Below are positions 1-64,000 of a DNA stretch of 64,000 nt, one piece after another. A model generated the notes under the pieces. That model worked only from the letters and a program-made list of their open reading frames with translations, had not been told where the DNA came from and searched no databases. The stretch comes from Bacteroidota bacterium (lineage in GTDB: Bacteria; Bacteroidota; Ignavibacteria; Ignavibacteriales; Ignavibacteriaceae): contig JAKAKL010000004.1 of NCBI GenBank assembly GCA_021824565.1, positions 1 to 64,000 on the forward strand, in the 5' to 3' direction. The translations under genes and the position numbers were made by a program. The number at the start of each line of letters is the position of its first letter. Within the stretch, counting starts at the first letter, position 1.

Positions 1-824
1 CGCTGAAGAATTACGATTACTCAATTGTTGTCTATCCAACTTTTTTAATCTCACTCATTGTTTTTTCTGCCGGGATTTCCAAACGTATTGGTACAGGTTA
101 CAGATGGTACTCTTTGTTATTTAATAAAAAAGTTTTCGCTCATAGAAGATTTGCAGAAAAGCATGAATTGGAGTTCAACGTAGATTTGCTCAAAGAAATC
201 GATATCGTAAAAAATGTTTCTCCTGGAAATATTGCTTTTGATCTTCGGATAAATGAAGAAAGTAAAAAAGAAGTAGAAAAAATACTTCTCAAAAACGGGA
301 TCAATATTGAAGAGCCGATTATTATTGTCCATCCCGGAAGCGGCGGCAGCGCCGTTGATTTGCCTTTAACAAAATTTAATGAACTAATTATTTTGTTAAA
401 CACTAATTTAAAAGCAAGAATAATACTAACCGGCAGCAAATCGGAAATAAATTTGTGCGAAAGCCTTGTAACTTCTGATGAAATAAAAAATTTTGCCGGG
501 ATTTTAAACCTCAGCCAATTGACAGCAATGATTTCAATGTCTGATATATTTATTTCTAATTCAACCGGACCGATTCATATTGCTGCGGCACTGGGAAAAT
601 ATGTTGTAGGTTTCTATCCCAAAATTTTATCATGCTCAGCTAAAAGATGGGGACCTTATTCAACTAAAAGTTTAATTTTTACACCGGAGATAAATTGCGA
701 AAATTGTACAAGGGGAAAATGTGAAAAGATAAACTGCATGAATTCAATTAATATTAAAAATGTATTTGCAGAAATTAATAATATTTATAAGTTTATTGTA
801 AATAACGGAGAAATTAATGCGTAA
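1..824 (+). CDS. Glycosyltransferase family 9 (LPS heptosyltransferase-like), 5' truncated
   Basis: Probable ADP-heptose:LPS heptosyltransferase-type enzyme that adds sugars to the lipopolysaccharide core on the cytoplasmic side of the inner membrane. The frame is open from base 3, and the residues encoded at 81-113 (KRIGTGYRWYS) are typical GT9 sequence, so the real start lies upstream of the window; the TTG at 114 is internal. Conserved family segments are HPGSGGS near nt 330 and SNSTGPIHIAAAL near nt 550, the donor-binding region. The Cys-rich stretch near the C-terminus (CENCTRGKCEKINC) is often seen in this subgroup. The stop overlaps the next start by 8 nt, which implies translational coupling. 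The acceptor sugar cannot be told from sequence. Confidence 0.88.
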   Translation, partial: LKNYDYSIVVYPTFLISLIVFSAGISKRIGTGYRWYSLLFNKKVFAHRRFAEKHELEFNVDLLKEIDIVKNVSPGNIAFDLRINEESKKEVEKILLKNGINIEEPIIIVHPGSGGSAVDLPLTKFNELIILLNTNLKARIILTGSKSEINLCESLVTSDEIKNFAGILNLSQLTAMISMSDIFISNSTGPIHIAAALGKYVVGFYPKILSCSAKRWGPYSTKSLIFTPEINCENCTRGKCEKINCMNSINIKNVFAEINNIYKFIVNNGEINA

Positions 825-1620
825 ATATTTTGCGGCTCTTTTAGTGTTCTTAATAATTTTTCAAATGATAAATTTGGAAAATGAATCAACTGCTCTTGCA
901 GGTGACAAATTTAGAAAACTTCCCAACCATGCTTTTACCGTGGGAGAAAAGTTAACCTTTGCGGTAAAATACGGATTTGTAACAGCCGGGATTGCGACAA
1001 TGGCAATTCCAAGGTTAAAAAAAATTTCAGGCAGAGACGTGTACAACATTACTTTTGATGTGAATTCCGTTCCAAGCTTCGACTGGATTTATAAAGTTCG
1101 CGATCATTATGAAACTTATCTCGATGTAGAAGGGCTTTTCCCCTGGCGCTTTGAGCAGCATATTCGCGAAGGACATTACAGCCGTGACTTTTCTGCTTTC
1201 TTCGATCAGCGAAACGGCAAAGCAAAAACTACCGGCGGCGAATATAAAATCCCGGAATATGTTAACGATATTGTTTCAGCTTTTTATTATGCGAGAACAT
1301 TAGACTATTCAAAGCTGAAAGTGAATGATTATATTCATCTTCAAAATTTTTATAAAGATTCTGTTTATAATCTCGAAGTAAAATATCTCGGGAAAGAGAG
1401 AGTAACTGTTACTGCCGGTACTTTTAATTGCATAGTTGTTGAACCGATAGTTCAGAAAGGCGGATTGTTCAAAAGTGAAGGAAGCATATATGTATGGCTT
1501 AGCGATGACGAACTTAAAATACCGGTCAAAGTGAAGACAAAAGTTCTCATCGGTGCCATAGACGCAGATCTTACAAGCTATGAAGGTTTAGCCGGACCGC
1601 TTAAATCAAAAGTTAACTAA
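817..1620 (+). CDS. DUF3108 domain secreted protein
   Basis: Exported protein of the DUF3108 family, with no established biochemical role. Residues 1-29 form a hydrophobic signal peptide. The mature part begins with the characteristic FTVGEKLTFAVKYGFVTAG segment, followed by a beta-rich domain running to the C-terminus (267 aa, the usual family length). It probably acts in the periplasm or at the outer membrane, since relatives are encoded beside envelope genes, as here after a GT9 enzyme. The 8-nt overlap with the upstream gene supports this start and a shared transcript. I infer an envelope role from context only. Confidence 0.8.
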   Translation: MRKYFAALLVFLIIFQMINLENESTALAGDKFRKLPNHAFTVGEKLTFAVKYGFVTAGIATMAIPRLKKISGRDVYNITFDVNSVPSFDWIYKVRDHYETYLDVEGLFPWRFEQHIREGHYSRDFSAFFDQRNGKAKTTGGEYKIPEYVNDIVSAFYYARTLDYSKLKVNDYIHLQNFYKDSVYNLEVKYLGKERVTVTAGTFNCIVVEPIVQKGGLFKSEGSIYVWLSDDELKIPVKVKTKVLIGAIDADLTSYEGLAGPLKSKVN

Positions 1621-1661
1621 TAAAATAAAAAACTCTATCTAGCGAGTGATAAAAAATATTT

Positions 1662-2636
1662 ATGGATGAATTAAATAATCTGCCTCAAGATAATAAGCCT
1701 GATGATGATAATTCTCAGACGCGGAATAAAGAAAATTCGCCGCTTGGTAAAATCAATCCGCGCATCTCGCCAATAACAGCAGCATTTATTGGGCTGTTTG
1801 GCGGATTCTTTCTTTATCAAATAGTAGGCGGATTCTTAACGCTTGCAATTTTAGGATTTAATTTGCATAATGCGCCGGTCCAAAGCCTCCGCTTGATGAC
1901 AATGGCAGGACAGATTTTATTTATACTTTTACCCGCGCTTGTATTTGCAAAATGGTTCTATGAAGATGTAACGGAAATTATCCGGTTTCGTTTTCCACGA
2001 TGGGAAGAAATACTTTTGTTCACATTGGGCATAGTAATTCTTACTCCTCTGCTTCAATATTATTTGTCAATCCAAACTTATTTTATAGATACTTGGGCAC
2101 ACAGTTCTCATTTTATTTATTCTATAAAAACTGCTCTTGATAAGCTTAATGATCTCGTAGATAAATCTTACGGTAACTTACTCACTGTTCATTCTATTTT
2201 CAGCGGTGTAATAGTTGTAATTGTGGTCGCGCTGGTTCCTGCTGTTTGCGAGGAGGTTATGTTCCGTGGATTTATACAGCGCAGTTTTGAATTTAAAATA
2301 AAACCATTTTGGGCTGCTTTAATTACCGCTTTCTTCTTCGGAGTTTATCATTTCAATCCTTACGAACTTCTGCCGTTGATTTTCCTCGGGTTTTATTTCG
2401 GGTTTGCTGCATACAAAAGCAACTCCATATTTGTCCCGATGTCTCTGCATTTTTTTAATAACTTTACCGCAGTTATTTTTTATTTTATCTTTGGTGAAGA
2501 CGATGTGCTGAATGATTCTCTGAGCAAAAATTTTGATTTAAATTCTTCTTTGATAATTCTACTTGCGCTTATTATTTTATTTGGCGTCGTATTGTTCTTA
2601 ATTAATAAATTTTATGCTAAAGCTAAAAATGAGTAG
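1662..2636 (+). CDS. CPBP family intramembrane glutamic endopeptidase
   Basis: Predicted membrane-embedded protease of the CPBP (Abi/CAAX-like) family. The N-terminal ~35 residues are polar and acidic, followed by about eight hydrophobic segments. The three family motifs are visible: EExxxR at about residues 197-202 (CEEVMFRGF), an FxxxH-type motif (FFGVYHFNP), and a third with H and N (SLHFFNN). All proposed catalytic residues are present, so it should be active; the substrate is unknown. It sits 41 nt after the DUF3108 gene and 8 nt before the Zn-ribbon gene in the same operon-like run. Confidence 0.85.
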   Translation: MDELNNLPQDNKPDDDNSQTRNKENSPLGKINPRISPITAAFIGLFGGFFLYQIVGGFLTLAILGFNLHNAPVQSLRLMTMAGQILFILLPALVFAKWFYEDVTEIIRFRFPRWEEILLFTLGIVILTPLLQYYLSIQTYFIDTWAHSSHFIYSIKTALDKLNDLVDKSYGNLLTVHSIFSGVIVVIVVALVPAVCEEVMFRGFIQRSFEFKIKPFWAALITAFFFGVYHFNPYELLPLIFLGFYFGFAAYKSNSIFVPMSLHFFNNFTAVIFYFIFGEDDVLNDSLSKNFDLNSSLIILLALIILFGVVLFLINKFYAKAKNE

Positions 2637-2644
2637 GAGGTTTT

Positions 2645-2998
2645 ATGCCAATTTGTCCTGATTGCAATTACGAATATATTGAAGGAATGACCATCTGTCC
2701 TGATTGCGGTTCTGTATTGGTAAACGAAGATCTTTTTGTTAAACCTGAGGAATGGACTGAAAAAAATTGGGAAGTCGTTTTCACGTCGACATATGAATAT
2801 GAAGCCGATATGATGAAAAATAATCTTGAAGGAGCAGGAATTCCTGCGGCAGTTCTTTCACAAGCAGATAGAAATTTTCCCGCGCTTGGAGACCTGTCGG
2901 TGGTCAAACTCATGGTTCATAAGTCCGATGTGAGAGCCGCACTTAATTTTATTCAACAGATCAAAAATAATATTAACGAGCAGGATCAAGATCAATAA
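2645..2998 (+). CDS. Zinc-ribbon plus DUF2007-type putative signal-transducing protein
   Basis: Small protein of 117 aa. Residues 1-22 form a zinc ribbon with cysteines 4, 7, 18 and 21 (CPDC...CPDC). The remainder, from about residue 43, resembles DUF2007: it starts WEVVFTSTYEYEADMMKNNLE and continues with a ferredoxin-like fold and the family's 'GAGIPAAVLS' turn. DUF2007 proteins are annotated as putative signal transducers without a proven ligand. A strong AGGAGG ribosome binding site lies 6 nt upstream of the ATG. The stop overlaps the cdsA start (TAATG), indicating co-translation. Function is unknown; the family assignment is moderately secure. Confidence 0.75.
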   Translation: MPICPDCNYEYIEGMTICPDCGSVLVNEDLFVKPEEWTEKNWEVVFTSTYEYEADMMKNNLEGAGIPAAVLSQADRNFPALGDLSVVKLMVHKSDVRAALNFIQQIKNNINEQDQDQ

Positions 2999-3831
2999 TG
3001 GGCTTAGGTAACACTGCAAAAAGAGTTTTAGTATCGATTGTCTCGATACCAGTAATACTTGCAGCGTGTTATTTCGGCGGCATATTTTTTTCCGTGCTCG
3101 TCTTTGGGATTGCTTCAATATCTTTTTATGAATTTAATTCTCTTGCAAAAAATAAAGGTGCAAATGTAAACCTTATTGCGGGCGAAGTTTTTATATTAAT
3201 ACTTTTGCTTAACCAGTTTCAGCCTTTCATAAGCTATGGTTCGCTTTTTCTTATAATAATTTTTTTAATCTCACTATTTGAACTTTATCGAAATAACGGC
3301 TCTGCGATTTTAAATATTGGCTCAACTTTTCTCGGAATTTTTTATATCGGAATATTTTCATCCGCCTTAATAGGTATAAGAGAATTCTATTCAGCCGATA
3401 TTGCAAATTACGCCCGCGGCGGTTATCTGATTATTTCAATATTGGCGGCTATATGGATTTGCGATTCAGCCGCATTTTTTGGAGGCACTGCTTTAGGAAA
3501 ACATAAAATCTTTCCGCGTGTCAGTCCTAAAAAAAGCTGGGAAGGCGCGCTTTTTGGCTTTATCTTTTCCGTGCTAACAATGATATTAGCCCATCAACTC
3601 TTGCTTAATTTTTTGCCGTGGATTGAAGTTATAATTTTCGGAATTATAATTGGAACAGTCGGACAGCTAGGGGATTTTGTCGAGTCGCTATTAAAACGTG
3701 ATGCCGGTGTAAAAGACTCTTCTAATATTATTCCGGGGCACGGCGGTGTTTTTGACAGATTTGATTCTTTACTTTTCTCCGCACCGATCATTTTACTTAC
3801 TTTAAAATATTTTGCAAGCTTTAAACTCTGA
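2998..3831 (+). CDS. cdsA: Phosphatidate cytidylyltransferase
   Basis: Makes CDP-diacylglycerol from phosphatidic acid and CTP, the branch-point precursor of bacterial phospholipids, in the inner membrane. The 277-aa protein has about eight hydrophobic segments and the complete C-terminal CDP-DAG synthase signature: SPKKSWEG near residue 180, then KRDAGVKDSSNIIPGHGG and FDRFDS close to the C-terminus. Length and motif order match the family. The start overlaps the preceding stop (TAATG) and its stop overlaps the rimO start (TGATG), so three genes are translationally coupled. Confidence 0.95.
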   Translation: MGLGNTAKRVLVSIVSIPVILAACYFGGIFFSVLVFGIASISFYEFNSLAKNKGANVNLIAGEVFILILLLNQFQPFISYGSLFLIIIFLISLFELYRNNGSAILNIGSTFLGIFYIGIFSSALIGIREFYSADIANYARGGYLIISILAAIWICDSAAFFGGTALGKHKIFPRVSPKKSWEGALFGFIFSVLTMILAHQLLLNFLPWIEVIIFGIIIGTVGQLGDFVESLLKRDAGVKDSSNIIPGHGGVFDRFDSLLFSAPIILLTLKYFASFKL

Positions 3832-5135
3832 TGAGTAAAAAAGAAAAAATAAATGTAATTACACTTGGCTGTTCAAAGAACACGGTTGATTCAGAAAGAT
3901 TGATGAATCAAATTAAGCTGAATAATTTTAAACTCACCGAAGATCCTGGTGATGCCGGAACCGTTATTATCAACACGTGCGGATTTATCGAAGCCGCCAA
4001 GCAGGAATCAATAAATACGATTCTTAACGCAGTTGCTTTAAAAGAAGAAGGTAAAATTGGGAAAGTAATTGTTGCGGGCTGTCTTTCCGAACGTTACAAA
4101 GATGATCTTGAAAAAGAAATTTCAGGCGTAGATGCTTACTTCGGTACAGAGAACTACGAAGGTATTTTGAAAAAATTAGGGGGAGAGCTTAAATATAATT
4201 TGTTGGGCGAAAGAGTTGTTACCACTCCTGCACACACCGCTTATCTGAAAATATCTGAGGGCTGCGATCATCCTTGCTCGTTCTGTGCAATTCCATTGAT
4301 GCGCGGCACGCATAAATCAAAATCAATTGAGTCGCTTATTGAAGAAACTAAATTCCTTGCAAAGAACGGCGCCAAAGAAATTATAATTATTGCACAAGAT
4401 ACAACCGACTACGGCAAGGATATTTATGGAAGGCCGTCGTTATCTATTTTGCTTAAAAAATTAAGTGAAGTCGATGGTGTAGAATGGCTGCGTCTGATGT
4501 ATGCTTATCCATCCCACTTTCCCGATGAGGTTATAAATATCATTGCCTACAATCCCAAAATTTGTAATTATGTAGATATACCGCTTCAGCATATTTCGGA
4601 TAATGTTTTAAAATCTATGAGAAGAGGTGTTACGGCTAAACGGACAAGAGAATTACTTTTAAATCTTAGAGAAAGAATTCCTGATATAACGCTCAGAACT
4701 ACTTTCATTGTCGGCTATCCGAATGAAACAGAAAAAGATTTTAATGAGCTTTGCGAGTTTGTAAAAGAAATTAAATTTGACCGCATAGGAGTTTTTACTT
4801 TTTCTGTAGAAGAAAATACTTCAAGCTTCATTCTAGGCGATCCGGTTTCAGAAAAAGAAAAGCAAAGGCGAAAAAATATTTTAATGGAAATCCAGAAAGA
4901 AATTTCTATGGAGAATAACAAATCATTTTTAGGGAAAAAACTTAAAGTGCTGGTAGAAGGAATCGAAGGAGATTTTTATGTAGCCCGCTCATACCGCGAT
5001 GCCCCTGATGTCGATGGCGAAATATTAATACCGGCAGACGAAGGGAAAAATGCTTTGGGCAAATTTCATACTATTGAGGTTTTTGATTATAATGAATATG
5101 ATCTTTTCGGACGGTTTGTGAATTCTGAAAAATGA
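3831..5135 (+). CDS. rimO: Ribosomal protein S12 methylthiotransferase
   Basis: Radical SAM enzyme that methylthiolates the conserved aspartate of ribosomal protein S12. The N-terminal UPF0004 domain carries the second-cluster cysteines C14, C50 and C84. The radical SAM CxxxCxxC motif is C145-C149-C152 in GCDHPCSFCAIP. The C-terminal ~65 residues fit a TRAM domain. At 434 aa it has the usual length; the MRGTHKS segment and short TRAM favour RimO over the tRNA enzymes MiaB and MtaB. Start codon overlaps the cdsA stop. Confidence 0.95.
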   Translation: MSKKEKINVITLGCSKNTVDSERLMNQIKLNNFKLTEDPGDAGTVIINTCGFIEAAKQESINTILNAVALKEEGKIGKVIVAGCLSERYKDDLEKEISGVDAYFGTENYEGILKKLGGELKYNLLGERVVTTPAHTAYLKISEGCDHPCSFCAIPLMRGTHKSKSIESLIEETKFLAKNGAKEIIIIAQDTTDYGKDIYGRPSLSILLKKLSEVDGVEWLRLMYAYPSHFPDEVINIIAYNPKICNYVDIPLQHISDNVLKSMRRGVTAKRTRELLLNLRERIPDITLRTTFIVGYPNETEKDFNELCEFVKEIKFDRIGVFTFSVEENTSSFILGDPVSEKEKQRRKNILMEIQKEISMENNKSFLGKKLKVLVEGIEGDFYVARSYRDAPDVDGEILIPADEGKNALGKFHTIEVFDYNEYDLFGRFVNSEK

Positions 5136-5138
5136 AAT

Positions 5139-6422
5139 ATGAAAAAACTCTCTACCATATTTTTGTTGCTGCTCGTTCAAATGATTCTTCATGCTCAAAT
5201 GATTGAAGACGCTACAGAGCAGAACGCGCTTAGCAAAAAGCCCATGTTCTATGAAAACTTCCTTAATTTTTCTTCCGGCAAATCGACCACAACGCGCGTA
5301 GACGTTTTTATTCAGGTTCCATACACAACAGTACAATTCGTTAAAAACGACTCCGGTTATACCGGTAATTTTACACTTACTGTTTCTATCTTTAATGATG
5401 ACAAATCCAAACTGCTTACTGAAAAATCATGGACTGACAAACTCTTTGTAAATAATTTTGATGAGACGGTTTCTAAAAAAAATTCAAGCCTTAACTTAAA
5501 ATCTTTTTATCTTTCCCCTGGAAAATATACTATACGAACCGCATACGATGATAACGAATCAAAAGCCGAGTACCCGATGGAAGTTCATTATAATGTTAGG
5601 AATATTTCGGGCAGCTTCTCTATCAGCGATATAATGATTCTTACTAAACGTTCCGAAGAAGAAGGCAAAAGTAAAATAGTCCCGAATGTATCAGGCAACG
5701 TGGCAACGCTTCAAACAGGTCTGCCGGTCTTTTATGAAATCTATTCAATAAAGCCTGAAGATGTAAAAATTAATTATGAAATTTTGGATAAAAAAAATGC
5801 GGTAATTTATAAAGAAGAACAACAGAAAAATATTGATTCTGGAAAGACTCAGATTTTTTATACTATTCGCGACAGCAGCTTTAGCCTTGGATATTATAAA
5901 TTAAATATTGTAATTACAAATTTAGACAATAGAAGGCTTGCTTCAATTGAAAGACCTTTTTATTCACAATGGGTCGGAGTGCCGACGTCGATAGCAGATC
6001 TTGATAAAGCGATTAACCAGCTCATCTATATTGCGTCTTCAAAACAAATAGACTATATCAAAGACGGCAAGACAAGGGATGAAAAAATGAAACGCTATAT
6101 TGCCTTCTGGAAATCGGTCAGCCCTACTCCAAACTCTGATGATAACCCTGTCTTTGATGAATATTATAGAAGAATAAATTATGCTGATGAACATTTTTCA
6201 CAATATATAGAGGGATGGAAAACCGATAGAGGTATGGTCTTTATTTTGCTCGGACCTCCCGATAATGTTGATAGGCATCCGTTTAATATAGACAGCAAAC
6301 CTTATGAAGTGTGGGAATATTACAATTTAAATGTCAGCCTTACATTTGTTGATGAAACTGGTTTCGGAGATTATCGATTAATAACGCCGCTGACGGGAGA
6401 CCTGTACAGGTTTAGAAGATAA
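5139..6422 (+). CDS. GWxTD domain-containing secreted protein
   Basis: Exported protein of the GWxTD family found mainly in the Bacteroidota/FCB group. Residues 1-19 look like a signal peptide (cleavage near LHAQ). A beta-sandwich-like central region follows, and the C-terminal ~120 residues hold the defining motif GWKTDRGMVFILLGPPD. Family function is unproven; members are often encoded near transport or envelope genes. Only 3 nt separate it from rimO. Length (427 aa) is typical. The name describes the motif, not a reaction. Confidence 0.88.
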   Translation: MKKLSTIFLLLLVQMILHAQMIEDATEQNALSKKPMFYENFLNFSSGKSTTTRVDVFIQVPYTTVQFVKNDSGYTGNFTLTVSIFNDDKSKLLTEKSWTDKLFVNNFDETVSKKNSSLNLKSFYLSPGKYTIRTAYDDNESKAEYPMEVHYNVRNISGSFSISDIMILTKRSEEEGKSKIVPNVSGNVATLQTGLPVFYEIYSIKPEDVKINYEILDKKNAVIYKEEQQKNIDSGKTQIFYTIRDSSFSLGYYKLNIVITNLDNRRLASIERPFYSQWVGVPTSIADLDKAINQLIYIASSKQIDYIKDGKTRDEKMKRYIAFWKSVSPTPNSDDNPVFDEYYRRINYADEHFSQYIEGWKTDRGMVFILLGPPDNVDRHPFNIDSKPYEVWEYYNLNVSLTFVDETGFGDYRLITPLTGDLYRFRR

Positions 6423-6469
6423 AAATTATTTTCTTTTTTTTAGCCTCAACCTTATTTACCTTCACAAAT

Positions 6470-7435
6470 ATGATTTTAACTGTAACTCTAAATCCGCTGC
6501 TTGAACGGCGGTACAAATTTTCTAAAGTGAAATTCTTTGAAGAGAACCGTCACGGCATTTCGGAATTAAAAGCTGGCGGCAAAGGAATAAATGTAAGCCG
6601 TCAGTTAAATTTTCTAAGCTCAGAAAATGTAGCTCTGACTTTTCTCGGTGGAACTAGCGGAAAACAATTAAAAGAAACTCTAATTAAAGAAGATATTAAA
6701 ATTACATCTGTGAGAACTGAAAGCAGCACGAGGGACGCAAGCATTATCATTGACGAATCGTTAAACAAAATTTCTACTTTCTTTGAAAAGAATTCAGCCA
6801 TAACGCCCAAGGAAGCTGAAGAGTTTAAATTAAAAATGGAAAAGATGATTCAAAACTGCGAGATAGTTGTCTTTTCCGGAAGCTCACCTTGTCCTGAAGC
6901 AGATTCAATATTCCGGTATGGGATAGAACTCGCAAATAATCTTGATAAAATTTCCGTACTTGATACTTACGGCGATCATTTAAGGAATTGTCTGGAAGCT
7001 TCTCCTACTGTTATTCACAATAACATTTCTGAACTGGAAAATTCGCTGCACATTTCTCTAAGAGAAGAAAATGAAAAGCTTGAATTTTTAAATTCACTTT
7101 ATATCAAGGGAATAAAGCAAGCATTTTTATCGGATGGCAATAAACCGCTTTACGCCGCAAATTTTGATTTTCATTATAAAGTTATTCCACCTAAAATTAA
7201 TGTTGTAGATTCAACCGGTAGCGGCGACGCTTTTGTTGCCGGAATAGTTCACGGTCTGGAAAAAGATTTTACATTTGAAGAGAGCGTAATAAACGCTGTA
7301 TCATTAGGCGCTCTTAATGCTTCTGAGTTTAATGTTTGTTCGGTGAAGCCGTCCGAGATAGAAAAAGTTAAAGATAAGATTGCAGTTCAACCTGTCGGTA
7401 AAAAAATGAAAATAATAAATGACTCGCCTAACTAG
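6470..7435 (+). CDS. 1-phosphofructokinase/tagatose-6-phosphate kinase family (PfkB) sugar kinase
   Basis: ATP-dependent phosphosugar kinase of the ribokinase/PfkB superfamily, FruK/LacC branch. The N-terminus ILTVTLNPLLERRYKF matches the branch hallmark TLNPA, GGKGINVSR is the sugar-binding glycine segment, and DSTGSGDAFVAG near residue 247 holds the anion hole and catalytic base aspartate. The 321 aa are full length. No PTS gene is nearby, so whether fructose-1-phosphate or another hexose phosphate is used cannot be decided. The stop overlaps the next start by 17 nt. Confidence 0.88.
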   Translation: MILTVTLNPLLERRYKFSKVKFFEENRHGISELKAGGKGINVSRQLNFLSSENVALTFLGGTSGKQLKETLIKEDIKITSVRTESSTRDASIIIDESLNKISTFFEKNSAITPKEAEEFKLKMEKMIQNCEIVVFSGSSPCPEADSIFRYGIELANNLDKISVLDTYGDHLRNCLEASPTVIHNNISELENSLHISLREENEKLEFLNSLYIKGIKQAFLSDGNKPLYAANFDFHYKVIPPKINVVDSTGSGDAFVAGIVHGLEKDFTFEESVINAVSLGALNASEFNVCSVKPSEIEKVKDKIAVQPVGKKMKIINDSPN

Positions 7436-9182
7436 TATTTCTCTCATTTATCTATTCTCATCTGCTTTTATGTTCTCTCAATCAATAGGCAAGATTGATG
7501 TTGAGGGTAATAGAATTTTTTCTAAGGATAATTATTTAAACTGGAGCGGAATAAGCGCAGGCACAAAATTATTTCCCGGCATTATTGACTCGATTAAAAC
7601 AAAGTTAGCAGCCAGCTTGAGTGAGCAAGGATATTTTCACTCGGACTTTAGTAAAACAAGATTTGAAGAATCGTCCGACTCCGGGCAAGTAAATCTTATC
7701 ATCGCAGTCAATGAAGGCAATCCAACCTATGTGAAGAAAATTTATTTTGCCGGACTGGATTCCGCTAAGGATAAAAATATTATTTCCGATTTTAGTTTTC
7801 TTGAAAATCATATTTATAATAAATCTGATCTTGAAGAAAATATTTCATCTGCGCTCGATTTCTTCCAGGATCATGGCTATCCTTTTGCTAAAATAAAAGT
7901 AGCTTCGGTTTATTTTACTACGGATTCAGCGAAGGACGATTACTTTGCTGACGTTCATATCGGTTTTAAAAAAGAAAGATACTGCAGGATTGACAGGATT
8001 GAAATTGTTGGCAACACCAAAACAAAGCCAAATGTTATCCAGAGAGAACTTCACATTAATCCAGGCGAAGAGTATTCTCAAAAATTAATTGACGACCTGC
8101 CTAACCGATTAAACAGGCTCGCTTTCTTTGAGCCTGTCTCAGCGCCTGATTATTATGTCGATTCTAAAAACACAGGCATTCTAAGAATCAGCGTGAAAGA
8201 AAAACAGACAAACAACTTTGACGGCATTATCGGATATATTCCCGCGGCTGCGCAAAATGCTACAGGCTATTTTACCGGTCTTGTGGATGTTAGTCTGAGA
8301 AATTTATTTGGAACGGGAAGAGCGGCGGCAATCCACTGGCAGCAGTATGACCGCAATTCGCAGGACCTTGAATTAAAATATCTTGAACCCTGGCTTTTCG
8401 GCTATCCGTTTAATTTAAATTTAAGCTTTCAGCAGAGAAGCCAGGACAGCACTTATGTTCAAAGAGATGTTGAAGCCTCGCTCGAATATTTAGCGACCGA
8501 TGCAATTTCGGCTTCCGTTTTTATTTCAACCGATGCGGTAATTCCAACTGATAACGGCAGCCAGACTTTTACTGTTTATAATTCAAGCTCTGTTACGACC
8601 GGTATTAATCTTAAGATTGATACGCGCGATGATCCGTATTCTCCAACGCAGGGAATTTTATTCCTCAATACTTATTCATTCAGCAGGAAAAAAATTTCCG
8701 GTCCGGTACAATTCTTTACTCCCGATCTTGCAACTAATATAAACCTGCAAAGGCTTGAATTAGATCTTGAAGGATTTTATGAAATATTTACCCGCCAGGT
8801 AATTGCACTCGGCTTGCACGGCAGAGAACTACGAGGTCCGTTTTTTGAAAACAGCGATTTGTACCGGCTCGGCGGAACAAATTCTCTGCGCGGCTACAGC
8901 GAAAGCCAATTCCTCGGGAACCGCGTTACATGGACTAACCTGGAATTCCGTTCTCTTCTTACTAAACGATCATTCGTATTTTTATTTCTAGATACCGGAT
9001 ATTATTTGCGCAACGCTTATCCCGCGAAAAATATTTTAAAGACCCAGGGATTTAATATTGGTTACGGCGTAGGCATGAACGTAGAAACAAGTCTCGGCGT
9101 TTTAAGCGTAAGCTTTGCTCTTGCAAAAGGCGATTCCTTTTCTAACGGGAAAATTCATTTTGGTATAGTCAACCAATTTTAA
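7419..9182 (+). CDS. BamA/TamA-like outer membrane protein with POTRA domains
   Basis: Omp85-superfamily outer-membrane protein. After a signal peptide (residues 1-20, ending FSQS) there are two or three POTRA-like repeats to about residue 270; one begins CRIDRIEIVGNTKTKPNVIQRELHINPGEEYS. The rest is a 16-strand-type 'surface antigen' barrel, including the conserved LYRLGGTNSLRGYSESQF (the (V/I)RG(Y/F) loop motif, here LRGY). At 587 aa it is shorter than BamA and closer to TamA or single-component Omp85 assembly factors. It overlaps the upstream kinase gene by 17 nt. The client is unknown. Confidence 0.85.
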   Translation: MTRLTSISLIYLFSSAFMFSQSIGKIDVEGNRIFSKDNYLNWSGISAGTKLFPGIIDSIKTKLAASLSEQGYFHSDFSKTRFEESSDSGQVNLIIAVNEGNPTYVKKIYFAGLDSAKDKNIISDFSFLENHIYNKSDLEENISSALDFFQDHGYPFAKIKVASVYFTTDSAKDDYFADVHIGFKKERYCRIDRIEIVGNTKTKPNVIQRELHINPGEEYSQKLIDDLPNRLNRLAFFEPVSAPDYYVDSKNTGILRISVKEKQTNNFDGIIGYIPAAAQNATGYFTGLVDVSLRNLFGTGRAAAIHWQQYDRNSQDLELKYLEPWLFGYPFNLNLSFQQRSQDSTYVQRDVEASLEYLATDAISASVFISTDAVIPTDNGSQTFTVYNSSSVTTGINLKIDTRDDPYSPTQGILFLNTYSFSRKKISGPVQFFTPDLATNINLQRLELDLEGFYEIFTRQVIALGLHGRELRGPFFENSDLYRLGGTNSLRGYSESQFLGNRVTWTNLEFRSLLTKRSFVFLFLDTGYYLRNAYPAKNILKTQGFNIGYGVGMNVETSLGVLSVSFALAKGDSFSNGKIHFGIVNQF

Positions 9183-9224
9183 TTATATTCTAATGTGTTT
9201 TCATTTTCTTTATGATGAGATTAA

Positions 9225-10076
9225 ATGAGTGTAAGCTTACTAAATAAATTTTCCGCGTTAATTAAATTATCAAGACCGCTAAATACTTTTATTACTTTTA
9301 TATCAATTATTGTCGCTTCTTTAATATGCGCCGGCGGAGAATTCCTACTTCTTAAAGTTGCTTTAGCCGCCGCAGCGGGAGGCTTTACAGCCGCTGGCGG
9401 AAATGTTATTAATGATATCTTTGATATTCAGATTGACAAGCTAAACAAGCCTGAAAGACCGCTGGCTAACAATACTATTTCAAGGAATTCAGCCGCCGCG
9501 TTTTACATCATGCTTAATATTTTTTCTCTTACCGTTTCGTTCATAGTCGGCGTAATTCCTTTTTTGATTGTACTAATTACTATTTCCTTTTTGTTCATTT
9601 ACTCATTGGTATTAAAAAAGAAAATTTTGTTGGGCAATATTACAATTGCGCTCTTAACCGGACTTGCATTCATATACGGCGGGGTTGTTGTTGGTAATTG
9701 GAAGTCTTCTATTATACCCGCAGCTTTTGCTTTCATAATTAATTTAATTAGAGAGATAGTGAAAGATATGGAAGATCAAGAAGGAGATGCAAAGTTAGGA
9801 GTAATTACTTTTCCCAGTAAGTTTGGATTTGCGCGGGCTAAAAAAACAATATTATTTTTCTCAGCGCTTCTTATTGCTGCGACTTTTCTTCCTTACCTGT
9901 ACGGTATATATAATCTGAAATTTTTTATTATAGTAATGGTTCTTGTTAACCCGATTATTGTTTACGCCATGCGGTCCTTGTTTAACGACGACTCAATAAA
10001 AAATTTAAGAAAGCTAAGCTCGTTATTAAAGCTGTGCATGTTATTTGGATTAGCTGCAATTTATTTTGGCAAATGA
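9225..10076 (+). CDS. UbiA-family prenyltransferase, (geranylgeranyl)glyceryl phosphate synthase-like
   Basis: Polytopic membrane prenyltransferase of 283 aa. The two Asp-rich Mg/diphosphate-binding motifs are intact: NVINDIFDIQIDKLNKPERP near residues 63-82 and VKDMEDQEGDAKLGVITFP near residues 180-198. Their exact form is closest to digeranylgeranylglyceryl phosphate synthases of archaeal ether-lipid synthesis, which have homologues in FCB bacteria, rather than to UbiA or MenA. Substrate remains inferred; chlorophyll, heme or quinone prenylation are alternatives. The stop overlaps the rnhB start (ATGA). Confidence 0.85.
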   Translation: MSVSLLNKFSALIKLSRPLNTFITFISIIVASLICAGGEFLLLKVALAAAAGGFTAAGGNVINDIFDIQIDKLNKPERPLANNTISRNSAAAFYIMLNIFSLTVSFIVGVIPFLIVLITISFLFIYSLVLKKKILLGNITIALLTGLAFIYGGVVVGNWKSSIIPAAFAFIINLIREIVKDMEDQEGDAKLGVITFPSKFGFARAKKTILFFSALLIAATFLPYLYGIYNLKFFIIVMVLVNPIIVYAMRSLFNDDSIKNLRKLSSLLKLCMLFGLAAIYFGK

Positions 10077-10678
10077 AGAACTTTGATAATTCATATTTAA
10101 GCGAAAGTATAAAACTGATTGCCGGCGTGGATGAAGCCGGGCGCGGTCCGCTTGCCGGACCGGTTGTAAGTGCATCCGTAATTTTCGCTCCCGATGTTTA
10201 TATCGACGGTGTGAATGATTCAAAAAAACTTTCTGAAGCCGAAAGGGAAGAGCTGCTTCCGCAAATTTTAAGAAGAGCTGTTTCGTATTCAGTTGCGGCA
10301 GTATCTCACGGAAAGATAGATGAGATAAATATTCTGCAGGCATCGCTGCTGTCAATGAAAGTAGCAGTAAGCCGGCTTCACATTCAGCCGCAGTTAATAC
10401 TTATTGACGGAAACAAAACTTTTGAATACTCAGTTCCAGCCATCGCAGTAGTAAAAGGCGATTCAAAATCATTTTCAATTGCAGCCGCTTCAATTATTGC
10501 TAAAGTTGCCCGAGATAGAATTATGAAACGATTGGATAAATATTTCCCGGATTATAATTGGCAGAAAAACAAAGGCTATCCCACCAAAGAACATATTGAG
10601 GCTGTTAAAACATACGGCGCAAGTTCTCTCCACAGGAAATCTTTTTTAAAGAATATACTTGTTTATGACAAAGTCTAG
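10073..10678 (+). CDS. rnhB: Ribonuclease HII
   Basis: Endonuclease that cleaves the RNA strand of RNA-DNA hybrids and removes misincorporated ribonucleotides. The ATG at 10073 is preferred because it forms an ATGA overlap with the UbiA stop and gives the standard 201 aa; an in-frame ATG at 10034 would add 13 unconserved residues inside UbiA. Active-site motifs are GVDEAGRGPLAGPVV, NDSKKLSEAERE, ILIDGNK and AKVARDRIM, supplying the DEDD carboxylates. It overlaps yraN by 20 nt. Confidence 0.96.
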   Translation: MKNFDNSYLSESIKLIAGVDEAGRGPLAGPVVSASVIFAPDVYIDGVNDSKKLSEAEREELLPQILRRAVSYSVAAVSHGKIDEINILQASLLSMKVAVSRLHIQPQLILIDGNKTFEYSVPAIAVVKGDSKSFSIAAASIIAKVARDRIMKRLDKYFPDYNWQKNKGYPTKEHIEAVKTYGASSLHRKSFLKNILVYDKV

Positions 10679-11030
10679 TAAAGAGATCGGCGAAGAAGGC
10701 GAAAAGCTTGCGGTTGATTTGCTTAAATCAAAACAGTTTGAGATAATAAAACAGAATTACCGCTTTGGTAAAGGTGAGATCGATGTTATTGCTAAAGATC
10801 CGCGCGACGGCTTTCTCGTCTTTGTGGAAGTTAAAACACGGCAGAATTTAGAATACGGCGAACCTGAGTATGCTGTTACTCAATCTAAAATAAAACAAAT
10901 CAAGAAGATTGCAGAAATGTATTTGTATGAAAAGGAAATCGACGAAATCGAATGCCGCTTCGATGTAATTGCGATTTTATTCCGGCAAGACCTTCCGCCA
11001 TTGATCAATCATATTGAAAATGCTTTTTGA
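10659..11030 (+). CDS. yraN: YraN/UPF0102 family putative endonuclease
   Basis: Small restriction-endonuclease-fold protein of the UPF0102/YraN family, role unproven. The motif order is visible: GEEGEKLAVDLLKSKQFEII, then GEIDVIAKDPRDGFLVFVEVKTR, containing the D...ExK catalytic core, then a C-terminal helical region. Length (about 121-123 aa) is typical. It almost always follows rnhB in bacteria, as here. Translation may start at 10659 or at the in-frame ATG at 10665; both lie inside rnhB. Confidence 0.93.
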   Translation: MFMTKSSKEIGEEGEKLAVDLLKSKQFEIIKQNYRFGKGEIDVIAKDPRDGFLVFVEVKTRQNLEYGEPEYAVTQSKIKQIKKIAEMYLYEKEIDEIECRFDVIAILFRQDLPPLINHIENAF

Positions 11031-11102
11031 AATAAAGCTTTGATTTGCTTAAGTTATAATAGTTCTTACTGCTCGTCTTTGCAATTGCGGATTGCAGCCG
11101 CT

Positions 11103-11135
11103 GAAGGGAAAGCCATTTCCTTCTAACGGTTTTTT
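11103..11135 (+). terminator. Probable intrinsic terminator after the rnhB-yraN block
   Basis: GAAGGGAAA at 11103-11111 pairs with TTTCCTTC at 11116-11123, leaving one bulged G. After a 6-nt gap a run of six T follows at 11130-11135. It lies about 75 nt after the yraN stop and before the unrelated gene at 11187, where a transcript end is expected. Confidence 0.5.
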
Positions 11136-11186
11136 CATTTTAGTTTTATTAATTAAAATACTTAATAACTAATTCCGGGAGTCGAT

Positions 11187-11681
11187 ATGAAAAAGTTAAT
11201 CTGCATTGCTTTAATCTTTGCTTCATCTTCATTATTTCCACAGTCAATAGAAAATTCGCATAATATAATTTATGCGGAACTATTAGGGAACGGGCTTTTC
11301 TCATCTCTCAATTACGAAAGAGAAGTTTCAAACAATGTTAGCTTGCGTTTTGGTTTGGGGTTTGCCTTTAGCAATTCCCTGTCTAATTCAGGATCGCATC
11401 ATACTACTGCATTCTTCCCGATTGCAATGTGCAACTATACTTTTGATGTTTATGGAAATAATTTTATTGAAGTTGGCGGCGGGCTCTTAATTTCATCAAC
11501 CAATTTTGAAATAACCAATGACAAATACCCGCAGTCACAGTCTGTAGCAGTTCCCACAACCGCGATTGGTTACCGCTACAGCCCTAAAGACGGAGGAATA
11601 TTTTTCAGTGCTGCGTTTGATATGTTTATTATGACAGGTATTTATCCCTGGGCAGGCTTAGGCATTGGCTATAGGTTTTAG
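11187..11681 (+). CDS. Small outer-membrane beta-barrel-like protein of unknown function
   Basis: Unrecognised 164-aa exported protein. Residues 1-19 are a clear signal peptide (MKKLICIALIFASSSLFPQS). The rest alternates short amphipathic strands, with repeated 'YERE..NNVSLRFGLGFAFS' and 'FIEVGGGLLISS' patterns, and ends in an aromatic residue (GIGYRF), the usual C-terminal signal of outer-membrane barrels. An 8-strand barrel fits the size. A good ribosome binding site (GGGAG) precedes the ATG. It stands alone between a terminator-like hairpin and a tandem-repeat array. Confidence 0.7.
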   Translation: MKKLICIALIFASSSLFPQSIENSHNIIYAELLGNGLFSSLNYEREVSNNVSLRFGLGFAFSNSLSNSGSHHTTAFFPIAMCNYTFDVYGNNFIEVGGGLLISSTNFEITNDKYPQSQSVAVPTTAIGYRYSPKDGGIFFSAAFDMFIMTGIYPWAGLGIGYRF

Positions 11682-11752
11682 CTGCATAAGAATATTGATC
11701 AATATCGCGCCAATTTAATTCATGTTTCTTATGTTCACTAAAATAAATTGAA

Positions 11753-12067
11753 GAATTCTTCAGGAAGATTCTGGAATTCCTCGGAGAATTTCTGCAATTC
11801 TTCGGAAAGATTCCGGAATTCTTCAGAACATTTCTGCAATTCTTCGGAAAGATTCTAAAAGTTCGGCTGGAAATTCTAGAAGTTCGGCTGGAGATTCCGG
11901 AAGTTCGGCTGGGAATTGCAGAAGTTCGGCTGGAGATTCCGGAAGTTCGGCTGGAGATTCCGGAAGTTCGGCTGGAAATTGCAGAAGTTCGGCCGGAGAT
12001 TCCGGAAGTTCGGCTGGAAATTGCAGAAGTTCGGCTGGAAATTCCGGAAGTTCCAACAAGAATTCTC
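11753..12067. repeat. 21-nt tandem array 1 (15 units)
   Basis: Fifteen consecutive units of exactly 21 nt with no indel. Two subfamilies are visible. Units 1-5 follow GAATTCTTCGGAAAGATTC plus two bases. Units 6-14 follow GAAGTTCGGCTGGAAATT plus three bases, in which the last third varies between 'CCG', 'GCA' and 'CTA' and the first 13 bases are nearly fixed. Unit 15 is degenerate. It lies between two convergent genes. Open frames exist across it on both strands, but this follows from a period divisible by three, and no ribosome binding site supports them. Function unknown. Confidence 0.93.
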
Positions 12068-12240
12068 GAATTTCGCACTTTTTTTGAAAAACTAACGAGA
12101 TTAAATCTTTTTACAGATGAAAATAAACTTGTCCGTGACTCACAGTCACAAGAAGGAAGTTGATAATGTATTTGGTGATTAGAGTATTAAGCAGAACACG
12201 CTGAAGTGTGTGCCGCGGGTTTAGGAAAAGCAATTCCGCT

Positions 12241-13368
12241 TTACCGGAACGAGTTGAAATATCCTATACCTTTATCAGAATTTGTTTTTAAAAACTTAAT
12301 TGCTTTGTCTTGTTCAACCCTGGCGTAATCCGGCAGATTAATTCTATTTCCTATTTTATTTAGTAATCTTTCGTCAAATAAAATTATATCTCCGCTTTTT
12401 ATAATCATTAGAATATCTTTCGGATCAATACTGAAGAATGAGTTGAAGAAATTGTCCGATTTTTTTTCGGCTATTACAATATCTGCGTCAAAATCTTTTG
12501 CGATTGCGCCACGTCGTTTTAAATTCCAGATTTTTGCCGGAGACGAAGTTAAAGAATTATAAAGTTCCTGGTCTGTTAATAGATTTGTACTTCGCGCGAG
12601 CCTTAGATGATCCCATAAATTCCAGCCGGCGCTTACAGTAGAATCAGTTCCGAAAAGAATGTTTGTTTTTCTCTTAAGCTTATCAACACAGGAAGTCTTT
12701 CCGTACAAGAAATTATTTGAATCCGGGCACCAAACAACCGCCTTAAAATGCGCCGCTTGCTTTTCGTCCATCATTATTGCATGAACGCCGATAATTTTTC
12801 TATGAAATATATTCCATCGAATTAGCTCATTGATCTCTGAATACGCTTCGTCGTTTGTTCCTTCACCGATGTGAATTACAAACGGCTTTTTGTTCAGCGT
12901 GAGCAGCAGCTTAGCTTTCCAATTTTTTTCAAGTCTTATTGAATGAAGGTAATTGTATTGCGTAAATACATCAATTAGATAATTCTTTTGTACAGAATAA
13001 CTGCCGTGATCGACAACAGTGGTAACGCCGTTAAGAATATTTTTGTGTATGCCGTGTGCGATTCTTTCATCGCGAGGGATTTTTTTTATTCTTTCAATTT
13101 CATCTTTATTAACCCGGTGAATATCTTCGCCCCATTCTACGTAATCTTTATATCTTTTATTGCCGAGTTTAGGGAAAAGATTAAACTCAAGGTGATCATG
13201 CGAATTAATTAAGCCGGGAAACGCGATAGCATTTTCAAATTCTATTTTATCTTCTTCGCTGTATGCTTTGTCTCCGCTCCAGATGCTGCTGGAAGTGAAC
13301 TTCCCGCTTTCAATTTTTAGCCATTGACTGCCTGCTGATTCGAGCAATTCAAGGTTTGTTAAAAGCAT
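12241..13368 (-). CDS. Amidohydrolase-superfamily metal-dependent hydrolase
   Basis: Cytosolic TIM-barrel hydrolase of the cytosine/guanine deaminase-like subgroup (relatives: TRZ/ATZ, S-adenosylhomocysteine and aminofutalosine deaminases). Metal-ligand motifs visible are PGLINSHDHLEF (HxH), FVIHIGEG (His), GVHAIMMDE (His) and FGTDSTVS (Asp). The C-terminal SSPAKIWNLKRRGAIAKDFDADIVI closes the composite beta domain. At 375 aa it is slightly short for the family. It starts 1 nt after the methyltransferase stop, so the two form an operon, head-to-head with a radical SAM gene. Substrate unknown. Confidence 0.82.
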   Translation of the reverse strand: MLLTNLELLESAGSQWLKIESGKFTSSSIWSGDKAYSEEDKIEFENAIAFPGLINSHDHLEFNLFPKLGNKRYKDYVEWGEDIHRVNKDEIERIKKIPRDERIAHGIHKNILNGVTTVVDHGSYSVQKNYLIDVFTQYNYLHSIRLEKNWKAKLLLTLNKKPFVIHIGEGTNDEAYSEINELIRWNIFHRKIIGVHAIMMDEKQAAHFKAVVWCPDSNNFLYGKTSCVDKLKRKTNILFGTDSTVSAGWNLWDHLRLARSTNLLTDQELYNSLTSSPAKIWNLKRRGAIAKDFDADIVIAEKKSDNFFNSFFSIDPKDILMIIKSGDIILFDERLLNKIGNRINLPDYARVEQDKAIKFLKTNSDKGIGYFNSFR

Positions 13369-13369
13369 T

Positions 13370-14122
13370 TCATTTCCTTATAAACATTCCGTAAACCAAC
13401 GGCATCCCGGAGAATTTATCATAAATGTGAAGCGCGTTCTTTTCAGCATAATAATGTTTCACTTCTTCAGTTATAAATTTTTCTTTTGTCTCAATGATTT
13501 TCCAATTAAATGTGCGGCATAGTTTCATTACTTCGTCAATAGTATAAATGTAATTTTTTACTTCAAGTGTCTTGCCGTTATCTTGAAAAGTTCGTTTGCC
13601 GCCGGACTTTAAAATCTCCGGATGCAGATCGGTGATAATAATAATTCCGCCGGGCTTAAGCCAATCATTCCAGAATGAAAATATCTTCTTTAGGTTTTTT
13701 ATCTGCGCTATTACAAGAGTAGATGAAATAAAATCAAATGAGGATTTTAGAAACGGCAAGGAGGAATCATCTTTAATTAAATATGCTGTGTAAGATGGGA
13801 ATTTTTGTTTAAGTTTTTCAAGCATGTTGGATGACACGTCGCAGCCGGTTATGCTTTTAGGATTTTGAGAGATAAATCTTTTCCAATTTCTGCCGGTGCC
13901 GCAGCCGTAATCGAGAATGTTTCTTTCTTCCAGGTTTATATTGACGAAAAAAGAATCAAGAATTTCTTTCTCTAATTTGAAGACAAGGTTATTATCCTCA
14001 AGGTCATAAGTGCTCGCCCAAATGTCGTAAGCGTCTTCCGGGTTTAAAGGCGCATCAAGAAGATTATGGAAATGATTTATAACATTTTTTAACTTCATCT
14101 TCGGACTTATATTAAAACTCAA
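13370..14122 (-). CDS. Class I SAM-dependent methyltransferase
   Basis: Methyltransferase of 250 aa with the SAM-binding motif I ILDYGCGTGRNW near residue 95. Motif II/III-like segments follow (ITGCDVSSNML, FDFISSTLVIAQIKN, LKPGGIIIITDLHPEI). The product most resembles small-molecule methyltransferases such as UbiE/malonyl-ACP types. It is transcribed with the amidohydrolase (1-nt gap) and diverges from the radical SAM gene at 14159, only 36 nt away, so promoters must overlap. The acceptor substrate cannot be inferred. Confidence 0.82.
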   Translation of the reverse strand: MSFNISPKMKLKNVINHFHNLLDAPLNPEDAYDIWASTYDLEDNNLVFKLEKEILDSFFVNINLEERNILDYGCGTGRNWKRFISQNPKSITGCDVSSNMLEKLKQKFPSYTAYLIKDDSSLPFLKSSFDFISSTLVIAQIKNLKKIFSFWNDWLKPGGIIIITDLHPEILKSGGKRTFQDNGKTLEVKNYIYTIDEVMKLCRTFNWKIIETKEKFITEEVKHYYAEKNALHIYDKFSGMPLVYGMFIRK

Positions 14123-14158
14123 AATGATTATGACTCTTAAATCGTATTCAAATAATCC

Positions 14159-15670
14159 ATGAACAAAATACTTTTATTTAATCCACGCGCGGGCAGGTAC
14201 AATCATAGAGTACCGAATTCAATTTTGCAAGTAGCTGCGTCAATTCACGGCAAATACGATTACGCAATTGTCGACGGCAACATGGAAACTGACGCATGGA
14301 GCAAGTTAAATGATTATTTGAAGACCGGCGAGTATAAATATTTCGGCTGCACAGTAATGCCGGGACCGCAGCTAAAGCAGGCGATTCCATTTACAAAGAA
14401 AATTAAATCTGAATATCCCGATGTAATAAATATTTGGGGCGGTTACTTCGCCTCAAATCAGTATAGAACGTCGATCAGTTCGGATTATGTTGATTATGTA
14501 GTTTATGGACCTGGCGACAGCGCTTTCCCAAAACTAATTAATGCTCTGAAAAACGATCTTCCTGTTAATGATATTGAAAACCTTGTCTTCAAAAATAATC
14601 TGGAGATAATAAAAACTCGGAAAGCGCCGCTGCTCGATCAGGATTCGCTTCCGGAGCTGCCTTATGATTATCTAAATAATTTCTATCCGGTAAAAAAATA
14701 TTTAGGGAAAACATTTTTAGGTAAAAGAACGTTAGGCTATCACTCAAGTATTGGATGTCCTTTCACGTGTGCTTTCTGCGGTGTTGTACCGATTTACGAA
14801 GCGAGATGGAAAGGGAAGTCGGCGGAAAGAATGTACAGGGAAATAAAATATATAAAAGAAAAATACGGCGCCGACTCGATAGAGTTTCATGATAATAATT
14901 TCTTCGTATCGGAGAAAAGGATAATTGAGTTCTGCAAATTAATTAAAGATGAAAAAATGAATTGGTGGGGAGAAAGCCGGATCGATACGATGGACAGATA
15001 CGACGATTCAACTTTGTACTTGATGCGCGAAGCCGGATGCCGCATGGTTTTCTTCGGTGCAGAGAGCGGCAGCGATGAACTTCTAAATAAAATGGAAAAA
15101 GGCGGAACGCAAACCGGAGCTTTATTAATTAGCTTTGCTGAGAGACTCAGAAAGTTTGATATAATTCCAGAATATTCTTTTGTGCTCGGCTTTCCAGCGG
15201 AAACGCCGGAGAAAGTAATTCGTCAGATTGAAGATGAAATCGCGTTCATCAAAAAAATTAAAGAGGCGAATCCGGCAGCGGAAATTATTATTTATATTTT
15301 CAGTCCGGTGCCGACTGAAGGCTCGGAGCTTTTTATTCAAGCCAAGGAAATGGGATTTAAATTCCCGCAGAGGCTTGAGGATTGGCTTGAGCCGGAATGG
15401 GAAAAATTTGATCTGCACCGCAATCCGCTTACTCCGTGGCTTACAAGAGGAATGGTAAATAAGATTCACAACTTTGAGACTGTGTTGAATGGCTTTTCAC
15501 CGACAGTTTCAGACTACAAACTTTCACACTTTCAACGAAAGCTTATAAAATTATTTTCATCGTTCCGGTATAGAAATAATTTTTTTGCGTTCCCTTACGA
15601 AATCAAAGCTCTGCAGAAATTCTGGTTAAGATATAGGAAGCCCGAAGTGGAAGGATTTTATATGCAGTGA
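14159..15670 (+). CDS. B12-binding radical SAM protein
   Basis: Radical SAM enzyme of 503 aa with an N-terminal cobalamin-binding-like Rossmann domain (residues ~1-140; GYFASNQYR and VVYGPGDSAFPKLI are typical). The core has the cluster motif GCPFTCAFCGVVP (CxxxCxxC) near residue 200 and the GAESGSDELLNKMEKG strand. Family members are B12-dependent methylases, cyclases or C-C bond formers acting on lipids or natural products; the reaction here is unknown. It diverges from the methyltransferase-amidohydrolase pair and faces a second radical SAM gene. Confidence 0.87.
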   Translation: MNKILLFNPRAGRYNHRVPNSILQVAASIHGKYDYAIVDGNMETDAWSKLNDYLKTGEYKYFGCTVMPGPQLKQAIPFTKKIKSEYPDVINIWGGYFASNQYRTSISSDYVDYVVYGPGDSAFPKLINALKNDLPVNDIENLVFKNNLEIIKTRKAPLLDQDSLPELPYDYLNNFYPVKKYLGKTFLGKRTLGYHSSIGCPFTCAFCGVVPIYEARWKGKSAERMYREIKYIKEKYGADSIEFHDNNFFVSEKRIIEFCKLIKDEKMNWWGESRIDTMDRYDDSTLYLMREAGCRMVFFGAESGSDELLNKMEKGGTQTGALLISFAERLRKFDIIPEYSFVLGFPAETPEKVIRQIEDEIAFIKKIKEANPAAEIIIYIFSPVPTEGSELFIQAKEMGFKFPQRLEDWLEPEWEKFDLHRNPLTPWLTRGMVNKIHNFETVLNGFSPTVSDYKLSHFQRKLIKLFSSFRYRNNFFAFPYEIKALQKFWLRYRKPEVEGFYMQ

Positions 15671-15729
15671 AAGGAAAGGAAGAAGAAAAGGTAAAGATAA
15701 AGGCAGAGGTAAAGTAAAAAATATAAATT

Positions 15730-17178
15730 TTATTGAATAGCTATGTTAATCTTTTTATTCTTTAAATAGCTTGAGAGTTGAACGCGGAGCTTAACCAGTT
15801 TTATAAGATAAAAAATAAGATGTGGAAAGTCTTTGAAGATTTTCTTTGAAAAAATTTTCTTAGCTCTGTACTCGGCGTGAACAAAGCGGTGAAGAATCTT
15901 ATAAAAATTTCTTTCATAAGAGCCGTGGAAAAGCATATCAAGATCGTCCGAATCCAGCCAGTTAGTTTTAGCGTTCAATTGCTGTTTTACAATATGATAA
16001 AACTTTGTTCCCGGCAATGGATAGGAAACTGAAACTCCAATATCATCGGGCAAATTATCCAGGATCATTTTACGCGTAAGTTTAATATCGTTCCAATCTT
16101 CGCCGAGATAGCCGAACTGGATAAAGAATGCGATTTCAATTCCGAGTTTGCGCGCTTTTTTTGCGGCTTCATATATTTGTTCGACCGTAATCCCTTTATC
16201 CATTGCGTTAAGGATCTTCTGGCTGCCGGATTCAGCGCCGATCCAGATTGTTTTGCAGCCGGATTCTTTTAAATCATTCAATGTGCTTCCTTTTATAAGA
16301 AGATCCGGACGCGACAAGCATTTGTACGGGACAATTGTGTTTTGTCTTTTCATCTCGGAGGAAAAATCTTTTATCCAATTTGTTTTAAGCCCAAAGATGT
16401 CATCGGTAATCCAAAGATGATCGATTGAATATTTTTCTTTCAGCGTTTTGATCTGCCCGGCAACGTGCTTCGGCGAGCGGGAAGAATATGTCCTCCCGTA
16501 CAGCGGCTTTGCGCACCAGTTGCAGCTGTAGGGGCATCCCCGTGTAGTGGAAATATTTAAAGAAAAATATCCGTGGTTCTTTCGCCAGATATTTTGATAT
16601 GCCGGTAAATCGACAAAAGTATAATCAGGATTAGGAAGCGAGTCCAGATCAGAAATTAAAGCTCTGCCTGAAGTTGTAAATACTGAATTATCTTTTATGA
16701 ATTTTAAGCCATTAATATTTTCTCTTGTCGACAAAAAATAATTTTCTGCAAAAACTTTAACCGTTTCCAAAAGTGTTTCCTCTCCTTCGCCGTAGATTAT
16801 AGCGTCGCAGCCCGCGCTAAAATATTCGGCGGGGAAATCTGCGGCATCGGAACTATAAATTAAAACCGGGATGGACAAAACTTTTGCTTCGCTTATAGCG
16901 CTTACTGCGGCGCTGCGCATTTTTGAGAGACACATTTTAGTCAGGTAATTAAATTCATCGTCATAGATGAGAAGAATATCGGGTTTAGAAATTGCAATTT
17001 GCGAGATGAAATCATTTACACCGCGGCTTAGCATCGCATCGAAAAATATAACTTCATGCCCTGCGGCTTTTAATAATGCAGCCGCGTATAAAGAGCCGAG
17101 CGGCGGGTAAGGCATATTTCGCTTCATCTCTTTCGGGTCTAAAATTCTAAAATACGATTGTCCTATGAGTATTTTCAT
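15730..17178 (-). CDS. B12-binding radical SAM protein
   Basis: Second radical SAM enzyme of the cobalamin-binding class (482 aa). The N-terminal domain carries PYPPLGSLYAAALLKAAGHEV and DAIIYGEGEETLLETVKV. The catalytic core has TTRGCPYSCNWCAKPLYG (CxxxCxxC), followed by WITDDIFGLKTNW and GAESGSQKILNAMDKGI. It follows the GT4-nucleotidyltransferase gene by 15 nt and is convergent with the first radical SAM gene. It may modify a lipid- or glycan-linked product made by its neighbour; that is inference from position only. Confidence 0.87.
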   Translation of the reverse strand: MKILIGQSYFRILDPKEMKRNMPYPPLGSLYAAALLKAAGHEVIFFDAMLSRGVNDFISQIAISKPDILLIYDDEFNYLTKMCLSKMRSAAVSAISEAKVLSIPVLIYSSDAADFPAEYFSAGCDAIIYGEGEETLLETVKVFAENYFLSTRENINGLKFIKDNSVFTTSGRALISDLDSLPNPDYTFVDLPAYQNIWRKNHGYFSLNISTTRGCPYSCNWCAKPLYGRTYSSRSPKHVAGQIKTLKEKYSIDHLWITDDIFGLKTNWIKDFSSEMKRQNTIVPYKCLSRPDLLIKGSTLNDLKESGCKTIWIGAESGSQKILNAMDKGITVEQIYEAAKKARKLGIEIAFFIQFGYLGEDWNDIKLTRKMILDNLPDDIGVSVSYPLPGTKFYHIVKQQLNAKTNWLDSDDLDMLFHGSYERNFYKILHRFVHAEYRAKKIFSKKIFKDFPHLIFYLIKLVKLRVQLSSYLKNKKINIAIQ

Positions 17179-17193
17179 TTCGCCAGTTAAAAA

Positions 17194-19155
17194 TTATATA
17201 ACTAATGCTTTCTGTTCTGCGGCTGCATCTATAGTAATATTTCTATCAGCATAAAATTTAATTAATGCGTCCTCAAATTCTTCGGTTATCCTTTGGCGAT
17301 GATCATTCGTGTGAAGTTTTAAACAGTCTGACTCAATAACTAAAGATTTATTTTTCCCTGCTAACGATAATTTCTTTGAATATAATATCCGGTAAAATAC
17401 TTTTATTAAAAAGTTGAATGGTCTTAAACATGAGAATCTAATTTGGTGTTTGCGGTTTTGCCGGGCAGAAAAAGAGAAATAAAAATTCGGAAAAAATTTC
17501 TTCACCCATTCATTACCATTCCAAAAATTGTTAAGCATTTCAGGATTCTTAAACGGCGTTAAAGTAATTATCTGGTGCGCGGTATAAAAATCGTATGAAT
17601 AATTTATCTTCATGTTTGTTTCATCAATCAAATAATTGGCGCACAATTGCTTCCTTGCTCCGGAAAGGATTGAATAAATGTGGATCATCAAGTAAACAAG
17701 ATAAACCGAATGAGGTTTTGTAATTATAAATAAATCTACGTCGTCGTGACTTGCAATTCCGTAGTTTGAAGTGCCTCCGCTGAACGCGATCATTGAAACA
17801 AGCGGCAGGGTATTTAAAAAATCTAATATCTTCTTCGCCTTCTTTTTGTTTATGGTTTTATTTGATCGTTTATAAAAACCGTTAGCGCGGGCTTTTAAGA
17901 AAAGGCTGTCTTCTTTCCATTCAGCTTTACCGTCGAGAATTAATTTCCGTATAGTTTGATGGAGATCCTTTTCAGTCATCATGACATCAAATACCTGCGG
18001 ATGAATCTTTTCTTCCGCAATACCGCAATTGAAAAGGCTCGAATAAATTAAAGTCTTTTCCAGAGCTTCTTCGTAATTTTTCGCTTTGGGCAACCCGGCT
18101 GCGTAAATACTTTTATGATTCAGCCTTTCAAGCAAGACGTCTAATTGTTGTCTCGTCCTTTCCGCCGAATATTTTATCTCATAATTTATTTTGCGGTCTG
18201 AACAAATTAATTCGTTCAGTCTGTCTAATCCTTCGAGATAGCTTGTCATGTCAAACGGATTTATTGTTACAGAACAAGGTTTGGAAATTTCTTCAGTAGC
18301 AATTCCTTCTGAACATAGAACTGGCAGACCGAAATGCATAGCTTCAAGCACTGGAAATCCAAATCCTTCTTCAAAGCTTGTATGAACAAAACCGGAAGCA
18401 TCAACATAGAGTGACCGCAATTCTTCTTCGGAAATGTAACCGTAGAAGTCAATATCTGGATGGTCTTTAAATTTATTTATCAGAATGTTTAGAGCGGAAG
18501 ATTTTATCCAAAGCTCGCCGGCTAATTTTAACCTCAGATTACTTTTAGTTTTTTCTTTCCATTCTATAAATCCTTCGACAAGAAAACTTAAATTCTTGCG
18601 CGGCTCTATATGACCAACGTATAAAAGATAAGGCTGCTCGCCTTGTTTTCTTCCAGAATCAAAATTAGTCTTGCTGATTAGAGACGAGTAACCCTGTACA
18701 ATTAATATTTCTTCTTCCTTAACACCAAGATATTTGCCGACATTCTTTTTAGTATGTTCGCTGACCGTTACTACAACCGGATTTTGCTTTAATGTTTTTA
18801 GTATCTGGAAGTTATAATATGCTGCGAAGCTTTTCGAATAGAATTGAGGATGAGTTATGAAGGACAGATCATGAATAATTATTGCAGATTTTTTCTTAAC
18901 GCCAAAAGGCATATAGTAATCCGGAAATATCATGCAGTCAACGTATGACTTCTTAATATCATGAGCCAGCGAAAAATTTCTCTGCCAGTTCTTTCTAAAC
19001 TTATCCCGGATATTATTTCTCTTAAACTGATCTTGAGCATTAAACATTTCAACTTTATTATCAGTTTGATTTAATTGTTCAAGAAGGCAATTTAAATACC
19101 GGCTTGTACCGGTTTGTTTACTGCTTAGAGAAGATGCTTCTATGCCTATTATCAT
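17194..19155 (-). CDS. GT4 glycosyltransferase fused to a nucleotidyltransferase-fold domain
   Basis: Two-domain protein of 653 aa. Residues ~1-330 are a GT-B family 4 glycosyltransferase: YLLYVGHIEPRKNLSFLVEGF is the donor-domain strand, and EEGFGFPVLEAMHFGLPVL contains the E-x7-E motif. Residues ~370-653 resemble stand-alone nucleotidyltransferase-domain proteins, with a helical region then FSGGTSNYGIASHDDVDLFII (G-G then D-x-D of the Pol-beta/MNT fold) near 455-475. The first Gly-Ser is Gly-Gly-Thr, so activity is uncertain. One uninterrupted frame spans both halves. It is first in an operon with the radical SAM gene. Confidence 0.82.
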   Translation of the reverse strand: MIIGIEASSLSSKQTGTSRYLNCLLEQLNQTDNKVEMFNAQDQFKRNNIRDKFRKNWQRNFSLAHDIKKSYVDCMIFPDYYMPFGVKKKSAIIIHDLSFITHPQFYSKSFAAYYNFQILKTLKQNPVVVTVSEHTKKNVGKYLGVKEEEILIVQGYSSLISKTNFDSGRKQGEQPYLLYVGHIEPRKNLSFLVEGFIEWKEKTKSNLRLKLAGELWIKSSALNILINKFKDHPDIDFYGYISEEELRSLYVDASGFVHTSFEEGFGFPVLEAMHFGLPVLCSEGIATEEISKPCSVTINPFDMTSYLEGLDRLNELICSDRKINYEIKYSAERTRQQLDVLLERLNHKSIYAAGLPKAKNYEEALEKTLIYSSLFNCGIAEEKIHPQVFDVMMTEKDLHQTIRKLILDGKAEWKEDSLFLKARANGFYKRSNKTINKKKAKKILDFLNTLPLVSMIAFSGGTSNYGIASHDDVDLFIITKPHSVYLVYLMIHIYSILSGARKQLCANYLIDETNMKINYSYDFYTAHQIITLTPFKNPEMLNNFWNGNEWVKKFFPNFYFSFSARQNRKHQIRFSCLRPFNFLIKVFYRILYSKKLSLAGKNKSLVIESDCLKLHTNDHRQRITEEFEDALIKFYADRNITIDAAAEQKALVI

Positions 19156-19374
19156 TCTACTCTTTCAAGTATTTTAGAAATCAGCGTTAACTTATTAATA
19201 TTATTTTTTAATAGTAATGGAATAGAAAATATTGTGATAATGCTAATATATTACTTTGCGGCTCAATCAAAATATTTTGAAACACAAGTAGAACTATTAC
19301 ATTATAAAAAAGTGAATAGCCGGATGCATATCACACTCGACATGATTGAGATTAAATAAGGAGGAGAAAACTAA

Positions 19375-20067
19375 TTACCACTCGATTTCAGATTTATCTC
19401 TAAAGATTTTCCCGGTTAATTTTTGCGGCGCCTCGGAAGCCAGCCACACTTGTGTTTCAGCTCCTTGCCGAACAGAGCGCGGAGCCGATCTTCCGCCCAT
19501 GTCTGTCCGTACCCAGCCGGGGCAAACTGCATTTACAGAAATCCCGTTTCCTTTTAATTCATATGCCAGATGTCTTGTGAATGAATTTAGCAAAGTCTTG
19601 GAAACACAATATGCCGGAGACCAGCCGCCAACCGGCTCAAACATCGATCCTCCTCCGCTTGTTATGTTTATAATTCTTCCCGGATTATTCATAACATGAA
19701 TAAAAGTTTTTATTACCCGCATCGGTCCGTAGCTGTTGGTATTGATGATCATTTCTAATAATTCCGCATCAGATTCGACAAGCGATCTGTCTTCTTTAAG
19801 AAGAATACCAGCATTATTTATAAGTACGTCAAGTTTAATCTTGTTTGATGAAAAAAACTTTGCCGCTCCACTTACGCTTTCATCTTTGCTTACATCCATC
19901 AAGACAGCTTCCGCAGAATCAGTTTCATCCTCCAGGTTCTTTAATGCTTCGGACAACTTTGTTTCATCGCAACCGGAAATAAAAACATGGAATCCTTTCT
20001 GCGCAAGCTGTCTTGCAGTTTCAAATCCGATCCCTTTGTTTGCGCCTGTTATAAGTGCGTACTTCAT
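19375..20067 (-). CDS. Short-chain dehydrogenase/reductase (SDR)
   Basis: Cytosolic NAD(P)-dependent oxidoreductase of 230 aa. The cofactor motif TGANKGIGFETA is at the N-terminus, NNAG near residue 87, the catalytic serine in ITSGGGSMF, and the YxxxK pair in YCVSK. CPGWVRTDMGG closes the classical SDR fold. It is close to carbonyl-reductase-type SDRs of plants and bacteria. It starts 7 nt after the F420-reductase-like gene, so the pair is probably one transcript. Substrate unknown. Confidence 0.88.
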   Translation of the reverse strand: MKYALITGANKGIGFETARQLAQKGFHVFISGCDETKLSEALKNLEDETDSAEAVLMDVSKDESVSGAAKFFSSNKIKLDVLINNAGILLKEDRSLVESDAELLEMIINTNSYGPMRVIKTFIHVMNNPGRIINITSGGGSMFEPVGGWSPAYCVSKTLLNSFTRHLAYELKGNGISVNAVCPGWVRTDMGGRSAPRSVRQGAETQVWLASEAPQKLTGKIFRDKSEIEW

Positions 20068-20074
20068 TCTATGA

Positions 20075-20767
20075 TCAGCGGACTATTTTAAAATTAAACG
20101 CGCCGCTTTTTGAAGTTACCATAATTCTTAGCCATAGCGGTAAGATTCCTTCCATGCCTCTTGAAGCGGTTATGTCGCCCAAGTCAATTATGTTTTCATT
20201 TTTCCATCCGAAATCATTCAGCAGCGATTTAACTTTTTGCTTTGCGCTTTCGTCATTTCCGCAGATGAAATTTGCATGGTCGCCGTTGTTTATCATCGAT
20301 GGGTTTACCATTACGCCGCACCACATCGTGTTTAAGGTCTTAACTACCTTAGCGCCTGGAAATGCTTTTTGAATTTCTTCTCCTAAAGAATTATAATTGC
20401 TCATCGAGGGAATTAAAGAAGGCGGCATGCCTTTGCTGAAATCGAGAGGGTTTGATACATCGACTAAAACTTTTCCTTCCAAGTTTTTTGCATTGGCAAG
20501 TTTTAACGCCGCAGTTGAGCTTGCACCGTGTGTAGCGTTAAAAATTATTTCGCCGAAAGCTCCCGCTTCTGCGAATGTTCCTAATTTTACTTGTGGATTA
20601 GTCTCATGCCATTCTGCAAAAGAAGGATTGCCGTAACCGTCTTTTACCTGGCTCGCAAGTTTTTCTGAAACGTTTCTTGTACCGATCATTACTTCATGAC
20701 CGGCTGAGATGATCTTTACCGCAAGCGTCTGTCCTACTGTTCCTGTGCCAATGATGGATATTTTCAT
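20075..20767 (-). CDS. NADPH-dependent F420 reductase-like / NAD(P)-binding protein
   Basis: Rossmann-fold protein of 230 aa. The GTGTVGQTLA dinucleotide motif at residues 7-16 is followed by GTRN, which favours NADP. Later segments (NATHGASSTAALKLA, KVLVDVSNPLDFSKG, KVVKTLNTMWCGVM) match the 'NADP oxidoreductase, coenzyme F420-dependent' domain. Many bacteria without F420 carry such proteins, so F420 use should not be assumed. An AGGAG ribosome binding site precedes the start. It lies 7 nt upstream of the SDR gene on the same strand. Confidence 0.82.
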   Translation of the reverse strand: MKISIIGTGTVGQTLAVKIISAGHEVMIGTRNVSEKLASQVKDGYGNPSFAEWHETNPQVKLGTFAEAGAFGEIIFNATHGASSTAALKLANAKNLEGKVLVDVSNPLDFSKGMPPSLIPSMSNYNSLGEEIQKAFPGAKVVKTLNTMWCGVMVNPSMINNGDHANFICGNDESAKQKVKSLLNDFGWKNENIIDLGDITASRGMEGILPLWLRIMVTSKSGAFNFKIVR

Positions 20768-20934
20768 CTTTGCTCCTGCTAATTGTTTAAAATAATTTAT
20801 ATGTCTAAAATATATTTATAATTCACACAACAAATGATAGAAAACCGGTGATAAAATATTTTATGTTGTCTTGCTTTTATGCCGGTTAATAATTACTCAA
20901 ATATAATATTTGTATTAACATCGCCGAACGGTTT

Positions 20935-21693
20935 TTATAACGCCATTCCGCCGGAGACTTCAATGCGCTGGGCGTTTATCCATTTAGCGTCGTCGGTGCA
21001 TAAGAAAGCAACCACGCTGCCGATGTCGTCGGCTCTTCCGACGCGACCCAATGCGGTCCGGCTTGACAAAATATTTTTAAGCTGCGGATTGTTCCTGATG
21101 TTCGCGTTATTAAAATCAGTTTCAATAGCCCCGGGCGCGACAACATTGGACCGTATTCCTCTTGCGCCAAATTCCTGCGCCGCATACTTTGATAGAATTT
21201 CTACCGCGCCTTTTAAGGATGAGTAAACAGAATATCCGTTAACACAGAATCTCGTCGTGCCCGATGAAATATAAATTATTCCACCGTTGTCGTTCATCAT
21301 GGAGACGGACCGTTGAGTTAAGAAATAAACAGATTTAAAATGTATGTTAACTAAATTATCAAATACTTCTTCAGTTACCTGCGGGATTGGAATCGTTGCG
21401 CCGATGCCCGCATTATTAATTAAGAAATCAAATTTATCCGTTTCCCAATTTGTTCGCAGCGCTTCCGAAAGCCCTGTAAAGAAATTTCCAAATGATTTTA
21501 TGTCTGAAACATCCAGTTGCAATACAGCGGCTTTTCGTTTTAACGAAGTAATTTCCGCGGCAGTGTTTTCCGCTTCTGCTTTCTTTGTATTGTATGTTAG
21601 TATTACATCGATTCCTTTTTTAGCTAATGATATTGCCATGTCTTTGCCAAGACCCCGGCTGCCTCCTGTAACCAGCGCTATTTTTGTCTCCAT
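20935..21693 (-). CDS. Short-chain dehydrogenase/reductase (SDR), FabG-like
   Basis: Classical SDR of 252 aa. Motifs: TGGSRGLGKDMA for the cofactor, NNAG near residue 94, catalytic Ser in YISSGTTRF, YxxxK in VYSSLK, and the C-terminal RVGRADDIGSVVAFLCTDDAKWINAQRIEVSGG typical of 3-oxoacyl-ACP reductase-like enzymes. It is not in an acyl-carrier context, so a detoxifying or secondary-metabolic reductase is as likely as fatty-acid synthesis. It is upstream of the two other dehydrogenase genes, separated by 167 nt. Confidence 0.88.
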   Translation of the reverse strand: METKIALVTGGSRGLGKDMAISLAKKGIDVILTYNTKKAEAENTAAEITSLKRKAAVLQLDVSDIKSFGNFFTGLSEALRTNWETDKFDFLINNAGIGATIPIPQVTEEVFDNLVNIHFKSVYFLTQRSVSMMNDNGGIIYISSGTTRFCVNGYSVYSSLKGAVEILSKYAAQEFGARGIRSNVVAPGAIETDFNNANIRNNPQLKNILSSRTALGRVGRADDIGSVVAFLCTDDAKWINAQRIEVSGGMAL

Positions 21694-22461
21694 ATTTTAT
21701 TCACCTTGAGTTTTTGTTTATTCTTTATTTACCGTTACAAAAATAAGATAGTTGCACTAAGAAAATTATGACGGTAAATGCAGCCTGTAATCATATCACA
21801 ATAAATTTTACTCTGCGTATGAATAGTAAAGGAAAGAATAATTATAAAATTTTCTGACGGGGACGCGCAAAGTTAATGGATAGAAACTTCTACCTGATAA
21901 AATTAAAAATATTTGATACGCTGAACAACAAGTTATCATATATGGCAAATGTCAAAATTGTATTTTCAACTTTTATATATTTATCTCTTGACAATTAAAC
22001 TATTTATTTTAAAGTTAGTCATAGAAAGTAATTGATTTTTGTTCTGCTTTCGTTTTTAATAGTTCAGATTAAAAGTTATCAGGGAATTTTTTTCGATGAA
22101 ACTATTTCTAAATTCGGGTCTCTTTTGTGAGCAAAATATTTTCCTCCGGCTTGACGGAGTGTCCAAAGGACTAAATCAAATCTCTTTACAAGGGACGATG
22201 ATTTTCTCTCCTCTAATTAATAATCCATCAATAAATAAATTTAGTTCGGTTAGAGATTAAGCGCCGCTGCAATTAATGCGGCGAATAATTTATCCGTCAG
22301 GATAATTACGTTCTTTGAAGCATTAGTATGGTCTTTGCATTTTATTTATCTGACATGAAAGAAAGAATCCCCTGCAGTGTAATAAAAACAGGTAAAGACA
22401 AAAAGAAAAATAATTCGACCGGGAAAAGATTTTTGTAAAAAGATAAAAGTATTACCTGGTT
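21694..22461. other. Gene-free intergenic region before array 2
   Basis: About 770 nt of strongly AT-rich sequence between the FabG-like gene (its 5' side) and array 2. I see no convincing gene or RNA. A 54-codon frame at 22096-22260 lacks a ribosome binding site and has no recognisable product. The regulatory DNA for the minus-strand dehydrogenase presumably lies at its left end. Confidence 0.5.
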
Positions 22462-22776
22462 TGCAAAACATTTTTGCAGCGCTGCAAAGCATTATTGGAA
22501 GGCTGCAAAGTGATCTCCGATCACTGCAAAACAAACTTTGAAGGCAGCAAAGTGATCTCCAATCACTGCAAAGAATTTTTGGAGGCCTGCAATGTGATCT
22601 CTGGTTACTGCAAAGAATATTTGGTAGGCTGCAATGTGAGTTCCGGTCACTGCAAAGCATTATTGGAAGACTACAATGTGATATTCGATCACTGCAAAGA
22701 ATATTTGGAAGACTGCAAAGTAATCTCCAGTCACTGCAAAACAAATTTGGATGATTGCAAAGAGATTTAATTAGAT
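22462..22776. repeat. 21-nt tandem array 2 (15 units, alternating A/B)
   Basis: Fifteen units of exactly 21 nt, each opening with TGCAAA or a one-base variant. From unit 2 to unit 14 two types alternate, giving a 42-nt higher-order period. A units continue as GTGATCTCCGATCAC and B units as GAATATTTGGAAGAC or close variants. The A tails are imperfect palindromes: GTGA and TCAC arms are kept, or nearly kept, in all six copies around a changing centre. It ends 91 nt before the helical-protein gene at 22868. Low-complexity open frames on both strands are by-products of the period. Confidence 0.94.
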
Positions 22777-22867
22777 TGAAAAATGAATTTTTTAACGAAA
22801 AAGCTTGTTTTCTTATAAATAACAGACTTTTTCTATTTTATCATAACTTATATAAAGGAGTAAAAGT

Positions 22868-23575
22868 ATGACTTCTGAAATAATTAACGATTTCGGCATG
22901 TTTAGAAGGGTTAGAGCTACGCTTAGAGCAAGGCTAACCGTAATTTCTGCCTTCCCTGCGCTAATGGAATACGTCCAGCTATTCTTCGACAATTTTGAAA
23001 AGCTTAAGAAGACGGCGATAGACTTTAAGAATGCTTCTGCTGGAAAGACCAAGCAAAAACATAACTCTGTTGATACTGTAGTAAATGAATTAACACCGAT
23101 GAGCGCGGCATTAAGGAGCCATGCAAGGAAAGAAAAAGATGAAGTGCTGCTTGCGAAGGTAACTATTACTCCGAATGCGATAAAGGACAGGCTGCGACAG
23201 GAAACCAAGCTGACCGTTATTGATGATATATTATCGGAGGCAGAGCAGCATCCGGATGTAATGGCAGCCAGCTTGATAACTCCTGAAAATGTAGCAACTG
23301 CCAGGACGGATTACAATAAACTTAATTCTGCTGTCGATGATCAGGGCTTGGGAGTAAGCACAAGGAAAGCGCTTCGTATTTCTCTCGAAGCACAAACTAA
23401 GACTGAGAATGACATTTTACACGATCACATAGATGAACTAATCGAAGCGGTAAAGAAAGTAAGCCTTGATGTTTATAACGAATACTTTGCATCGAGAGTA
23501 GTTTATGATCTTGGCGGGAAAATAAATCTTGAAGAAGATACTCCGCCCGAACCGCCGGCTCCTCCGGCACAGTAA
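22868..23575 (+). CDS. Helical protein of unknown function with Pro/Ala C-terminal tail
   Basis: Unrecognised 235-aa protein. There is no signal peptide or membrane segment. Almost the whole length is charged and predicted helical by eye (for example FDNFEKLKKTAIDFKNAS and LHDHIDELIEAVKKVSLDVYNEYF), and it ends in a short acidic then Pro/Ala-rich tail (TPPEPPAPPAQ). A strong AAAGGAG ribosome binding site sits 7 nt before the ATG, so it is very probably expressed. It lies just downstream of array 2. The protein at 41555-42298 has a similar size, a similar tail and also borders a 21-nt array. Function unknown. Confidence 0.75.
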   Translation: MTSEIINDFGMFRRVRATLRARLTVISAFPALMEYVQLFFDNFEKLKKTAIDFKNASAGKTKQKHNSVDTVVNELTPMSAALRSHARKEKDEVLLAKVTITPNAIKDRLRQETKLTVIDDILSEAEQHPDVMAASLITPENVATARTDYNKLNSAVDDQGLGVSTRKALRISLEAQTKTENDILHDHIDELIEAVKKVSLDVYNEYFASRVVYDLGGKINLEEDTPPEPPAPPAQ

Positions 23576-23650
23576 AAGGCTGATGGTTATTCTTTGCTTC
23601 AGGTAATTGAAGCAATGTGCTTATGATTGTGATTAAGTAACCGAATGCGT

Positions 23651-23742
23651 TAGAGACGACCCGCCGGCCTGCCCGTCCAGTAGGCGGGGTCGTCTCTACG
23701 ATTAAATAAAATAAATGTAGAGACGCGGCGGTGCCGCGTCTC
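23651..23742. repeat. Dispersed double-hairpin element, copy 1
   Basis: Two palindromes separated by a short A/T stretch. The first (23651-23698) has arms AGAGACGACCCGCC and GGCGGGGTCGTCTCT, perfect except for one extra G. The second (23720-23742) is GAGACGCGGC-GGT-GCCGCGTCTC, a perfect 10-bp stem. A diverged copy occurs at 24371-24441 in the same orientation. It resembles the small palindromic repeats scattered through many genomes; mobility or RNA structure roles are inference. Confidence 0.85.
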
Positions 23743-23800
23743 AATGAAATGCAAATTTGCAATTTGAAGTACAGAACGAACAATAAAAATTTTAGTTTAT

Positions 23801-24352
23801 ATGAGATATAACAATAAAATAATTTTAATATTCATATTATTTATTTCAATTCAGCAAGAGATTAAACCGCAAAATAACCTTAAGAGCGGCTGGTTTAATT
23901 TTGGAGTATCCAGAGTGTTAAGCAATGATAACCGCGGCTTATTAAATGTTGGGATGAATGTTAACTGGAAATATGGCAGCTATACTAATAGTGCTGGATT
24001 AAATTTTACAAGTCCTTTATTGGGAAGTAACAACTTTATTGCAACAGTAAATTACGGGATCGGATACTCGTACTTTGTAAAGAGAATGTTGTTCGGTTCA
24101 TTTAATATCGGACCCTCGGCAAGTATCGGGAAAACTTATAATGATGCAACTAAGAACAGCCAATCTTTCTGGGGACTTGGAATATCATTAGACAGTCAGT
24201 TTTATATTTCTCCGCTGTTCTTCATAATCCCGAACGTAGCATTAGGCATTGAGCCTTATTTAAATTATAATTTTTATGAATCAGTAAGAACGGACATGAA
24301 TTATATATACGGTGTTCGTTTCTGTTTTAATATTAATGATATTGATAAATAA
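23801..24352 (+). CDS. Outer-membrane beta-barrel-like protein of unknown function
   Basis: Exported 183-aa protein not recognised as a named family. Residues 1-23 form a signal peptide (hydrophobic core IILIFILFISI). The mature part consists of alternating strands with glycine and aromatic residues (SGWFNFGVSRVLS, NYGIGYSYFVKRMLFGSFNIGPSASIGKTY), and a near-terminal strand IYGVRFCFNIN, in keeping with a small outer-membrane barrel. It is bracketed by the two copies of the double-hairpin repeat, about 60 nt upstream and 20 nt downstream. Confidence 0.65.
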   Translation: MRYNNKIILIFILFISIQQEIKPQNNLKSGWFNFGVSRVLSNDNRGLLNVGMNVNWKYGSYTNSAGLNFTSPLLGSNNFIATVNYGIGYSYFVKRMLFGSFNIGPSASIGKTYNDATKNSQSFWGLGISLDSQFYISPLFFIIPNVALGIEPYLNYNFYESVRTDMNYIYGVRFCFNINDIDK

Positions 24353-24370
24353 ATTATTAAAGTCATGAAA

Positions 24371-24441
24371 AGAGACGACCCGGCGGGTTGTTACCACAAT
24401 TGAAAAAATAAATGTAGAGACGTGGCGGTGCCGCGTCTCTA
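24371..24441. repeat. Dispersed double-hairpin element, copy 2 (degraded)
   Basis: Second copy of the element at 23651-23742, same orientation. The left arm of the first hairpin (AGAGACGACCC) is present but its partner arm is lost. The A/T linker (AAATAAATGTA) and second hairpin (GAGACGTGGC-GGT-GCCGCGTCTC, one G-T wobble) are kept. It lies 18 nt after the barrel gene and runs to 29 nt before the start at 24470, so it could affect 3' mRNA stability or act as a terminator. Confidence 0.82.
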
Positions 24442-24469
24442 TATATACTTTAAAAGAAGACAAACAAAA

Positions 24470-24757
24470 ATGAACGATAATAAGAAAAGCCTTTTATGGC
24501 TTGTCGCATTCCTTCTCCCTACTATTTTTTCGCTGCTTTTGGTCGTAGTTATTAATGAATTTGAACTCGGCTACAGCGTTGCGCCGTATATTGCGGCGGT
24601 TCTGTACTTGGTAATCGCCGGATGGATTGTGTATGAGATTATAGAAAATAGGAAAATGTTCATCGTTTCTTTTTCAATTTATTCTGTGTTCAGTTTGCTT
24701 ATATATATTATGTTAACGTTGTGGTGGTCTGGAACTTTGTTCGATGTGGAATTTTAA
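24470..24757 (+). CDS. Small integral membrane protein of unknown function
   Basis: Unrecognised 95-aa protein with three hydrophobic segments at residues ~7-26, 32-50 and 58-80. The frame is open further upstream to an ATG at 24422, but that start would lie inside the hairpin repeat, so the ATG at 24470 is chosen. It is followed after 44 nt by another orphan gene. Nothing in the sequence suggests a transport or enzymatic motif. Possibly restricted to close relatives. Confidence 0.5.
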   Translation: MNDNKKSLLWLVAFLLPTIFSLLLVVVINEFELGYSVAPYIAAVLYLVIAGWIVYEIIENRKMFIVSFSIYSVFSLLIYIMLTLWWSGTLFDVEF

Positions 24758-24801
24758 AAAAAGATTGATTCTTTTAAAAGGATTTTTTAGAGGAATGAAT
24801 T

Positions 24802-25245
24802 GTGAATTATAAATGGATCATTTCACTGTGCGGATTATTAGCATGCGAAACAAATTGCCAGGTAATGCACGCTGCCGATACAACTAATATCGGACAAGTG
24901 AAGTTTATTGATAACAACGTTATTAGTGCAAATGAGAGTGAAAAATTTAATATCCCGACTGGAGGTATAGTTGATGGAAAGGGGAGCCTAATTCTTGATA
25001 ATATATTTTATTCGTCGCCGGAGTTTTTGTATAGAGAAGATGATAAAGTATTGTTGTCTTCGCTGGCGTTTTCTCAAACGGAAAATAACCTTTTTGAAAA
25101 TACAAAGGCGATTCAAAATAATTTTCACAATATCTATTTATGGTCAAAGCCTACCGCATTGCAAAAAATATTTTACAATGTAAATATGTCGGGCGCCTTT
25201 CTGCTGGCTGGCTACCATATTTGGAAATATTATATAAAGAAGTAA
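24802..25245 (+). CDS. Secreted or membrane-anchored protein of unknown function
   Basis: Unrecognised 147-aa protein starting at GTG; the nearby ATG at 24795 hits a stop after five codons, and GAGGAA upstream serves as ribosome binding site. The N-terminus (MNYKWIISLCGLLACETNCQ) is signal-peptide-like with a possible lipobox LLAC. A weakly hydrophobic segment near the C-terminus (NMSGAFLLAGYHIWKYYIKK) may form an anchor. The middle is polar without recognisable domains. Together with 24470-24757 it may form a small orphan operon. Confidence 0.5.
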   Translation: MNYKWIISLCGLLACETNCQVMHAADTTNIGQVKFIDNNVISANESEKFNIPTGGIVDGKGSLILDNIFYSSPEFLYREDDKVLLSSLAFSQTENNLFENTKAIQNNFHNIYLWSKPTALQKIFYNVNMSGAFLLAGYHIWKYYIKK

Positions 25246-25299
25246 AGATATTTAATCAGCATCATTTTCATTTTAATTAAAAAAAAAGGAGTGAAAAAA

Positions 25300-26049
25300 A
25301 TGAAACGTTTATCATTCACATTGTCATGCTTATTCTTTCTCGCCATCGGGATGAATTTCTCTTCCGCGCAAACTGCGGCAGTTAAGTTTGAAGTAAAGAT
25401 TCCGTCTTCGGGATTGCAGAAAGATTCTTCAGTATTTCTTGCAGGTTCTTTTAACTGCTGGAACCCGCAAGATTCAATGTATCTTATGAATAAAATTGGA
25501 GATGATATTTATTCGCTGACTGTTCCGCTTTTTGACGACAAGAAATACGAATATAAATACACGCTTGGCGGCTGGAGCACGGTTGAAACGGCGGAGAATA
25601 ATAACGATATAAATAATAGGCAGATGGTCTCGCACGATGGACTTACAATTGTTGATACCGTCGTAAACTGGAAAGCTCCGGAACCGGCAAAGCAAATAGA
25701 CTCATCATTGATGCTAAGTAAAGAACAACTGGATAAACTGTCAAATTTAAAAGATGAAATGGGCAAAAATCTTGAAAGCAGAATGAAAAATTTTACAGGC
25801 TTGCTTAAAGATGCTTTTAAGAATATGCTTTCTCAAAAGCCGGATATGAAGCTGAAGAAAAAATATCATAGAGAAATGGTAGCGCAAATTAATCATGCTT
25901 TGGATATGGCTGCCGATGCGATATGGAAAGTGTCCTCCGTTTTAACACCGGAACAGAAGAAAGCTATTTTAGAGAAGTTAAATAATTCTAACTCGGACGG
26001 AGATATTTTTAGCATAATGTCAAAAGCTTTGAGCCAGCCGAATAAATAA
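25300..26049 (+). CDS. Secreted protein with CBM20/48-like domain and helical C-terminal half
   Basis: Exported 249-aa protein. The ATG at 25300 is preferred: the GTG at 25291 is part of the AAAGGAG ribosome binding site. After a signal peptide (to about residue 24, SSAQ) comes a beta-sandwich of the starch-binding/AMPK-glycogen-binding type: VFLAGSFNCWNPQDSMYLM, then YEYKYTLGGWSTVETAENNNDINNR, which has the W-x-NP and YKY signature residues. Residues ~130-249 are a charged helical region resembling Spy/CpxP-like helices (LSKEQLDKLSNLKDEMGK; LTPEQKKAILEKL). It suggests a periplasmic glycan-sensing or chaperone role; function is unproven. Confidence 0.7.
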   Translation: MKRLSFTLSCLFFLAIGMNFSSAQTAAVKFEVKIPSSGLQKDSSVFLAGSFNCWNPQDSMYLMNKIGDDIYSLTVPLFDDKKYEYKYTLGGWSTVETAENNNDINNRQMVSHDGLTIVDTVVNWKAPEPAKQIDSSLMLSKEQLDKLSNLKDEMGKNLESRMKNFTGLLKDAFKNMLSQKPDMKLKKKYHREMVAQINHALDMAADAIWKVSSVLTPEQKKAILEKLNNSNSDGDIFSIMSKALSQPNK

Positions 26050-26310
26050 ACTGCGAATGTAATCATTAACGTTTATTTTTTTTATACTTACAGCAGCAGA
26101 ATTTAGATGCTGATTGCAATAATCCTGATGCGTGAGAAGTTTTATGCGTTGACGGACGATTATACCTAAAAACTTTTCTAAGATTTTTTAGAAACTCAAA
26201 AAATTTTTGAAGAATTAACATTTCTCGACGGCAGTCAAATAGAATAATACACAAATATTATTTATCTTTAGCTCCGAACTTCGGCGTAAAAAAATCAAAC
26301 GAAATAATTT

Positions 26311-27963
26311 ATGCACAAAATCTCCAAAGGAATTTTGTTTTTATTTTTCTTTGTTGTTACACTATTTGACGGCTCTGCTGCACGGAACCATCTATATATA
26401 AGAGCATCGCAGGTTGGATTTCTGCCGGGGGACTTGAAAACCGCCGTCGTAATGTCGCAATCTTCGTTTACGGAAAAAAAATTTTCTGTTATAAACGTAA
26501 ACACAAAATCTACAGCCTACTCCGGAACATTAGAAGAACAAAATCATACTTTCGGCAATTTTAAATATTGTTATGAACTTGATTTCTCAAAACTAATTTT
26601 ACCCGGCACTTACAGGATTAATATTGACGGCGAATATTCAGAGCCTTTTAAAATTGGCCGCGAGATATTTAATAACGTTGTTGATTCGTTAATGCTTTTC
26701 TTTCAAGAACAGCGCTGCGGTCCTACTAATCCGATACTTCACAAACCGTGTCACCTGTCCGATGTAGTAAGATTAATCGGCGACAAAGATCAGTCGAGTG
26801 GTGTTGATCTTACCGGCGGCTGGCATGATGCTGGCGATTACATAAAATTTCTTTCAACCACCGCCTACACAACTTATATGTTAATCTTCTCGTATGATTT
26901 TGACAAAAACAAATTTGGATTTGATAATAATAATGACGGCGTTCCCGATGTTCTGGCAGAAGCCAAAATAGGGCTTGATTGGATGCTTAGATGCAATTAT
27001 TCTAAATATAAATTGGTAACTCAGGTTCAGGATGTTCGCGATCATGCACAGAAATGGAGAATGCCCGAAGATGATTCCCTTCGCTTTGACAGACCTGGTT
27101 ATGTTGGAATGGGAAAGAACCAGATCGGAATGTATGCCGCTGTAATGGCGCTTGCTTCGCGCATTTGGAATGAAAAATTTCATAAAGCTGATTTTGCAAA
27201 AAAATGTCTGGATGCCGCTGAAGCTTTATATTCAATTAGAAATAATGTTCCCAACGAGGACAGCAGCCAGTCGGGATTTTACCAGGACAATAATTTCTAC
27301 GGCAAGCTTGCTCTTGGCGCTATTGAATTATATTTGACTACCAGTAAGCCGATGTACTTTGAGGATGCGATCAAATATGCCGACAGCGCCGGCTCAGATT
27401 ACTGGTGGAGCTGGGACAACTTAAATTCTCTCGCTGACTACCGGCTTGCCAAAATACTTCCGCGCTTTTCAAATTATATTTTAAATAACTTGAAAAGTTT
27501 TAATGCGAGAAAAGATTCTTCCGTTTTTCACGAAGCAATGGTTTATACTTGGGGAAGTACAAATTCTTTTCTAGGTGCGGCGCTTCAAGCAATTCTTTAT
27601 AAAAAATTAACCGGCAATTCTGCTTATGATTCTTTGGAAATCTTTCAGCGTGATTATGTGCTTGGAAGAAATCCATGGGGGCTTAGTTTTATATATGGTG
27701 TAGGCTCAGTTTTTCCAAGGCATTTACATTCGCAAGTTGGATTCTTTCACGGCGGTTATTTGCCAGGCGCTTTATCTGCCGGGCCTGCCCCGGAAAGCAT
27801 TTTGAAGAATTATAATATTGAGCAGAAAGATCATCGTTACGATTATTTTAATTCGGACGAAACAAAATATTTTGATGATTACGGCAATTACATAACGAAC
27901 GAGCCGACAATTACCGGCAATGCAACTGCAATTTTCGTTTACGGATATTTTTCCGAAAGGTGA
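26311..27963 (+). CDS. Glycoside hydrolase family 9 endoglucanase
   Basis: Secreted beta-1,4-glucanase of 550 aa. A signal peptide (residues ~1-24) is followed by a CelD-type N-terminal Ig-like domain (LYIRASQVGFLPGDLKTAVV to ~residue 112) and the (alpha/alpha)6 GH9 catalytic domain. GGWHDAGDYIKF puts the catalytic aspartates at 173 and 176, and the acid glutamate is E531 in TNEPTITGNATAIF, so it should be active. HLHSQVG carries the conserved His region. It opens the exopolysaccharide-like gene cluster and may trim a glucan made there, as BcsZ (GH8) does in cellulose loci. Confidence 0.92.
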   Translation: MHKISKGILFLFFFVVTLFDGSAARNHLYIRASQVGFLPGDLKTAVVMSQSSFTEKKFSVINVNTKSTAYSGTLEEQNHTFGNFKYCYELDFSKLILPGTYRINIDGEYSEPFKIGREIFNNVVDSLMLFFQEQRCGPTNPILHKPCHLSDVVRLIGDKDQSSGVDLTGGWHDAGDYIKFLSTTAYTTYMLIFSYDFDKNKFGFDNNNDGVPDVLAEAKIGLDWMLRCNYSKYKLVTQVQDVRDHAQKWRMPEDDSLRFDRPGYVGMGKNQIGMYAAVMALASRIWNEKFHKADFAKKCLDAAEALYSIRNNVPNEDSSQSGFYQDNNFYGKLALGAIELYLTTSKPMYFEDAIKYADSAGSDYWWSWDNLNSLADYRLAKILPRFSNYILNNLKSFNARKDSSVFHEAMVYTWGSTNSFLGAALQAILYKKLTGNSAYDSLEIFQRDYVLGRNPWGLSFIYGVGSVFPRHLHSQVGFFHGGYLPGALSAGPAPESILKNYNIEQKDHRYDYFNSDETKYFDDYGNYITNEPTITGNATAIFVYGYFSER

Positions 27964-28110
27964 ACCGGTTGAAGCGCCTTTGTAGCAATATAATACAGAA
28001 ACTTGTTTTTGTCTCTGTTTAAATCAACTCAATTTACGTTTTAGATTGAAAAAGCTATTTACCAACAATAATTAACGGCATAATATTTGGAAAATTTCAA
28101 AAAAAACTAT

Positions 28111-29361
28111 ATGGTCATGAAAAAGAAAATACAACTTTTACAAACCGGTATCTCCTTGGTTGACAATGCATGGGGAGGATTTTATCGAGGAGGTACCTAC
28201 TTGCTTATCGGAGCAAGAAAGTCAGGCAGAACTCTGCTCGCGCTTCAGTACGCCCTTGAATGCGCTAGCCAGAAAGAAGTCTGCCTTTATTTTACAAGCA
28301 TGCGACCAAAAGATTTAATGATTCACGCAGCCTCAATTGATTTTGATCTGCAGCATTATATGAACCAAAATCTTATTATAGTTGTTAGAGTTGCTCCTCC
28401 TTCGGATTTATACGGCGTTGGAAATCCTGATGATTTTTTAGTTGAATATCTTAATGATATTGTTACTGTTGTTGAGCAATACCAGCCTAACAAAATTGTA
28501 TTCGATGAGCTTACACCGTTTATCGGCTTTAATAATGTTAATTTGCTTCAGGATGTTTTCGTACGCACCACAGAGGCTATTGAAGACAACGGAATAACAA
28601 GTCTGTTTGTTCTTGGCGACCCTGCCACGCCGTTAGCTAACTCTATTGTTGAAGCTCTTGCTACCTATTCGACAGGCATTATTTATCTTCAGAAAAAAGA
28701 CGGCGAATCAAATCAGCAGCTTAACGGCGTTATGACAATTACTCCCAACATCGGACATGCAGAAGGTCAGTTTAAAGCAAACTATTTTATTGAGCCTTAT
28801 AAAGGCATTACTGTTGATTATAAACCTAAAACATATTCCCGTCCGGCAGATCAGCAGCAGCTTCCCAAGAAAGATCTTAAATATAAATCTTTAGCCGATA
28901 TAGAACTACCTCAAGAGAATTACTCGATTTCAAACGTATATTCTATGGCTGATTTTAAGCTGATTCTCAATAATCAAATTGCGCTTTATCAAAGCACCGG
29001 ACAAACTTTTTCTATTCTTTCTTTCAGGCTTGATCCCGGCGCCGAAAGAGACGAACTGCTGACACTTAATCAGCTTCAAAATGCTGTAAGACTTTCCACC
29101 GATAGAAAAGACAAAATTTGTGCTCTTAATAATAAAGTTGTTGTATTGATTATTAGAGCAGAACAAAGAGGAATAAATGTTTTCTTAAGTAAAATTAAAA
29201 CAAACCTGCCGAGTGCTGAACCAAACTACTTAAGCAAGGTAATGCAGTATATATCCGTGTATGCTGTTAAAATTGATGAAAGCATTCACACTGCCGATGA
29301 TGTGTTTCAACAGATTTTAGCTGATGAAAAACCTGAGAAAAATATTCTTGGATTTAATTAA
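28111..29361 (+). CDS. KaiC/RadA-like P-loop ATPase with altered Walker A
   Basis: RecA-superfamily protein of about 416 aa. The first ~230 residues resemble KaiC-domain ATPases: LLQTGISLVDNAWGGFYRGGTYLLIG, and the Walker B strand KIVFDE with D132 and E133. The Walker A is GARKSGRT (residues 34-41), with Arg replacing the invariant Lys of GKT, so ATP binding may be altered. The C-terminal half is a separate alpha/beta domain. The TTG at 28087 is an alternative start. It is 11 nt upstream of the TPR/outer-membrane exporter, which hints at control of polysaccharide secretion. Confidence 0.75.
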   Translation: MVMKKKIQLLQTGISLVDNAWGGFYRGGTYLLIGARKSGRTLLALQYALECASQKEVCLYFTSMRPKDLMIHAASIDFDLQHYMNQNLIIVVRVAPPSDLYGVGNPDDFLVEYLNDIVTVVEQYQPNKIVFDELTPFIGFNNVNLLQDVFVRTTEAIEDNGITSLFVLGDPATPLANSIVEALATYSTGIIYLQKKDGESNQQLNGVMTITPNIGHAEGQFKANYFIEPYKGITVDYKPKTYSRPADQQQLPKKDLKYKSLADIELPQENYSISNVYSMADFKLILNNQIALYQSTGQTFSILSFRLDPGAERDELLTLNQLQNAVRLSTDRKDKICALNNKVVVLIIRAEQRGINVFLSKIKTNLPSAEPNYLSKVMQYISVYAVKIDESIHTADDVFQQILADEKPEKNILGFN

Positions 29362-29372
29362 AACAAAAATAG

Positions 29373-32240
29373 ATGAAGAAAGTACTTTATTTAATCTTAC
29401 TGCTTTTAGCCGGCGGTATTTCATTTACTGCTTATGCGCAGCCTCAGTTTATAGCAATGCGGAACGAAGCCATAAACGAAATGAAGTCCGGGCGCTACGG
29501 CGAAGCAATTGATCTTTTAAATAAATATATCTCAGCTTATCCGCAGCAGCCTGATGGATACAATCTAAGAGGAATTTGCAATGAAAAAAGGGAACAGTTC
29601 GAAAATGCAGTATATGACTACCGATCAGCATTAAAATTAGCTCCATCCAATAAAGAAATAAATCAAAATTTAGCAAGAGCAACACAGCTTTGGTACTCGC
29701 TTTTATATAATCAGATTGAAGGATATAAAAGAGAGATTGCAATCAATCCCGACAAGCCGGACAATTATCTTCAAATCGGGATAGCGTATAAAAACTTAGG
29801 TCAGTGGAACGTAGCTGAAGAATGGTATGACAGATATTTAGCCAGAGCTCATGCTTCGCCCGATGAAGTGATCAGGTACTCGGAAATTTTAGCGAAGAAT
29901 AACCATATAGCAAAAGGCTGGCCTATTCTAAAAAGATATACCGAAGAATATCCAAACGATCAAAGATTATGGTCAAGGTTCGGATATTTTTCTTTGTGGC
30001 TCGGAAAGACTAAAATTGCTATTGACGCTTTTCAAAATGCACTCGCCTTAAAACCATTTTTTAGAGAAGCACAAGATGGACTAGACGAAGCGCGTGGCAA
30101 AGGTTATATTTACACAGTTAACGACACTTCTATTAAGCATTTTAATTACGGTATGCCTCCTGTTAGACCTGCTTTTGTTTATCCAATAGACAAATATTAT
30201 AGGATACTTAAAAGAAAACCGGAGGATAATGAAACGAGACTTATTTTAGTTAAAGCCTTATTCCAGGTAAACCGTTTTGAAGAAGCTTCGCAGCAGCTTA
30301 ATATATTAAGTCGTGCGAATTATGATTCATCGGAAGTTGCGGCTTTATCCGCTCAGGTTGATTCGGCGGAGACGGTAGTTTATATGCAGAAAGTGCAGGA
30401 TTATAAAGACAAGCTTGCAAAGGATTCTACCGATAAAGAAGCTGTTATTAATCTCGGAAAATATTATAATGATCTTGGCAGCTATGACTCTGCGGAAGCG
30501 GTTTACGAAAACTACTTGAATTTATATCCGCATGATCGTGAAGTTTTGTACGGATATGCTGTTTCGCAATCATTGAATAGAGAGTTTGATAAAGCTTCTG
30601 CCAACATGGATACACTCCTTACCATTGAACCAAATAATTTAAAATACCAGCTTTTTAGAGGACAGTTAGCGGTGTGGATGGGACATGATAATGAGCTTGC
30701 AAAGAAATATCTTGGTAATGTTTTAACTGACAATCCTAACAATGTTGCCGCCTTGATAGCAATGAGTTCGTTAAGCATGCATACTAATGATTTTGTATCG
30801 GCGCAAGATTATATGGACACAATTAAAGTTCTCGATCCGACAAGCTCTGATTTAAAACAACTTGAATCAGATATGTATGTCCAAAAACTCCGCTATAAAC
30901 AGGAACAGGCGTTTGCAATCCTACTTCAGGGGGAAGCCTTATATGGTGAGGGACATTGCCATCAAGCTCTGGAAAAGTATGACGAATATCTTGCTCAAAC
31001 AGAATCCAATATTCTTATTGAAAGAGAATACGCCGATGTGAATGTTTGTGCAGGCAATTATCAAAAAGCAATTGATATATATACAAGCATTTTAAATCAG
31101 GGTTATGATCCGGCAGTTGACCTGCAAAGAGCTAAGGCTTATTATTATATGGGTGATTCTGTAAATGCTCTCGCCTCATTCCAGAAGTTAGCTAAAGATC
31201 AGCCGGATGATTTTACGACAAATCTCTATCTAGGAGATTCCTACACAAGAATGCACCAGTACAGCAAAGCAAGAGACGTATTTTATAATATGCAGGATAA
31301 AATGAAACTCGATTCGACGGAAAACGCTACTGTTGCTCAAAGAATTTCCTGGCTGCCTGTTACAGGATTTAGAGGGTTTCTCGCTTCATTTCCAACGTAT
31401 ACATTACTTACTCCTTATGGTTCATTTTATATGGACAATACCGGCGTAAAGGAAAATACTCAAGGTCTAAGATTGGATTTCGGGTTGACAGGATTTTTAT
31501 CGGTTGGCGCCGAAGCATTCCGCATGTCTCTGGCGTCGAATGCTGTTGTTCTTAATGTTAATAATTTTAAATGGAATATCGGGCTAAGACTGGCTGACCA
31601 TGTTACGTTCGGTGTAGGATTCGGCAGTTCTTATTTCGGAAATAATGTTACTGAGCCGCTTGCTAATGTTTATTTGAGAGCAGAAGTGCCAAACGTTTAC
31701 TCTTTATACGGCACCTATGACAGGCTTGACGCTTCACAGGTAATATATTCGATTCATTTAGTCAATACAAGATTGAACGCGAATCTTTTCAGACTGGGCG
31801 GGGCATATCAATTTAAAACCGGCGTAAAAATTTCTGCAGATTATACATATTTCGGCTTTTCAGATAACAACGTAGGATACAATTTATCTTTAAGAATTGG
31901 AAAATATTTTTATCCTGATTTTCTCCTGGGATATGAATATTTTACTTCCGGTTTTGCAAAAACATCGGCATTATATTATTCGCCTTCATCTTATTCTTCG
32001 CACAACATTACGGCGGATTGGGACTTGATTAAAGACTCAACTACAACTGTTACCATTGGCGGCTTAATTGGCTTTATTGCAAACAGTAATTATGTCATCC
32101 GGCAAGGATATGCTGCTGCGACTGTAAGGCTTACAGACCGTTTTACTATTCAAGGAAGAATTGTTGGAGGAGGAAGCTATTTGTATGCAGCTACTTATCA
32201 GTCATTTAGCGCTTACTTAACAGCATACTGGTCGCTATAA
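29373..32240 (+). CDS. TPR repeat protein with C-terminal outer-membrane barrel (PgaA/BcsC-like exporter)
   Basis: Large envelope protein of 955 aa. A signal peptide (residues 1-22) is followed by about a dozen tetratricopeptide repeats to ~residue 640 (for example AVYDYRSALKLAPSNKEINQNLA). A beta-rich region of ~300 residues ends in YLTAYWSL, as expected for an outer-membrane pore. This order is that of PgaA, BcsC and AlgK/E-type exopolysaccharide exporters. It lies between a KaiC-like ATPase and a processive GT2 synthase. A terminator follows, so the synthase genes are a separate transcript. Polymer identity is unknown. Confidence 0.82.
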   Translation: MKKVLYLILLLLAGGISFTAYAQPQFIAMRNEAINEMKSGRYGEAIDLLNKYISAYPQQPDGYNLRGICNEKREQFENAVYDYRSALKLAPSNKEINQNLARATQLWYSLLYNQIEGYKREIAINPDKPDNYLQIGIAYKNLGQWNVAEEWYDRYLARAHASPDEVIRYSEILAKNNHIAKGWPILKRYTEEYPNDQRLWSRFGYFSLWLGKTKIAIDAFQNALALKPFFREAQDGLDEARGKGYIYTVNDTSIKHFNYGMPPVRPAFVYPIDKYYRILKRKPEDNETRLILVKALFQVNRFEEASQQLNILSRANYDSSEVAALSAQVDSAETVVYMQKVQDYKDKLAKDSTDKEAVINLGKYYNDLGSYDSAEAVYENYLNLYPHDREVLYGYAVSQSLNREFDKASANMDTLLTIEPNNLKYQLFRGQLAVWMGHDNELAKKYLGNVLTDNPNNVAALIAMSSLSMHTNDFVSAQDYMDTIKVLDPTSSDLKQLESDMYVQKLRYKQEQAFAILLQGEALYGEGHCHQALEKYDEYLAQTESNILIEREYADVNVCAGNYQKAIDIYTSILNQGYDPAVDLQRAKAYYYMGDSVNALASFQKLAKDQPDDFTTNLYLGDSYTRMHQYSKARDVFYNMQDKMKLDSTENATVAQRISWLPVTGFRGFLASFPTYTLLTPYGSFYMDNTGVKENTQGLRLDFGLTGFLSVGAEAFRMSLASNAVVLNVNNFKWNIGLRLADHVTFGVGFGSSYFGNNVTEPLANVYLRAEVPNVYSLYGTYDRLDASQVIYSIHLVNTRLNANLFRLGGAYQFKTGVKISADYTYFGFSDNNVGYNLSLRIGKYFYPDFLLGYEYFTSGFAKTSALYYSPSSYSSHNITADWDLIKDSTTTVTIGGLIGFIANSNYVIRQGYAAATVRLTDRFTIQGRIVGGGSYLYAATYQSFSAYLTAYWSL

Positions 32241-32269
32241 AATTTAAAAAATAGTGATCACAAAATTTA

Positions 32270-32299
32270 GGGAAGTTTATTTAAGAAACTTCCCTTTTT
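32270..32299 (+). terminator. Intrinsic terminator after the TPR/outer-membrane gene
   Basis: GGGAAGTTT at 32270-32278 and AAACTTCCC at 32286-32294 form a perfect 9-bp stem with a 7-nt loop, followed immediately by five T at 32295-32299 and further T-rich sequence. It is 29 nt downstream of the stop codon and splits the exopolysaccharide cluster into two transcription units. Confidence 0.88.
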
Positions 32300-32547
32300 A
32301 TTTTTAAAATAACAAAGAACGATTGTAGCAAATAAAGTCTAATAATCTAGTTTTATCTTTGAGCTAATTTTATTAGTAAGAAGAAATAATGATAACAAAA
32401 GCTTCGCTTGAATTATTCTGATACAGTTATAAAAAAGCATCCTATTCTGTTACACTTAAGCTTTTCTTATAATAAAATTTAGAATGAGAAGGGAAGTAAT
32501 TAATGGCACCATAGTTGTTTTTATATCAAAAAAAAGTATTTAAAATT

Positions 32548-33948
32548 ATGAATGTAAATCAAGAAGTTAAGAAATTGATAATCACACTCGATAACCGGGA
32601 ACTGGATGAGAGTGGACAGACTGACGCAAAAAAGCTGCTTAGAAGAATGATTATTAGCGGAATAGCTTCATTAATATTATTGCTCATTATTATTATTACA
32701 CTTCCTGAAACTGTCCTCGGCGTTAAGTCGCTAATAGAATATACAACAATTGTAGCGCTTGTAATATTCTTGTTTGTGCTATTATTTAGATACTTTGCAA
32801 TTTTGGTTTTGGCATATTTATATATTAACGAATATACTTACTCTGCGCCGGAGAGCGGTTACCATCCATTTGTATCTATCATCGTTCCGGTTTATAATGA
32901 AGAAAAAGTTGTAGCAGATTCTGTAAAATCGCTTTTGGAATTGGACTATAATAATTATGAAATAATAGTTGTAAACGACGGCTCTGCCGATCATACTAAA
33001 GAAGTTGCTGAATCTCTGGTCGGTTATCAAAAAGGAAAATATTCCGATATAAAAGTTTCATTGATTAACAAACCCAACGGCGGAAAAGCAAGAGCTTTAA
33101 ACGCAGGGATAAGACTTTCAAAAGCTGAAATTGTTCTTTGCATGGACGGCGATTCGCAGCTGTCTCCAGATTCAGTAAAACTTGCAGTTAGACATTTTGT
33201 AAACCGTGAAATCGGCGCAGTGGCGGGAAACGTAAAAGTTCTGAATAGACGAAAGTTCTTCACCGATCTCCAGGCGCTTGAATACATCGAAGGTTTAAAC
33301 ATGGCAAGAAGCGCCCAAAGTTTTGTTAAGCTTGTAAACATCATTCCGGGGCCTATTGGATTATTCAGAAAGAAAGCCCTTGAAGAAGCAGGCTATTATT
33401 CCAGCGACACTTTTGCGGAAGATGCCGACTTAACTCTAAAAATTCTCGCCAACGGCTGGAAGATCTATTATGAGCCGAGTTCAATTTCATATACCGAAGC
33501 GCCGGCTAAGCTTCAGCAGTTATTGAAACAAAGATACAGATGGACAAGAGGAATTTTGCAGTCAATTAAAAAACATAAAAGATTGTTAGCTAACCCAAGC
33601 ATAAATTTCGGCGATACTTTTATATTATGGACAATGTTTTTTGAAGCTTTAATCTGGCCGTTTATGAATATTGCGGCAAATTTATTTTTCATTATTGCAG
33701 CGCTTGCTTTTGGTTTTTCTTCGCTTATATTTTTCTGGTGGGCTGGATTAGGTTTACTTGATTTGGTCACCGCTCTTTATTGTGTTGCAGTCGAAAAAGA
33801 AGAATTCAGACTCGTCAGCTATTCGTTGATATACAGAATGTTCTTCATCCTGATTATTGATATATGCAAAGCTATGGCTACAGTGGAAGAATTTCTCGGC
33901 ATCAGGATGACATGGGGAAAGTTAGAGCGAGTAGGAGCCAAAGCATAG
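32548..33948 (+). CDS. Processive family 2 glycosyltransferase (PgaC/IcaA-like)
   Basis: Inner-membrane polysaccharide synthase of 466 aa. Two N-terminal hydrophobic segments are followed by a GT-A catalytic domain (IIVPVYNEEKVVADSVKSLL, VNDGSADHT, CMDGDSQL with the DxD, FAEDADLTLK with the catalytic Asp) and the processivity motif QRYRW near residue 328, then two or three C-terminal membrane spans. There is no PilZ domain. This layout is that of poly-N-acetylglucosamine and related beta-glycan synthases. The ATG at 32548 is preferred to a TTG at 32515. It heads a five-gene run to 40708. Confidence 0.9.
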   Translation: MNVNQEVKKLIITLDNRELDESGQTDAKKLLRRMIISGIASLILLLIIIITLPETVLGVKSLIEYTTIVALVIFLFVLLFRYFAILVLAYLYINEYTYSAPESGYHPFVSIIVPVYNEEKVVADSVKSLLELDYNNYEIIVVNDGSADHTKEVAESLVGYQKGKYSDIKVSLINKPNGGKARALNAGIRLSKAEIVLCMDGDSQLSPDSVKLAVRHFVNREIGAVAGNVKVLNRRKFFTDLQALEYIEGLNMARSAQSFVKLVNIIPGPIGLFRKKALEEAGYYSSDTFAEDADLTLKILANGWKIYYEPSSISYTEAPAKLQQLLKQRYRWTRGILQSIKKHKRLLANPSINFGDTFILWTMFFEALIWPFMNIAANLFFIIAALAFGFSSLIFFWWAGLGLLDLVTALYCVAVEKEEFRLVSYSLIYRMFFILIIDICKAMATVEEFLGIRMTWGKLERVGAKA

Positions 33949-33976
33949 ATTTTAAATTTTTATACACGAGGTATTT

Positions 33977-34459
33977 ATGGAGCTAATTCCGATTCTATCA
34001 ACAATTATATTAGTCGCTACGATCAGCACTTTTATGCTGGCTGTGGGCGCTTACATTCTCTACAAAGTTAGAGAACGAAAAGGCTCACAGGCATCAGCAC
34101 AACAGCCTGCTGAAGTTAAAGCAGAACTAATAACTCCGGCATCAGCTCCTTCACAGCTGCCTCAACCATCTGAAAGAGGTATGCCGCAGCCAGGAAGCCA
34201 AAGACAGCCTATTTTTATTCAGCAAAGAGCCGGTCAGCCGCAGCAGAGATTTACACCGGTCGCGCAACCTTTTGCAGGTTTTACAAATCAAGCGCGTCAG
34301 TATCAAGGCACTGAATACACACAGCAGCGCGGCTATGAAAGCAGAGGCTTAACTGAAGAAGAAAAAAAGAATATTGATTCCAGATTTATGAAGTATACTT
34401 CCGAAGGTTATGTTCCTGCTAAAGAAGACAAACCCTCTGGAGCCTTGAAGTGGAGATAA
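33977..34459 (+). CDS. Single-pass membrane protein with Gln/Pro-rich linker
   Basis: Unrecognised 160-aa protein. Residues ~4-30 are one hydrophobic segment (IPILSTIILVATISTFMLAVGAYILY) followed by a basic stop (KVRERKG). The rest is a low-complexity region rich in Gln, Pro, Ala and Ser, ending in a short charged segment (LTEEEKKNIDSRFMKYTSEG). It looks like a membrane-tethered flexible adaptor, possibly an accessory subunit of the GT2 synthase encoded 28 nt upstream. The stop overlaps the next gene's GTG start by 10 nt. Confidence 0.72.
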   Translation: MELIPILSTIILVATISTFMLAVGAYILYKVRERKGSQASAQQPAEVKAELITPASAPSQLPQPSERGMPQPGSQRQPIFIQQRAGQPQQRFTPVAQPFAGFTNQARQYQGTEYTQQRGYESRGLTEEEKKNIDSRFMKYTSEGYVPAKEDKPSGALKWR

Positions 34460-36342
34460 AATCTCGAGCCAGGAACGGGATTAACCAAGGAATAATTTTC
34501 CTTAGCGGAGTGATAATATTGCTCGGCGCTGTGCTGATTTATTTATTCATTTTGCGCGGAGTATTCGGAAGCTTTAATGCAGCAGAATTACTTCCTAACC
34601 CGGGCATGATTAAAGATTTTCTTGGCGGAGGAAAGCCTGCAATTGGAATTCTATACTCAAAGTACACTGAAAACATGCTGCCTCAAGGAAGTACCTGGTT
34701 AAACGATAATATTAATACATGGAAAAAGGTTTTAAAAAGCAACGGGTATTCTTTTGACATAATTGCTGATTCAACAATCGAACTTGGGCTTGAATCTAAA
34801 TATAAAATATTAATTCTTCCCGGTTCCAGATCGTTAAGCGATAAAGAAATTGTTCAACTGAAAAAATTTATTGGGAACGGCGGAAGCGTTTTTGCTACAA
34901 GCGGAACAGCATCATATTCGGATAACGGCAAATGGAGAGGCTGGGATTTCTTTTCAGAAGTTTTTGGTTTAAAGTTCTCAAAAGAAATTTCAAATGACGA
35001 AGTAACAAAAATTCACACATTAAGAGGCGGCTTGCCGATTACTGCTAATATTCCCGCAGGGTATCCTTTAAGAGTTGCAACCTGGGACCGTCCCATGTCT
35101 GTGGAAGTTTTGGATCCCAGAACGGTTCAGGTAAGTTTCTGGTATAACTACCGGCTGCAGGACGGATTGACGAGAGAAGAAATAAAGAAAAGCGCTGGTA
35201 TAGTTTATGGAACTTACGGCTCCGGCAGATTTGTGTGGATGGGCTTTGAAATCAATTCTATTATTGGAGAGCAGGAGGACTATATTTATTTCGACCGCTT
35301 GTTTTCAAATAGCATGGATTGGCTTGCATACAAGCCTATTGCTTTTGCGAAGGACTGGCCTTCAGATTATAATGCTGCCGCAATTTTAGTCCCTGAGCTG
35401 TCATCAAACTCAAATATTGGAAGCCTTTTAGGGATATTAAATTCGGAGAAGGTAAAAGCTTCTTTCTTTGTGGATCCGTCATTGGTAAAATATAAAAGTT
35501 TAATTCAATCACTGCCCGCTTACGGCGAAGTAGGCTCGTTGGTTGACATCGGTTATCTTGCATCAGTGAACGACACAATAAATTCTTTGAACGATCTGAA
35601 TACTCAATATCAAAAATTAGTAAACGCTAAAACCACCTTAGAAGGGTTGACTAAGTCAAATGTAATAGGGTGCATGCCGCTATACGGAATATATAATCAG
35701 AATACTATCAGCGCTTTGATAAAAGCAAAATATAAATATGTTTTTTCAGATTCATTAACTGATAGATCGGTTCCAAAGACATTAATAAGAGGCGACAGCC
35801 TGATAGTAAGTATGACGAAGACAGCGCGAGATGATTACGAAGTGATAAGAGATTTTAATTTAACCGATCCTGAATTCCAATTTTATACCTACCAGGAAGA
35901 TGTTGATAGAATTCTTTTCGAAGGCGGTTTATATGTTTTGAAACTTCATCCTCAATATCAATTGCAGCCTCAGAATATAGGTGTTGTTAAAGAAATAATT
36001 GACGATCTTAAGAAGAAAAATTTTTGGATCACTACAGGCGCGCAAATTGAAAATTGGTGGGCAAAGAGAAATTATGTGGAAGTAAAAGTGTCTAAGCGCG
36101 GCGATACAAGAGTTGCTTTAACTGTTTCAAATCCGGGCAAAGACGCAATAAGCAACTTGGTAATTCAGGTAGATCTAAATGAAGATGCATCGAATATAAA
36201 TTTAAGCGCCGAAATTATCGGAACTAAATTAGCCCATCTAGAGTATGATAAGAAGAACCACATCGTTTATGTCTATATTAATGATCTGAACGGCGGTGAT
36301 TCGAGAACCTACTATCTTGATTATACAAAACCCAACGCATAA
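34450..36342 (+). CDS. Membrane-anchored protein with GATase-like and degenerate polysaccharide-deacetylase domains
   Basis: 630-aa protein with one N-terminal membrane anchor (residues ~13-38), so most of it is extracytoplasmic. Residues ~60-300 resemble a class I glutamine-amidotransferase/beta-galactosidase-trimerisation fold (YKILILPGSRSLSDKEIVQLKKFIGNGGSVF; YGSGRFVWMGFEI). Residues ~310-540 follow a NodB deacetylase (AAAILVPELS, VKASFFVDPS, GCMPLYGIYNQNTISALIKAKYKYVFSDS, YVLKLHPQYQ). The metal-binding Asp-Asp and HxxxH positions are missing, so it is probably a non-enzymatic glycan-binding relative of PgaB/IcaB. A beta domain ends the protein. Start is GTG, overlapping the previous gene. 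Confidence 0.7.
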   Translation: MEIKSRARNGINQGIIFLSGVIILLGAVLIYLFILRGVFGSFNAAELLPNPGMIKDFLGGGKPAIGILYSKYTENMLPQGSTWLNDNINTWKKVLKSNGYSFDIIADSTIELGLESKYKILILPGSRSLSDKEIVQLKKFIGNGGSVFATSGTASYSDNGKWRGWDFFSEVFGLKFSKEISNDEVTKIHTLRGGLPITANIPAGYPLRVATWDRPMSVEVLDPRTVQVSFWYNYRLQDGLTREEIKKSAGIVYGTYGSGRFVWMGFEINSIIGEQEDYIYFDRLFSNSMDWLAYKPIAFAKDWPSDYNAAAILVPELSSNSNIGSLLGILNSEKVKASFFVDPSLVKYKSLIQSLPAYGEVGSLVDIGYLASVNDTINSLNDLNTQYQKLVNAKTTLEGLTKSNVIGCMPLYGIYNQNTISALIKAKYKYVFSDSLTDRSVPKTLIRGDSLIVSMTKTARDDYEVIRDFNLTDPEFQFYTYQEDVDRILFEGGLYVLKLHPQYQLQPQNIGVVKEIIDDLKKKNFWITTGAQIENWWAKRNYVEVKVSKRGDTRVALTVSNPGKDAISNLVIQVDLNEDASNINLSAEIIGTKLAHLEYDKKNHIVYVYINDLNGGDSRTYYLDYTKPNA

Positions 36343-36380
36343 AAAATAATTGGAAACATCAAATAAAAAGACGGATATAA

Positions 36381-37391
36381 ATGAAACCCAGAATTCAATA
36401 TTATTATTACCTGATGTTTCTGATTTTATTTTATTTTTTTGGATGCACAGATTTATTTGTTAATCCCAGTTCAGCAAACAACAACACTTCTGACAGCACT
36501 ACAGCAACCAGTAAACTTAAAATAACAATTACTTCTCCGGCTACTAACGATTCCATCGGATATATCGGTACAAAAATTAATTATACTCTTGTTCAAGATC
36601 AGGGCATACAATTCCTTGCGCTTTTCGTTAACGGGCAATTATCAAACGGCTGGATTCCTCCAAACAGCGACGGCTCACAGCCTACAATATCCTTAAGCTT
36701 TGATTCAACTACAATCGGCTCGAAGGTCAGCTTCTATTTGATTTATTACGACAAAGACGGCGGCTCTTCAAACAGCGATACAATAAGCAACTTGCTAATA
36801 ACGGCAATTAGAACTCCGCCTGCTGTTCCTTATAATTTTGCTTATACTAAGCTGACAAATAATTCAATTAATCTTTCATGGAAAGATTCCAGTCTTGGCG
36901 ATGCGCCGGGATATGAAATCTGGAGAAAGGTTGGCTTCTACGGAACCTTTCAAGGTCACCTTACATCCGCTCCGAACACTTTCAATGTTAACGATAATAA
37001 TCTTTCTGATACAATAATTTATTATTACAAAATTCGCGGTATAAATAAGTACGGCGCTTCTGCTTTCAGTCCGGTGCTTTCTACTTATGGTGATGGGTCA
37101 TTGAGAAGCATTCCTCCGCCAATGAATGTTGTTGTGAAAGCTACCGGACCGACCTCAGTTCAGCTCAACTGGACTTACTCGGGTTCTGGAGTAAACTATT
37201 TTAAGATTGAACGCAGATATACTTGGTCAACCTACACTGTTGTTGCAAATGTTAATGGAAGTTTTACACAATTTGCAGACAGCGCCAGCGGGCTTATTCC
37301 GGCGACTGAATATTATTATAGAGTTAAAGCTATTTCGAGCTCCGATTCTTCATGGTCACCTGAATTTTACGTCAAGACACTTTCAAATTGA
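36381..37391 (+). CDS. Fibronectin type III lipoprotein
   Basis: Exported lipoprotein of 336 aa. The N-terminus has a hydrophobic stretch and a lipobox ending in cysteine near residue 22 (FYFFGC). A Ser/Thr/Asn-rich linker and an Ig-like domain (SKLKITITSPATNDSIGYIG) are followed by two fibronectin type III modules (PYNFAYTKLTNNSINLSWKD and PPMNVVVKATGPTSVQLNWTY). It is placed in the exopolysaccharide-like transcript and may help hold the polymer at the cell surface. That role is inferred from position; the domains themselves are clear. Confidence 0.8.
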   Translation: MKPRIQYYYYLMFLILFYFFGCTDLFVNPSSANNNTSDSTTATSKLKITITSPATNDSIGYIGTKINYTLVQDQGIQFLALFVNGQLSNGWIPPNSDGSQPTISLSFDSTTIGSKVSFYLIYYDKDGGSSNSDTISNLLITAIRTPPAVPYNFAYTKLTNNSINLSWKDSSLGDAPGYEIWRKVGFYGTFQGHLTSAPNTFNVNDNNLSDTIIYYYKIRGINKYGASAFSPVLSTYGDGSLRSIPPPMNVVVKATGPTSVQLNWTYSGSGVNYFKIERRYTWSTYTVVANVNGSFTQFADSASGLIPATEYYYRVKAISSSDSSWSPEFYVKTLSN

Positions 37392-37429
37392 AGGAACAAT
37401 AAAAGATAAAATATTTTTACGGCGGCAAA

Positions 37430-40400
37430 TTGCAAAAAGATCATAGATTAAATATTGCACTTTTTGATTCGATGAAGGAAAATTTTAAATATCCTTTTGT
37501 AGCGCTTGATCATAATGGAAAAATATTATTCCATAATGAAGAAGCAGCGTCTCTTTTACGTATTCAGAAAAAGGATGAAAACCTTTTTGATTTGCTTGCG
37601 GAATTCTCTACTAAAAAAATCAGCAGCCTTGTTGACGACGTTTATGTCTCAAATAAATCGGTTACCGAGAATATATTGTTAAGCTTTGCAAATGGAAACT
37701 CTGTCAGTTCGCAGATTACCATAAGCACATATAAAAAAGAAAACGAGCTGTTTGTTTTCTGTACTTTCAAGCCGATGGATTTAAAATTAGGCGCTGCCGG
37801 TAAAACAGAAATTAAATCAACTGTCGAAGATCTAAAAGAAGTAATACATGATGAAAATATTTTTGAAATCCTTAGCGGGTTGAAGTCTTTATATCCTTTT
37901 ACTTTTATAGGAAAAGAAAAAGTTTTAGCGGACATTAATAAGATAGACGACTTCTTTTGGATCAAGGATATTGAAGGCAATTTTGTAGTAGCGAATAAAA
38001 GCCTCGCAAAGTTTATCGGCTTAAGCAATTCACAGCTTGAAGGAAAGAGCGTAAAGAGTTTTATCCCGTCTTTCCTAAATAATTTTTTGGAGTCGGTTGA
38101 AAATTATATTAAAGAGACTTGCAACTTCGTAATTGTAGAAGGAATTTCTTTGTTTGGCGCTTCTGCCTCAAGCGGCAATGAAACTATTTTTATACCGATA
38201 ATAGACGCTGAAAATAGTGTAATAGCTTTCATAGGCATTACCCAGAAAGTTAAACAAGAACAAAATAATAGTCAGCAGGCAAGCCTTTTAGCCGCAGATT
38301 TTAATTTGCTCGAAAATTATGAGAAGCCGATTTGTTTTATAGATAGTGAAGGAATTATTAGGCATCAAAGCAAAGAATTTTGTAAATTATTTTCGTCAGA
38401 AAATAATGATTTTAGAAATTACAGGTTTGAGCAGATTCTACCGTTAGCTCTGTCTGAAAGAATTCATGAGTTTGTTAAGTCATCTTCATCGAATGAAACC
38501 ATTGACATTTCGGAAAATGTTAAATCTGTTAACGATAATTCTAAATATTTTTTGAAGCTCGGCAAAATATTTGACAATGAAAATAATCATGCCGGAATTA
38601 CTGCTTATGTTGAGACAGCTAAACTTGTTGACGAACTTGAAACAATAATAAAAACTCGAGGAAGAATGTTTGACATATTAATTCAAAACAATCCCGAACC
38701 GATATTTATTTACGATACTGAGAACCTTAGGTTCATTGAGGTGAATGAAGCCGCGCTGGCACTCTACGGCTACACAAGAAATGAATTTATGCAGATGGAT
38801 CTTACGGATTTGTATACCGCCGAGGATATTCAAACATTACTCGATACTACAAACGCCGCATCTGCAATGGGCAAGTTCAATGGTCCCTTCAAGCAAAAAA
38901 GAAAAAACGGCACGTTTGTCTATGTGGAAATAAGCAAAGTAAATTTTAAATACAACGATAAAGATGCGCACTTTAATATTATTAGAGACGTTACTGAAAA
39001 TCTTGAAGCTGAAAAGAAGAGTCAGCTTTTCAAATCAGTGTTTGATAATACCGAAGATTTATTATTTGTAACAGATGCAAACGGCTTTATCACGTTTATT
39101 AATTCCTCGGTTAAAAATAAACTTGGTTATACTATTCAGGAGTTAGACGGAACAACTTTTACTTCGCTTGCAAAAGACGACGATAGGGCTGTTGTTAATA
39201 CAAGTATTTTCCAATCCCATTTAAAAGAAACTGTTTCTATTAAAGTAGACTTGAAAAAAAATGACGGCAATTTCTTTGAAACCGAATTGACCGCGACTCC
39301 GGTGCTGGATTACAACGGCGTCGTCGATTCGTTCACGATAATTTCCAGAGCGCTTAAGAGTGACGAAGCGGAAATGGCTAAAGAAGTCTTAGTGCAAAAA
39401 TATTCCGAGCCGGTCGCGTCGAATCAAGCAGCAGGTCTTAGTCCTGCTCTGCTGCCGAATATTTTCCACGAGATTCTTACGCCGATTAACGTGATACTTG
39501 GATTTGTTCAAGAATTGAAAGAAAGCATCTCTAATCCTTCGGATGAACAGAAAGAAGCGATTGATTTTATAAATCAAAATAGAGAACGGCTTCTTGCAAC
39601 TATGAATTCAATCGTGGAGTACTCAAGTTTATCACAGCAGGCTGTTAAGCTTGATTACCAGGAAGTTCAAATAACAGAACTGATTGATTATCTGCACGAT
39701 GAGACAAAAGAAATTTCTAGTGCGAGAGGAATTGAATTCGGTTACGGAAAAATTTCTTCATCGCTAAAGTTTGAAACCGATAAACAAAAATTTCAAACTA
39801 TAATTTCGATTCTAACAAAAATTATTTTTCAGATCGCTAAATCTAAAAAGGTTTATTTCTCCGCTTTACAGTTAGAAGAAAATTCCTTCGTAATAAGTAT
39901 AAAGGATAATTATTCTTCTGCGTCGAAATATTTAGTTGAAACTTTAACATCATTATTTCTTGGAGAGGAATCTTCTCAATTCAAGGATATGGGTATTTCG
40001 AGGATATCTTTGAAACTCGCAAAGTCGCTGCTGATCTTATTAAAAGGCGAATTTAAAGTGCTTGGTAAACCTGCAGATAAGAATGACTACGGATTTATAT
40101 TCCCGGTTTCGCTTGCTCAAGTAATTGGAGTAAGCAGCGAAGAACCTATCGAGCCGCAAAGTGAAAAGGCTGAAGAAACAAAAGCTGAAGCAAAACCTGA
40201 TCTGAAAATAAAGGAATCTCTTGCTTTTGAAGAAGAAGTTTACGAAGAAGAAGAATACGAAGCCGAAAGAGTTGTTCCGTTAAGTGAAATGAAACTGCCT
40301 GAGCAGCCGAAGAAAATAGAGCATGTTGATATTTCTTCATTAAATTGTCTTTACATTGAAGACCAGGTTGACTCGCAGATACTTTTCAAAGTTCAAATGA

Positions 40401-40708
40401 AAGAGCTGAAAGAAATAAAATTTGCAGTCAGCTTTGAAGATGCGCTTCCGCTGCTTGACTCATCGCATTTTGACTTTATCGTTATGGATATTAATCTTCA
40501 GGGTGAATACAACGGTTTAGACGCTTTAAAAATAATTCATAAAATGCCTGGATATGAAAACATACCGATAATAGCTGTTACGGCTTACGTTCTCCCGGGC
40601 GATAAAGAAAAATTTATTGCAACGGGTTTCAATGATTTTATTTCAAAGCCGATCTTCAGAGAGAAGATGATTGAATCGCTGGAAAAAATATTCTTGCTTC
40701 ATGTGTAA
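37430..40708 (+). CDS. Multi-PAS hybrid sensor with degenerate ATPase domain and intact receiver
   Basis: 1092-aa cytosolic sensor with no membrane segment. About five PAS-like domains are seen (near residues 15-100, 170-280, 290-400, 420-525, 535-650). A HisKA-like helix pair follows with phosphoacceptor H680 in FHEILTP. The HATPase region lacks the N-box asparagine and the DxGxG loop (ILTKIIFQIAKS, IKDNYSS), so kinase activity is doubtful. An acidic linker leads to a receiver domain with the acidic pair (IEDQ), D1020 in VMDINLQ, T in VTAY and K in SKPI. TTG start; an ATG at 37472 is the alternative. It ends the exopolysaccharide transcript and probably controls it. Confidence 0.85.
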   Translation: MQKDHRLNIALFDSMKENFKYPFVALDHNGKILFHNEEAASLLRIQKKDENLFDLLAEFSTKKISSLVDDVYVSNKSVTENILLSFANGNSVSSQITISTYKKENELFVFCTFKPMDLKLGAAGKTEIKSTVEDLKEVIHDENIFEILSGLKSLYPFTFIGKEKVLADINKIDDFFWIKDIEGNFVVANKSLAKFIGLSNSQLEGKSVKSFIPSFLNNFLESVENYIKETCNFVIVEGISLFGASASSGNETIFIPIIDAENSVIAFIGITQKVKQEQNNSQQASLLAADFNLLENYEKPICFIDSEGIIRHQSKEFCKLFSSENNDFRNYRFEQILPLALSERIHEFVKSSSSNETIDISENVKSVNDNSKYFLKLGKIFDNENNHAGITAYVETAKLVDELETIIKTRGRMFDILIQNNPEPIFIYDTENLRFIEVNEAALALYGYTRNEFMQMDLTDLYTAEDIQTLLDTTNAASAMGKFNGPFKQKRKNGTFVYVEISKVNFKYNDKDAHFNIIRDVTENLEAEKKSQLFKSVFDNTEDLLFVTDANGFITFINSSVKNKLGYTIQELDGTTFTSLAKDDDRAVVNTSIFQSHLKETVSIKVDLKKNDGNFFETELTATPVLDYNGVVDSFTIISRALKSDEAEMAKEVLVQKYSEPVASNQAAGLSPALLPNIFHEILTPINVILGFVQELKESISNPSDEQKEAIDFINQNRERLLATMNSIVEYSSLSQQAVKLDYQEVQITELIDYLHDETKEISSARGIEFGYGKISSSLKFETDKQKFQTIISILTKIIFQIAKSKKVYFSALQLEENSFVISIKDNYSSASKYLVETLTSLFLGEESSQFKDMGISRISLKLAKSLLILLKGEFKVLGKPADKNDYGFIFPVSLAQVIGVSSEEPIEPQSEKAEETKAEAKPDLKIKESLAFEEEVYEEEEYEAERVVPLSEMKLPEQPKKIEHVDISSLNCLYIEDQVDSQILFKVQMKELKEIKFAVSFEDALPLLDSSHFDFIVMDINLQGEYNGLDALKIIHKMPGYENIPIIAVTAYVLPGDKEKFIATGFNDFISKPIFREKMIESLEKIFLLHV

Positions 40709-41021
40709 AAATTTTTTTCATCTCAATTGCTTAAGCGAGTAATACTAAACAACCCTTTCTCAAACCACTAATACATTATTCTTCAAGACCTCACGTTTAG
40801 ACCTTGAAGGATGCTGAAACAATAAATTGATAAATAATTTAGTTTAAAGACGAGATAACTGGTCGTCCTCATGTGAATTTAATAAACTTTGTTCATAGGA
40901 GCTTGATCCGACAAAATCAGAAAAGGATATTCGAGTTCCAATAGTTATGATCTAAAATATTTTTTGTTTTTCTTGACTTTAATCGAACAATTAATAAGTT
41001 TTATATCATAGAATTTCATTA
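40709..41021. other. Intergenic region, nothing identified
   Basis: About 310 nt between the PAS sensor gene and a small orphan gene. I see no strong hairpin, repeat array or RNA gene. A short basic AT-rich stretch near 40960-41010 presumably carries the promoter for the next gene. Confidence 0.4.
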
Positions 41022-41402
41022 ATGAGAATGTTTAATAGGAAGTATAAATATTACTCTGCTTTTTTATTTTTAGGGATTACGTCTTTCTTCCTGCTCTTAC
41101 TTAACTCTAATCCTCTTCCCTTAAATAATAATTCCAAAACAAATCTGATAAGCGGGCAGTGTCAATCGAGCATTCAGGTTAATATAAAACATCATACTTA
41201 TTCTGAGGTTACAAGACACAGTGTAAGGCTATCAATACTTGGCAGCAGAGCAAGTGTAAGAAGCGGAAAGCACGGGAGAAACGGCAAGCCGTATATTGTC
41301 CGCACAAATCTATTAATAGGCAATTATAAAAATTCAAATCTACGAGAGTTCTCTCACTCCAAACAAACTGACAAAACCAACCACGAAGTATTTCTGATTT
41401 GA
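41022..41402 (+). CDS. Small membrane-anchored basic protein of unknown function
   Basis: Unrecognised 126-aa protein. The N-terminus holds one long hydrophobic segment (YYSAFLFLGITSFFLLLLNS, residues ~10-29) acting as signal or anchor. The rest is basic and Ser/Asn/His-rich with a single cysteine (GQCQSS). No clear ribosome binding site precedes the ATG, so the call rests on length and the N-terminal signal. It is 152 nt upstream of the Pro/Ala-tailed helical protein next to array 3. Confidence 0.42.
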   Translation: MRMFNRKYKYYSAFLFLGITSFFLLLLNSNPLPLNNNSKTNLISGQCQSSIQVNIKHHTYSEVTRHSVRLSILGSRASVRSGKHGRNGKPYIVRTNLLIGNYKNSNLREFSHSKQTDKTNHEVFLI

Positions 41403-41554
41403 GATATCAATTCAATATTCTATTTCTTTTTCATAAATAATTTTAGAAAAAAAATAGCAGTATCTATTTAAATAAAAAAATTAACTAAACTATTGTAGAG
41501 CAGGAGGAAATCCGTTCTACAAGGAAATATTCAACAAATAAAAGGAAAAACATA

Positions 41555-42298
41555 ATGGCAGCTTTAGCAAGAAAATTCTCGTGTTCTATGGCTGTGTTTT
41601 TTACTGCAGCTATAACTATCGTTAAACAGTGCATACTTAATTATGACGAGCTGATAATGAAAAGAAAGAAATGGGAGAACCCGTATTTTCCCAACCTTCT
41701 TACAAAGCTTCAGGAAGCAGAAGAAAGAATACTTGGCACGGACAGTTCTAAAGCTCTTCGGGACAAAACTCTCGCAGTTCAAACCGAGCAATCTGGAGCG
41801 CTTGACTTTCTTTCAGAATTTTACGCTGACTTCTGTGACGATTTTAAGGATGACCCCGCAAAAAACGAAATACTCAAAGTTCTCGGCTTTACAGGCCATT
41901 ATTCAAAATCCCAAAAAGGGAACCAGGTAGAACTTGATACTCTGCTTAAACAGTTCAATAAGAATATGACGCCTGAACTTGAAAAGACTATCATTGACAA
42001 AGGAATGGACGCTGAGATCATTGCCTCGATAAAAGCTTTTGCCTCAACATTCGGAGATAAAAACACAGATCAGGAAACTGCAAAAGGAAGCCGCAAGGAA
42101 TATACGGCGGAAACTATAAACGAAGTTAACGGCTATTACACAACAATAATCGGCATTGGCACTGCCGCGCGCAATAAATTCAAAGGTAATCCTCAAAAGC
42201 AGGCAATGTTCTCATTCGCAAAAACAGTTAAAGCAATTGGTAAAGCGCAAACCAGCGGCGGCACAGATACCCCGCCTGCTGCACCTCCCGCTAAATAA
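41555..42298 (+). CDS. Helical protein of unknown function with Pro/Ala C-terminal tail
   Basis: Unrecognised 247-aa protein. The N-terminal ~30 residues contain a weakly hydrophobic stretch (CSMAVFFTAAITIVKQCIL) that could be a buried helix. The rest is charged and predicted helical (LTKLQEAEERIL, DTLLKQFNKNMTPELEKTII), and it ends in a linker and Pro/Ala tail (TDTPPAAPPAK). An AAAGG ribosome binding site precedes the ATG. It matches the 22868-23575 product in size, tail and proximity to a 21-nt array, though I cannot align the two confidently by eye. Function unknown. Confidence 0.72.
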   Translation: MAALARKFSCSMAVFFTAAITIVKQCILNYDELIMKRKKWENPYFPNLLTKLQEAEERILGTDSSKALRDKTLAVQTEQSGALDFLSEFYADFCDDFKDDPAKNEILKVLGFTGHYSKSQKGNQVELDTLLKQFNKNMTPELEKTIIDKGMDAEIIASIKAFASTFGDKNTDQETAKGSRKEYTAETINEVNGYYTTIIGIGTAARNKFKGNPQKQAMFSFAKTVKAIGKAQTSGGTDTPPAAPPAK

Positions 42299-42311
42299 TA
42301 AATTATTCTCC

Positions 42312-42347
42312 CAGCCCCAAAGGTCATCGCAATCGCCTTCGGGGCTG
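42312..42347 (+). terminator. Terminator-like hairpin after the Pro/Ala-tailed gene
   Basis: CAGCCCC at 42312-42318 pairs with GGGGCTG at 42341-42347; AAGG and CCTT extend the stem inward. There is no clean T run after it, so it may be a weak or factor-dependent terminator or a 3' stability hairpin. It lies 14 nt after the stop codon. Confidence 0.55.
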
Positions 42348-42401
42348 CTTACACCTGTTTAATTTACTAACTAATGTACAGACTTAACCATTGCAAAAGC
42401 C

Positions 42402-42737
42402 TCTCCTAATAACTCAGAAAGTAATGCGGGTCACTCCTAAATCTTAGCGAACGACTCAGATCTCTCTCCGAACAACTCAGCTATCTTAGCGAAAGACTCA
42501 GATTTGTCTCCGAACAACTCAGCGATCTTTGCGGAAGACACTGATGTATTTGCGAACAAGTCAGCAACTCTTGCGAACAACTCTGCAATTTTCGCGAACG
42601 ACTCAGATATTAAATAGTGTGATAAAGCATCACCTCCGAACGATTCAGCAACTCTTGCGAACAACTCTGCATGTCCGGCGAACAACACAGACACTAATAA
42701 GTGTGATACAGCATCACGTTCGGGATGTCCAGATAAA
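42402..42737. repeat. 21-nt tandem array 3 (about 16 units)
   Basis: Tandem units in a strict 21-nt frame, clearest at 42444-42716. The consensus core is GCGAACAACTCAG with a variable tail of about five bases. Two units of another type (AGTGTGATAAAGCATCA and a near copy with ACAGCATCA), at 42612 and 42696, keep the same phase and are exactly four units apart. Outer units (from 42402, and 42717-42737) are degenerate but in phase. The array starts 104 nt after the helical-protein gene. Heptad-like open frames on both strands are by-products of the period. Confidence 0.9.
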
Positions 42738-43159
42738 CAGTGGGATCAAAATGATAGTTTTGCGCGTAATTAAGATAGCACAGAAATTATCTCTTTAGCA
42801 TGAATATCTATTCAAGCATTGTAAAGGATCATTCTGCAAGCATTAGTTAACAAACAATATGTGTTTTAGAGTTGTTCAAATGATAAAAAATATTTTGCAT
42901 TCCTGCTATTTTTAGTTAAAATGGTTTGACAACCTGCTTTGTTAGATATATTTTTACCGCACTAAATCATGAATTTGCGGATAAATTAAATTTTTCGCCA
43001 TTCTTAATTATTAAGTTACCATACGCAAAATAATTCGTTGGACGAGGAAAGTATAAGCGTGGATTGCGAGTTCATTTCCTTGATCAATGAGATGAGTATG
43101 TTAAAGAATGCGTAAGATAACTTGCTAATTAATATATCTATCATAAACTCTGGAGAAAA
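42738..43159. other. Leader region of the TonB receptor gene
   Basis: About 420 nt of AT-rich DNA before the TonB receptor. A TTGACA hexamer at 42926-42931, followed 17 nt later by a T/A-rich -10-like box, is a possible promoter, which would leave a leader of about 200 nt. I looked for cobalamin riboswitch signature boxes in the leader and did not recognise them. Confidence 0.35.
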
Positions 43160-45046
43160 ATGAAAAATTTAATCGTACAGCCGGGAATTAAAAATGATCG
43201 AACTATAAGAATAAAATTTTTTATGAGAATATTGGCGTTGATAATTTTATTTGGTGCAGCGCTTGCTCCGAACGCGTATTCACAGGACTCAAGCGAATAT
43301 AACATGAATGAAGTCGTTGTTACCGCTAGCAGAACGCCTGTTTCTTATTCTAACTTGACAAGGAGCGTAGTTGTTATTGATTCGGAAAAAATCTCCGAGC
43401 TTCCTGTAAGCAGCGTGCAGGATCTGCTTCAGTATGCTGCCGGCGTTGCGCTTGAACAAAGAGGCGTTGACGGCGTTCAAGCTGATGTAAATATTAGAGG
43501 AGGAAATTCGGAAGAGACATTGATAATGATCGACGGCGTTGATGTTGACGATCCGCAGACGGGTCATCATAATTTAAACCTTCCGGTCTCTTTGAACGAC
43601 ATTGACAGGATCGAAATTCTTAAAGGTCCGGCTTCGAGCATTTATGGAGCTAATGCTTTCAGCGGAGTTATTAATATTATAACCAAAAAGGGAAGTGATA
43701 AAGCTTTGTCACTGCAAACGGAAGGCGGACAGAATGCTTATTATAAAGGCTCCGTTTACGCCGCTTACCCGGTCGGGATTTTTAACAATCATTTATTTTT
43801 TTCAAAGAAAAAATCCAACGGATACATGCACGATTCCGATTTTGATATCGTCAATTTTGGTTACGGCTCGTCGATAAACACTGAAGCCGGAGATATAAAT
43901 TTATATTTTGGATATAACGATAAAAAATTCGGTGCAAATACTTTTTATACTACTTATTTTTCCAATCAATGGGAACATACTACAACAAAGCTGTTAAGTC
44001 TTACCGGGAACCTTGGCAGCTCTAATTTTATTTTATCTCCTAAAATTTATTGGAGAAGGAACGACGACAACTATCTTTTAGATTATACCAATCCTCCGTT
44101 TTATCATAATATCCACCAGACAAATGTTTATGGAGGTGAGCTGCAGGCTTCTATAAATTCCAATTTCGGCACTACTTCGTTTGGCGGCAATTATACTTTC
44201 GATAAAATAGTTAGCTCAAATCTCGGCGATCATTCGCGCGAAACAAAAGGATTTTTTGCAGAACAAATATTTTCTCCGCTGCATAAACTGACCGTAATTG
44301 TCAACGCATTCGATTATGATTACCCAACTCTCGGCTGGAAATTTTGGCCAGGGCTTGATCTCGGATATAATATATCAAACAGCCTTCGCGCATTTGGCTC
44401 TATTGGTAAAGCATTTAGAATCCCTAATTATACAGAACTTTATTATACATCTCCCGGCTTAAGCATGGGCAATCCTAATTTAACAAATGAAGAGACTCTG
44501 GATTATGAAGCCGGCGTGAACTTCAATCAATATTTTTTTACATCCAAGCTCAGCTTCTTCCGCAAGGAAGGGAAGAATCTAATTGATTGGGTCAGGTTCA
44601 ATCCGGGCGAGGCATGGACAGCTACAAACATTTCTACATTAAATACAAACGGCTTTGAATTAAACTTCAATTTATTTACAAAAGAACTTCTCTCTCAATT
44701 TCCAATCAATGATATCAATATTGATTACACTTATTTGAGTTCAGATAAAAATACTTTGCAGAATAATTCTCAATATTTGTTTGAGTATCTGAGACATCAA
44801 CTGATCGTCGGTATTGATAATGTCTGGTGGTACGATATAAAACAGAATTGGGAATTGCGTTATGAAGATCGAGTGAACCTGCAAAATTATTTTCTTGTCG
44901 ATACAAAAATTTCACGACAGATTTATGATTTTGAAATCTTCGTAAACATTACAAATTTATTTAACAAGCAATACGTAGAGATAAGCGGAGTTCAGCTTCC
45001 CGGGCGATGGATAACAGCCGGGCTGGAATATTCTCTTGGCGACTAA
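43160..45046 (+). CDS. TonB-dependent outer-membrane receptor (BtuB-like)
   Basis: Active-transport receptor of 628 aa. The N-terminus is long, with the signal sequence apparently residing at about residues 22-41 (MRILALIILFG...NAYSQ); translation might begin at the in-frame ATG near 43223. The TonB box/plug starts NEVVVTASRTPV, with RGGNSEETLIMIDGVDV and GPASSIYGANAFSGVINIITK as classic plug motifs. A 22-strand barrel follows. The plug type is like BtuB/vitamin B12 or siderophore receptors. Two B12-type radical SAM proteins and MeaB in this window would fit a cobalamin need, but the ligand is not shown. Confidence 0.9.
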   Translation: MKNLIVQPGIKNDRTIRIKFFMRILALIILFGAALAPNAYSQDSSEYNMNEVVVTASRTPVSYSNLTRSVVVIDSEKISELPVSSVQDLLQYAAGVALEQRGVDGVQADVNIRGGNSEETLIMIDGVDVDDPQTGHHNLNLPVSLNDIDRIEILKGPASSIYGANAFSGVINIITKKGSDKALSLQTEGGQNAYYKGSVYAAYPVGIFNNHLFFSKKKSNGYMHDSDFDIVNFGYGSSINTEAGDINLYFGYNDKKFGANTFYTTYFSNQWEHTTTKLLSLTGNLGSSNFILSPKIYWRRNDDNYLLDYTNPPFYHNIHQTNVYGGELQASINSNFGTTSFGGNYTFDKIVSSNLGDHSRETKGFFAEQIFSPLHKLTVIVNAFDYDYPTLGWKFWPGLDLGYNISNSLRAFGSIGKAFRIPNYTELYYTSPGLSMGNPNLTNEETLDYEAGVNFNQYFFTSKLSFFRKEGKNLIDWVRFNPGEAWTATNISTLNTNGFELNFNLFTKELLSQFPINDINIDYTYLSSDKNTLQNNSQYLFEYLRHQLIVGIDNVWWYDIKQNWELRYEDRVNLQNYFLVDTKISRQIYDFEIFVNITNLFNKQYVEISGVQLPGRWITAGLEYSLGD

Positions 45047-45061
45047 ATAGTATGTGAAATA

Positions 45062-45409
45062 TCAGCCGGGAGGCCAGTTCATCGGTCTCCCGCCTAATAA
45101 ATGCATATGGAGATGATAAACTTCCTGTCCGCCGTTCTTGCCGCAGTTTATAACGAGCCTAAAGCCTTCCGAATCAACACCCATTTCCTTCGCAATAGAA
45201 TTTGCCGCGTCGAATAATTGTCCCAACAATTCGGAATGTTCTTTGCCATTGATATTTGTAATTGTAGGGATTTCAACTTTTGGAATTATTAAAACATGAA
45301 CCGGCGCTTTTGGATTAATATCTTTAAACGCAAGGACATGTTCATTTTCAAAAACTATATCGGCGGGTATTTCTTTTCTTATAATTTTAGAAAAAATTGT
45401 TTCGCTCAT
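45062..45409 (-). CDS. HIT family (HINT-like) nucleotide-binding protein
   Basis: Histidine-triad protein of 115 aa, probably a purine nucleoside phosphoramidase like HinT. It begins IFSKIIRKEIPADIVFENEHVLAFKDI, typical of the HINT branch. The catalytic triad HLHMH has H99, H101 and H103. Its ATG overlaps the stop of the NtrC-type regulator gene (ATGA), so it is translated from the same message. It ends 15 nt from the convergent TonB receptor stop, with no terminator between them. Confidence 0.95.
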   Translation of the reverse strand: MSETIFSKIIRKEIPADIVFENEHVLAFKDINPKAPVHVLIIPKVEIPTITNINGKEHSELLGQLFDAANSIAKEMGVDSEGFRLVINCGKNGGQEVYHLHMHLLGGRPMNWPPG

Positions 45410-46767
45410 GATTTTTCTTCTTTCTCTATGCCGTATTTTTTTATTTTATTATATAAATGGCTTCGTTGAATTTCAAGAATGTCAGCCGTTTTGCTGATGT
45501 TCCAGTCGTTGGCATTTAGCTGCTTAATTATGAAAGCTCTTTCCGCTTTTTCTTTAAATTCCTGGAATGAATTGCTGTCGTATATGATATTATCCGTCTG
45601 TTTGTTTTCAGCGGGAAAAAGAAATTCAATTTCTTTTTTTGAAATTGATCTTTTATCAACAAGAATAATAATTCGTTCAATAGCGTTTCTAAGCTCCCGG
45701 ATGTTGCCGCTCCATTTTAAGCTTTGCAAAAATTTAACGGCGTCATCTTCAAAGGCGACTTTAGATTTTTTATGCTTCTCAGTAATTTCATCAATAAAAT
45801 GATTTATAAGAATCGGAATATCTTCAACCCTTTCCTGAAGCGGCGGAATAGAAATCGGGATAACGTTCAAGCGGTGGAAAAGGTCTTCTCTGAAATTTCC
45901 TTTTTCAATTTCATCTTTTAAATTTTTATTTGTAGCCGACAAAATCCTAACATCAATTTCAATTTTTTTAGTACCGCCTACTCTTTCAATCTTATTATCT
46001 TCAATAGCGCGAAGAACCTTTGCCTGCGCCTGCAAACTCATATCGCCGATTTCATCTAAAAAAATTGTGCCTTTGTTTGCCAGCTCGAACTTTCCTATAC
46101 GCTGCTGTATTGCGCCTGTGAAGGAACCTTTCTCATGACCAAATAATTCCGACTCAATTAATTCATTCGGAATAGCTGCGCAATTCACTTCAATAAAAGG
46201 TTTATCCTTTCGCAAGCTCTTGTTGTGAATTGCTCTTGCTACAAGCTCTTTGCCTGTCCCGTTGTCTCCGGTAATCAAAACCCTTGTGTCGATTGGCGCG
46301 ACGCGTTCAATTACTTCGAGTATGTTTGTGATAGCTCTGCTATTACCAAGAATTTTGTCGCTTCCCAAAAGAGTTTTTTTTATCTCTTTGTTTTCGGAAA
46401 GAAGATTTGACTGCTCGACAGCGTTTCTAATGCTGATCAAAAGCTTTTCGCGGTCGATTGGCTTTTCAATAAAATCAAAAGCGCCCAGCCGTGTTGCTTT
46501 GATCGCATTCTCAACGCTGCCGTGTGCGGAAATAATTATTACTGAAATCGAAGAATTAATTTCCTTAGCCTTTTTTAAAACTTCAAAGCCGTTCATCGCC
46601 GGCATTTGAATATCAAGCAGAACTGTAGAAAATTGTAAGGCGGAAATTTTATCTATTCCTTCGGCGGCTGAAGTGGAGTATTCAACATTGTAACCTTCAT
46701 AATCAAGGATCATTTTTATGCTTTCGCAAATTTCCTTTTCGTCATCAATAATTAAAACTGAATTCAT
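45406..46767 (-). CDS. Sigma-54-dependent response regulator (NtrC family)
   Basis: Transcription activator of 453 aa. An N-terminal receiver has phosphoacceptor D52 in LLDIQMP. The AAA+ domain has Walker A GDNGTGKE (167-174) and the sigma-54-contact loop GSFTGA (214-219; consensus GAFTGA). The C-terminal Fis-type helix-turn-helix is at NDWNISKTADILEIQRSHLYNKIKKYGI. No sensor kinase is encoded next to it. It overlaps both neighbouring genes by 4 nt, an unusual operon partner for an acyl-CoA metabolism cluster. Targets unknown. Confidence 0.94.
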   Translation of the reverse strand: MNSVLIIDDEKEICESIKMILDYEGYNVEYSTSAAEGIDKISALQFSTVLLDIQMPAMNGFEVLKKAKEINSSISVIIISAHGSVENAIKATRLGAFDFIEKPIDREKLLISIRNAVEQSNLLSENKEIKKTLLGSDKILGNSRAITNILEVIERVAPIDTRVLITGDNGTGKELVARAIHNKSLRKDKPFIEVNCAAIPNELIESELFGHEKGSFTGAIQQRIGKFELANKGTIFLDEIGDMSLQAQAKVLRAIEDNKIERVGGTKKIEIDVRILSATNKNLKDEIEKGNFREDLFHRLNVIPISIPPLQERVEDIPILINHFIDEITEKHKKSKVAFEDDAVKFLQSLKWSGNIRELRNAIERIIILVDKRSISKKEIEFLFPAENKQTDNIIYDSNSFQEFKEKAERAFIIKQLNANDWNISKTADILEIQRSHLYNKIKKYGIEKEEKS

Positions 46768-47444
46768 AAATTATATCTAAAAAAAATAAGTGAACGAATT
46801 ATCAAAACATCAGACGGCAAAACCTTTTTATTGTCCTTTAAAATTTGACCAAAGATGTTTCCAAGAATGTTAGTCTGCAAATCTCTCGGATCAATTGAGT
46901 TTTGCACTTCAAAATCTTGTTCAAAAACTTCTATAAAATAACCAATTAGATTGCCTAAATCAAAAAAGTTTGAAGAGTAAGAAATGAAGGCGCTCCCGAA
47001 AAAATGCGCAAGTTTATCTTTATCGCCGAAGCTGTCTTCAGGCGTATCAAAAAAAAGCCACTTCGGAAGATTTTTGTTTTTTCCATTATAAATATCTTCT
47101 TCCGCAGAAGGTAGCCTGTAATCAACCATTGCGTCAATCAAGGGGAACCTCACATGAACATGATTATACGGGATTACTGCCATTGTTAAATCAAATAATG
47201 TTTCCGAAAAATTATTTTTATTGAACTGCAAGGCGCGCAGATAAATTGTATCCACTAACGCTAGATCGTTGTTGGTTTTTTTTAGATCTGAAAAATAATC
47301 CGAGGCGATAAATTTTGAAATGTAATTTATACTCTTGGAAAGATGGCTCTGTTGAGCAAATGTTATTGTAATTGAAAAGCTCTGGAATACCAGCAAAAGC
47401 AAAAAATATTTTATTAGCTGAGATTTGCTTTTATTTATGAACAT
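46764..47444 (-). CDS. Exported protein with YfiM/DUF2279-like pattern
   Basis: 226-aa protein with a signal peptide (residues ~1-30, ITFAQQ). The C-terminal half has the spaced residues DKDKLAHFFGSAFISY, GYFIEVFEQDF and DPRDLQTNILGNIFGQ. This resembles the DKxxHF...KE...D..D...N..G pattern of YfiM/DUF2279 proteins. Function is not known. It starts within the stop codon of the carboxylase beta-subunit gene (TAATG) and overlaps the NtrC gene by 4 nt, so it is translationally coupled on both sides. Confidence 0.6.
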   Translation of the reverse strand: MFINKSKSQLIKYFLLLLVFQSFSITITFAQQSHLSKSINYISKFIASDYFSDLKKTNNDLALVDTIYLRALQFNKNNFSETLFDLTMAVIPYNHVHVRFPLIDAMVDYRLPSAEEDIYNGKNKNLPKWLFFDTPEDSFGDKDKLAHFFGSAFISYSSNFFDLGNLIGYFIEVFEQDFEVQNSIDPRDLQTNILGNIFGQILKDNKKVLPSDVLIIRSLIFFRYNL

Positions 47445-49099
47445 TAAGTCTGAATAACTCCGACATTGAACTTAGAAATATCAGGATTATTGTTAGCCGC
47501 TTCCAAAGCCATCGAAACGTACTCTCGAGTTAAAGCCGGATCGATGATTTCGTCGATCCACAGCCGCGCAGCAGCATAAAGCGGAGTGCTCTTTTCATCA
47601 TACGATTTATTTATATCGTTCAATAGATTTTTCTTTTCAGTTTCGCTGAAAATTTTTCCGTCTTTTTCCGCTTGTTTTAATTTTATGTCTAGCAAAACAC
47701 TGCTTGCCTGTGCGCCTCCCATAACCGCTATCTTCGCGTTCGGATAAGCGAAAATAAATCTCGGGTCGTACGCTTTCCCGCACATTGCATAGTTTCCCGC
47801 GCCGAAACTGTTGCCGGTAATAATTGTAATTTTCGGAACGACAGAATTAGCTACGGCGTTCACCATCTTTGCTCCGTCTTTAATAATTCCGCCGTGCTCG
47901 GCTCTGCTGCCGACCATAAATCCTGTAACATCCTGCAGAAACAGCAGCGGAATTTTTTTCTGATTGCAGTTCATTATAAACCTTGCAGCTTTATCCGCGC
48001 TGTCAGAATATATTACTCCGCCAACCTGCATTTCTCCGGTTTCCGTTTTTATAATGCTCCGTTGATTTGCCACAATGCCGACTGCCCAGCCGTCAATTCT
48101 CGCGTATGCAGTAATTATCGTTTTTCCATAACCGGCTTTGTATTCGTCGATCTCCGAGTCGTCAACAATTCGTGAAATAATTTCATAAGTATCATAAGGC
48201 TTAATCGGATCTTCAGGCAGCAATCCGTATATTTCATCCGGATTAAATTTTGGAGGCTTGCTTTCTATTCTGTTGAAGCCTGCATTATTACCATTCCAGT
48301 TTTTATTTGTTAAGCTTCTTATTTTTTGAATACACTCGTCGTCATTTTTCATAACGTAGTCCGTTACGCCTGAAATATTCGACTGAACTTTCGCGCCGCC
48401 GAGACTTTCATTGTCTATGATTTCACCTATTGCCGCTCGAACAAGATGAGAGCCTGCTAAAAAAACTGAGCCTTCTCCTTCGACGATCAAAGCCTCATCA
48501 CTCATTATCGGAAGATATGCTCCTCCGGCAACGCACGGTCCCATGATCGCGGCAATCTGCGGTATGCCCGTGGAAGACATAATGGCATTGTTCCTGAAAA
48601 TTCTTCCGAAGTGTTCTTTATCTGGGAAAATTTCATCCTGCATCGGCAGAAAAACTCCGGCGCTGTCTACAAGATAAATTACCGGTAATTTATTTTCAAT
48701 TGATATTTCCTGAGCACGGATATTTTTTTTAACAGTAATCGGGAACCACGCTCCGGCTTTTACTGTAGCGTCATTCGCAACTATCACGTGATACTTGCCG
48801 TTAATTTTCCCGACGCCGTATATTGTTCCTGACGAAGGCGCGCCGCCTTGCTCTTCATACATACCGTAAGCTGCGAACGCGCTGAGTTCGAAAAAACTTT
48901 TTTCATCATCTACTAACTTGCTTATGCGCTCTCTTGCAGTCAGCTTGCCTTTTTCTTTTTGCCGTTCAATTGCTCTCTTGCCTCCGCCGAGTTTTATTTT
49001 TTCCTTTTCTGCGTTTAGTTTGCGGATAAGATTTTTGTAGTAGTCCTGCCGTCTTAAATAAATTTCATTTTCTTTAATTGCTTTGCCTATTTGCGCCAT
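47444..49099 (-). CDS. Acyl-CoA carboxylase carboxyltransferase beta subunit (methylcrotonyl-CoA carboxylase-like)
   Basis: Biotin-dependent carboxyltransferase subunit of 551 aa. SSGTIYGVGKINGKYHVIVAND, LPVIYLVDSAGVFLPMQDEIFPDKEHFGRIF and IMGPCVAGGAYLPIMSDEALIV match methylcrotonyl-CoA carboxylase beta (AccD5/MccB type) more closely than propionyl-CoA carboxylase. The second crotonase-like half holds GMITGNSFGAG-type glycines and YPNAKIAVMGGAQA. The biotin carboxylase (alpha) partner is not in this window. It lies between an acyl-CoA dehydrogenase gene (15 nt) and the coupled YfiM-like gene, consistent with leucine or branched-chain acyl-CoA catabolism. Confidence 0.88.
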   Translation of the reverse strand: MAQIGKAIKENEIYLRRQDYYKNLIRKLNAEKEKIKLGGGKRAIERQKEKGKLTARERISKLVDDEKSFFELSAFAAYGMYEEQGGAPSSGTIYGVGKINGKYHVIVANDATVKAGAWFPITVKKNIRAQEISIENKLPVIYLVDSAGVFLPMQDEIFPDKEHFGRIFRNNAIMSSTGIPQIAAIMGPCVAGGAYLPIMSDEALIVEGEGSVFLAGSHLVRAAIGEIIDNESLGGAKVQSNISGVTDYVMKNDDECIQKIRSLTNKNWNGNNAGFNRIESKPPKFNPDEIYGLLPEDPIKPYDTYEIISRIVDDSEIDEYKAGYGKTIITAYARIDGWAVGIVANQRSIIKTETGEMQVGGVIYSDSADKAARFIMNCNQKKIPLLFLQDVTGFMVGSRAEHGGIIKDGAKMVNAVANSVVPKITIITGNSFGAGNYAMCGKAYDPRFIFAYPNAKIAVMGGAQASSVLLDIKLKQAEKDGKIFSETEKKNLLNDINKSYDEKSTPLYAAARLWIDEIIDPALTREYVSMALEAANNNPDISKFNVGVIQT

Positions 49100-49113
49100 G
49101 ATTAGTCCGGTGA

Positions 49114-50277
49114 TTAATCTTTTAATAATTCTTTTGCAATTACTAATCTTTGTATTTCCGAAGTTCCTTCGCCTATCGTTAAGAGCTTTACATCGCGATA
49201 GAATTTTTCTACAGGAAAATCTTTTATGTAGCCGTAGCCGCCGAAAATTTGAACTGCCTCGCTCGCTGTCTTTTCCGCTACTTCGCTTGCATATAATTTT
49301 GCCATCGCTGCTTCCTTAAAATTCGGCTTTCCGCTGTCTTTCATAAATGCAGAACGAAATGTTAACATGCGCGCTGCATCAATCTGTGTTTGCATGTCAG
49401 CTAACTTAAATTGGATCGCCTGGAATTCGCTTAACGATTTTCCAAACTGAAATCTTTCTTTGCTGTATTTTAACGCTGCGTTCAAAGCGCCCTGAGCCAA
49501 TCCCACGCTAAGCGCGGCAATTGAAATTCTTCCGCCTTCAAGAATTTTTAAAGCCTGGACAAAACCTTCTCCTTCGTTACCGATTAAATTTTCTTTTGGC
49601 ACTTTGCAATTTTCAAATATAAGCTGGGAAGTATCGCTTGCGCGCATTCCTAATTTATTTTCTTTTTTACCTGCCGAAAATCCTTCCATCCCTTTTTCAA
49701 GAATAAAGGCTGAAATACCTTTGCTTCCTTTTTGCTTATCGGTAATTGCCATTACTACAGCTGTCTCTCCGACAGAGCCGTGAGTGATAAAGGTCTTGCC
49801 TCCGTTTAGGAGATAGTATCCTTCCTTTTTTTCCGCAAATGATTTTAATCCGCCAGCATCGCTGCCTGACGATGATTCAGTCAATCCCCATGCTCCAATT
49901 TTATTCCCTGAAGCTAAATCAGGCAAATATTTTTTCTTTTGATCCTGGTTTGCAAAGCGAAAAATATGATTTGTGCATAGCCCGTTATGAGCCGCAACAG
50001 AAAGCGCAATTGACGGGTCAACTTTAGCAAGTTCTTCTATGATAATGGCAAACTCGATATAGCCTAATCCGGAACCGCCGTATTCTTCATCTACTACAAT
50101 ACCTAAAAATCCTAAGCTGCCAAGCTCCTTAAAAATTTCAACCGGGAATTTTTGAGACTCATCGTACTCCATAATTCTTGGTTGAATTTTTTCTGAAGCA
50201 AATTCGCGTATTGTATCCCGGATAATAATTTGATTTTCAGTAAGGCCGATTAAATAAGCATCCTGCGCTGTTTGCAT
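49114..50277 (-). CDS. Acyl-CoA dehydrogenase
   Basis: FAD-dependent acyl-CoA dehydrogenase of 387 aa, which introduces a C2=C3 double bond. Motifs: GAWGLTESSSGSDAGGLKSFA (FAD-binding), GKTFITHGSVGETAVVMA, a mid-protein GRISIAALSVGLAQGALNAALKY, and the C-terminal QIFGGYGYIKDFPVEKFYRDVK...GEGTSEIQ with the usual Glu position. Directly upstream of a methylcrotonyl-CoA carboxylase-like beta gene, it may be an isovaleryl-CoA dehydrogenase, but short-chain substrates are also possible. Confidence 0.92.
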   Translation of the reverse strand: MQTAQDAYLIGLTENQIIIRDTIREFASEKIQPRIMEYDESQKFPVEIFKELGSLGFLGIVVDEEYGGSGLGYIEFAIIIEELAKVDPSIALSVAAHNGLCTNHIFRFANQDQKKKYLPDLASGNKIGAWGLTESSSGSDAGGLKSFAEKKEGYYLLNGGKTFITHGSVGETAVVMAITDKQKGSKGISAFILEKGMEGFSAGKKENKLGMRASDTSQLIFENCKVPKENLIGNEGEGFVQALKILEGGRISIAALSVGLAQGALNAALKYSKERFQFGKSLSEFQAIQFKLADMQTQIDAARMLTFRSAFMKDSGKPNFKEAAMAKLYASEVAEKTASEAVQIFGGYGYIKDFPVEKFYRDVKLLTIGEGTSEIQRLVIAKELLKD

Positions 50278-50376
50278 ATTTTTCCTTTCAGTTTTTCAGT
50301 TTGTTTTCTGATTTATTTTTTTAGATAAAATATCTTTTGAACATTTTATCTTTAGTTAATTATAATCGAAACTAAA

Positions 50377-51333
50377 TTACAATTGCTTTTTGAAATTTTC
50401 TATGATCTCTTCGGCAATGTGATACGGAGACGAATTTCCTAACACAATTTTTTCCAATGAAGAAGCCAAAGATTTTTCTCCTTCATCATCCCAAAGCTTT
50501 TTCCGTATTTGCTCTTCGACGATTTCCTTTACCCGTACTTTTGTACGTTCTTCTCTTTTCGTCCGAAACTTGCCTGTATTTTCTAAATATGTTTTATGTT
50601 TTAAAATTTCTTGTTCAACTTCGGCTATGCCTTTATTCTCGGTAGCTGTAGTTTTTACAATCGAATTCAGCCATGATTTTTGATCATGCTCTTTCATCAT
50701 CAAAATGGTTTTGAGCGCGGTAACTGCCTGCTCCGAGCCTGGTCTGTCGCTTTTATTTAGCACGAAAAAATCAGCGATTTCCATTAATCCTGCTTTCATC
50801 GCCTGAACAGAATCTCCAGACTCAGGCACCAGCACAACTATTGTTGTATCAGCCGCCTGTGCGATATCGAGTTCAGATTGACCTACGCCTACTGTTTCAA
50901 AAATAATATAATCATAACCAGCAACGTCAAGAATGTCCGCTGCGTCGTTTGCTTTTCTGCTTAAGCCGCCGAGGCTTCCGCGCGTAGCCATGCTGCGTAT
51001 AAAAATTCCGGCATCCTGACCAATTTCATTCATTCTAACCCGGTCGCCTAAAAGTGCGCCGCCTGTAAAAGGACTTGAAGGATCGACTGCAATTATTCCT
51101 ACGGTTTTATTTTTACTTCGCAATAATTTTGCAAGCTGATTGGTAATTGTGCTTTTGCCGGCGCCTGGAGGTCCGGTAATTCCTATTCTATATGCGTTGC
51201 CTACTCTGCAATAAATATTTTTTAACAAATCCGTCGCTTGCACTCCGTCTGATTCAACAATAGAGATTAAACGCGCAACGCTTCTTCTGTCGTTTTGAAA
51301 TAATTTTTCTATGAACTGATTTCCAATAAGCAT
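50377..51333 (-). CDS. meaB: Methylmalonyl-CoA mutase-associated GTPase (MeaB/ArgK)
   Basis: G3E GTPase chaperone that protects and gates B12 loading of methylmalonyl-CoA mutase. 318 aa, with Walker A GITGPPGAGKST (residues ~51-62), the base-recognition and switch segments VDPSSPFTGGALLGDRVRM and ETVGVGQSELDIA, and NKSD as the guanine-specificity motif. The mutase itself is not in this window. It sits between an epimerase gene (15 nt) and the acyl-CoA dehydrogenase gene (99-nt gap), linking it to propionyl/branched-chain acyl-CoA metabolism. Confidence 0.94.
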   Translation of the reverse strand: MLIGNQFIEKLFQNDRRSVARLISIVESDGVQATDLLKNIYCRVGNAYRIGITGPPGAGKSTITNQLAKLLRSKNKTVGIIAVDPSSPFTGGALLGDRVRMNEIGQDAGIFIRSMATRGSLGGLSRKANDAADILDVAGYDYIIFETVGVGQSELDIAQAADTTIVVLVPESGDSVQAMKAGLMEIADFFVLNKSDRPGSEQAVTALKTILMMKEHDQKSWLNSIVKTTATENKGIAEVEQEILKHKTYLENTGKFRTKREERTKVRVKEIVEEQIRKKLWDDEGEKSLASSLEKIVLGNSSPYHIAEEIIENFKKQL

Positions 51334-51348
51334 GAAGAAATTTTTATT

Positions 51349-52272
51349 CTATTTAATTTGTCGTTTAAAAAATTCTACAGTTAGTTTCAAGCCGTCTTCG
51401 ATATTAGTTGAAGGTCGCCAGTTAAATCTATTATGAAATTTATCCGAAGTAATAACGCTTCTCATTTGTTCTCCTGGTGCGGCGGGACCGTGTTTTTCAG
51501 TTTGTCCTTTTTCGGTAATTGTATTTAACATTGCAAATAATTCATTTACCGTGGTCTCCTTGCCGGTGCCGATATTATAGATGTCGCTCGCTTCATCTTT
51601 GGCTGCAATCAAATTAGCTTTAACGACATCGCCGACAAAAACATAATCGCGGGTTTGATTTCCGTGCCCGTTAATTATTGTCTGGTCTCCCTTCAATAAT
51701 CTTGAAGTAAAAATAGCAACAACTCCAGCCTCGCCAAACGGGTTTTGCCTCGGTCCGTATATATTTGCGTATCGAAGGATTGTATAATTTAAATTGTACT
51801 GAGCGTTGTAAAAGTATAAATATTTTTCGACTGCAAGCTTTGATATGCCGTAAGGCGAAAGAGGCGAAGTGAGATGATTTTCATCTGCCGGAAAATATTT
51901 TTGTTCGCCGTAAACAGCGCCGCCGGTAGATGCGAACATGAATTTTTTTACTCCGGTTCGGATCGAACATTGAAGCAGGTTTATTGTTCCTAAAATATTT
52001 GTGTTAGCGTCAAATGCAGGATCGGCAACTGACCGGCGAACGTCCATCTGCGCCGCATGATGATTGATCAGATCAAATTTTTCTTTTTCGAAAAGATCAA
52101 TTAAGCTTTTGTCGCAGATATCCGCTTTAATAAATTTCGCTTTAGGATTTATATTCTTTTCAAAGCCGGTCGAAAGATTGTCTAATATAAAAACATCATT
52201 CCCTTCATTGATGAAAGCATCGGCTACTTGTGAAGCAATAAATCCGGCTCCACCTGTTACAAGAATCTTCAC
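51349..52272 (-). CDS. NAD-dependent nucleotide-sugar epimerase (GalE/WbpP-like)
   Basis: Extended SDR of 307 aa. Motifs: GGAGFIASQVAD for NAD, the catalytic YGISK pair (YxxxK), GPRQNPFGEAGVVAIF, and RDYVFVGDVVKA. It probably interconverts UDP-hexose epimers or forms a related nucleotide sugar for surface polysaccharide; the precise substrate cannot be fixed. It is 3 nt from the nadD stop, within the long minus-strand block. Confidence 0.9.
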   Translation of the reverse strand: MKILVTGGAGFIASQVADAFINEGNDVFILDNLSTGFEKNINPKAKFIKADICDKSLIDLFEKEKFDLINHHAAQMDVRRSVADPAFDANTNILGTINLLQCSIRTGVKKFMFASTGGAVYGEQKYFPADENHLTSPLSPYGISKLAVEKYLYFYNAQYNLNYTILRYANIYGPRQNPFGEAGVVAIFTSRLLKGDQTIINGHGNQTRDYVFVGDVVKANLIAAKDEASDIYNIGTGKETTVNELFAMLNTITEKGQTEKHGPAAPGEQMRSVITSDKFHNRFNWRPSTNIEDGLKLTVEFFKRQIK

Positions 52273-52275
52273 AGT

Positions 52276-52854
52276 TTACTCCTTATATAATTTGTTGTTG
52301 TAAATATATCGTTCTACTTTGGACGGCACAAGAAAATTTACAGGTAAATTTTTTGCAACTCTCTCTCTTATATCGCTTGAACTTATTTCAATTGAAGGTG
52401 TGTCTACAAAAATTGCAGATTTATAATATTTATCCTGAACTCTGGGAATTTCAAATGACTTTCGGTTCAACACAACAAGACTGGCTAACTTCAAAATTTC
52501 GTCCGGCTCCTTCCATGTATTGAACTTCAAGATGTTATCATAACCGATTATCAACTCTATCTTTTTATATTTCTTAATCAATAGGCGAAGCGTATCGACA
52601 GTGTATGATATGGTTTTATTGTTCACTTCAACATCCGAATAATCGAAATAGGGAATATCTTTTATAGCCAGCTTAACCATCTCAAGTCTATGAGCAGGAT
52701 TTAACGCAGGTATATCGGCTTTATGCGGCGAGATAAATGCCGGTATAAAAATAATTTTATCAAGGCTTCTAATCTCTCTTACTGATTGAGCCGTAATTAA
52801 ATGCCCCAGGTGTATTGGATCGAAAGTTCCTCCGAAGATTCCAACAGCGCTCAT
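52276..52854 (-). CDS. nadD: Nicotinate-nucleotide adenylyltransferase
   Basis: Transfers AMP from ATP to nicotinate mononucleotide in NAD synthesis. 192 aa. GIFGGTFDPIHLGHLI has the nucleotidyltransferase HxGH motif, IGYDNILKFNTWKEPDEIL is the NaMN-binding strand, and ISSSDIRERVAKN the ISSTxIR ATP site. Full length. The start overlaps the stop of the 232-aa gene upstream by 4 nt. Confidence 0.94.
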   Translation of the reverse strand: MSAVGIFGGTFDPIHLGHLITAQSVREIRSLDKIIFIPAFISPHKADIPALNPAHRLEMVKLAIKDIPYFDYSDVEVNNKTISYTVDTLRLLIKKYKKIELIIGYDNILKFNTWKEPDEILKLASLVVLNRKSFEIPRVQDKYYKSAIFVDTPSIEISSSDIRERVAKNLPVNFLVPSKVERYIYNNKLYKE

Positions 52855-53549
52855 TTAAGAAGTTCCTTATATTCGATAAATAGATGAGTAAACTTTTCGT
52901 GCATTTGCTGACTGCAATAAGATAGGCTTTCTTTTTTTGAAAGCTCCGCATATAATTGCTTGAAGTCGTTTAGATTTTCAATCAACATAAAATTGTTCAT
53001 CACGTGGATAAAATTTTCATGCTTATTTACTTTTAACAGCAGGCTGTCATAGTTTAAATTTTCCCAGTCAATATCCATGAACAACTCTTTATTGTAAGAA
53101 TTAAACCCAATGAAAGCGATGCGGCTGCTGAAAGATTTCCCAATTACAATGGCTTCATCTTCCATTGCCAGTAAATTAAAAGCTTTGGAGATATCGTTCG
53201 AACTGATCCCGATTGAGTTTGAAAAAATAATAAGATTATTAGAAAACTTATTTGAAAATTTTTCCGCGAGGGATTTAATATAATTTTGCTTTACACAGGT
53301 GTCGCCAAAGAAACTTGTTATATTAATGTTGAAGAAATCGTAAGGAACAAAATCTTTGTCTCTAATATCAAAGCTGAAAACAGCGGGGCTTATTGCCTGT
53401 GTTTGGCATGCTATCTCGCGGTGGTTTTCAATTAATGCCTGTTGAAGCAGTTGTGAATTTTCTTTGCTGAACGATTCAAACAAGCTTACCGAATCGCAGT
53501 TAAACGCGGGCGAAAGAGAAACGTAATAAATAATAGAATCAGTCTTCAT
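52851..53549 (-). CDS. DUF2064-like (rSAM-associated transferase) protein, degenerate
   Basis: 232-aa protein that I relate only weakly to DUF2064/TIGR04282 glycosyltransferase-like enzymes. The shared path is a segment resembling 'GSDSPGIS..DI..AF..L' (here FSNSIGISSNDISKAFNLLA), then IGKSFSSRIAFIGFN where 'GPA.DGGYYLIG' would stand, then ELFMDIDWEN. The acidic donor-binding positions appear replaced, so activity is doubtful. It is encoded 5 nt after PrsW and overlaps nadD by 4 nt. Confidence 0.5.
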   Translation of the reverse strand: MKTDSIIYYVSLSPAFNCDSVSLFESFSKENSQLLQQALIENHREIACQTQAISPAVFSFDIRDKDFVPYDFFNINITSFFGDTCVKQNYIKSLAEKFSNKFSNNLIIFSNSIGISSNDISKAFNLLAMEDEAIVIGKSFSSRIAFIGFNSYNKELFMDIDWENLNYDSLLLKVNKHENFIHVMNNFMLIENLNDFKQLYAELSKKESLSYCSQQMHEKFTHLFIEYKELLK

Positions 53550-53554
53550 GGCGT

Positions 53555-54505
53555 TTAACTTTTAGGTAAGTAGAGCAGGTTAGAAATAAACTGCCTGTAG
53601 TATTCGATATCTTTCTCATAAAAGTCTCTGCTTGAGCCGGAAGAATTTTTTAATTCCATTTTTCTAAATGCTAAAGTTGTTGCTGCCCTAATATATAATT
53701 TGCGTATGCTTTCATCAACCCAGCCCGTCCTTTTTCTTTTAGACGAATTTAAGATCGTTAAATGCTCAAAAGGTATTAAGCCGCTTTTATATTCATCAAA
53801 CAATTCCTCGAAAATAATTTTTCTTTCGCCGCTTATGGCAAGCACAAAAGTTATTATAAAAATTAAAATAGTAAAAAACATAAAAATAAATCCGGCGGCA
53901 GTTGTTGATCCCATGGTTACGCTGTAATTCCAAATAAAATGTATGAACATTGCGATAAACAGCCCGGTCAACGGGAAAAATATTTTACCTTTTTTGCGTC
54001 TGAACTTTGAGTAGCCCAGGAAAGCGCCGAAGGTAGCGGTTGCAACGCAGTGCATCACTCCGGAAAACAAAGTCCGGATTATTACAATCGTTATCCATTG
54101 ATAAAGAGTGTTGCCGAATGTTATGAAATATAAAAAGTTCTCGGTCATTCCGAAGCCGAGACCGATTGCGCCTCCGTATACAATTCCGTCCGTGATGTTA
54201 TCAAATTTTTTGTTTGTAAAAGTAATGAAAAGAAAAAGTCCCTTTGTAATTTCTTCAACGTAAGGTGCTACGAAAATTGTTTCCGCGTTTGTTAAATTTT
54301 TTGGGCTGGTGATTATAATAGATAACGCGGAAGATATAATTGCGCTTCCTATTATTGCGAAAAAAATCGCTCCTAATGCTCCCCACAAAAAATTTAAAAG
54401 AACTAAGCCGAATGGTTCGCGGTCGTACATATCAAATCGCCAGATGATAATTAAATATATTAACATCGGTACTATTGCAGCTATTGCCGAAGCTGTATAA
54501 TGCAT
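53555..54505 (-). CDS. PrsW-family intramembrane metalloprotease
   Basis: Polytopic membrane protein of 316 aa. Motifs of the PrsW group are visible: VEEITKGLFLF (the EExxK motif), GGAIGLGFGMTENFLYF, MHCVATATFGAFLGYSKF and HFIWNYSV, supplying the Glu and His ligands. In Bacillus PrsW makes a site-1 cut in an anti-sigma factor; here the substrate is unknown and no anti-sigma gene is adjacent. A soluble C-terminal tail of ~90 residues follows the last membrane span. It is 5 nt after the ABC permease gene. Confidence 0.9.
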   Translation of the reverse strand: MHYTASAIAAIVPMLIYLIIIWRFDMYDREPFGLVLLNFLWGALGAIFFAIIGSAIISSALSIIITSPKNLTNAETIFVAPYVEEITKGLFLFITFTNKKFDNITDGIVYGGAIGLGFGMTENFLYFITFGNTLYQWITIVIIRTLFSGVMHCVATATFGAFLGYSKFRRKKGKIFFPLTGLFIAMFIHFIWNYSVTMGSTTAAGFIFMFFTILIFIITFVLAISGERKIIFEELFDEYKSGLIPFEHLTILNSSKRKRTGWVDESIRKLYIRAATTLAFRKMELKNSSGSSRDFYEKDIEYYRQFISNLLYLPKS

Positions 54506-54510
54506 TTAGA

Positions 54511-55755
54511 TCACTTTTCTTTCAGCCAGGTGAATAATTCTTTTAAAGATGGTTTCTTGCCGTAAGATAGAATTCCTATCCTGAATATTTTGGAAGATAC
54601 ATTTACCGCAATGTAAATGGATACGAGCATGATCAAGCTTGTAATTAAAATTTCCCGGAACGGAACGGTCTCAATGTTAAATCTTAAGATCATTATTGAT
54701 GGTATTGTAAACGGAATGTAAGAAAGGACATGTATAAATGGTGAATTCGGATTTTCTATAGCCGGTACGCTTATAGCTATCGGAAGTATCAGCGTTAAGC
54801 TTAAATAGCTTGTAATCTGCTGGGCTTCCTGCTCAGTCGTAACTAATGAACCTACGCCGACAAAGATTGCTGTGTAAAAAACAAAGCCGAGCACGAAGTA
54901 AATAAATTGCGGCAGTATATAATCAAAAGCGTGAGGAGGAATGACCGATGCTCCCGATAATACAATTCCTATCAGGCTCCAGATAATTACCTGCGTTAAG
55001 CCGAGCGCGCTTAATCCTAATACTTTCCCCGCGAGTAAATCGTTTGTCGATAAACTTGAAATTAATATTTCGATCAGCCGGTTTGATTTCTCCTCGACTA
55101 GATTTCTTACAAGCATTCCTCCAGATGATAAGATCATCATCATTAATAAAATTATAAAAATGAACGACGTGAAAAAGACGACTAAAAAGTCCCTCTGATG
55201 ACGCTCTCCGTTTGTTACTATTTTTACTTCTGTTAATTCGCCGCTGCTCGTTAAAACATTAATAAGATACGGGTCTAAGTTTTCTTTCTCCAGCTTAAAT
55301 TTTATTTGCGCTTTATTAAACGCGTCTTTCAACTTAAAGTAGTCATGGCTGGATTCATCGCTTTTTGTACGAAACTCTGTCTGGGAAAAATTAGCGCCGC
55401 TGTATTTAATTAAAAAATAACCTTCAACTCTTCCGGCAAGAACAAGCGAGTCGGCGGAATAAATTAATTCTCTTTCGTTTTGCGATTTATCATTAAGATT
55501 GACCAGGATAAATTCCGGGGCGCCGTTTTTTAATTTATATTGATCCAACTCGTTCTTCATGCCGCGTGTAAAAATGCCGGAACTATCTATAATACCGATG
55601 ATCTTTGTTGAGTTTTCATCCTTGCCTGTTAATAAAGTCGGAGCGAGACCGAATAAAATAATTATTGCAGGAGTTAAAATAAGAGAGACAAGAAATGTTT
55701 TCGTTTTAACTTTTTCTAAATATTCCCATTTCGCTACTGCAAAAATCTTTTTCAT
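54511..55755 (-). CDS. ABC-2 type transporter permease (NatB-like)
   Basis: Permease of 414 aa with one N-terminal span (KWEYLEKVKTKTFLVSLILT), a ~150-residue extracytoplasmic domain and five or six C-terminal spans. The sequence YEK/EKSNRLIEILISSLSTNDLLAGKVLG is the hallmark of NatB/ABC-2 sodium-exporter-like permeases. It forms an exporter with the ATPase encoded immediately upstream (4-nt gap). The substrate (Na+, drug or peptide) cannot be inferred. Confidence 0.9.
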   Translation of the reverse strand: MKKIFAVAKWEYLEKVKTKTFLVSLILTPAIIILFGLAPTLLTGKDENSTKIIGIIDSSGIFTRGMKNELDQYKLKNGAPEFILVNLNDKSQNERELIYSADSLVLAGRVEGYFLIKYSGANFSQTEFRTKSDESSHDYFKLKDAFNKAQIKFKLEKENLDPYLINVLTSSGELTEVKIVTNGERHQRDFLVVFFTSFIFIILLMMMILSSGGMLVRNLVEEKSNRLIEILISSLSTNDLLAGKVLGLSALGLTQVIIWSLIGIVLSGASVIPPHAFDYILPQFIYFVLGFVFYTAIFVGVGSLVTTEQEAQQITSYLSLTLILPIAISVPAIENPNSPFIHVLSYIPFTIPSIMILRFNIETVPFREILITSLIMLVSIYIAVNVSSKIFRIGILSYGKKPSLKELFTWLKEK

Positions 55756-55759
55756 AAAA

Positions 55760-56656
55760 TTAGTTTGAGCTTTGTTTTATAAGATCAATAAAAATTTTAT
55801 TTAATGACGGCTCGATAACTGAATAATACTTTACCTCGACGAGAGAAATAATCTTTCTAAGAAATTCCTGCGGAAGAATTTCCTCTTTAAGCTGCACTTC
55901 GGCGGAGTTGCTGTAATTGTCGATGTGGATTACTTCCGGAAGCGAGTTCAGCGCTGTGCCGTCGCCGTTGTATTCAACTTTAACCGAATTGCTTCCGAAC
56001 TTTTTCTTTATATCATTCAAAGCGCCGCTGCATACTTCCTCGCCTTTATTAAGTAATAAAATATCCGTGCATAACTTTTCAGCCGTTTCCATTTGATGGG
56101 TCGAAAGTATAACAATTTTGCCCGACTGAGCAAACGACAATATCTCATCTTTTATAATCTGCTGGTTAATCGGATCGAAGCCGCTGAATGGTTCATCTAA
56201 AATTATCAAATCCGGGTCGTGAATTACCGCTGTTATAAATTGTACCTTCTGCTGGTTGCCTTTGGAAAGCTCCTCAAGTTTTTTCTGCGGCATATTTTCA
56301 AGACCAAGCTTTTCAATCCACACCGCAGCTTTGCTTTTTGCATCGGAAGTATTCATCCCTTTGATTTCGGCAAGATAAAGTATAACGTCCATTACCTTGC
56401 TCTTCTTATACAGTCCACGTTCTTCGGGAAGATAACCGATTCGGTTAAAAAAATTATCATCGGGTTTTCTAATATTATAAGAAATTTTGCCTGACGTAGG
56501 CTTTATGATATTTAGGATAGTCCTTATAGTAGTAGTCTTGCCGGCGCCGTTTGGTCCAAGCAGTCCAAAGATTTTTCCTTCCTCAACGGAGAAGGATAAA
56601 TTTTTTACCGCGCAAGTGCCGGTAAATTCTTTTGTTAGATTTTCTACTTTGAGCAT
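55760..56656 (-). CDS. ABC transporter ATP-binding protein (NatA-like)
   Basis: ATPase subunit of 298 aa. Walker A GPNGAGKTT (residues 34-42), the signature LSKGNQQKVQF (an LSKGN variant common in this NatA-type subfamily), Walker B LIILDEPFSGFDP and the switch His in LSTHQ. The C-terminal ~80 residues form the small accessory domain seen in NatA. It heads the 11.6-kb minus-strand block, and its start faces the 1.3-kb gene-poor zone. Confidence 0.93.
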   Translation of the reverse strand: MLKVENLTKEFTGTCAVKNLSFSVEEGKIFGLLGPNGAGKTTTIRTILNIIKPTSGKISYNIRKPDDNFFNRIGYLPEERGLYKKSKVMDVILYLAEIKGMNTSDAKSKAAVWIEKLGLENMPQKKLEELSKGNQQKVQFITAVIHDPDLIILDEPFSGFDPINQQIIKDEILSFAQSGKIVILSTHQMETAEKLCTDILLLNKGEEVCSGALNDIKKKFGSNSVKVEYNGDGTALNSLPEVIHIDNYSNSAEVQLKEEILPQEFLRKIISLVEVKYYSVIEPSLNKIFIDLIKQSSN

Positions 56657-56943
56657 GAAAGCTTTTAAATTGTAATCCTAAAATTTCTATAAGAATATAA
56701 TCAAATATATTACGTTGAAAACTTAATTAAAAAAAAATTGCATTGCGTTCTTCATTGCCGCTCCATCTTTTCAGAAAACTAAACACAGCTTTACCCCGCA
56801 ACTGTCGTCAAAACTTTCTTGAATCAAAATGAAGATTATTTTTCCCATTCCTATATCTGCCAAACTATTTATTGCGGTGACTTAACGCCTGACTACTCTT
56901 TTTTATTATCTCTAACTATTACATAAAGTCCGCCAGGGTTTAC

Positions 56944-57300
56944 AAAATGTCCGCTGCAATTTACTTAACGCCTTCTGCAAGGAACATAATTGCAACTGAG
57001 AGCTACATAATTACTTCTGCGCGCTACATAATTGAATCTGCGAGGAACATAATTGCATCTGCACGCTACATAATCCCATCTGCGAGCTGCATAATTGCAT
57101 CTGCGAGGAACATAATTGGAAAAACAGCTTACATAATTGGCAAAACAACTTACATAATGTCAGCTCGATGTAACATAATGAGAGCTATAAATGACTAGAC
57201 GCACAGTGAAGACTACATAATTGCTTCTGCAAGGAACATAATTGTGATATTAAGTCACATAATTGCCTCTGCAGACTACATAATTGACGCTAAAAACTAC
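56944..57300. repeat. 21-nt tandem array 4 (17 units)
   Basis: Seventeen units of exactly 21 nt, with no indel. Fourteen begin ATAAT and most run ATAATTG, followed by a variable middle (often CNTCTGC) and a final -AAC or -TAC. Units 1, 2 and 13 are diverged but in phase. Read as plus-strand codons the unit gives a loose heptad (SARNIIA), yet no ribosome binding site precedes that frame. It lies in a 1.3-kb gene-free stretch between the divergent ABC operon and the cassette-like zone. Confidence 0.94.
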
Positions 57301-57961
57301 TTTATTGCGAATTTTGATTAAAATAAGCATCCTTAATAAATCCAAACAAAAAGGAATAGGCACTAAGCGGACTCTAAAGGCGGAATAAACCGTCAACAGT
57401 CATTTTGTCACGCGGGGAAAAGCTTACTCAATACAAAGCGGATTGGAGGTGGCTTGTTGGCTGTCTGTAATTTGTTGTGGACTGGTAATTCTGTAGGTCG
57501 CCGTTTAAATTATTGGATGGATGGTGACACAGACTTTCACGGAATTTTAAATCTCTGTGAAACTTTGTGTGCACTCTGTGCTACTCTGTGTAAGAATTAT
57601 TTTTACTTAATGCTTGGATAAAGTAGAAAGTATAATTAAATTAATCATATAAAGAAGACATCTTTTCCTAAAGATGTCTTCTTTGATCTTTCAGAAAAAT
57701 AATTATTGAGGGAAAAATTTTTGGTACACACAGCGGGAAATAGGAATGACTGAGAAGGAAATCTTCTTTGGATTATCAGTTCGCAGAACACTACCGATAA
57801 ACTCACAAGTATTAATACAATTCGCAATGATTACTCGAAAGAATTTAATGAGAGATAAACAAGTTAGAAAGGTTATGCATAAATTCAGTTGGAGTGATAG
57901 GCGGAAATACAAATCGGGCTATTACGTCAATAGAGCTACGGTATGATCGGATTAATATATA
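57301..57961. other. Gene-poor stretch after array 4
   Basis: About 660 nt without a supported gene; a 66-codon frame at 57746-57946 has no convincing start signal or product. The one clear structure is the perfect hairpin at 57651-57684. Short GTG-rich direct repeats near 57560-57590 (ACTTTGTGTGCACTCTGTG) are minor. Confidence 0.45.
57651..57684. terminator. Perfect 15-bp hairpin, probable bidirectional terminator
   Basis: AAAGAAGACATCTTT (57651-57665) and AAAGATGTCTTCTTT (57670-57684) are exact inverted repeats around a 4-nt loop (TCCT). Pyrimidine-rich T tracts lie on both sides of the centre, the pattern of a bidirectional intrinsic terminator. No gene ends nearby, so it may belong to a lost gene. 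Confidence 0.6.
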
Positions 57962-57981
57962 GTTAGGGCGCTAATATTTTT

Positions 57982-58500
57982 ATGAGAAAACATATTTATA
58001 TAATTCTCTGGGTTATATTATTAGGACTTCTTTTTGTCAATAAAAGTTTTGGACAAACTAATAAAATTAATGAACGCAAACAGTTAATTACCAGCCTTAA
58101 TAATTCGAAAGAATTGCCGGTTGAAACAGTTTTAGCCGCTTTAGATAGTGCTGATATATTTGTGCAAAAGGAAGACACATTAGTTTTATCTGCATTATTT
58201 AATCTAACGTTTAAATCAGATGGAGCCGTATCTGAGCTTTTAGGAACAATTTTAGGAGAACTCTTCCTTCATAAAACAGATTTCTTTTTGAATACACTCT
58301 TAAAAAGAAATGAAGAACAACAAAAACATATTGCTGCAATGGCATTTTATATGGATGGCAGTGGAATGCTGCCAGATTATCTTAATAATATTGAGTTGAA
58401 GTTGAGAGAAGTTAAAAAAAGAAAAGAAATCAAATTTGTTAAACTAGCTAATCTTTGTTTGTCTGTTATGTATGAAGTAAAAAAAGAAGTTAATAATTAG
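57982..58500 (+). CDS. Secreted protein of unknown function in a cassette-like unit
   Basis: Unrecognised 172-aa protein. Residues 1-24 are a signal peptide (IYIILWVILLGLLFVNKSFGQ). The mature part is charged and helical (FFLNTLLKRNEEQQKHIAAMAFYMDGSGMLPDYL). The ATG lies 11 nt after a GTTAGGGCG core whose exact complement, CGCCCTAAC, occurs 22 nt after the stop, the arrangement expected of an integron gene cassette. No homologue recognised; HEAT-like helical repeats are possible. Confidence 0.6.
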   Translation: MRKHIYIILWVILLGLLFVNKSFGQTNKINERKQLITSLNNSKELPVETVLAALDSADIFVQKEDTLVLSALFNLTFKSDGAVSELLGTILGELFLHKTDFFLNTLLKRNEEQQKHIAAMAFYMDGSGMLPDYLNNIELKLREVKKRKEIKFVKLANLCLSVMYEVKKEVNN

Positions 58501-58522
58501 TAAATAAGGTTATTATAAAATA

Positions 58523-58585
58523 CGCCCTAACCCGCAATTCAAAGCTACCGCTATCTTTGATGCGGTCGTTTGATGAGGTTATCGG
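58523..58585. other. attC-like recombination site
   Basis: A 63-nt stretch that folds like an integron attC: the left core CCTAAC and right core GTTATC flank stems TAACC/GGTTA, TCAAA/TTTGA and ACCGC/GCGGT separated by short unpaired spacers. The 5' end CGCCCTAAC is the exact complement of GTTAGGGCG at 57962-57970. The right core departs from consensus GTTRRRY at one position. The attC identity is inference from fold and border complementarity; no integrase is in the window. Confidence 0.45.
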
Positions 58586-58782
58586 CATTCGTTTTCAAAG
58601 TAAGTTTGTTGTATAAAATGAGATTAGTAAATAAAGTTGATTTAAAAATTAAAAGTCGGTTTGCAATTGTAGAATTGTCGTTTTGGGCTGCCGGTTAGCG
58701 CAACATCGTTATGCCGCTAACAGCAGTTGAATATTTTAGAAGATATTTTATATTTTAGTTAGTTAATTTCAGGAAAAGTAAA

Positions 58783-58962
58783 ATGACAACAAAAGAAAGA
58801 GTAAAAAAAGAAATAGACAGAATGCCTAATGATTTAATAGAAAAAGTCTATAAATATATTACTTCCCTTGAGGCTAAAAAAGCAGGCAAAAAGAGGATTC
58901 GCACATTTAATCTAAAAGGACAACTCGATAATGTGAACGTTCGAGAAAGGGCTTATGAGTAA
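58783..58962 (+). CDS. VapB-like antitoxin of a type II toxin-antitoxin module
   Basis: Small 59-aa protein starting MTTKERVKKEIDRMPNDLIE, with helices KVYKYITSLEAKKAG and the tail RTFNLKGQLDNVNVRERAYE. This matches the antitoxins (often DUF2281-like) that precede PIN-domain toxins in Chlorobi and cyanobacteria. Its stop overlaps the following toxin start by 8 nt, the usual coupling. The frame is intact. It follows a GTTATGCC border at 58708 that has a near-complement at 59079. Confidence 0.72.
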   Translation: MTTKERVKKEIDRMPNDLIEKVYKYITSLEAKKAGKKRIRTFNLKGQLDNVNVRERAYE

Positions 58963-59071
58963 AATATTACTCGATACAAATGTTTTAGTATACTCCATTG
59001 ATGAAGGTTCGAAATATTTTGAAAAGGCGCATAATATATTTTCTGAACAGATTGAATTATATACCTTTTAG
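58955..59071 (+). pseudogene. Truncated PIN-domain (VapC-like) toxin
   Basis: The frame begins MSKILLDTNVLVYSIDEGSK, the unmistakable first strand and Asp of a PIN ribonuclease, but ends after 38 residues (normal length ~130) at TAG. Only the first of the four acidic active-site residues can be present, so it cannot be an active toxin. No continuing PIN sequence is seen in other frames after the stop. The break falls 8 nt before the GGCATAAT border, suggesting loss by cassette recombination rather than a point mutation. Confidence 0.72.
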
Positions 59072-59167
59072 CTGGCAAGGCATAATACATTTAGTCAGTC
59101 ATGAGTTCTGAGATAAAGAATAAAATACGCGGCTTGAGACAGACCGCTACTTTACAAGGATACTGAT

Positions 59168-59710
59168 ATGAAAATTATATTGTTAATGTTATCAACTGTT
59201 ATTTTATTCGGCTGTACGGATAAAAACAGCCCTAATATAAATAATCCGCAAAGTGGTACTGAAGATTATGCTGCCGGCGAAGTATTGACAGCATTAAAAG
59301 ATAGCATAACATTAGAAGAGTATGCAAATTATATTTATTCCATGAAAAATATTTCAATAAATAATATAGTTGCATTTAATTATTATTCGACACTGCCAAA
59401 AGACAGCATGCAAGTAATAATATCAACGCTTGAGTCAAGATCATATGTTTGGAAGGGACAATCAACATTTGCTTATAATGATAGTACTTCGGAATTAAAT
59501 ATAGTATTATGGATAAAGGATTTTAATCCACCGGATATTCAAGACTGGGAATTATTAAAAAGCAGATTCAGCATGTTTCATATCCCATCGCATTTTCAAG
59601 TAGGTCAGGTAAACGTTAGTCCCGGCGAAGAAACAGAATGGATAAACATTTTGTCAAAGTCATCATTGTTTTATGCTGTCGAACTAAATTATAAAACATA
59701 TGCTTTTTAA
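59168..59710 (+). CDS. Lipoprotein of unknown function
   Basis: Unrecognised 180-aa lipoprotein. The signal peptide ends in a lipobox with cysteine at residue 16 (TVILFGC). The mature part is beta-rich and acidic with no known motif, ending NYKTYAF. AAGGA precedes the ATG by 7 nt. It stands alone in the accessory zone after the broken toxin and has no clear operon partner. Confidence 0.65.
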   Translation: MKIILLMLSTVILFGCTDKNSPNINNPQSGTEDYAAGEVLTALKDSITLEEYANYIYSMKNISINNIVAFNYYSTLPKDSMQVIISTLESRSYVWKGQSTFAYNDSTSELNIVLWIKDFNPPDIQDWELLKSRFSMFHIPSHFQVGQVNVSPGEETEWINILSKSSLFYAVELNYKTYAF

Positions 59711-60011
59711 AATAATTTCTGAACAGGAACAATTTAACATATTTTATCCTTCGGGAGCCGGACTTGTTAGCAAAAAGTCATTGGTATAATAAAAAATATT
59801 TTTATAAATAAAAGACTGCCGCTTCCTTTTCTTTGCATCAGTTTTTTAGGTTGACTGATTAGCACAGAGATAAGCCCGTTAATAATGCACAAAATGCCGC
59901 AATCAGCATCCAAGAATGACGCCCTAAGCCCTTTCTTTATCATATACGTTTTAATAGATTATTGACGGTTAAAATAAACAATAGTATTATTTAAAATTAA
60001 GGAGTAATTAT
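59711..60011. other. Intergenic region, nothing certain
   Basis: About 300 nt. A CGCCCTAAGCCC stretch near 59930 is reminiscent of the CGCCCTAAC core of the attC-like site at 58523, but no matching stem or partner is seen. Confidence 0.3.
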
Positions 60012-60605
60012 ATGAGAAAAATAATTGTCCTTCCATTTATTACCATGGACGGCGTGATTCAAGCGCCCGGTGGACCGAAAGAAGATACATCAGGCAGGTT
60101 TAAATACGGCGGCTGGACTGCATCGTTCGGCGACGAAGTCTTCTATAAGGTTCTGGAAAAACAGATGCAGCCTGCTGATCTTCTTTTAGGCAGAAAAACA
60201 TTCGAGATCTTTGCAAACTACTGGCCCGAACATGCGGACAACTGGCGGGGCATCAATGATGTTACAAAATACGTCATGTCCAGGACAATGAAAAAGTCGG
60301 CTTGGAAGAACTCGGTTTTCATCAAAAGCGTTGCAGATATAAAAAAGATCAAAAGCTCCAAAGGTTTAGATATTAAAGTTTGGGGCAGCAGTAATCTAAT
60401 CCAGACGCTGCTAAAGAATGATTTAGTCGACGAACTCTGGCTTAAAATATTTCCGTTGACACTCGGCAAAGGGAAAAAATTATTTGACAACGGTACGATT
60501 CCGGCGGCGTTCACTCTAATAGAGAGCATAGCTACGCCAAGCGGAGTAATTATTGCCAACTACAAACGAGCCGGAAAAGTAAAGACAGGCACTGTTGGAG
60601 AGTAA
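60012..60605 (+). CDS. Dihydrofolate reductase-family (RibD C-terminal-like) protein
   Basis: 197-aa protein of the RibD-C/YyaP-type dihydrofolate reductase family: MRKIIVLPFITMDGVIQAPGGPKEDTSGRFKYGGW at the start, LLLGRKTFEIFANYWP, KYVMSRTMKK, and LWLKIFPLTLGKGKKLFDNG near the end. These enzymes bind NADPH and act on small heterocycles; the substrate is not known for this subgroup. Ribosome binding site AAGGAG precedes the ATG. It is monocistronic in an accessory zone. Confidence 0.85.
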   Translation: MRKIIVLPFITMDGVIQAPGGPKEDTSGRFKYGGWTASFGDEVFYKVLEKQMQPADLLLGRKTFEIFANYWPEHADNWRGINDVTKYVMSRTMKKSAWKNSVFIKSVADIKKIKSSKGLDIKVWGSSNLIQTLLKNDLVDELWLKIFPLTLGKGKKLFDNGTIPAAFTLIESIATPSGVIIANYKRAGKVKTGTVGE

Positions 60606-61053
60606 TTTAGATTTTCATTTAGTCCCGTTTTTATCGCAGAAGTGTCAACTTAATTTTTCTAAATAATGCTGTAGATACAGATTATTCTTTTGTATCCACG
60701 CCCTTAAATTTCGTTCATACATACTATGAGCTAATAAGGTTTTAATCGCATGCTTTTTATTTATTACTAAGGTTGTAAAAGCACATAAGGTTATCGGCAA
60801 ATTATCAACAATATTTTGTATATAAGATGCGCTGATAATTAACGCTAAAGAAACCTTATTTCATTTCAGACCATAGTAATTACAAGCAACCACAAGATTA
60901 TACCTTATTACCAAATTAATATGTCACAAACACATTTTAATAAGCATTCCTGAGTTGACTTTATGTGACTTCATCTGGACGATAATCTTGAAGAAGAATC
61001 ACGCCCGATAAAAATAAAAGCGCCGGAAAAAATAATTATTTGCTTTATTCAAT
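60606..61053. other. Intergenic region, nothing identified
   Basis: About 450 nt of AT-rich sequence between the 3' ends of two convergent genes. I see no gene, RNA or repeat array in it; no clear shared terminator either. Confidence 0.4.
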
Positions 61054-62037
61054 TCATTCAAGACGATGAATAACCATAAGCGTTAAATCATCGCTTGATT
61101 TTGAATCGGGAGTGAAATTATCCAGGCTTTCTAAAAATATTTTTATTGTTTCTGCTGCCGGAGTATTAAACAATCGTTTTGCAATTTGATTAATTCGTTC
61201 AACGCCGAATTCTTCGTCACCCTTTCTTGCTTCAGAAAGACCGTCGCTGTATATCAAAAGACTGTCGCCTTTATCCATGCTTAACTTTTGAGATGAATAA
61301 CCGAACGAATGAAACAAGCCTACCGGCAAGCCGGTAGAATCTATGCTGATTAATTCATTTTCTTTAACAAGAACCGGCAGGCAATGACCTGCATTGCAAA
61401 TTTCAATCTCTCCGTTTGAATTAGCCTTGCCGCAAACCATCGTAGCAAAATGCGTATAAAGAGTGCTCTCGCAAAAAAGTCTATTCACACGGTTAAACAA
61501 ATCTACCAGAGGCAAATCAAGATCGATTAAGCTGTGGAACAAAGCATACAAATGATTAACGAGCATTGAAGCTGCAATGCCCTTGCCGGTTATATCGCCG
61601 AGAATAAAGTATAAATTGTTAGTTTCGTTTTTTGAAACAACAAGGTCGCAGTAGTCTCCGCCGATAAGTCCCGCGGGAAGATAATGATAGCATATCTCGA
61701 AGCCGCTTTTAATAATATTGTTTTTCGGTAGAAGAGTATTTTGCACTTGCGAGGCAAGTTCAAGGTCCTGCTCAAGCGATTTCCTCTGGGATTTATCTAA
61801 GTGATCGAGACAAAAGGTAACCAGCGGGTCGGCAGTTAATCTTTCTTTTTCTATTTGATCATGACACGTTATGCAAAAACCGTAAGTGCCGTTGTCAATT
61901 CTTTCAAGCGCGGCGTCTACTTCTTTAAGCAGCCCCACGAGCTGCGGAACTTCCTCAATGCTCCCGACTATTTTCTTTAGTTTCCTTTGGCGATCAAGCA
62001 GTTGATTCTGTATATCAAGGTATTCATTAGTAATCAT
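61054..62037 (-). CDS. DksA-type zinc finger fused to a PP2C/SpoIIE serine phosphatase
   Basis: 327-aa signalling protein. Residues ~35-82 match the DksA/TraR zinc-finger region (DAALERIDNGTYGFCITCHDQI then FCLDHL): ligands C55, C58, C76 and H79, where the fourth is usually Cys. Residues ~90-327 form an RsbU/SpoIIE-type PP2C domain with metal Asp motifs GGDYCDL, GDITGKGIAASML, YSDGLSEARK and SSDDLTLM. It probably dephosphorylates an anti-sigma factor antagonist; no partner gene is adjacent. The fusion is unusual for either family alone. Confidence 0.86.
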   Translation of the reverse strand: MITNEYLDIQNQLLDRQRKLKKIVGSIEEVPQLVGLLKEVDAALERIDNGTYGFCITCHDQIEKERLTADPLVTFCLDHLDKSQRKSLEQDLELASQVQNTLLPKNNIIKSGFEICYHYLPAGLIGGDYCDLVVSKNETNNLYFILGDITGKGIAASMLVNHLYALFHSLIDLDLPLVDLFNRVNRLFCESTLYTHFATMVCGKANSNGEIEICNAGHCLPVLVKENELISIDSTGLPVGLFHSFGYSSQKLSMDKGDSLLIYSDGLSEARKGDEEFGVERINQIAKRLFNTPAAETIKIFLESLDNFTPDSKSSDDLTLMVIHRLE

Positions 62038-62432
62038 ATTACCATCCCAATTTTAATTATTTATTTGACTTTAAATCAGAAGAAAAGAAAAAATGATTTT
62101 ATAATGCGAAGAATAATTTAACTATTGAAGAATTAAAGTCAAGAAAATTTTAACCGGCGCATATAAAACGTAGGATTACAGTTTTCATTTGGATTGTTTC
62201 CCCAATGCTTGTATAAGGAAAAACGAATGAGTATTTTATTTTAGAGCATTATAATGGCGTTAGTATTCGGCAGAAAAAAAAGTGGAATATTATTTCTATA
62301 TAATGGCGTGCGAGAAAAATTATTTCGATATTTATAACAATGAATAATTCATTTAGGTTTGTGTGCTGCATTAAACGAAGCGAAGCATGATCTTCTTAAA
62401 CAAAAGTACTATGAGCAAATAAAAAAGAAGCA
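62038..62432. other. Divergent intergenic region
   Basis: About 395 nt between two diverging genes, so it carries at least two promoters. It is very AT-rich and I cannot assign specific boxes. No repeat array or RNA gene is seen. Confidence 0.4.
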
Positions 62433-63596
62433 ATGAAATCTATCAACAATCTGATACTTCTATTTTTATTTATAGCGCTTGCTTCTTACAACATTTTTGT
62501 ATCAGCCAATCAACCTTATAACAACTGGGACATGATTATGTATATTGCAGCCGCAAAATCTTATGAAGGACAGAATACCGCGGAGCTTCAAACATTCACA
62601 TACAAAGCGGTGCGAAACTCGCTGTCAGAACAGGAATATGAGAATTTAACACATGGGAAATATAGAGGGGAGATATATTCGGATTCATCCGCCTTTAAAG
62701 AGCAACTTCCCTTTTATCAAATACGTCCTTTATATACCGGTACTATATATCTTCTTTATAAAGCCGGGATTAATATTGTGTTTGCAACACACATAATCTC
62801 CGGAGCTGCTGTTGCCGCCGCGCTGATCCTTCTATACTTTTTATCTATTTCACTCTTAAAAAACCCGGTTACTTATTTTGTCCCGCTGCTTGCAGTCATT
62901 TTTAGCGTATTAGATTTGGCAAAATACTCAACTCCCGACGGTATGGCGTTTCTCGCAATTATATTTATCGCTTATCTCTACCTGAAGCAGCACATAATGT
63001 CGTTGTTAATTCTTCTCCCATTTATTCTCGGCATAAGGACTGATTTGATCCTGTTTTCGATTCCGCTGTTGGTTTTTATATTTATGTTTCAAAAGACTTT
63101 CCGAAAGAAAGCAGCAGTATCAATTTTAATATCAATCATGTTATACATCGCTATTGCAACTTATTGGAGAAACCCCGGCTGGTCTACTATTTTTTACTTC
63201 ACATTAATACAAAGACAGGCACATCCGCTTTCAATACCGGTAACGCTAACATGGCATCAATACCTTTTTGTGTTTTTTAACGGGATCAAAGAACTGGCTG
63301 CAAACAAAAGATTTTTATTATTTATAATATTTTCTGGCTATTCCCTATTCTTAATATTACATTATAATAAAACAAAAGTCTTAGTTTATATAAGCAATTC
63401 ACAGCCGGCTTTGCTTTCTATTGTTTGCTTAATATTTGTTTCAACACATTTTCTTTTGTTCCCGGTAATTTGGATTCGTTTCTTCTCGGGACCATATTTA
63501 ATTAGCGCCTTTGCATTATTGCTTATGTTGACTGAATATTTGAAAAAGTCAGAACCCATTCAACAAAGCGGTAAAGAAGATAATTATCCAGTTTAG
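62433..63596 (+). CDS. Multipass membrane protein, GT-C glycosyltransferase-like
   Basis: 387-aa integral membrane protein with about nine hydrophobic segments. After the first span the loop contains NNWDMIMYIAAAKSYEG; an Asp in the first periplasmic loop is where GT-C enzymes such as polyprenyl-phosphate-dependent mannosyltransferases keep their catalytic acid. IRPLYTGTIYLLYKAG and YSTPDGMAF also fit that fold. No family is certain; a lipid-linked sugar transferase is the best guess, and an uncharacterised membrane family the alternative. Confidence 0.6.
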   Translation: MKSINNLILLFLFIALASYNIFVSANQPYNNWDMIMYIAAAKSYEGQNTAELQTFTYKAVRNSLSEQEYENLTHGKYRGEIYSDSSAFKEQLPFYQIRPLYTGTIYLLYKAGINIVFATHIISGAAVAAALILLYFLSISLLKNPVTYFVPLLAVIFSVLDLAKYSTPDGMAFLAIIFIAYLYLKQHIMSLLILLPFILGIRTDLILFSIPLLVFIFMFQKTFRKKAAVSILISIMLYIAIATYWRNPGWSTIFYFTLIQRQAHPLSIPVTLTWHQYLFVFFNGIKELAANKRFLLFIIFSGYSLFLILHYNKTKVLVYISNSQPALLSIVCLIFVSTHFLLFPVIWIRFFSGPYLISAFALLLMLTEYLKKSEPIQQSGKEDNYPV

Positions 63597-63735
63597 ATTG
63601 CGTGAGCGTTATGTTCGTAATATTACAAAGAAAATTAAAATGGAATCTGCAATACTAAAAATGTAATTACAATAAAAAATAATATTTAATAGAAGTGGCA
63701 GCAAAATAAAATTAATACTTAAGGCAAAAAGCTAT

Positions 63736-64000
63736 ATGAAAAAAATATTTTATTCTTCTTATACAAGATTATTTATCGGTTTTATTCTCGTCAGTGTTAT
63801 TGTAGTGTCGATACAATTATCAAGTGTTTCAATACTAGCAAAAACTCAAATTAATAAAGATTATAAAGATGTTATTACAAGTATTGCCGCGGCAGCAGCC
63901 GCATTGATAAGCTATATTACACTTTTCCATTATTATGAAAGAAGACATGTCAATGAAATAGGAATAAGTTCCTTTGGGAAAAATGCCGGCATTGGATTGA
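63736..64000 (+). CDS. Membrane protein start, cut by the window end
   Basis: Open frame of at least 88 codons running off the window, beginning MKKIFYSSYTRLFIGFILVSVI. Two hydrophobic segments (residues ~12-34 and ~46-66) are visible, followed by YYERRHVNEIGISSFGKNAG, a basic loop that resembles the region before the conserved core of CPBP-type intramembrane proteases. That assignment is tentative because the catalytic motifs would lie beyond the edge. Confidence 0.5.
   Translation, partial: MKKIFYSSYTRLFIGFILVSVIVVSIQLSSVSILAKTQINKDYKDVITSIAAAAAALISYITLFHYYERRHVNEIGISSFGKNAGIGL

Follow-up and report, generated by a model that had tools for sequence, protein, structure and literature searches.

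Gene content and order of the locus

The locus lies on the forward strand of the window, by which we mean the whole 64,000-nucleotide stretch of DNA that was analysed, and from its protein families it looks like an exopolysaccharide locus. An earlier note on this DNA had read it in the same way, and that reading is upheld by the families of the GT2 synthase and the PgaA/BcsC-like TPR-porin. All genes named in the earlier note were found in their places within 28111-40708, but the conserved locus is wider than that interval, with a GH9 gene upstream at 26311-27963. The genes and features are as follows.

26311..27963, + strand: GH9 endoglucanase-type hydrolase (CelD_N and Glyco_hydro_9; Pfam 3.3e-81)
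28087..29361, + strand: KAI, a KaiC-like NTPase domain with degenerate sites (about residues 13-245; Pfam KaiC 8e-21) joined to a GGDEF-fold domain (about residues 285-412)
28210..28233, + strand: KAI P-loop, residues 42-49 (GARKSGRT), with Arg48 at the Walker A Lys (alignment)
28297..28302, + strand: KAI residues 71-72 (S71-M72), the site of the KaiC Glu-Glu pair (alignment to KaiC)
28504..28509, + strand: KAI Walker B D140-E141 (alignment)
28900..29358, + strand: GGDEF-fold domain of KAI, residues 272-424 (fold prediction)
29373..32240, + strand: TPR protein whose C-terminal part resembles PgaA/BcsC outer-membrane exporters (NCBIfam)
32515..33948, + strand: processive synthase of family GT2, for which PgaC/IcaA (TIGR03937) is the nearest NCBIfam model
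33977..34459, + strand: SML, a protein with one transmembrane segment (judged by eye; alignment of relatives)
34450..36342, + strand: NOD, with an N-terminal anchor, a GATase/GH42M-like domain and a NodB-like domain without metal ligands (profile matches)
36381..37391, + strand: FN3 protein with two FN3 stretches and a lipoprotein-like start (Pfam fn3 2e-13)
37430..40708, + strand: hybrid kinase (HHK), with PAS repeats, a DHp domain with H680, a degenerate CA domain and an intact receiver (D1020)
39788..40039, + strand: degenerate ATPase domain of HHK, with no N-box Asn and no DxGxG glycines

The GH9 gene, the small membrane protein SML and the GGDEF-fold half of KAI had been missed in the earlier note.

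Loci for comparison were the best 80 of 137 confirmed relatives, taken from genome contigs. The KAI alignment (n=78) consisted of 77 full-length proteins from these loci and that of the window, with three rows cut by contig ends (L082, L135 and L148) left out. The NOD alignment (n=59) comprised 58 relatives of 600-680 aa and the window; a few divergent second copies, present in a smaller NOD table of 35 rows, were left out of it. For HHK (n=26), the window was compared with 25 relatives that came from 40 whole-genome loci and were at least 850 aa long. The order GH9-KAI-TPR-porin-GT2-SML-NOD-FN3-HHK was conserved across the window's order (probably Ignavibacteriales). Among the best 80 of the 137 relatives, GH9 was the recognised gene preceding KAI in 69 loci (no more than 500 bases away in 67 of the 69), the TPR gene came after KAI in 78 (gap of at most 32 bases), the FN3 gene came after NOD in 54, and KAI, TPR, GT2, SML and NOD were all present in 59. 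No description of the locus was recognised in the open-licence literature, as judged from search listings.

Bacterial cellulose synthase (TIGR03030) carries a C-terminal PilZ domain. The GT2 protein did not reach the cut-off of that model (68.6 bits against 699.1), and its best NCBIfam model was TIGR03937 (PgaC), at 204.3 bits and below the cut-off of 422.3. For the TPR-porin, the PgaA model TIGR03939 ranked third (57.5 bits, below the cut-off of 366.65), and the BcsC model gave 33.3 bits. The GT2 catalytic motifs were kept in uncut relatives (QxxRW and DxD each in 58/58, ED in 57/58), as were the DAGD motif (58/62) and a loose C-terminal Glu pattern (61/62) in uncut GH9 ORFs. At the level of motifs the synthase and the hydrolase thus appear intact or nearly so, whereas the proteins assigned to regulation or modification are degenerate. 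Judged from their families, the synthase would polymerise and extrude a beta-linked glycan, the TPR-porin would export it and the GH9 enzyme would trim it. The presence of GH9 suggests a beta-1,4-glucan-like product, again by family, although GH9 could alternatively serve cellulose degradation.

Degenerate sites in KAI, NOD and the hybrid kinase

The predicted structure of KAI (pLDDT 82.0) superposed well on KaiC (VIA Z 26.7, rmsd 2.5 over 216 aa), and KaiC-like chains were among the 50 matches listed in a fold search with the whole protein, a result that bears neither way on BcsE. Measured against KaiC, the requirements of an ATPase are poorly kept in the domain, with the Walker A Lys mostly replaced by Arg and the catalytic Glu pair absent. 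The Arg that the earlier note had pointed out is present in the window (Arg48) and in 67 of the 78 proteins, but the remaining 11 have Lys, and 8 Arg/Lys changes were placed on the tree, at least 7 of them forced by starred branches. This single change is thus not fixed and makes a poor marker, and it was rejected as a conserved hallmark. The Glu pair, by comparison, was lost throughout, with no Glu at the corresponding positions in 78/78, next to an invariant R73 (78/78).

These patterns also bear on whether KAI might be a rewired ATPase that powers the building of the secretion complex, K45 having taken over as the phosphate-binding Lys and E141 as the general base. In favour of such a protein are the invariance of K45, D140 and E141 (each 78/78) in a family where Arg has mostly replaced the classical Lys and the Glu pair has been lost, the positive charge that position 48 always carries, and the confident prediction of a KaiC fold. 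It fits less well with the loss of both KaiC Glu residues in all 78 proteins, with the frequent Arg/Lys exchange at position 48, which suggests a relaxed catalytic demand, and with the Asn found at the K45 position in 3 of 46 sequences beyond the 78-member set, including NTPase-only copies (QNSGRT). A designed KaiC in the alignment has Ser at the position of E141. We regard the rewired ATPase as unlikely, if by no means negligible.

The earlier note had described a NodB-type domain that lacks its metal ligands, and this was borne out among relatives. The domain itself was matched weakly and below curated cut-offs (PdaB 8e-4, Polysacc_deac_1 0.011), with PDB deacetylases matching from 8e-4; one intact NodB protein of the same genome matched it by hhalign (E 2.2e-5, probability 76%), and comparison with a second intact NodB of that genome found nothing (E 0.098). 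Set against the Asp-His-His metal triad of NodB/CE4 deacetylases (TFDD, HxxxH), the ligands are absent: HxxxH occurred in 0/59 proteins, and positions 315/316, the assigned place of the Asp pair, were without Asp in 59/59. H500 was kept in 59/59, and 65 invariant columns indicate strong conservation and no decay. On the periplasmic side, NOD most likely serves without catalysis, as a subunit that binds glycan or takes part in assembly.

The state of NOD is also pertinent to a diverged pga (PNAG) system, in which a PgaB-type deacetylase has decayed and fully acetylated poly-GlcNAc is exported. Like PgaABCD/Ica, the locus encodes a PgaC-like GT2, a PgaA-like TPR-porin and a NodB-like accessory protein, with PgaC heading the NCBIfam models for the synthase and PgaA ranking third among those for the porin. 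The scores for both, however, are far below the family cut-offs, NOD is strongly conserved and not decaying but lacks metal ligands, GH9 and the KAI/SML pair are added, and the usual neighbour, GH9, belongs to a cellulase family. Export of PNAG by a diverged pga system is hence quite improbable in our judgement.

In HHK, the phospho-acceptor H680 was kept in 26/26 and the receiver Asp wherever its site was covered (21/21), while the N-box column (798) was without Asn in 26/26 and DxGxG was found in 0/26. The earlier note's statement that the ATPase domain lacks the N box and DxGxG holds for the Asn and for the glycines only, because the first Asp of the box (D826) is invariant in 26/26. The HHK of the window had no HATPase_c match, and the 80 HATPase_c matches in its own genome do not include it; at E values up to 1, a match was obtained in 15 of the 26 members, the best at 2.9e-5. 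The retention of the DHp His beside a degenerate ATPase domain likens HHK, on sequence grounds, to proteins of the ChpT/Spo0B type. ChpT and PhyT are precedents for phosphotransfer with this combination (PMC3433190, PMC5898713). HHK shares it with ChpT, Spo0B and PhyT (same sources), and differs from them in that its single chain also contains PAS sensors and an intact receiver. Phosphorylation of its own His by ATP is implausible, and HHK probably passes phosphoryl groups between response regulators, or removes them, in the manner of these proteins.

Aligning each protein with its relatives, which the earlier note had proposed as a check, returned uniform losses of the Glu pair (78/78), of HxxxH (59/59) and of the N-box Asn (26/26), whereas Walker A varied. 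Ordinary decay of unused genes would agree with the recurrence of the Walker A Lys in 11/78, a single change that varies among relatives. It would be hard to reconcile with losses that every counted sequence shares, with the otherwise strong conservation (47 columns are invariant in KAI and 65 in NOD), or with a KAI frame that is uninterrupted and 395-470 aa long in 77/80 loci. Since degeneracy at these sites is shared throughout the order, sporadic decay was rejected, and decay in general is scarcely credible.

The GGDEF-fold domain, SML and c-di-GMP machinery

The C-terminal half of KAI, newly recognised here, is according to its model (pLDDT 80.3, pTM 0.72) a GGDEF fold without a GGDEF motif or an I-site Arg. 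Matches to GGDEF folds were obtained with Foldseek (best E 9.1e-6) and by structural comparison (VIA Z 12.8, rmsd 3.6 over 133 aa), also with PelD (Z 11.9, rmsd 2.9 over 122 aa). Residues 348-352 (NNKVV) occupy the GGDEF hairpin, and residues 339-342 (DRKD) the I-site RxxD, which we placed by our own alignment of the known GGDEF pattern. At position 339 an Arg was found in 0/78 (D in 46, S in 17, N, T and E in 4 each, and H, A or Q), and D342 was kept in 77/78. Pfam GGDEF was not among the 25 families listed, of 48, for the 78 members, and profile comparison showed no relation between this domain and the GAF-GGDEF-like protein of the order.

The machinery of c-di-GMP was scarce. PilZ was found in 0/97 genomes, with no match in the window's own genome, and EAL in 1/97 (G022, a GGDEF-EAL match). 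The one common GGDEF-type protein of the order, of about 620 aa, had the GGDEF motif in none of the 93 copies covering the site; a protein with the motif occurred in one relative, G010, in addition to the G022 match. Judged on PilZ, EAL and GGDEF, the order appears not to produce c-di-GMP.

PelD is a GAF-GGDEF membrane protein in which c-di-GMP is bound at the RxxD I-site. KAI resembles PelD and Bacillus YdaK in having a degenerate GGDEF fold encoded in a polysaccharide operon, and differs from PelD in that the fold is linked to a KaiC-like domain and lacks the I-site Arg. A sensor of c-di-GMP or of another cyclic dinucleotide that gates the synthase, as in BcsE, PelD and YdaK, would accommodate the fold, the structural match to PelD, the conserved D342 and the two relatives with a GGDEF or GGDEF-EAL protein. 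The missing Arg at position 339, together with the PilZ, EAL and GGDEF-motif counts above, makes c-di-GMP sensing unlikely, and we consider a cyclic-dinucleotide sensor of either kind very improbable.

SML consists of a conserved membrane segment (MELIPILS.IILVATISTF), a variable linker and a conserved C-terminal tail (KFMKYTSEGYV...LKWR), with MELIP and the terminal W[RKQ] each in 61/61 and the tail motif in 60/61; it had no match in Pfam or NCBIfam. A genome was scored as lacking KAI when nothing or only distant KaiC matches were found. Among 97 genomes (the window's own included), 83 had both KAI and SML, 5 neither and 9 only one; among the 68 with completeness of at least 95% and contamination of at most 5%, the figures were 62, 4 and 2, and Fisher values for this pairing are nominal, as the genomes are related. 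Both genes were still kept in G064 and G066, where they lie on separate contigs.

Proposed mechanism and known systems

By analogy, KAI and SML have the layout of BcsE and BcsF of E. coli. PMC7439463 and PMC11470070 describe BcsE as a catalytically dead RecA/KaiC-like domain joined to a degenerate GGDEF domain, and BcsF as a one-TM partner that recruits BcsE through a cytosolic C-terminal tail, which attaches to the NTPase domain; in the former, Walker A of BcsE is severely diverged. Likenesses to the E. coli type II Bcs system extend from an NTPase domain that looks dead by its motifs, the degenerate GGDEF fold and the one-TM partner to a processive GT2 synthase, a TPR-porin and a glucanase. 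The differences are that Walker A of KAI is far less eroded and nearly intact apart from position 48, that KAI has neither the receiver-like domain which BcsE carries between its NTPase and GGDEF domains (residues ~245-285 form a low-confidence linker in the model) nor the Arg of the RxxD I-site, at which BcsE binds c-di-GMP, and that SML, with 160 aa and a long variable linker, exceeds BcsF (63 aa) in length. At the level of the organism, PilZ and EAL are lacking and the one GGDEF-type protein is without the motif. A relation between KAI and a single E. coli BcsE sequence was not found by profile comparison (hhalign E 0.32; C-domain E 0.55). The claim that the locus is unlike the pga or bcs systems does not stand for this part, which, since the BcsE and BcsF layouts are present, resembles the E. 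coli bcs system minus c-di-GMP.

The interpretation that we favour, with about an even chance of being right, combines a synthase-dependent exporter with a c-di-GMP-free, BcsE/BcsF-like recruitment module and a pseudokinase of the phosphotransfer type. It builds on the gene order, the conserved losses and the lack of PilZ, of EAL (in all but one of 97 genomes) and of GGDEF motifs (one genome excepted), and on the folds predicted for both halves of KAI. The pseudoenzymes would form a regulatory layer around the intact core. Within it, we infer that KAI is most likely a cytosolic scaffold, bound by the C-terminal tail of SML and so brought to the synthase, much as BcsF recruits BcsE, where it may influence synthase activity. 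This recruitment would work without c-di-GMP, from which the scaffold is set apart because the order appears not to make it. There is a lesser chance, still a minority view, that the locus holds a second, independently assembled BcsE/BcsF-type control module without cyclic-di-GMP. In it, a KaiC-derived P-loop protein, its Lys and Glu relocated to K45 and E141, would be coupled to a domain of GGDEF origin that senses either the synthase itself or some other signal, and a relay through the hybrid pseudokinase, taking the place of a second messenger, would govern polysaccharide output.

The regulation of bacterial polysaccharides made by synthase-dependent systems has mostly been described in terms of c-di-GMP. 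With the recruitment module, an order seemingly without c-di-GMP machinery would keep, beside a processive synthase, a protein that shares two degenerate folds with BcsE, together with a partner that may tether it, and would thereby separate the structural role of a dead NTPase-GGDEF scaffold from the role of c-di-GMP. Whether the scaffold alone is sufficient to recruit and activate the synthase becomes a testable question. Three putative pseudoenzymes would also be retained order-wide in one operon. Weak partial matches to KAI were seen in 10 plasmid records, one of the 5 listed being annotated as KaiC.

Gene order and the synthase

An earlier note had drawn the boundaries of an exopolysaccharide locus at 28111-40708; the genes that it named are present, but the usual neighbour of the KaiC-like gene, a GH9 gene, lies outside that span.

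Genes of the locus
26311-27963, + strand, GH9 glucanase-type protein, first of the eight locus genes
28087-29361, + strand, KAI, a KaiC-like protein
29373-32240, + strand, TPR-porin, third locus gene
32515-33948, + strand, GT2 synthase, fourth locus gene
33977-34459, + strand, SML, with one membrane segment (by eye)
34450-36342, + strand, NOD, a NodB-like protein
36381-37391, + strand, FN3 protein, seventh locus gene
37430-40708, + strand, HHK, a hybrid kinase

Intergenic gaps are at most 38 bases throughout, save those between GH9 and KAI (123) and between TPR-porin and GT2 (274). For comparison, the best 80 of 137 confirmed relatives were used, from named genomes that were mostly Ignavibacteria, Ignavibacteriales, Melioribacteraceae, Stygiobacter and Bacteroidetes bins; "neighbour" denotes the nearest gene matching the window's gene set, and several loci end at contig edges. 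Counted in this manner, GH9 was the recognised gene preceding KAI in 69/80 loci, at most 500 bases away in 67 of these 69, and adjacency was found for KAI-TPR in 78 loci, TPR-GT2 in 61, GT2-SML and SML-NOD in 59 each, and NOD-FN3 in 54. The closest KAI relatives share 78-80% identity with the window's protein.

The GT2 motifs are intact (QxxRW 58/58, DxD 58/58, ED 57/58), as mostly are those of GH9, a cellulase family, with DAGD present in 58/62. A PNAG-like polymer would agree with PgaC being the closest synthase model for GT2, but the score is far under the cut-off and a cellulase-family gene sits in the locus; our best guess is a beta-1,4-glucan-like polymer.

The window also has a gene at 25291-26049 whose product starts with a weak glycogen-binding-like (CBM/X25) stretch and ends in an LTXXQ-like helical one; relatives of this protein were absent from the fetched loci. 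At 45406-50277 on the - strand, an NtrC-type regulator neighbours genes for a carboxyl transferase and an acyl-CoA dehydrogenase, a region with no apparent connection to the locus.

The KaiC-like protein and c-di-GMP

The claim that three locus proteins have degenerate active sites was borne out by alignments of KAI, NOD and HHK relatives (78, 59 and 26 sequences, respectively, including the window's own). Relatives with intact motifs exist for the Walker A Lys, but there were none for the other losses among those counted.

The KAI P-loop reads GARKSGRT, with residue 48 being Arg in 67/78 and Lys in 11/78; on a tree built without that column, this residue changes 8 times, the starred branches forcing at least 7. 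The catalytic Glu pairs of cyanobacterial KaiC are E77/E78 and E318/E319, and the Glu-Glu pair aligns to KAI S71-M72, where Glu occurs in 0/78, while R73, K45, D140 and E141 are invariant in all 78. The full model (pLDDT 82.0, pTM 0.57) comprises a KaiC domain, superposing on KaiC with VIA Z 26.7 (rmsd 2.5, 216 residues), and a second domain. In six of the 80 loci (L079, L086, L087, L089, L101, L105), additional NTPase-only copies of KAI (249-356 aa) stand directly before the complete gene, and the P-loop of some reads QNSGRT.

When the second domain was modelled by itself (153 aa, pLDDT 80.3, pTM 0.72), the 50 Foldseek matches listed were GGDEF-containing chains, by their titles or by what is known of them (best E 9.1e-6). 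The domain superposes on a Thermotoga GGDEF domain (VIA Z 12.8, rmsd 3.6, 133 residues) and on PelD (VIA Z 11.9, rmsd 2.9, 122 residues). Of the 48 Pfam families found for the 78 members, 25 were listed, and GGDEF was not one of these. By our own alignment to the known GGDEF pattern, NNKVV occupies the hairpin that bears GGDEF in cyclases and DRKD the I-site RxxD, where position 339 (the I-site Arg) is D in 46, S in 17, N, T and E in 4 each, and H, A and Q in one each (n=78). Across 395 sampled genomes of the phylum, the domain was matched in 38 genomes of the order and went unmatched in at least two others (G013 and G086); apart from these there were two weak matches of ~55 residues each.

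In 97 genomes of the order, the window's own included, PilZ was found in none and EAL in one (G022, with 8% contamination). The GGDEF search returned 96 matches across 94/97 genomes, 94 of them to a single protein type of ~620 aa when complete, in which the motif is present in 0/93 copies covering the site (the G011 fragment stops short of it). The remaining two are a G010 protein with GGDEF and the G022 GGDEF-EAL protein, in which a pattern search did not find the GGDEF letters. Judged by its residues, the ~620-aa protein adds another conserved degenerate GGDEF to that of KAI, in an order nearly devoid of EAL and PilZ. The sole GGDEF-type protein of the window's own genome (L151:121-1980, contig C83, ~620 aa) has SEKVF-like residues at the GGDEF site; its relatives, among L156-L183 and L206-L270, occur once per genome in nearly all 97.

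A BcsE/BcsF-like layout

The locus had been described as unlike bcs; its layout is instead BcsE/BcsF-like, without c-di-GMP as judged by the PilZ, EAL and GGDEF searches. According to PMC7439463 and PMC11470070, BcsE consists of a RecA/KaiC-like domain incapable of catalysis, a degenerate receiver domain and a degenerate GGDEF domain, and is recruited by the one-TM peptide BcsF, whose cytosolic tail extends the BcsE sheet by one strand. Of BcsE's three domains, KAI has two. Sequence comparison did not show KAI to be a BcsE homologue, and the likeness therefore concerns the proposed mode of working rather than family membership.

In SML, the single membrane segment (by eye) is followed by basic residues and a variable linker, while the tail is conserved and ends in W[RKQ] in 61/61; by the positive-inside rule, the C-terminus of SML would be cytosolic. 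KAI and SML occur together in 83 of the 97 genomes, neither in 5 and one only in 9 (Fisher p 4e-4, nominal as the genomes are related); in the 68 better genomes the counts are 62, 4 and 2 (p 3e-5, likewise nominal). Both are also retained on separate long contigs in G064 and G066, whose split loci (L042, L045) have GH9-KAI-TPR on one contig and SML on the other. Because of the BcsE/BcsF-like layout, this co-occurrence and the joint retention, we propose that SML would hold KAI at the synthase.

The NodB-like protein and the hybrid kinase

The NodB domain of NOD gave a weak but recurrent match, under curated cut-offs; set against this, comparison with one of the intact NodB proteins of its own genome gave nothing. 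HxxxH occurs in 0/59, and Asp in 0/59 at positions 315-316, where we placed the TFDD Asp pair, upstream of the hhalign match start; H500, D366, D434, S435, R439 and R460-D461-D462 are invariant. Since the metal ligands are missing, a binding or assembly subunit is more likely than a deacetylase. An N-terminal anchor, with positive residues ahead of the membrane segment (by eye), predicts a periplasmic location. In 7/80 loci (L081, L083, L085, L089, L096, L109, L144), the gene after NOD is a second NOD-like one, strongly diverged at 21-25% identity.

The DHp-CA profile of HHK matches histidine kinases along its length (best PDB 5.8e-25), with Asn in 0/26 at the N-box column and DxGxG in 0/26. 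Both D826 and H680 are retained in 26/26, and the receiver Asp in 21/21 rows covering the position. The HHK gene is not among the 80 HATPase_c matches of its own genome at E <=0.001, and 15/26 members show a weak match.

ChpT, according to PMC3433190, has a DHp His and a dead ATPase domain, does not autophosphorylate and gave crystals without bound ATP or ADP; PhyT, according to PMC5898713, takes phosphate from a single-domain regulator and passes it on to PhyR. HHK resembles both in retaining the DHp His beside a degenerate ATPase domain. Among the scanned window ORFs upstream of GH9 (ORF 24802-25245 fell outside the scan), there was no single-domain response regulator. HHK may be a member of a phosphorelay of the ChpT/PhyT kind; such a relay would fit with the single-domain receiver that lies ahead of GH9 or KAI in 8/80 loci (L075, L077, L079, L081, L089, L096, L108, L110).
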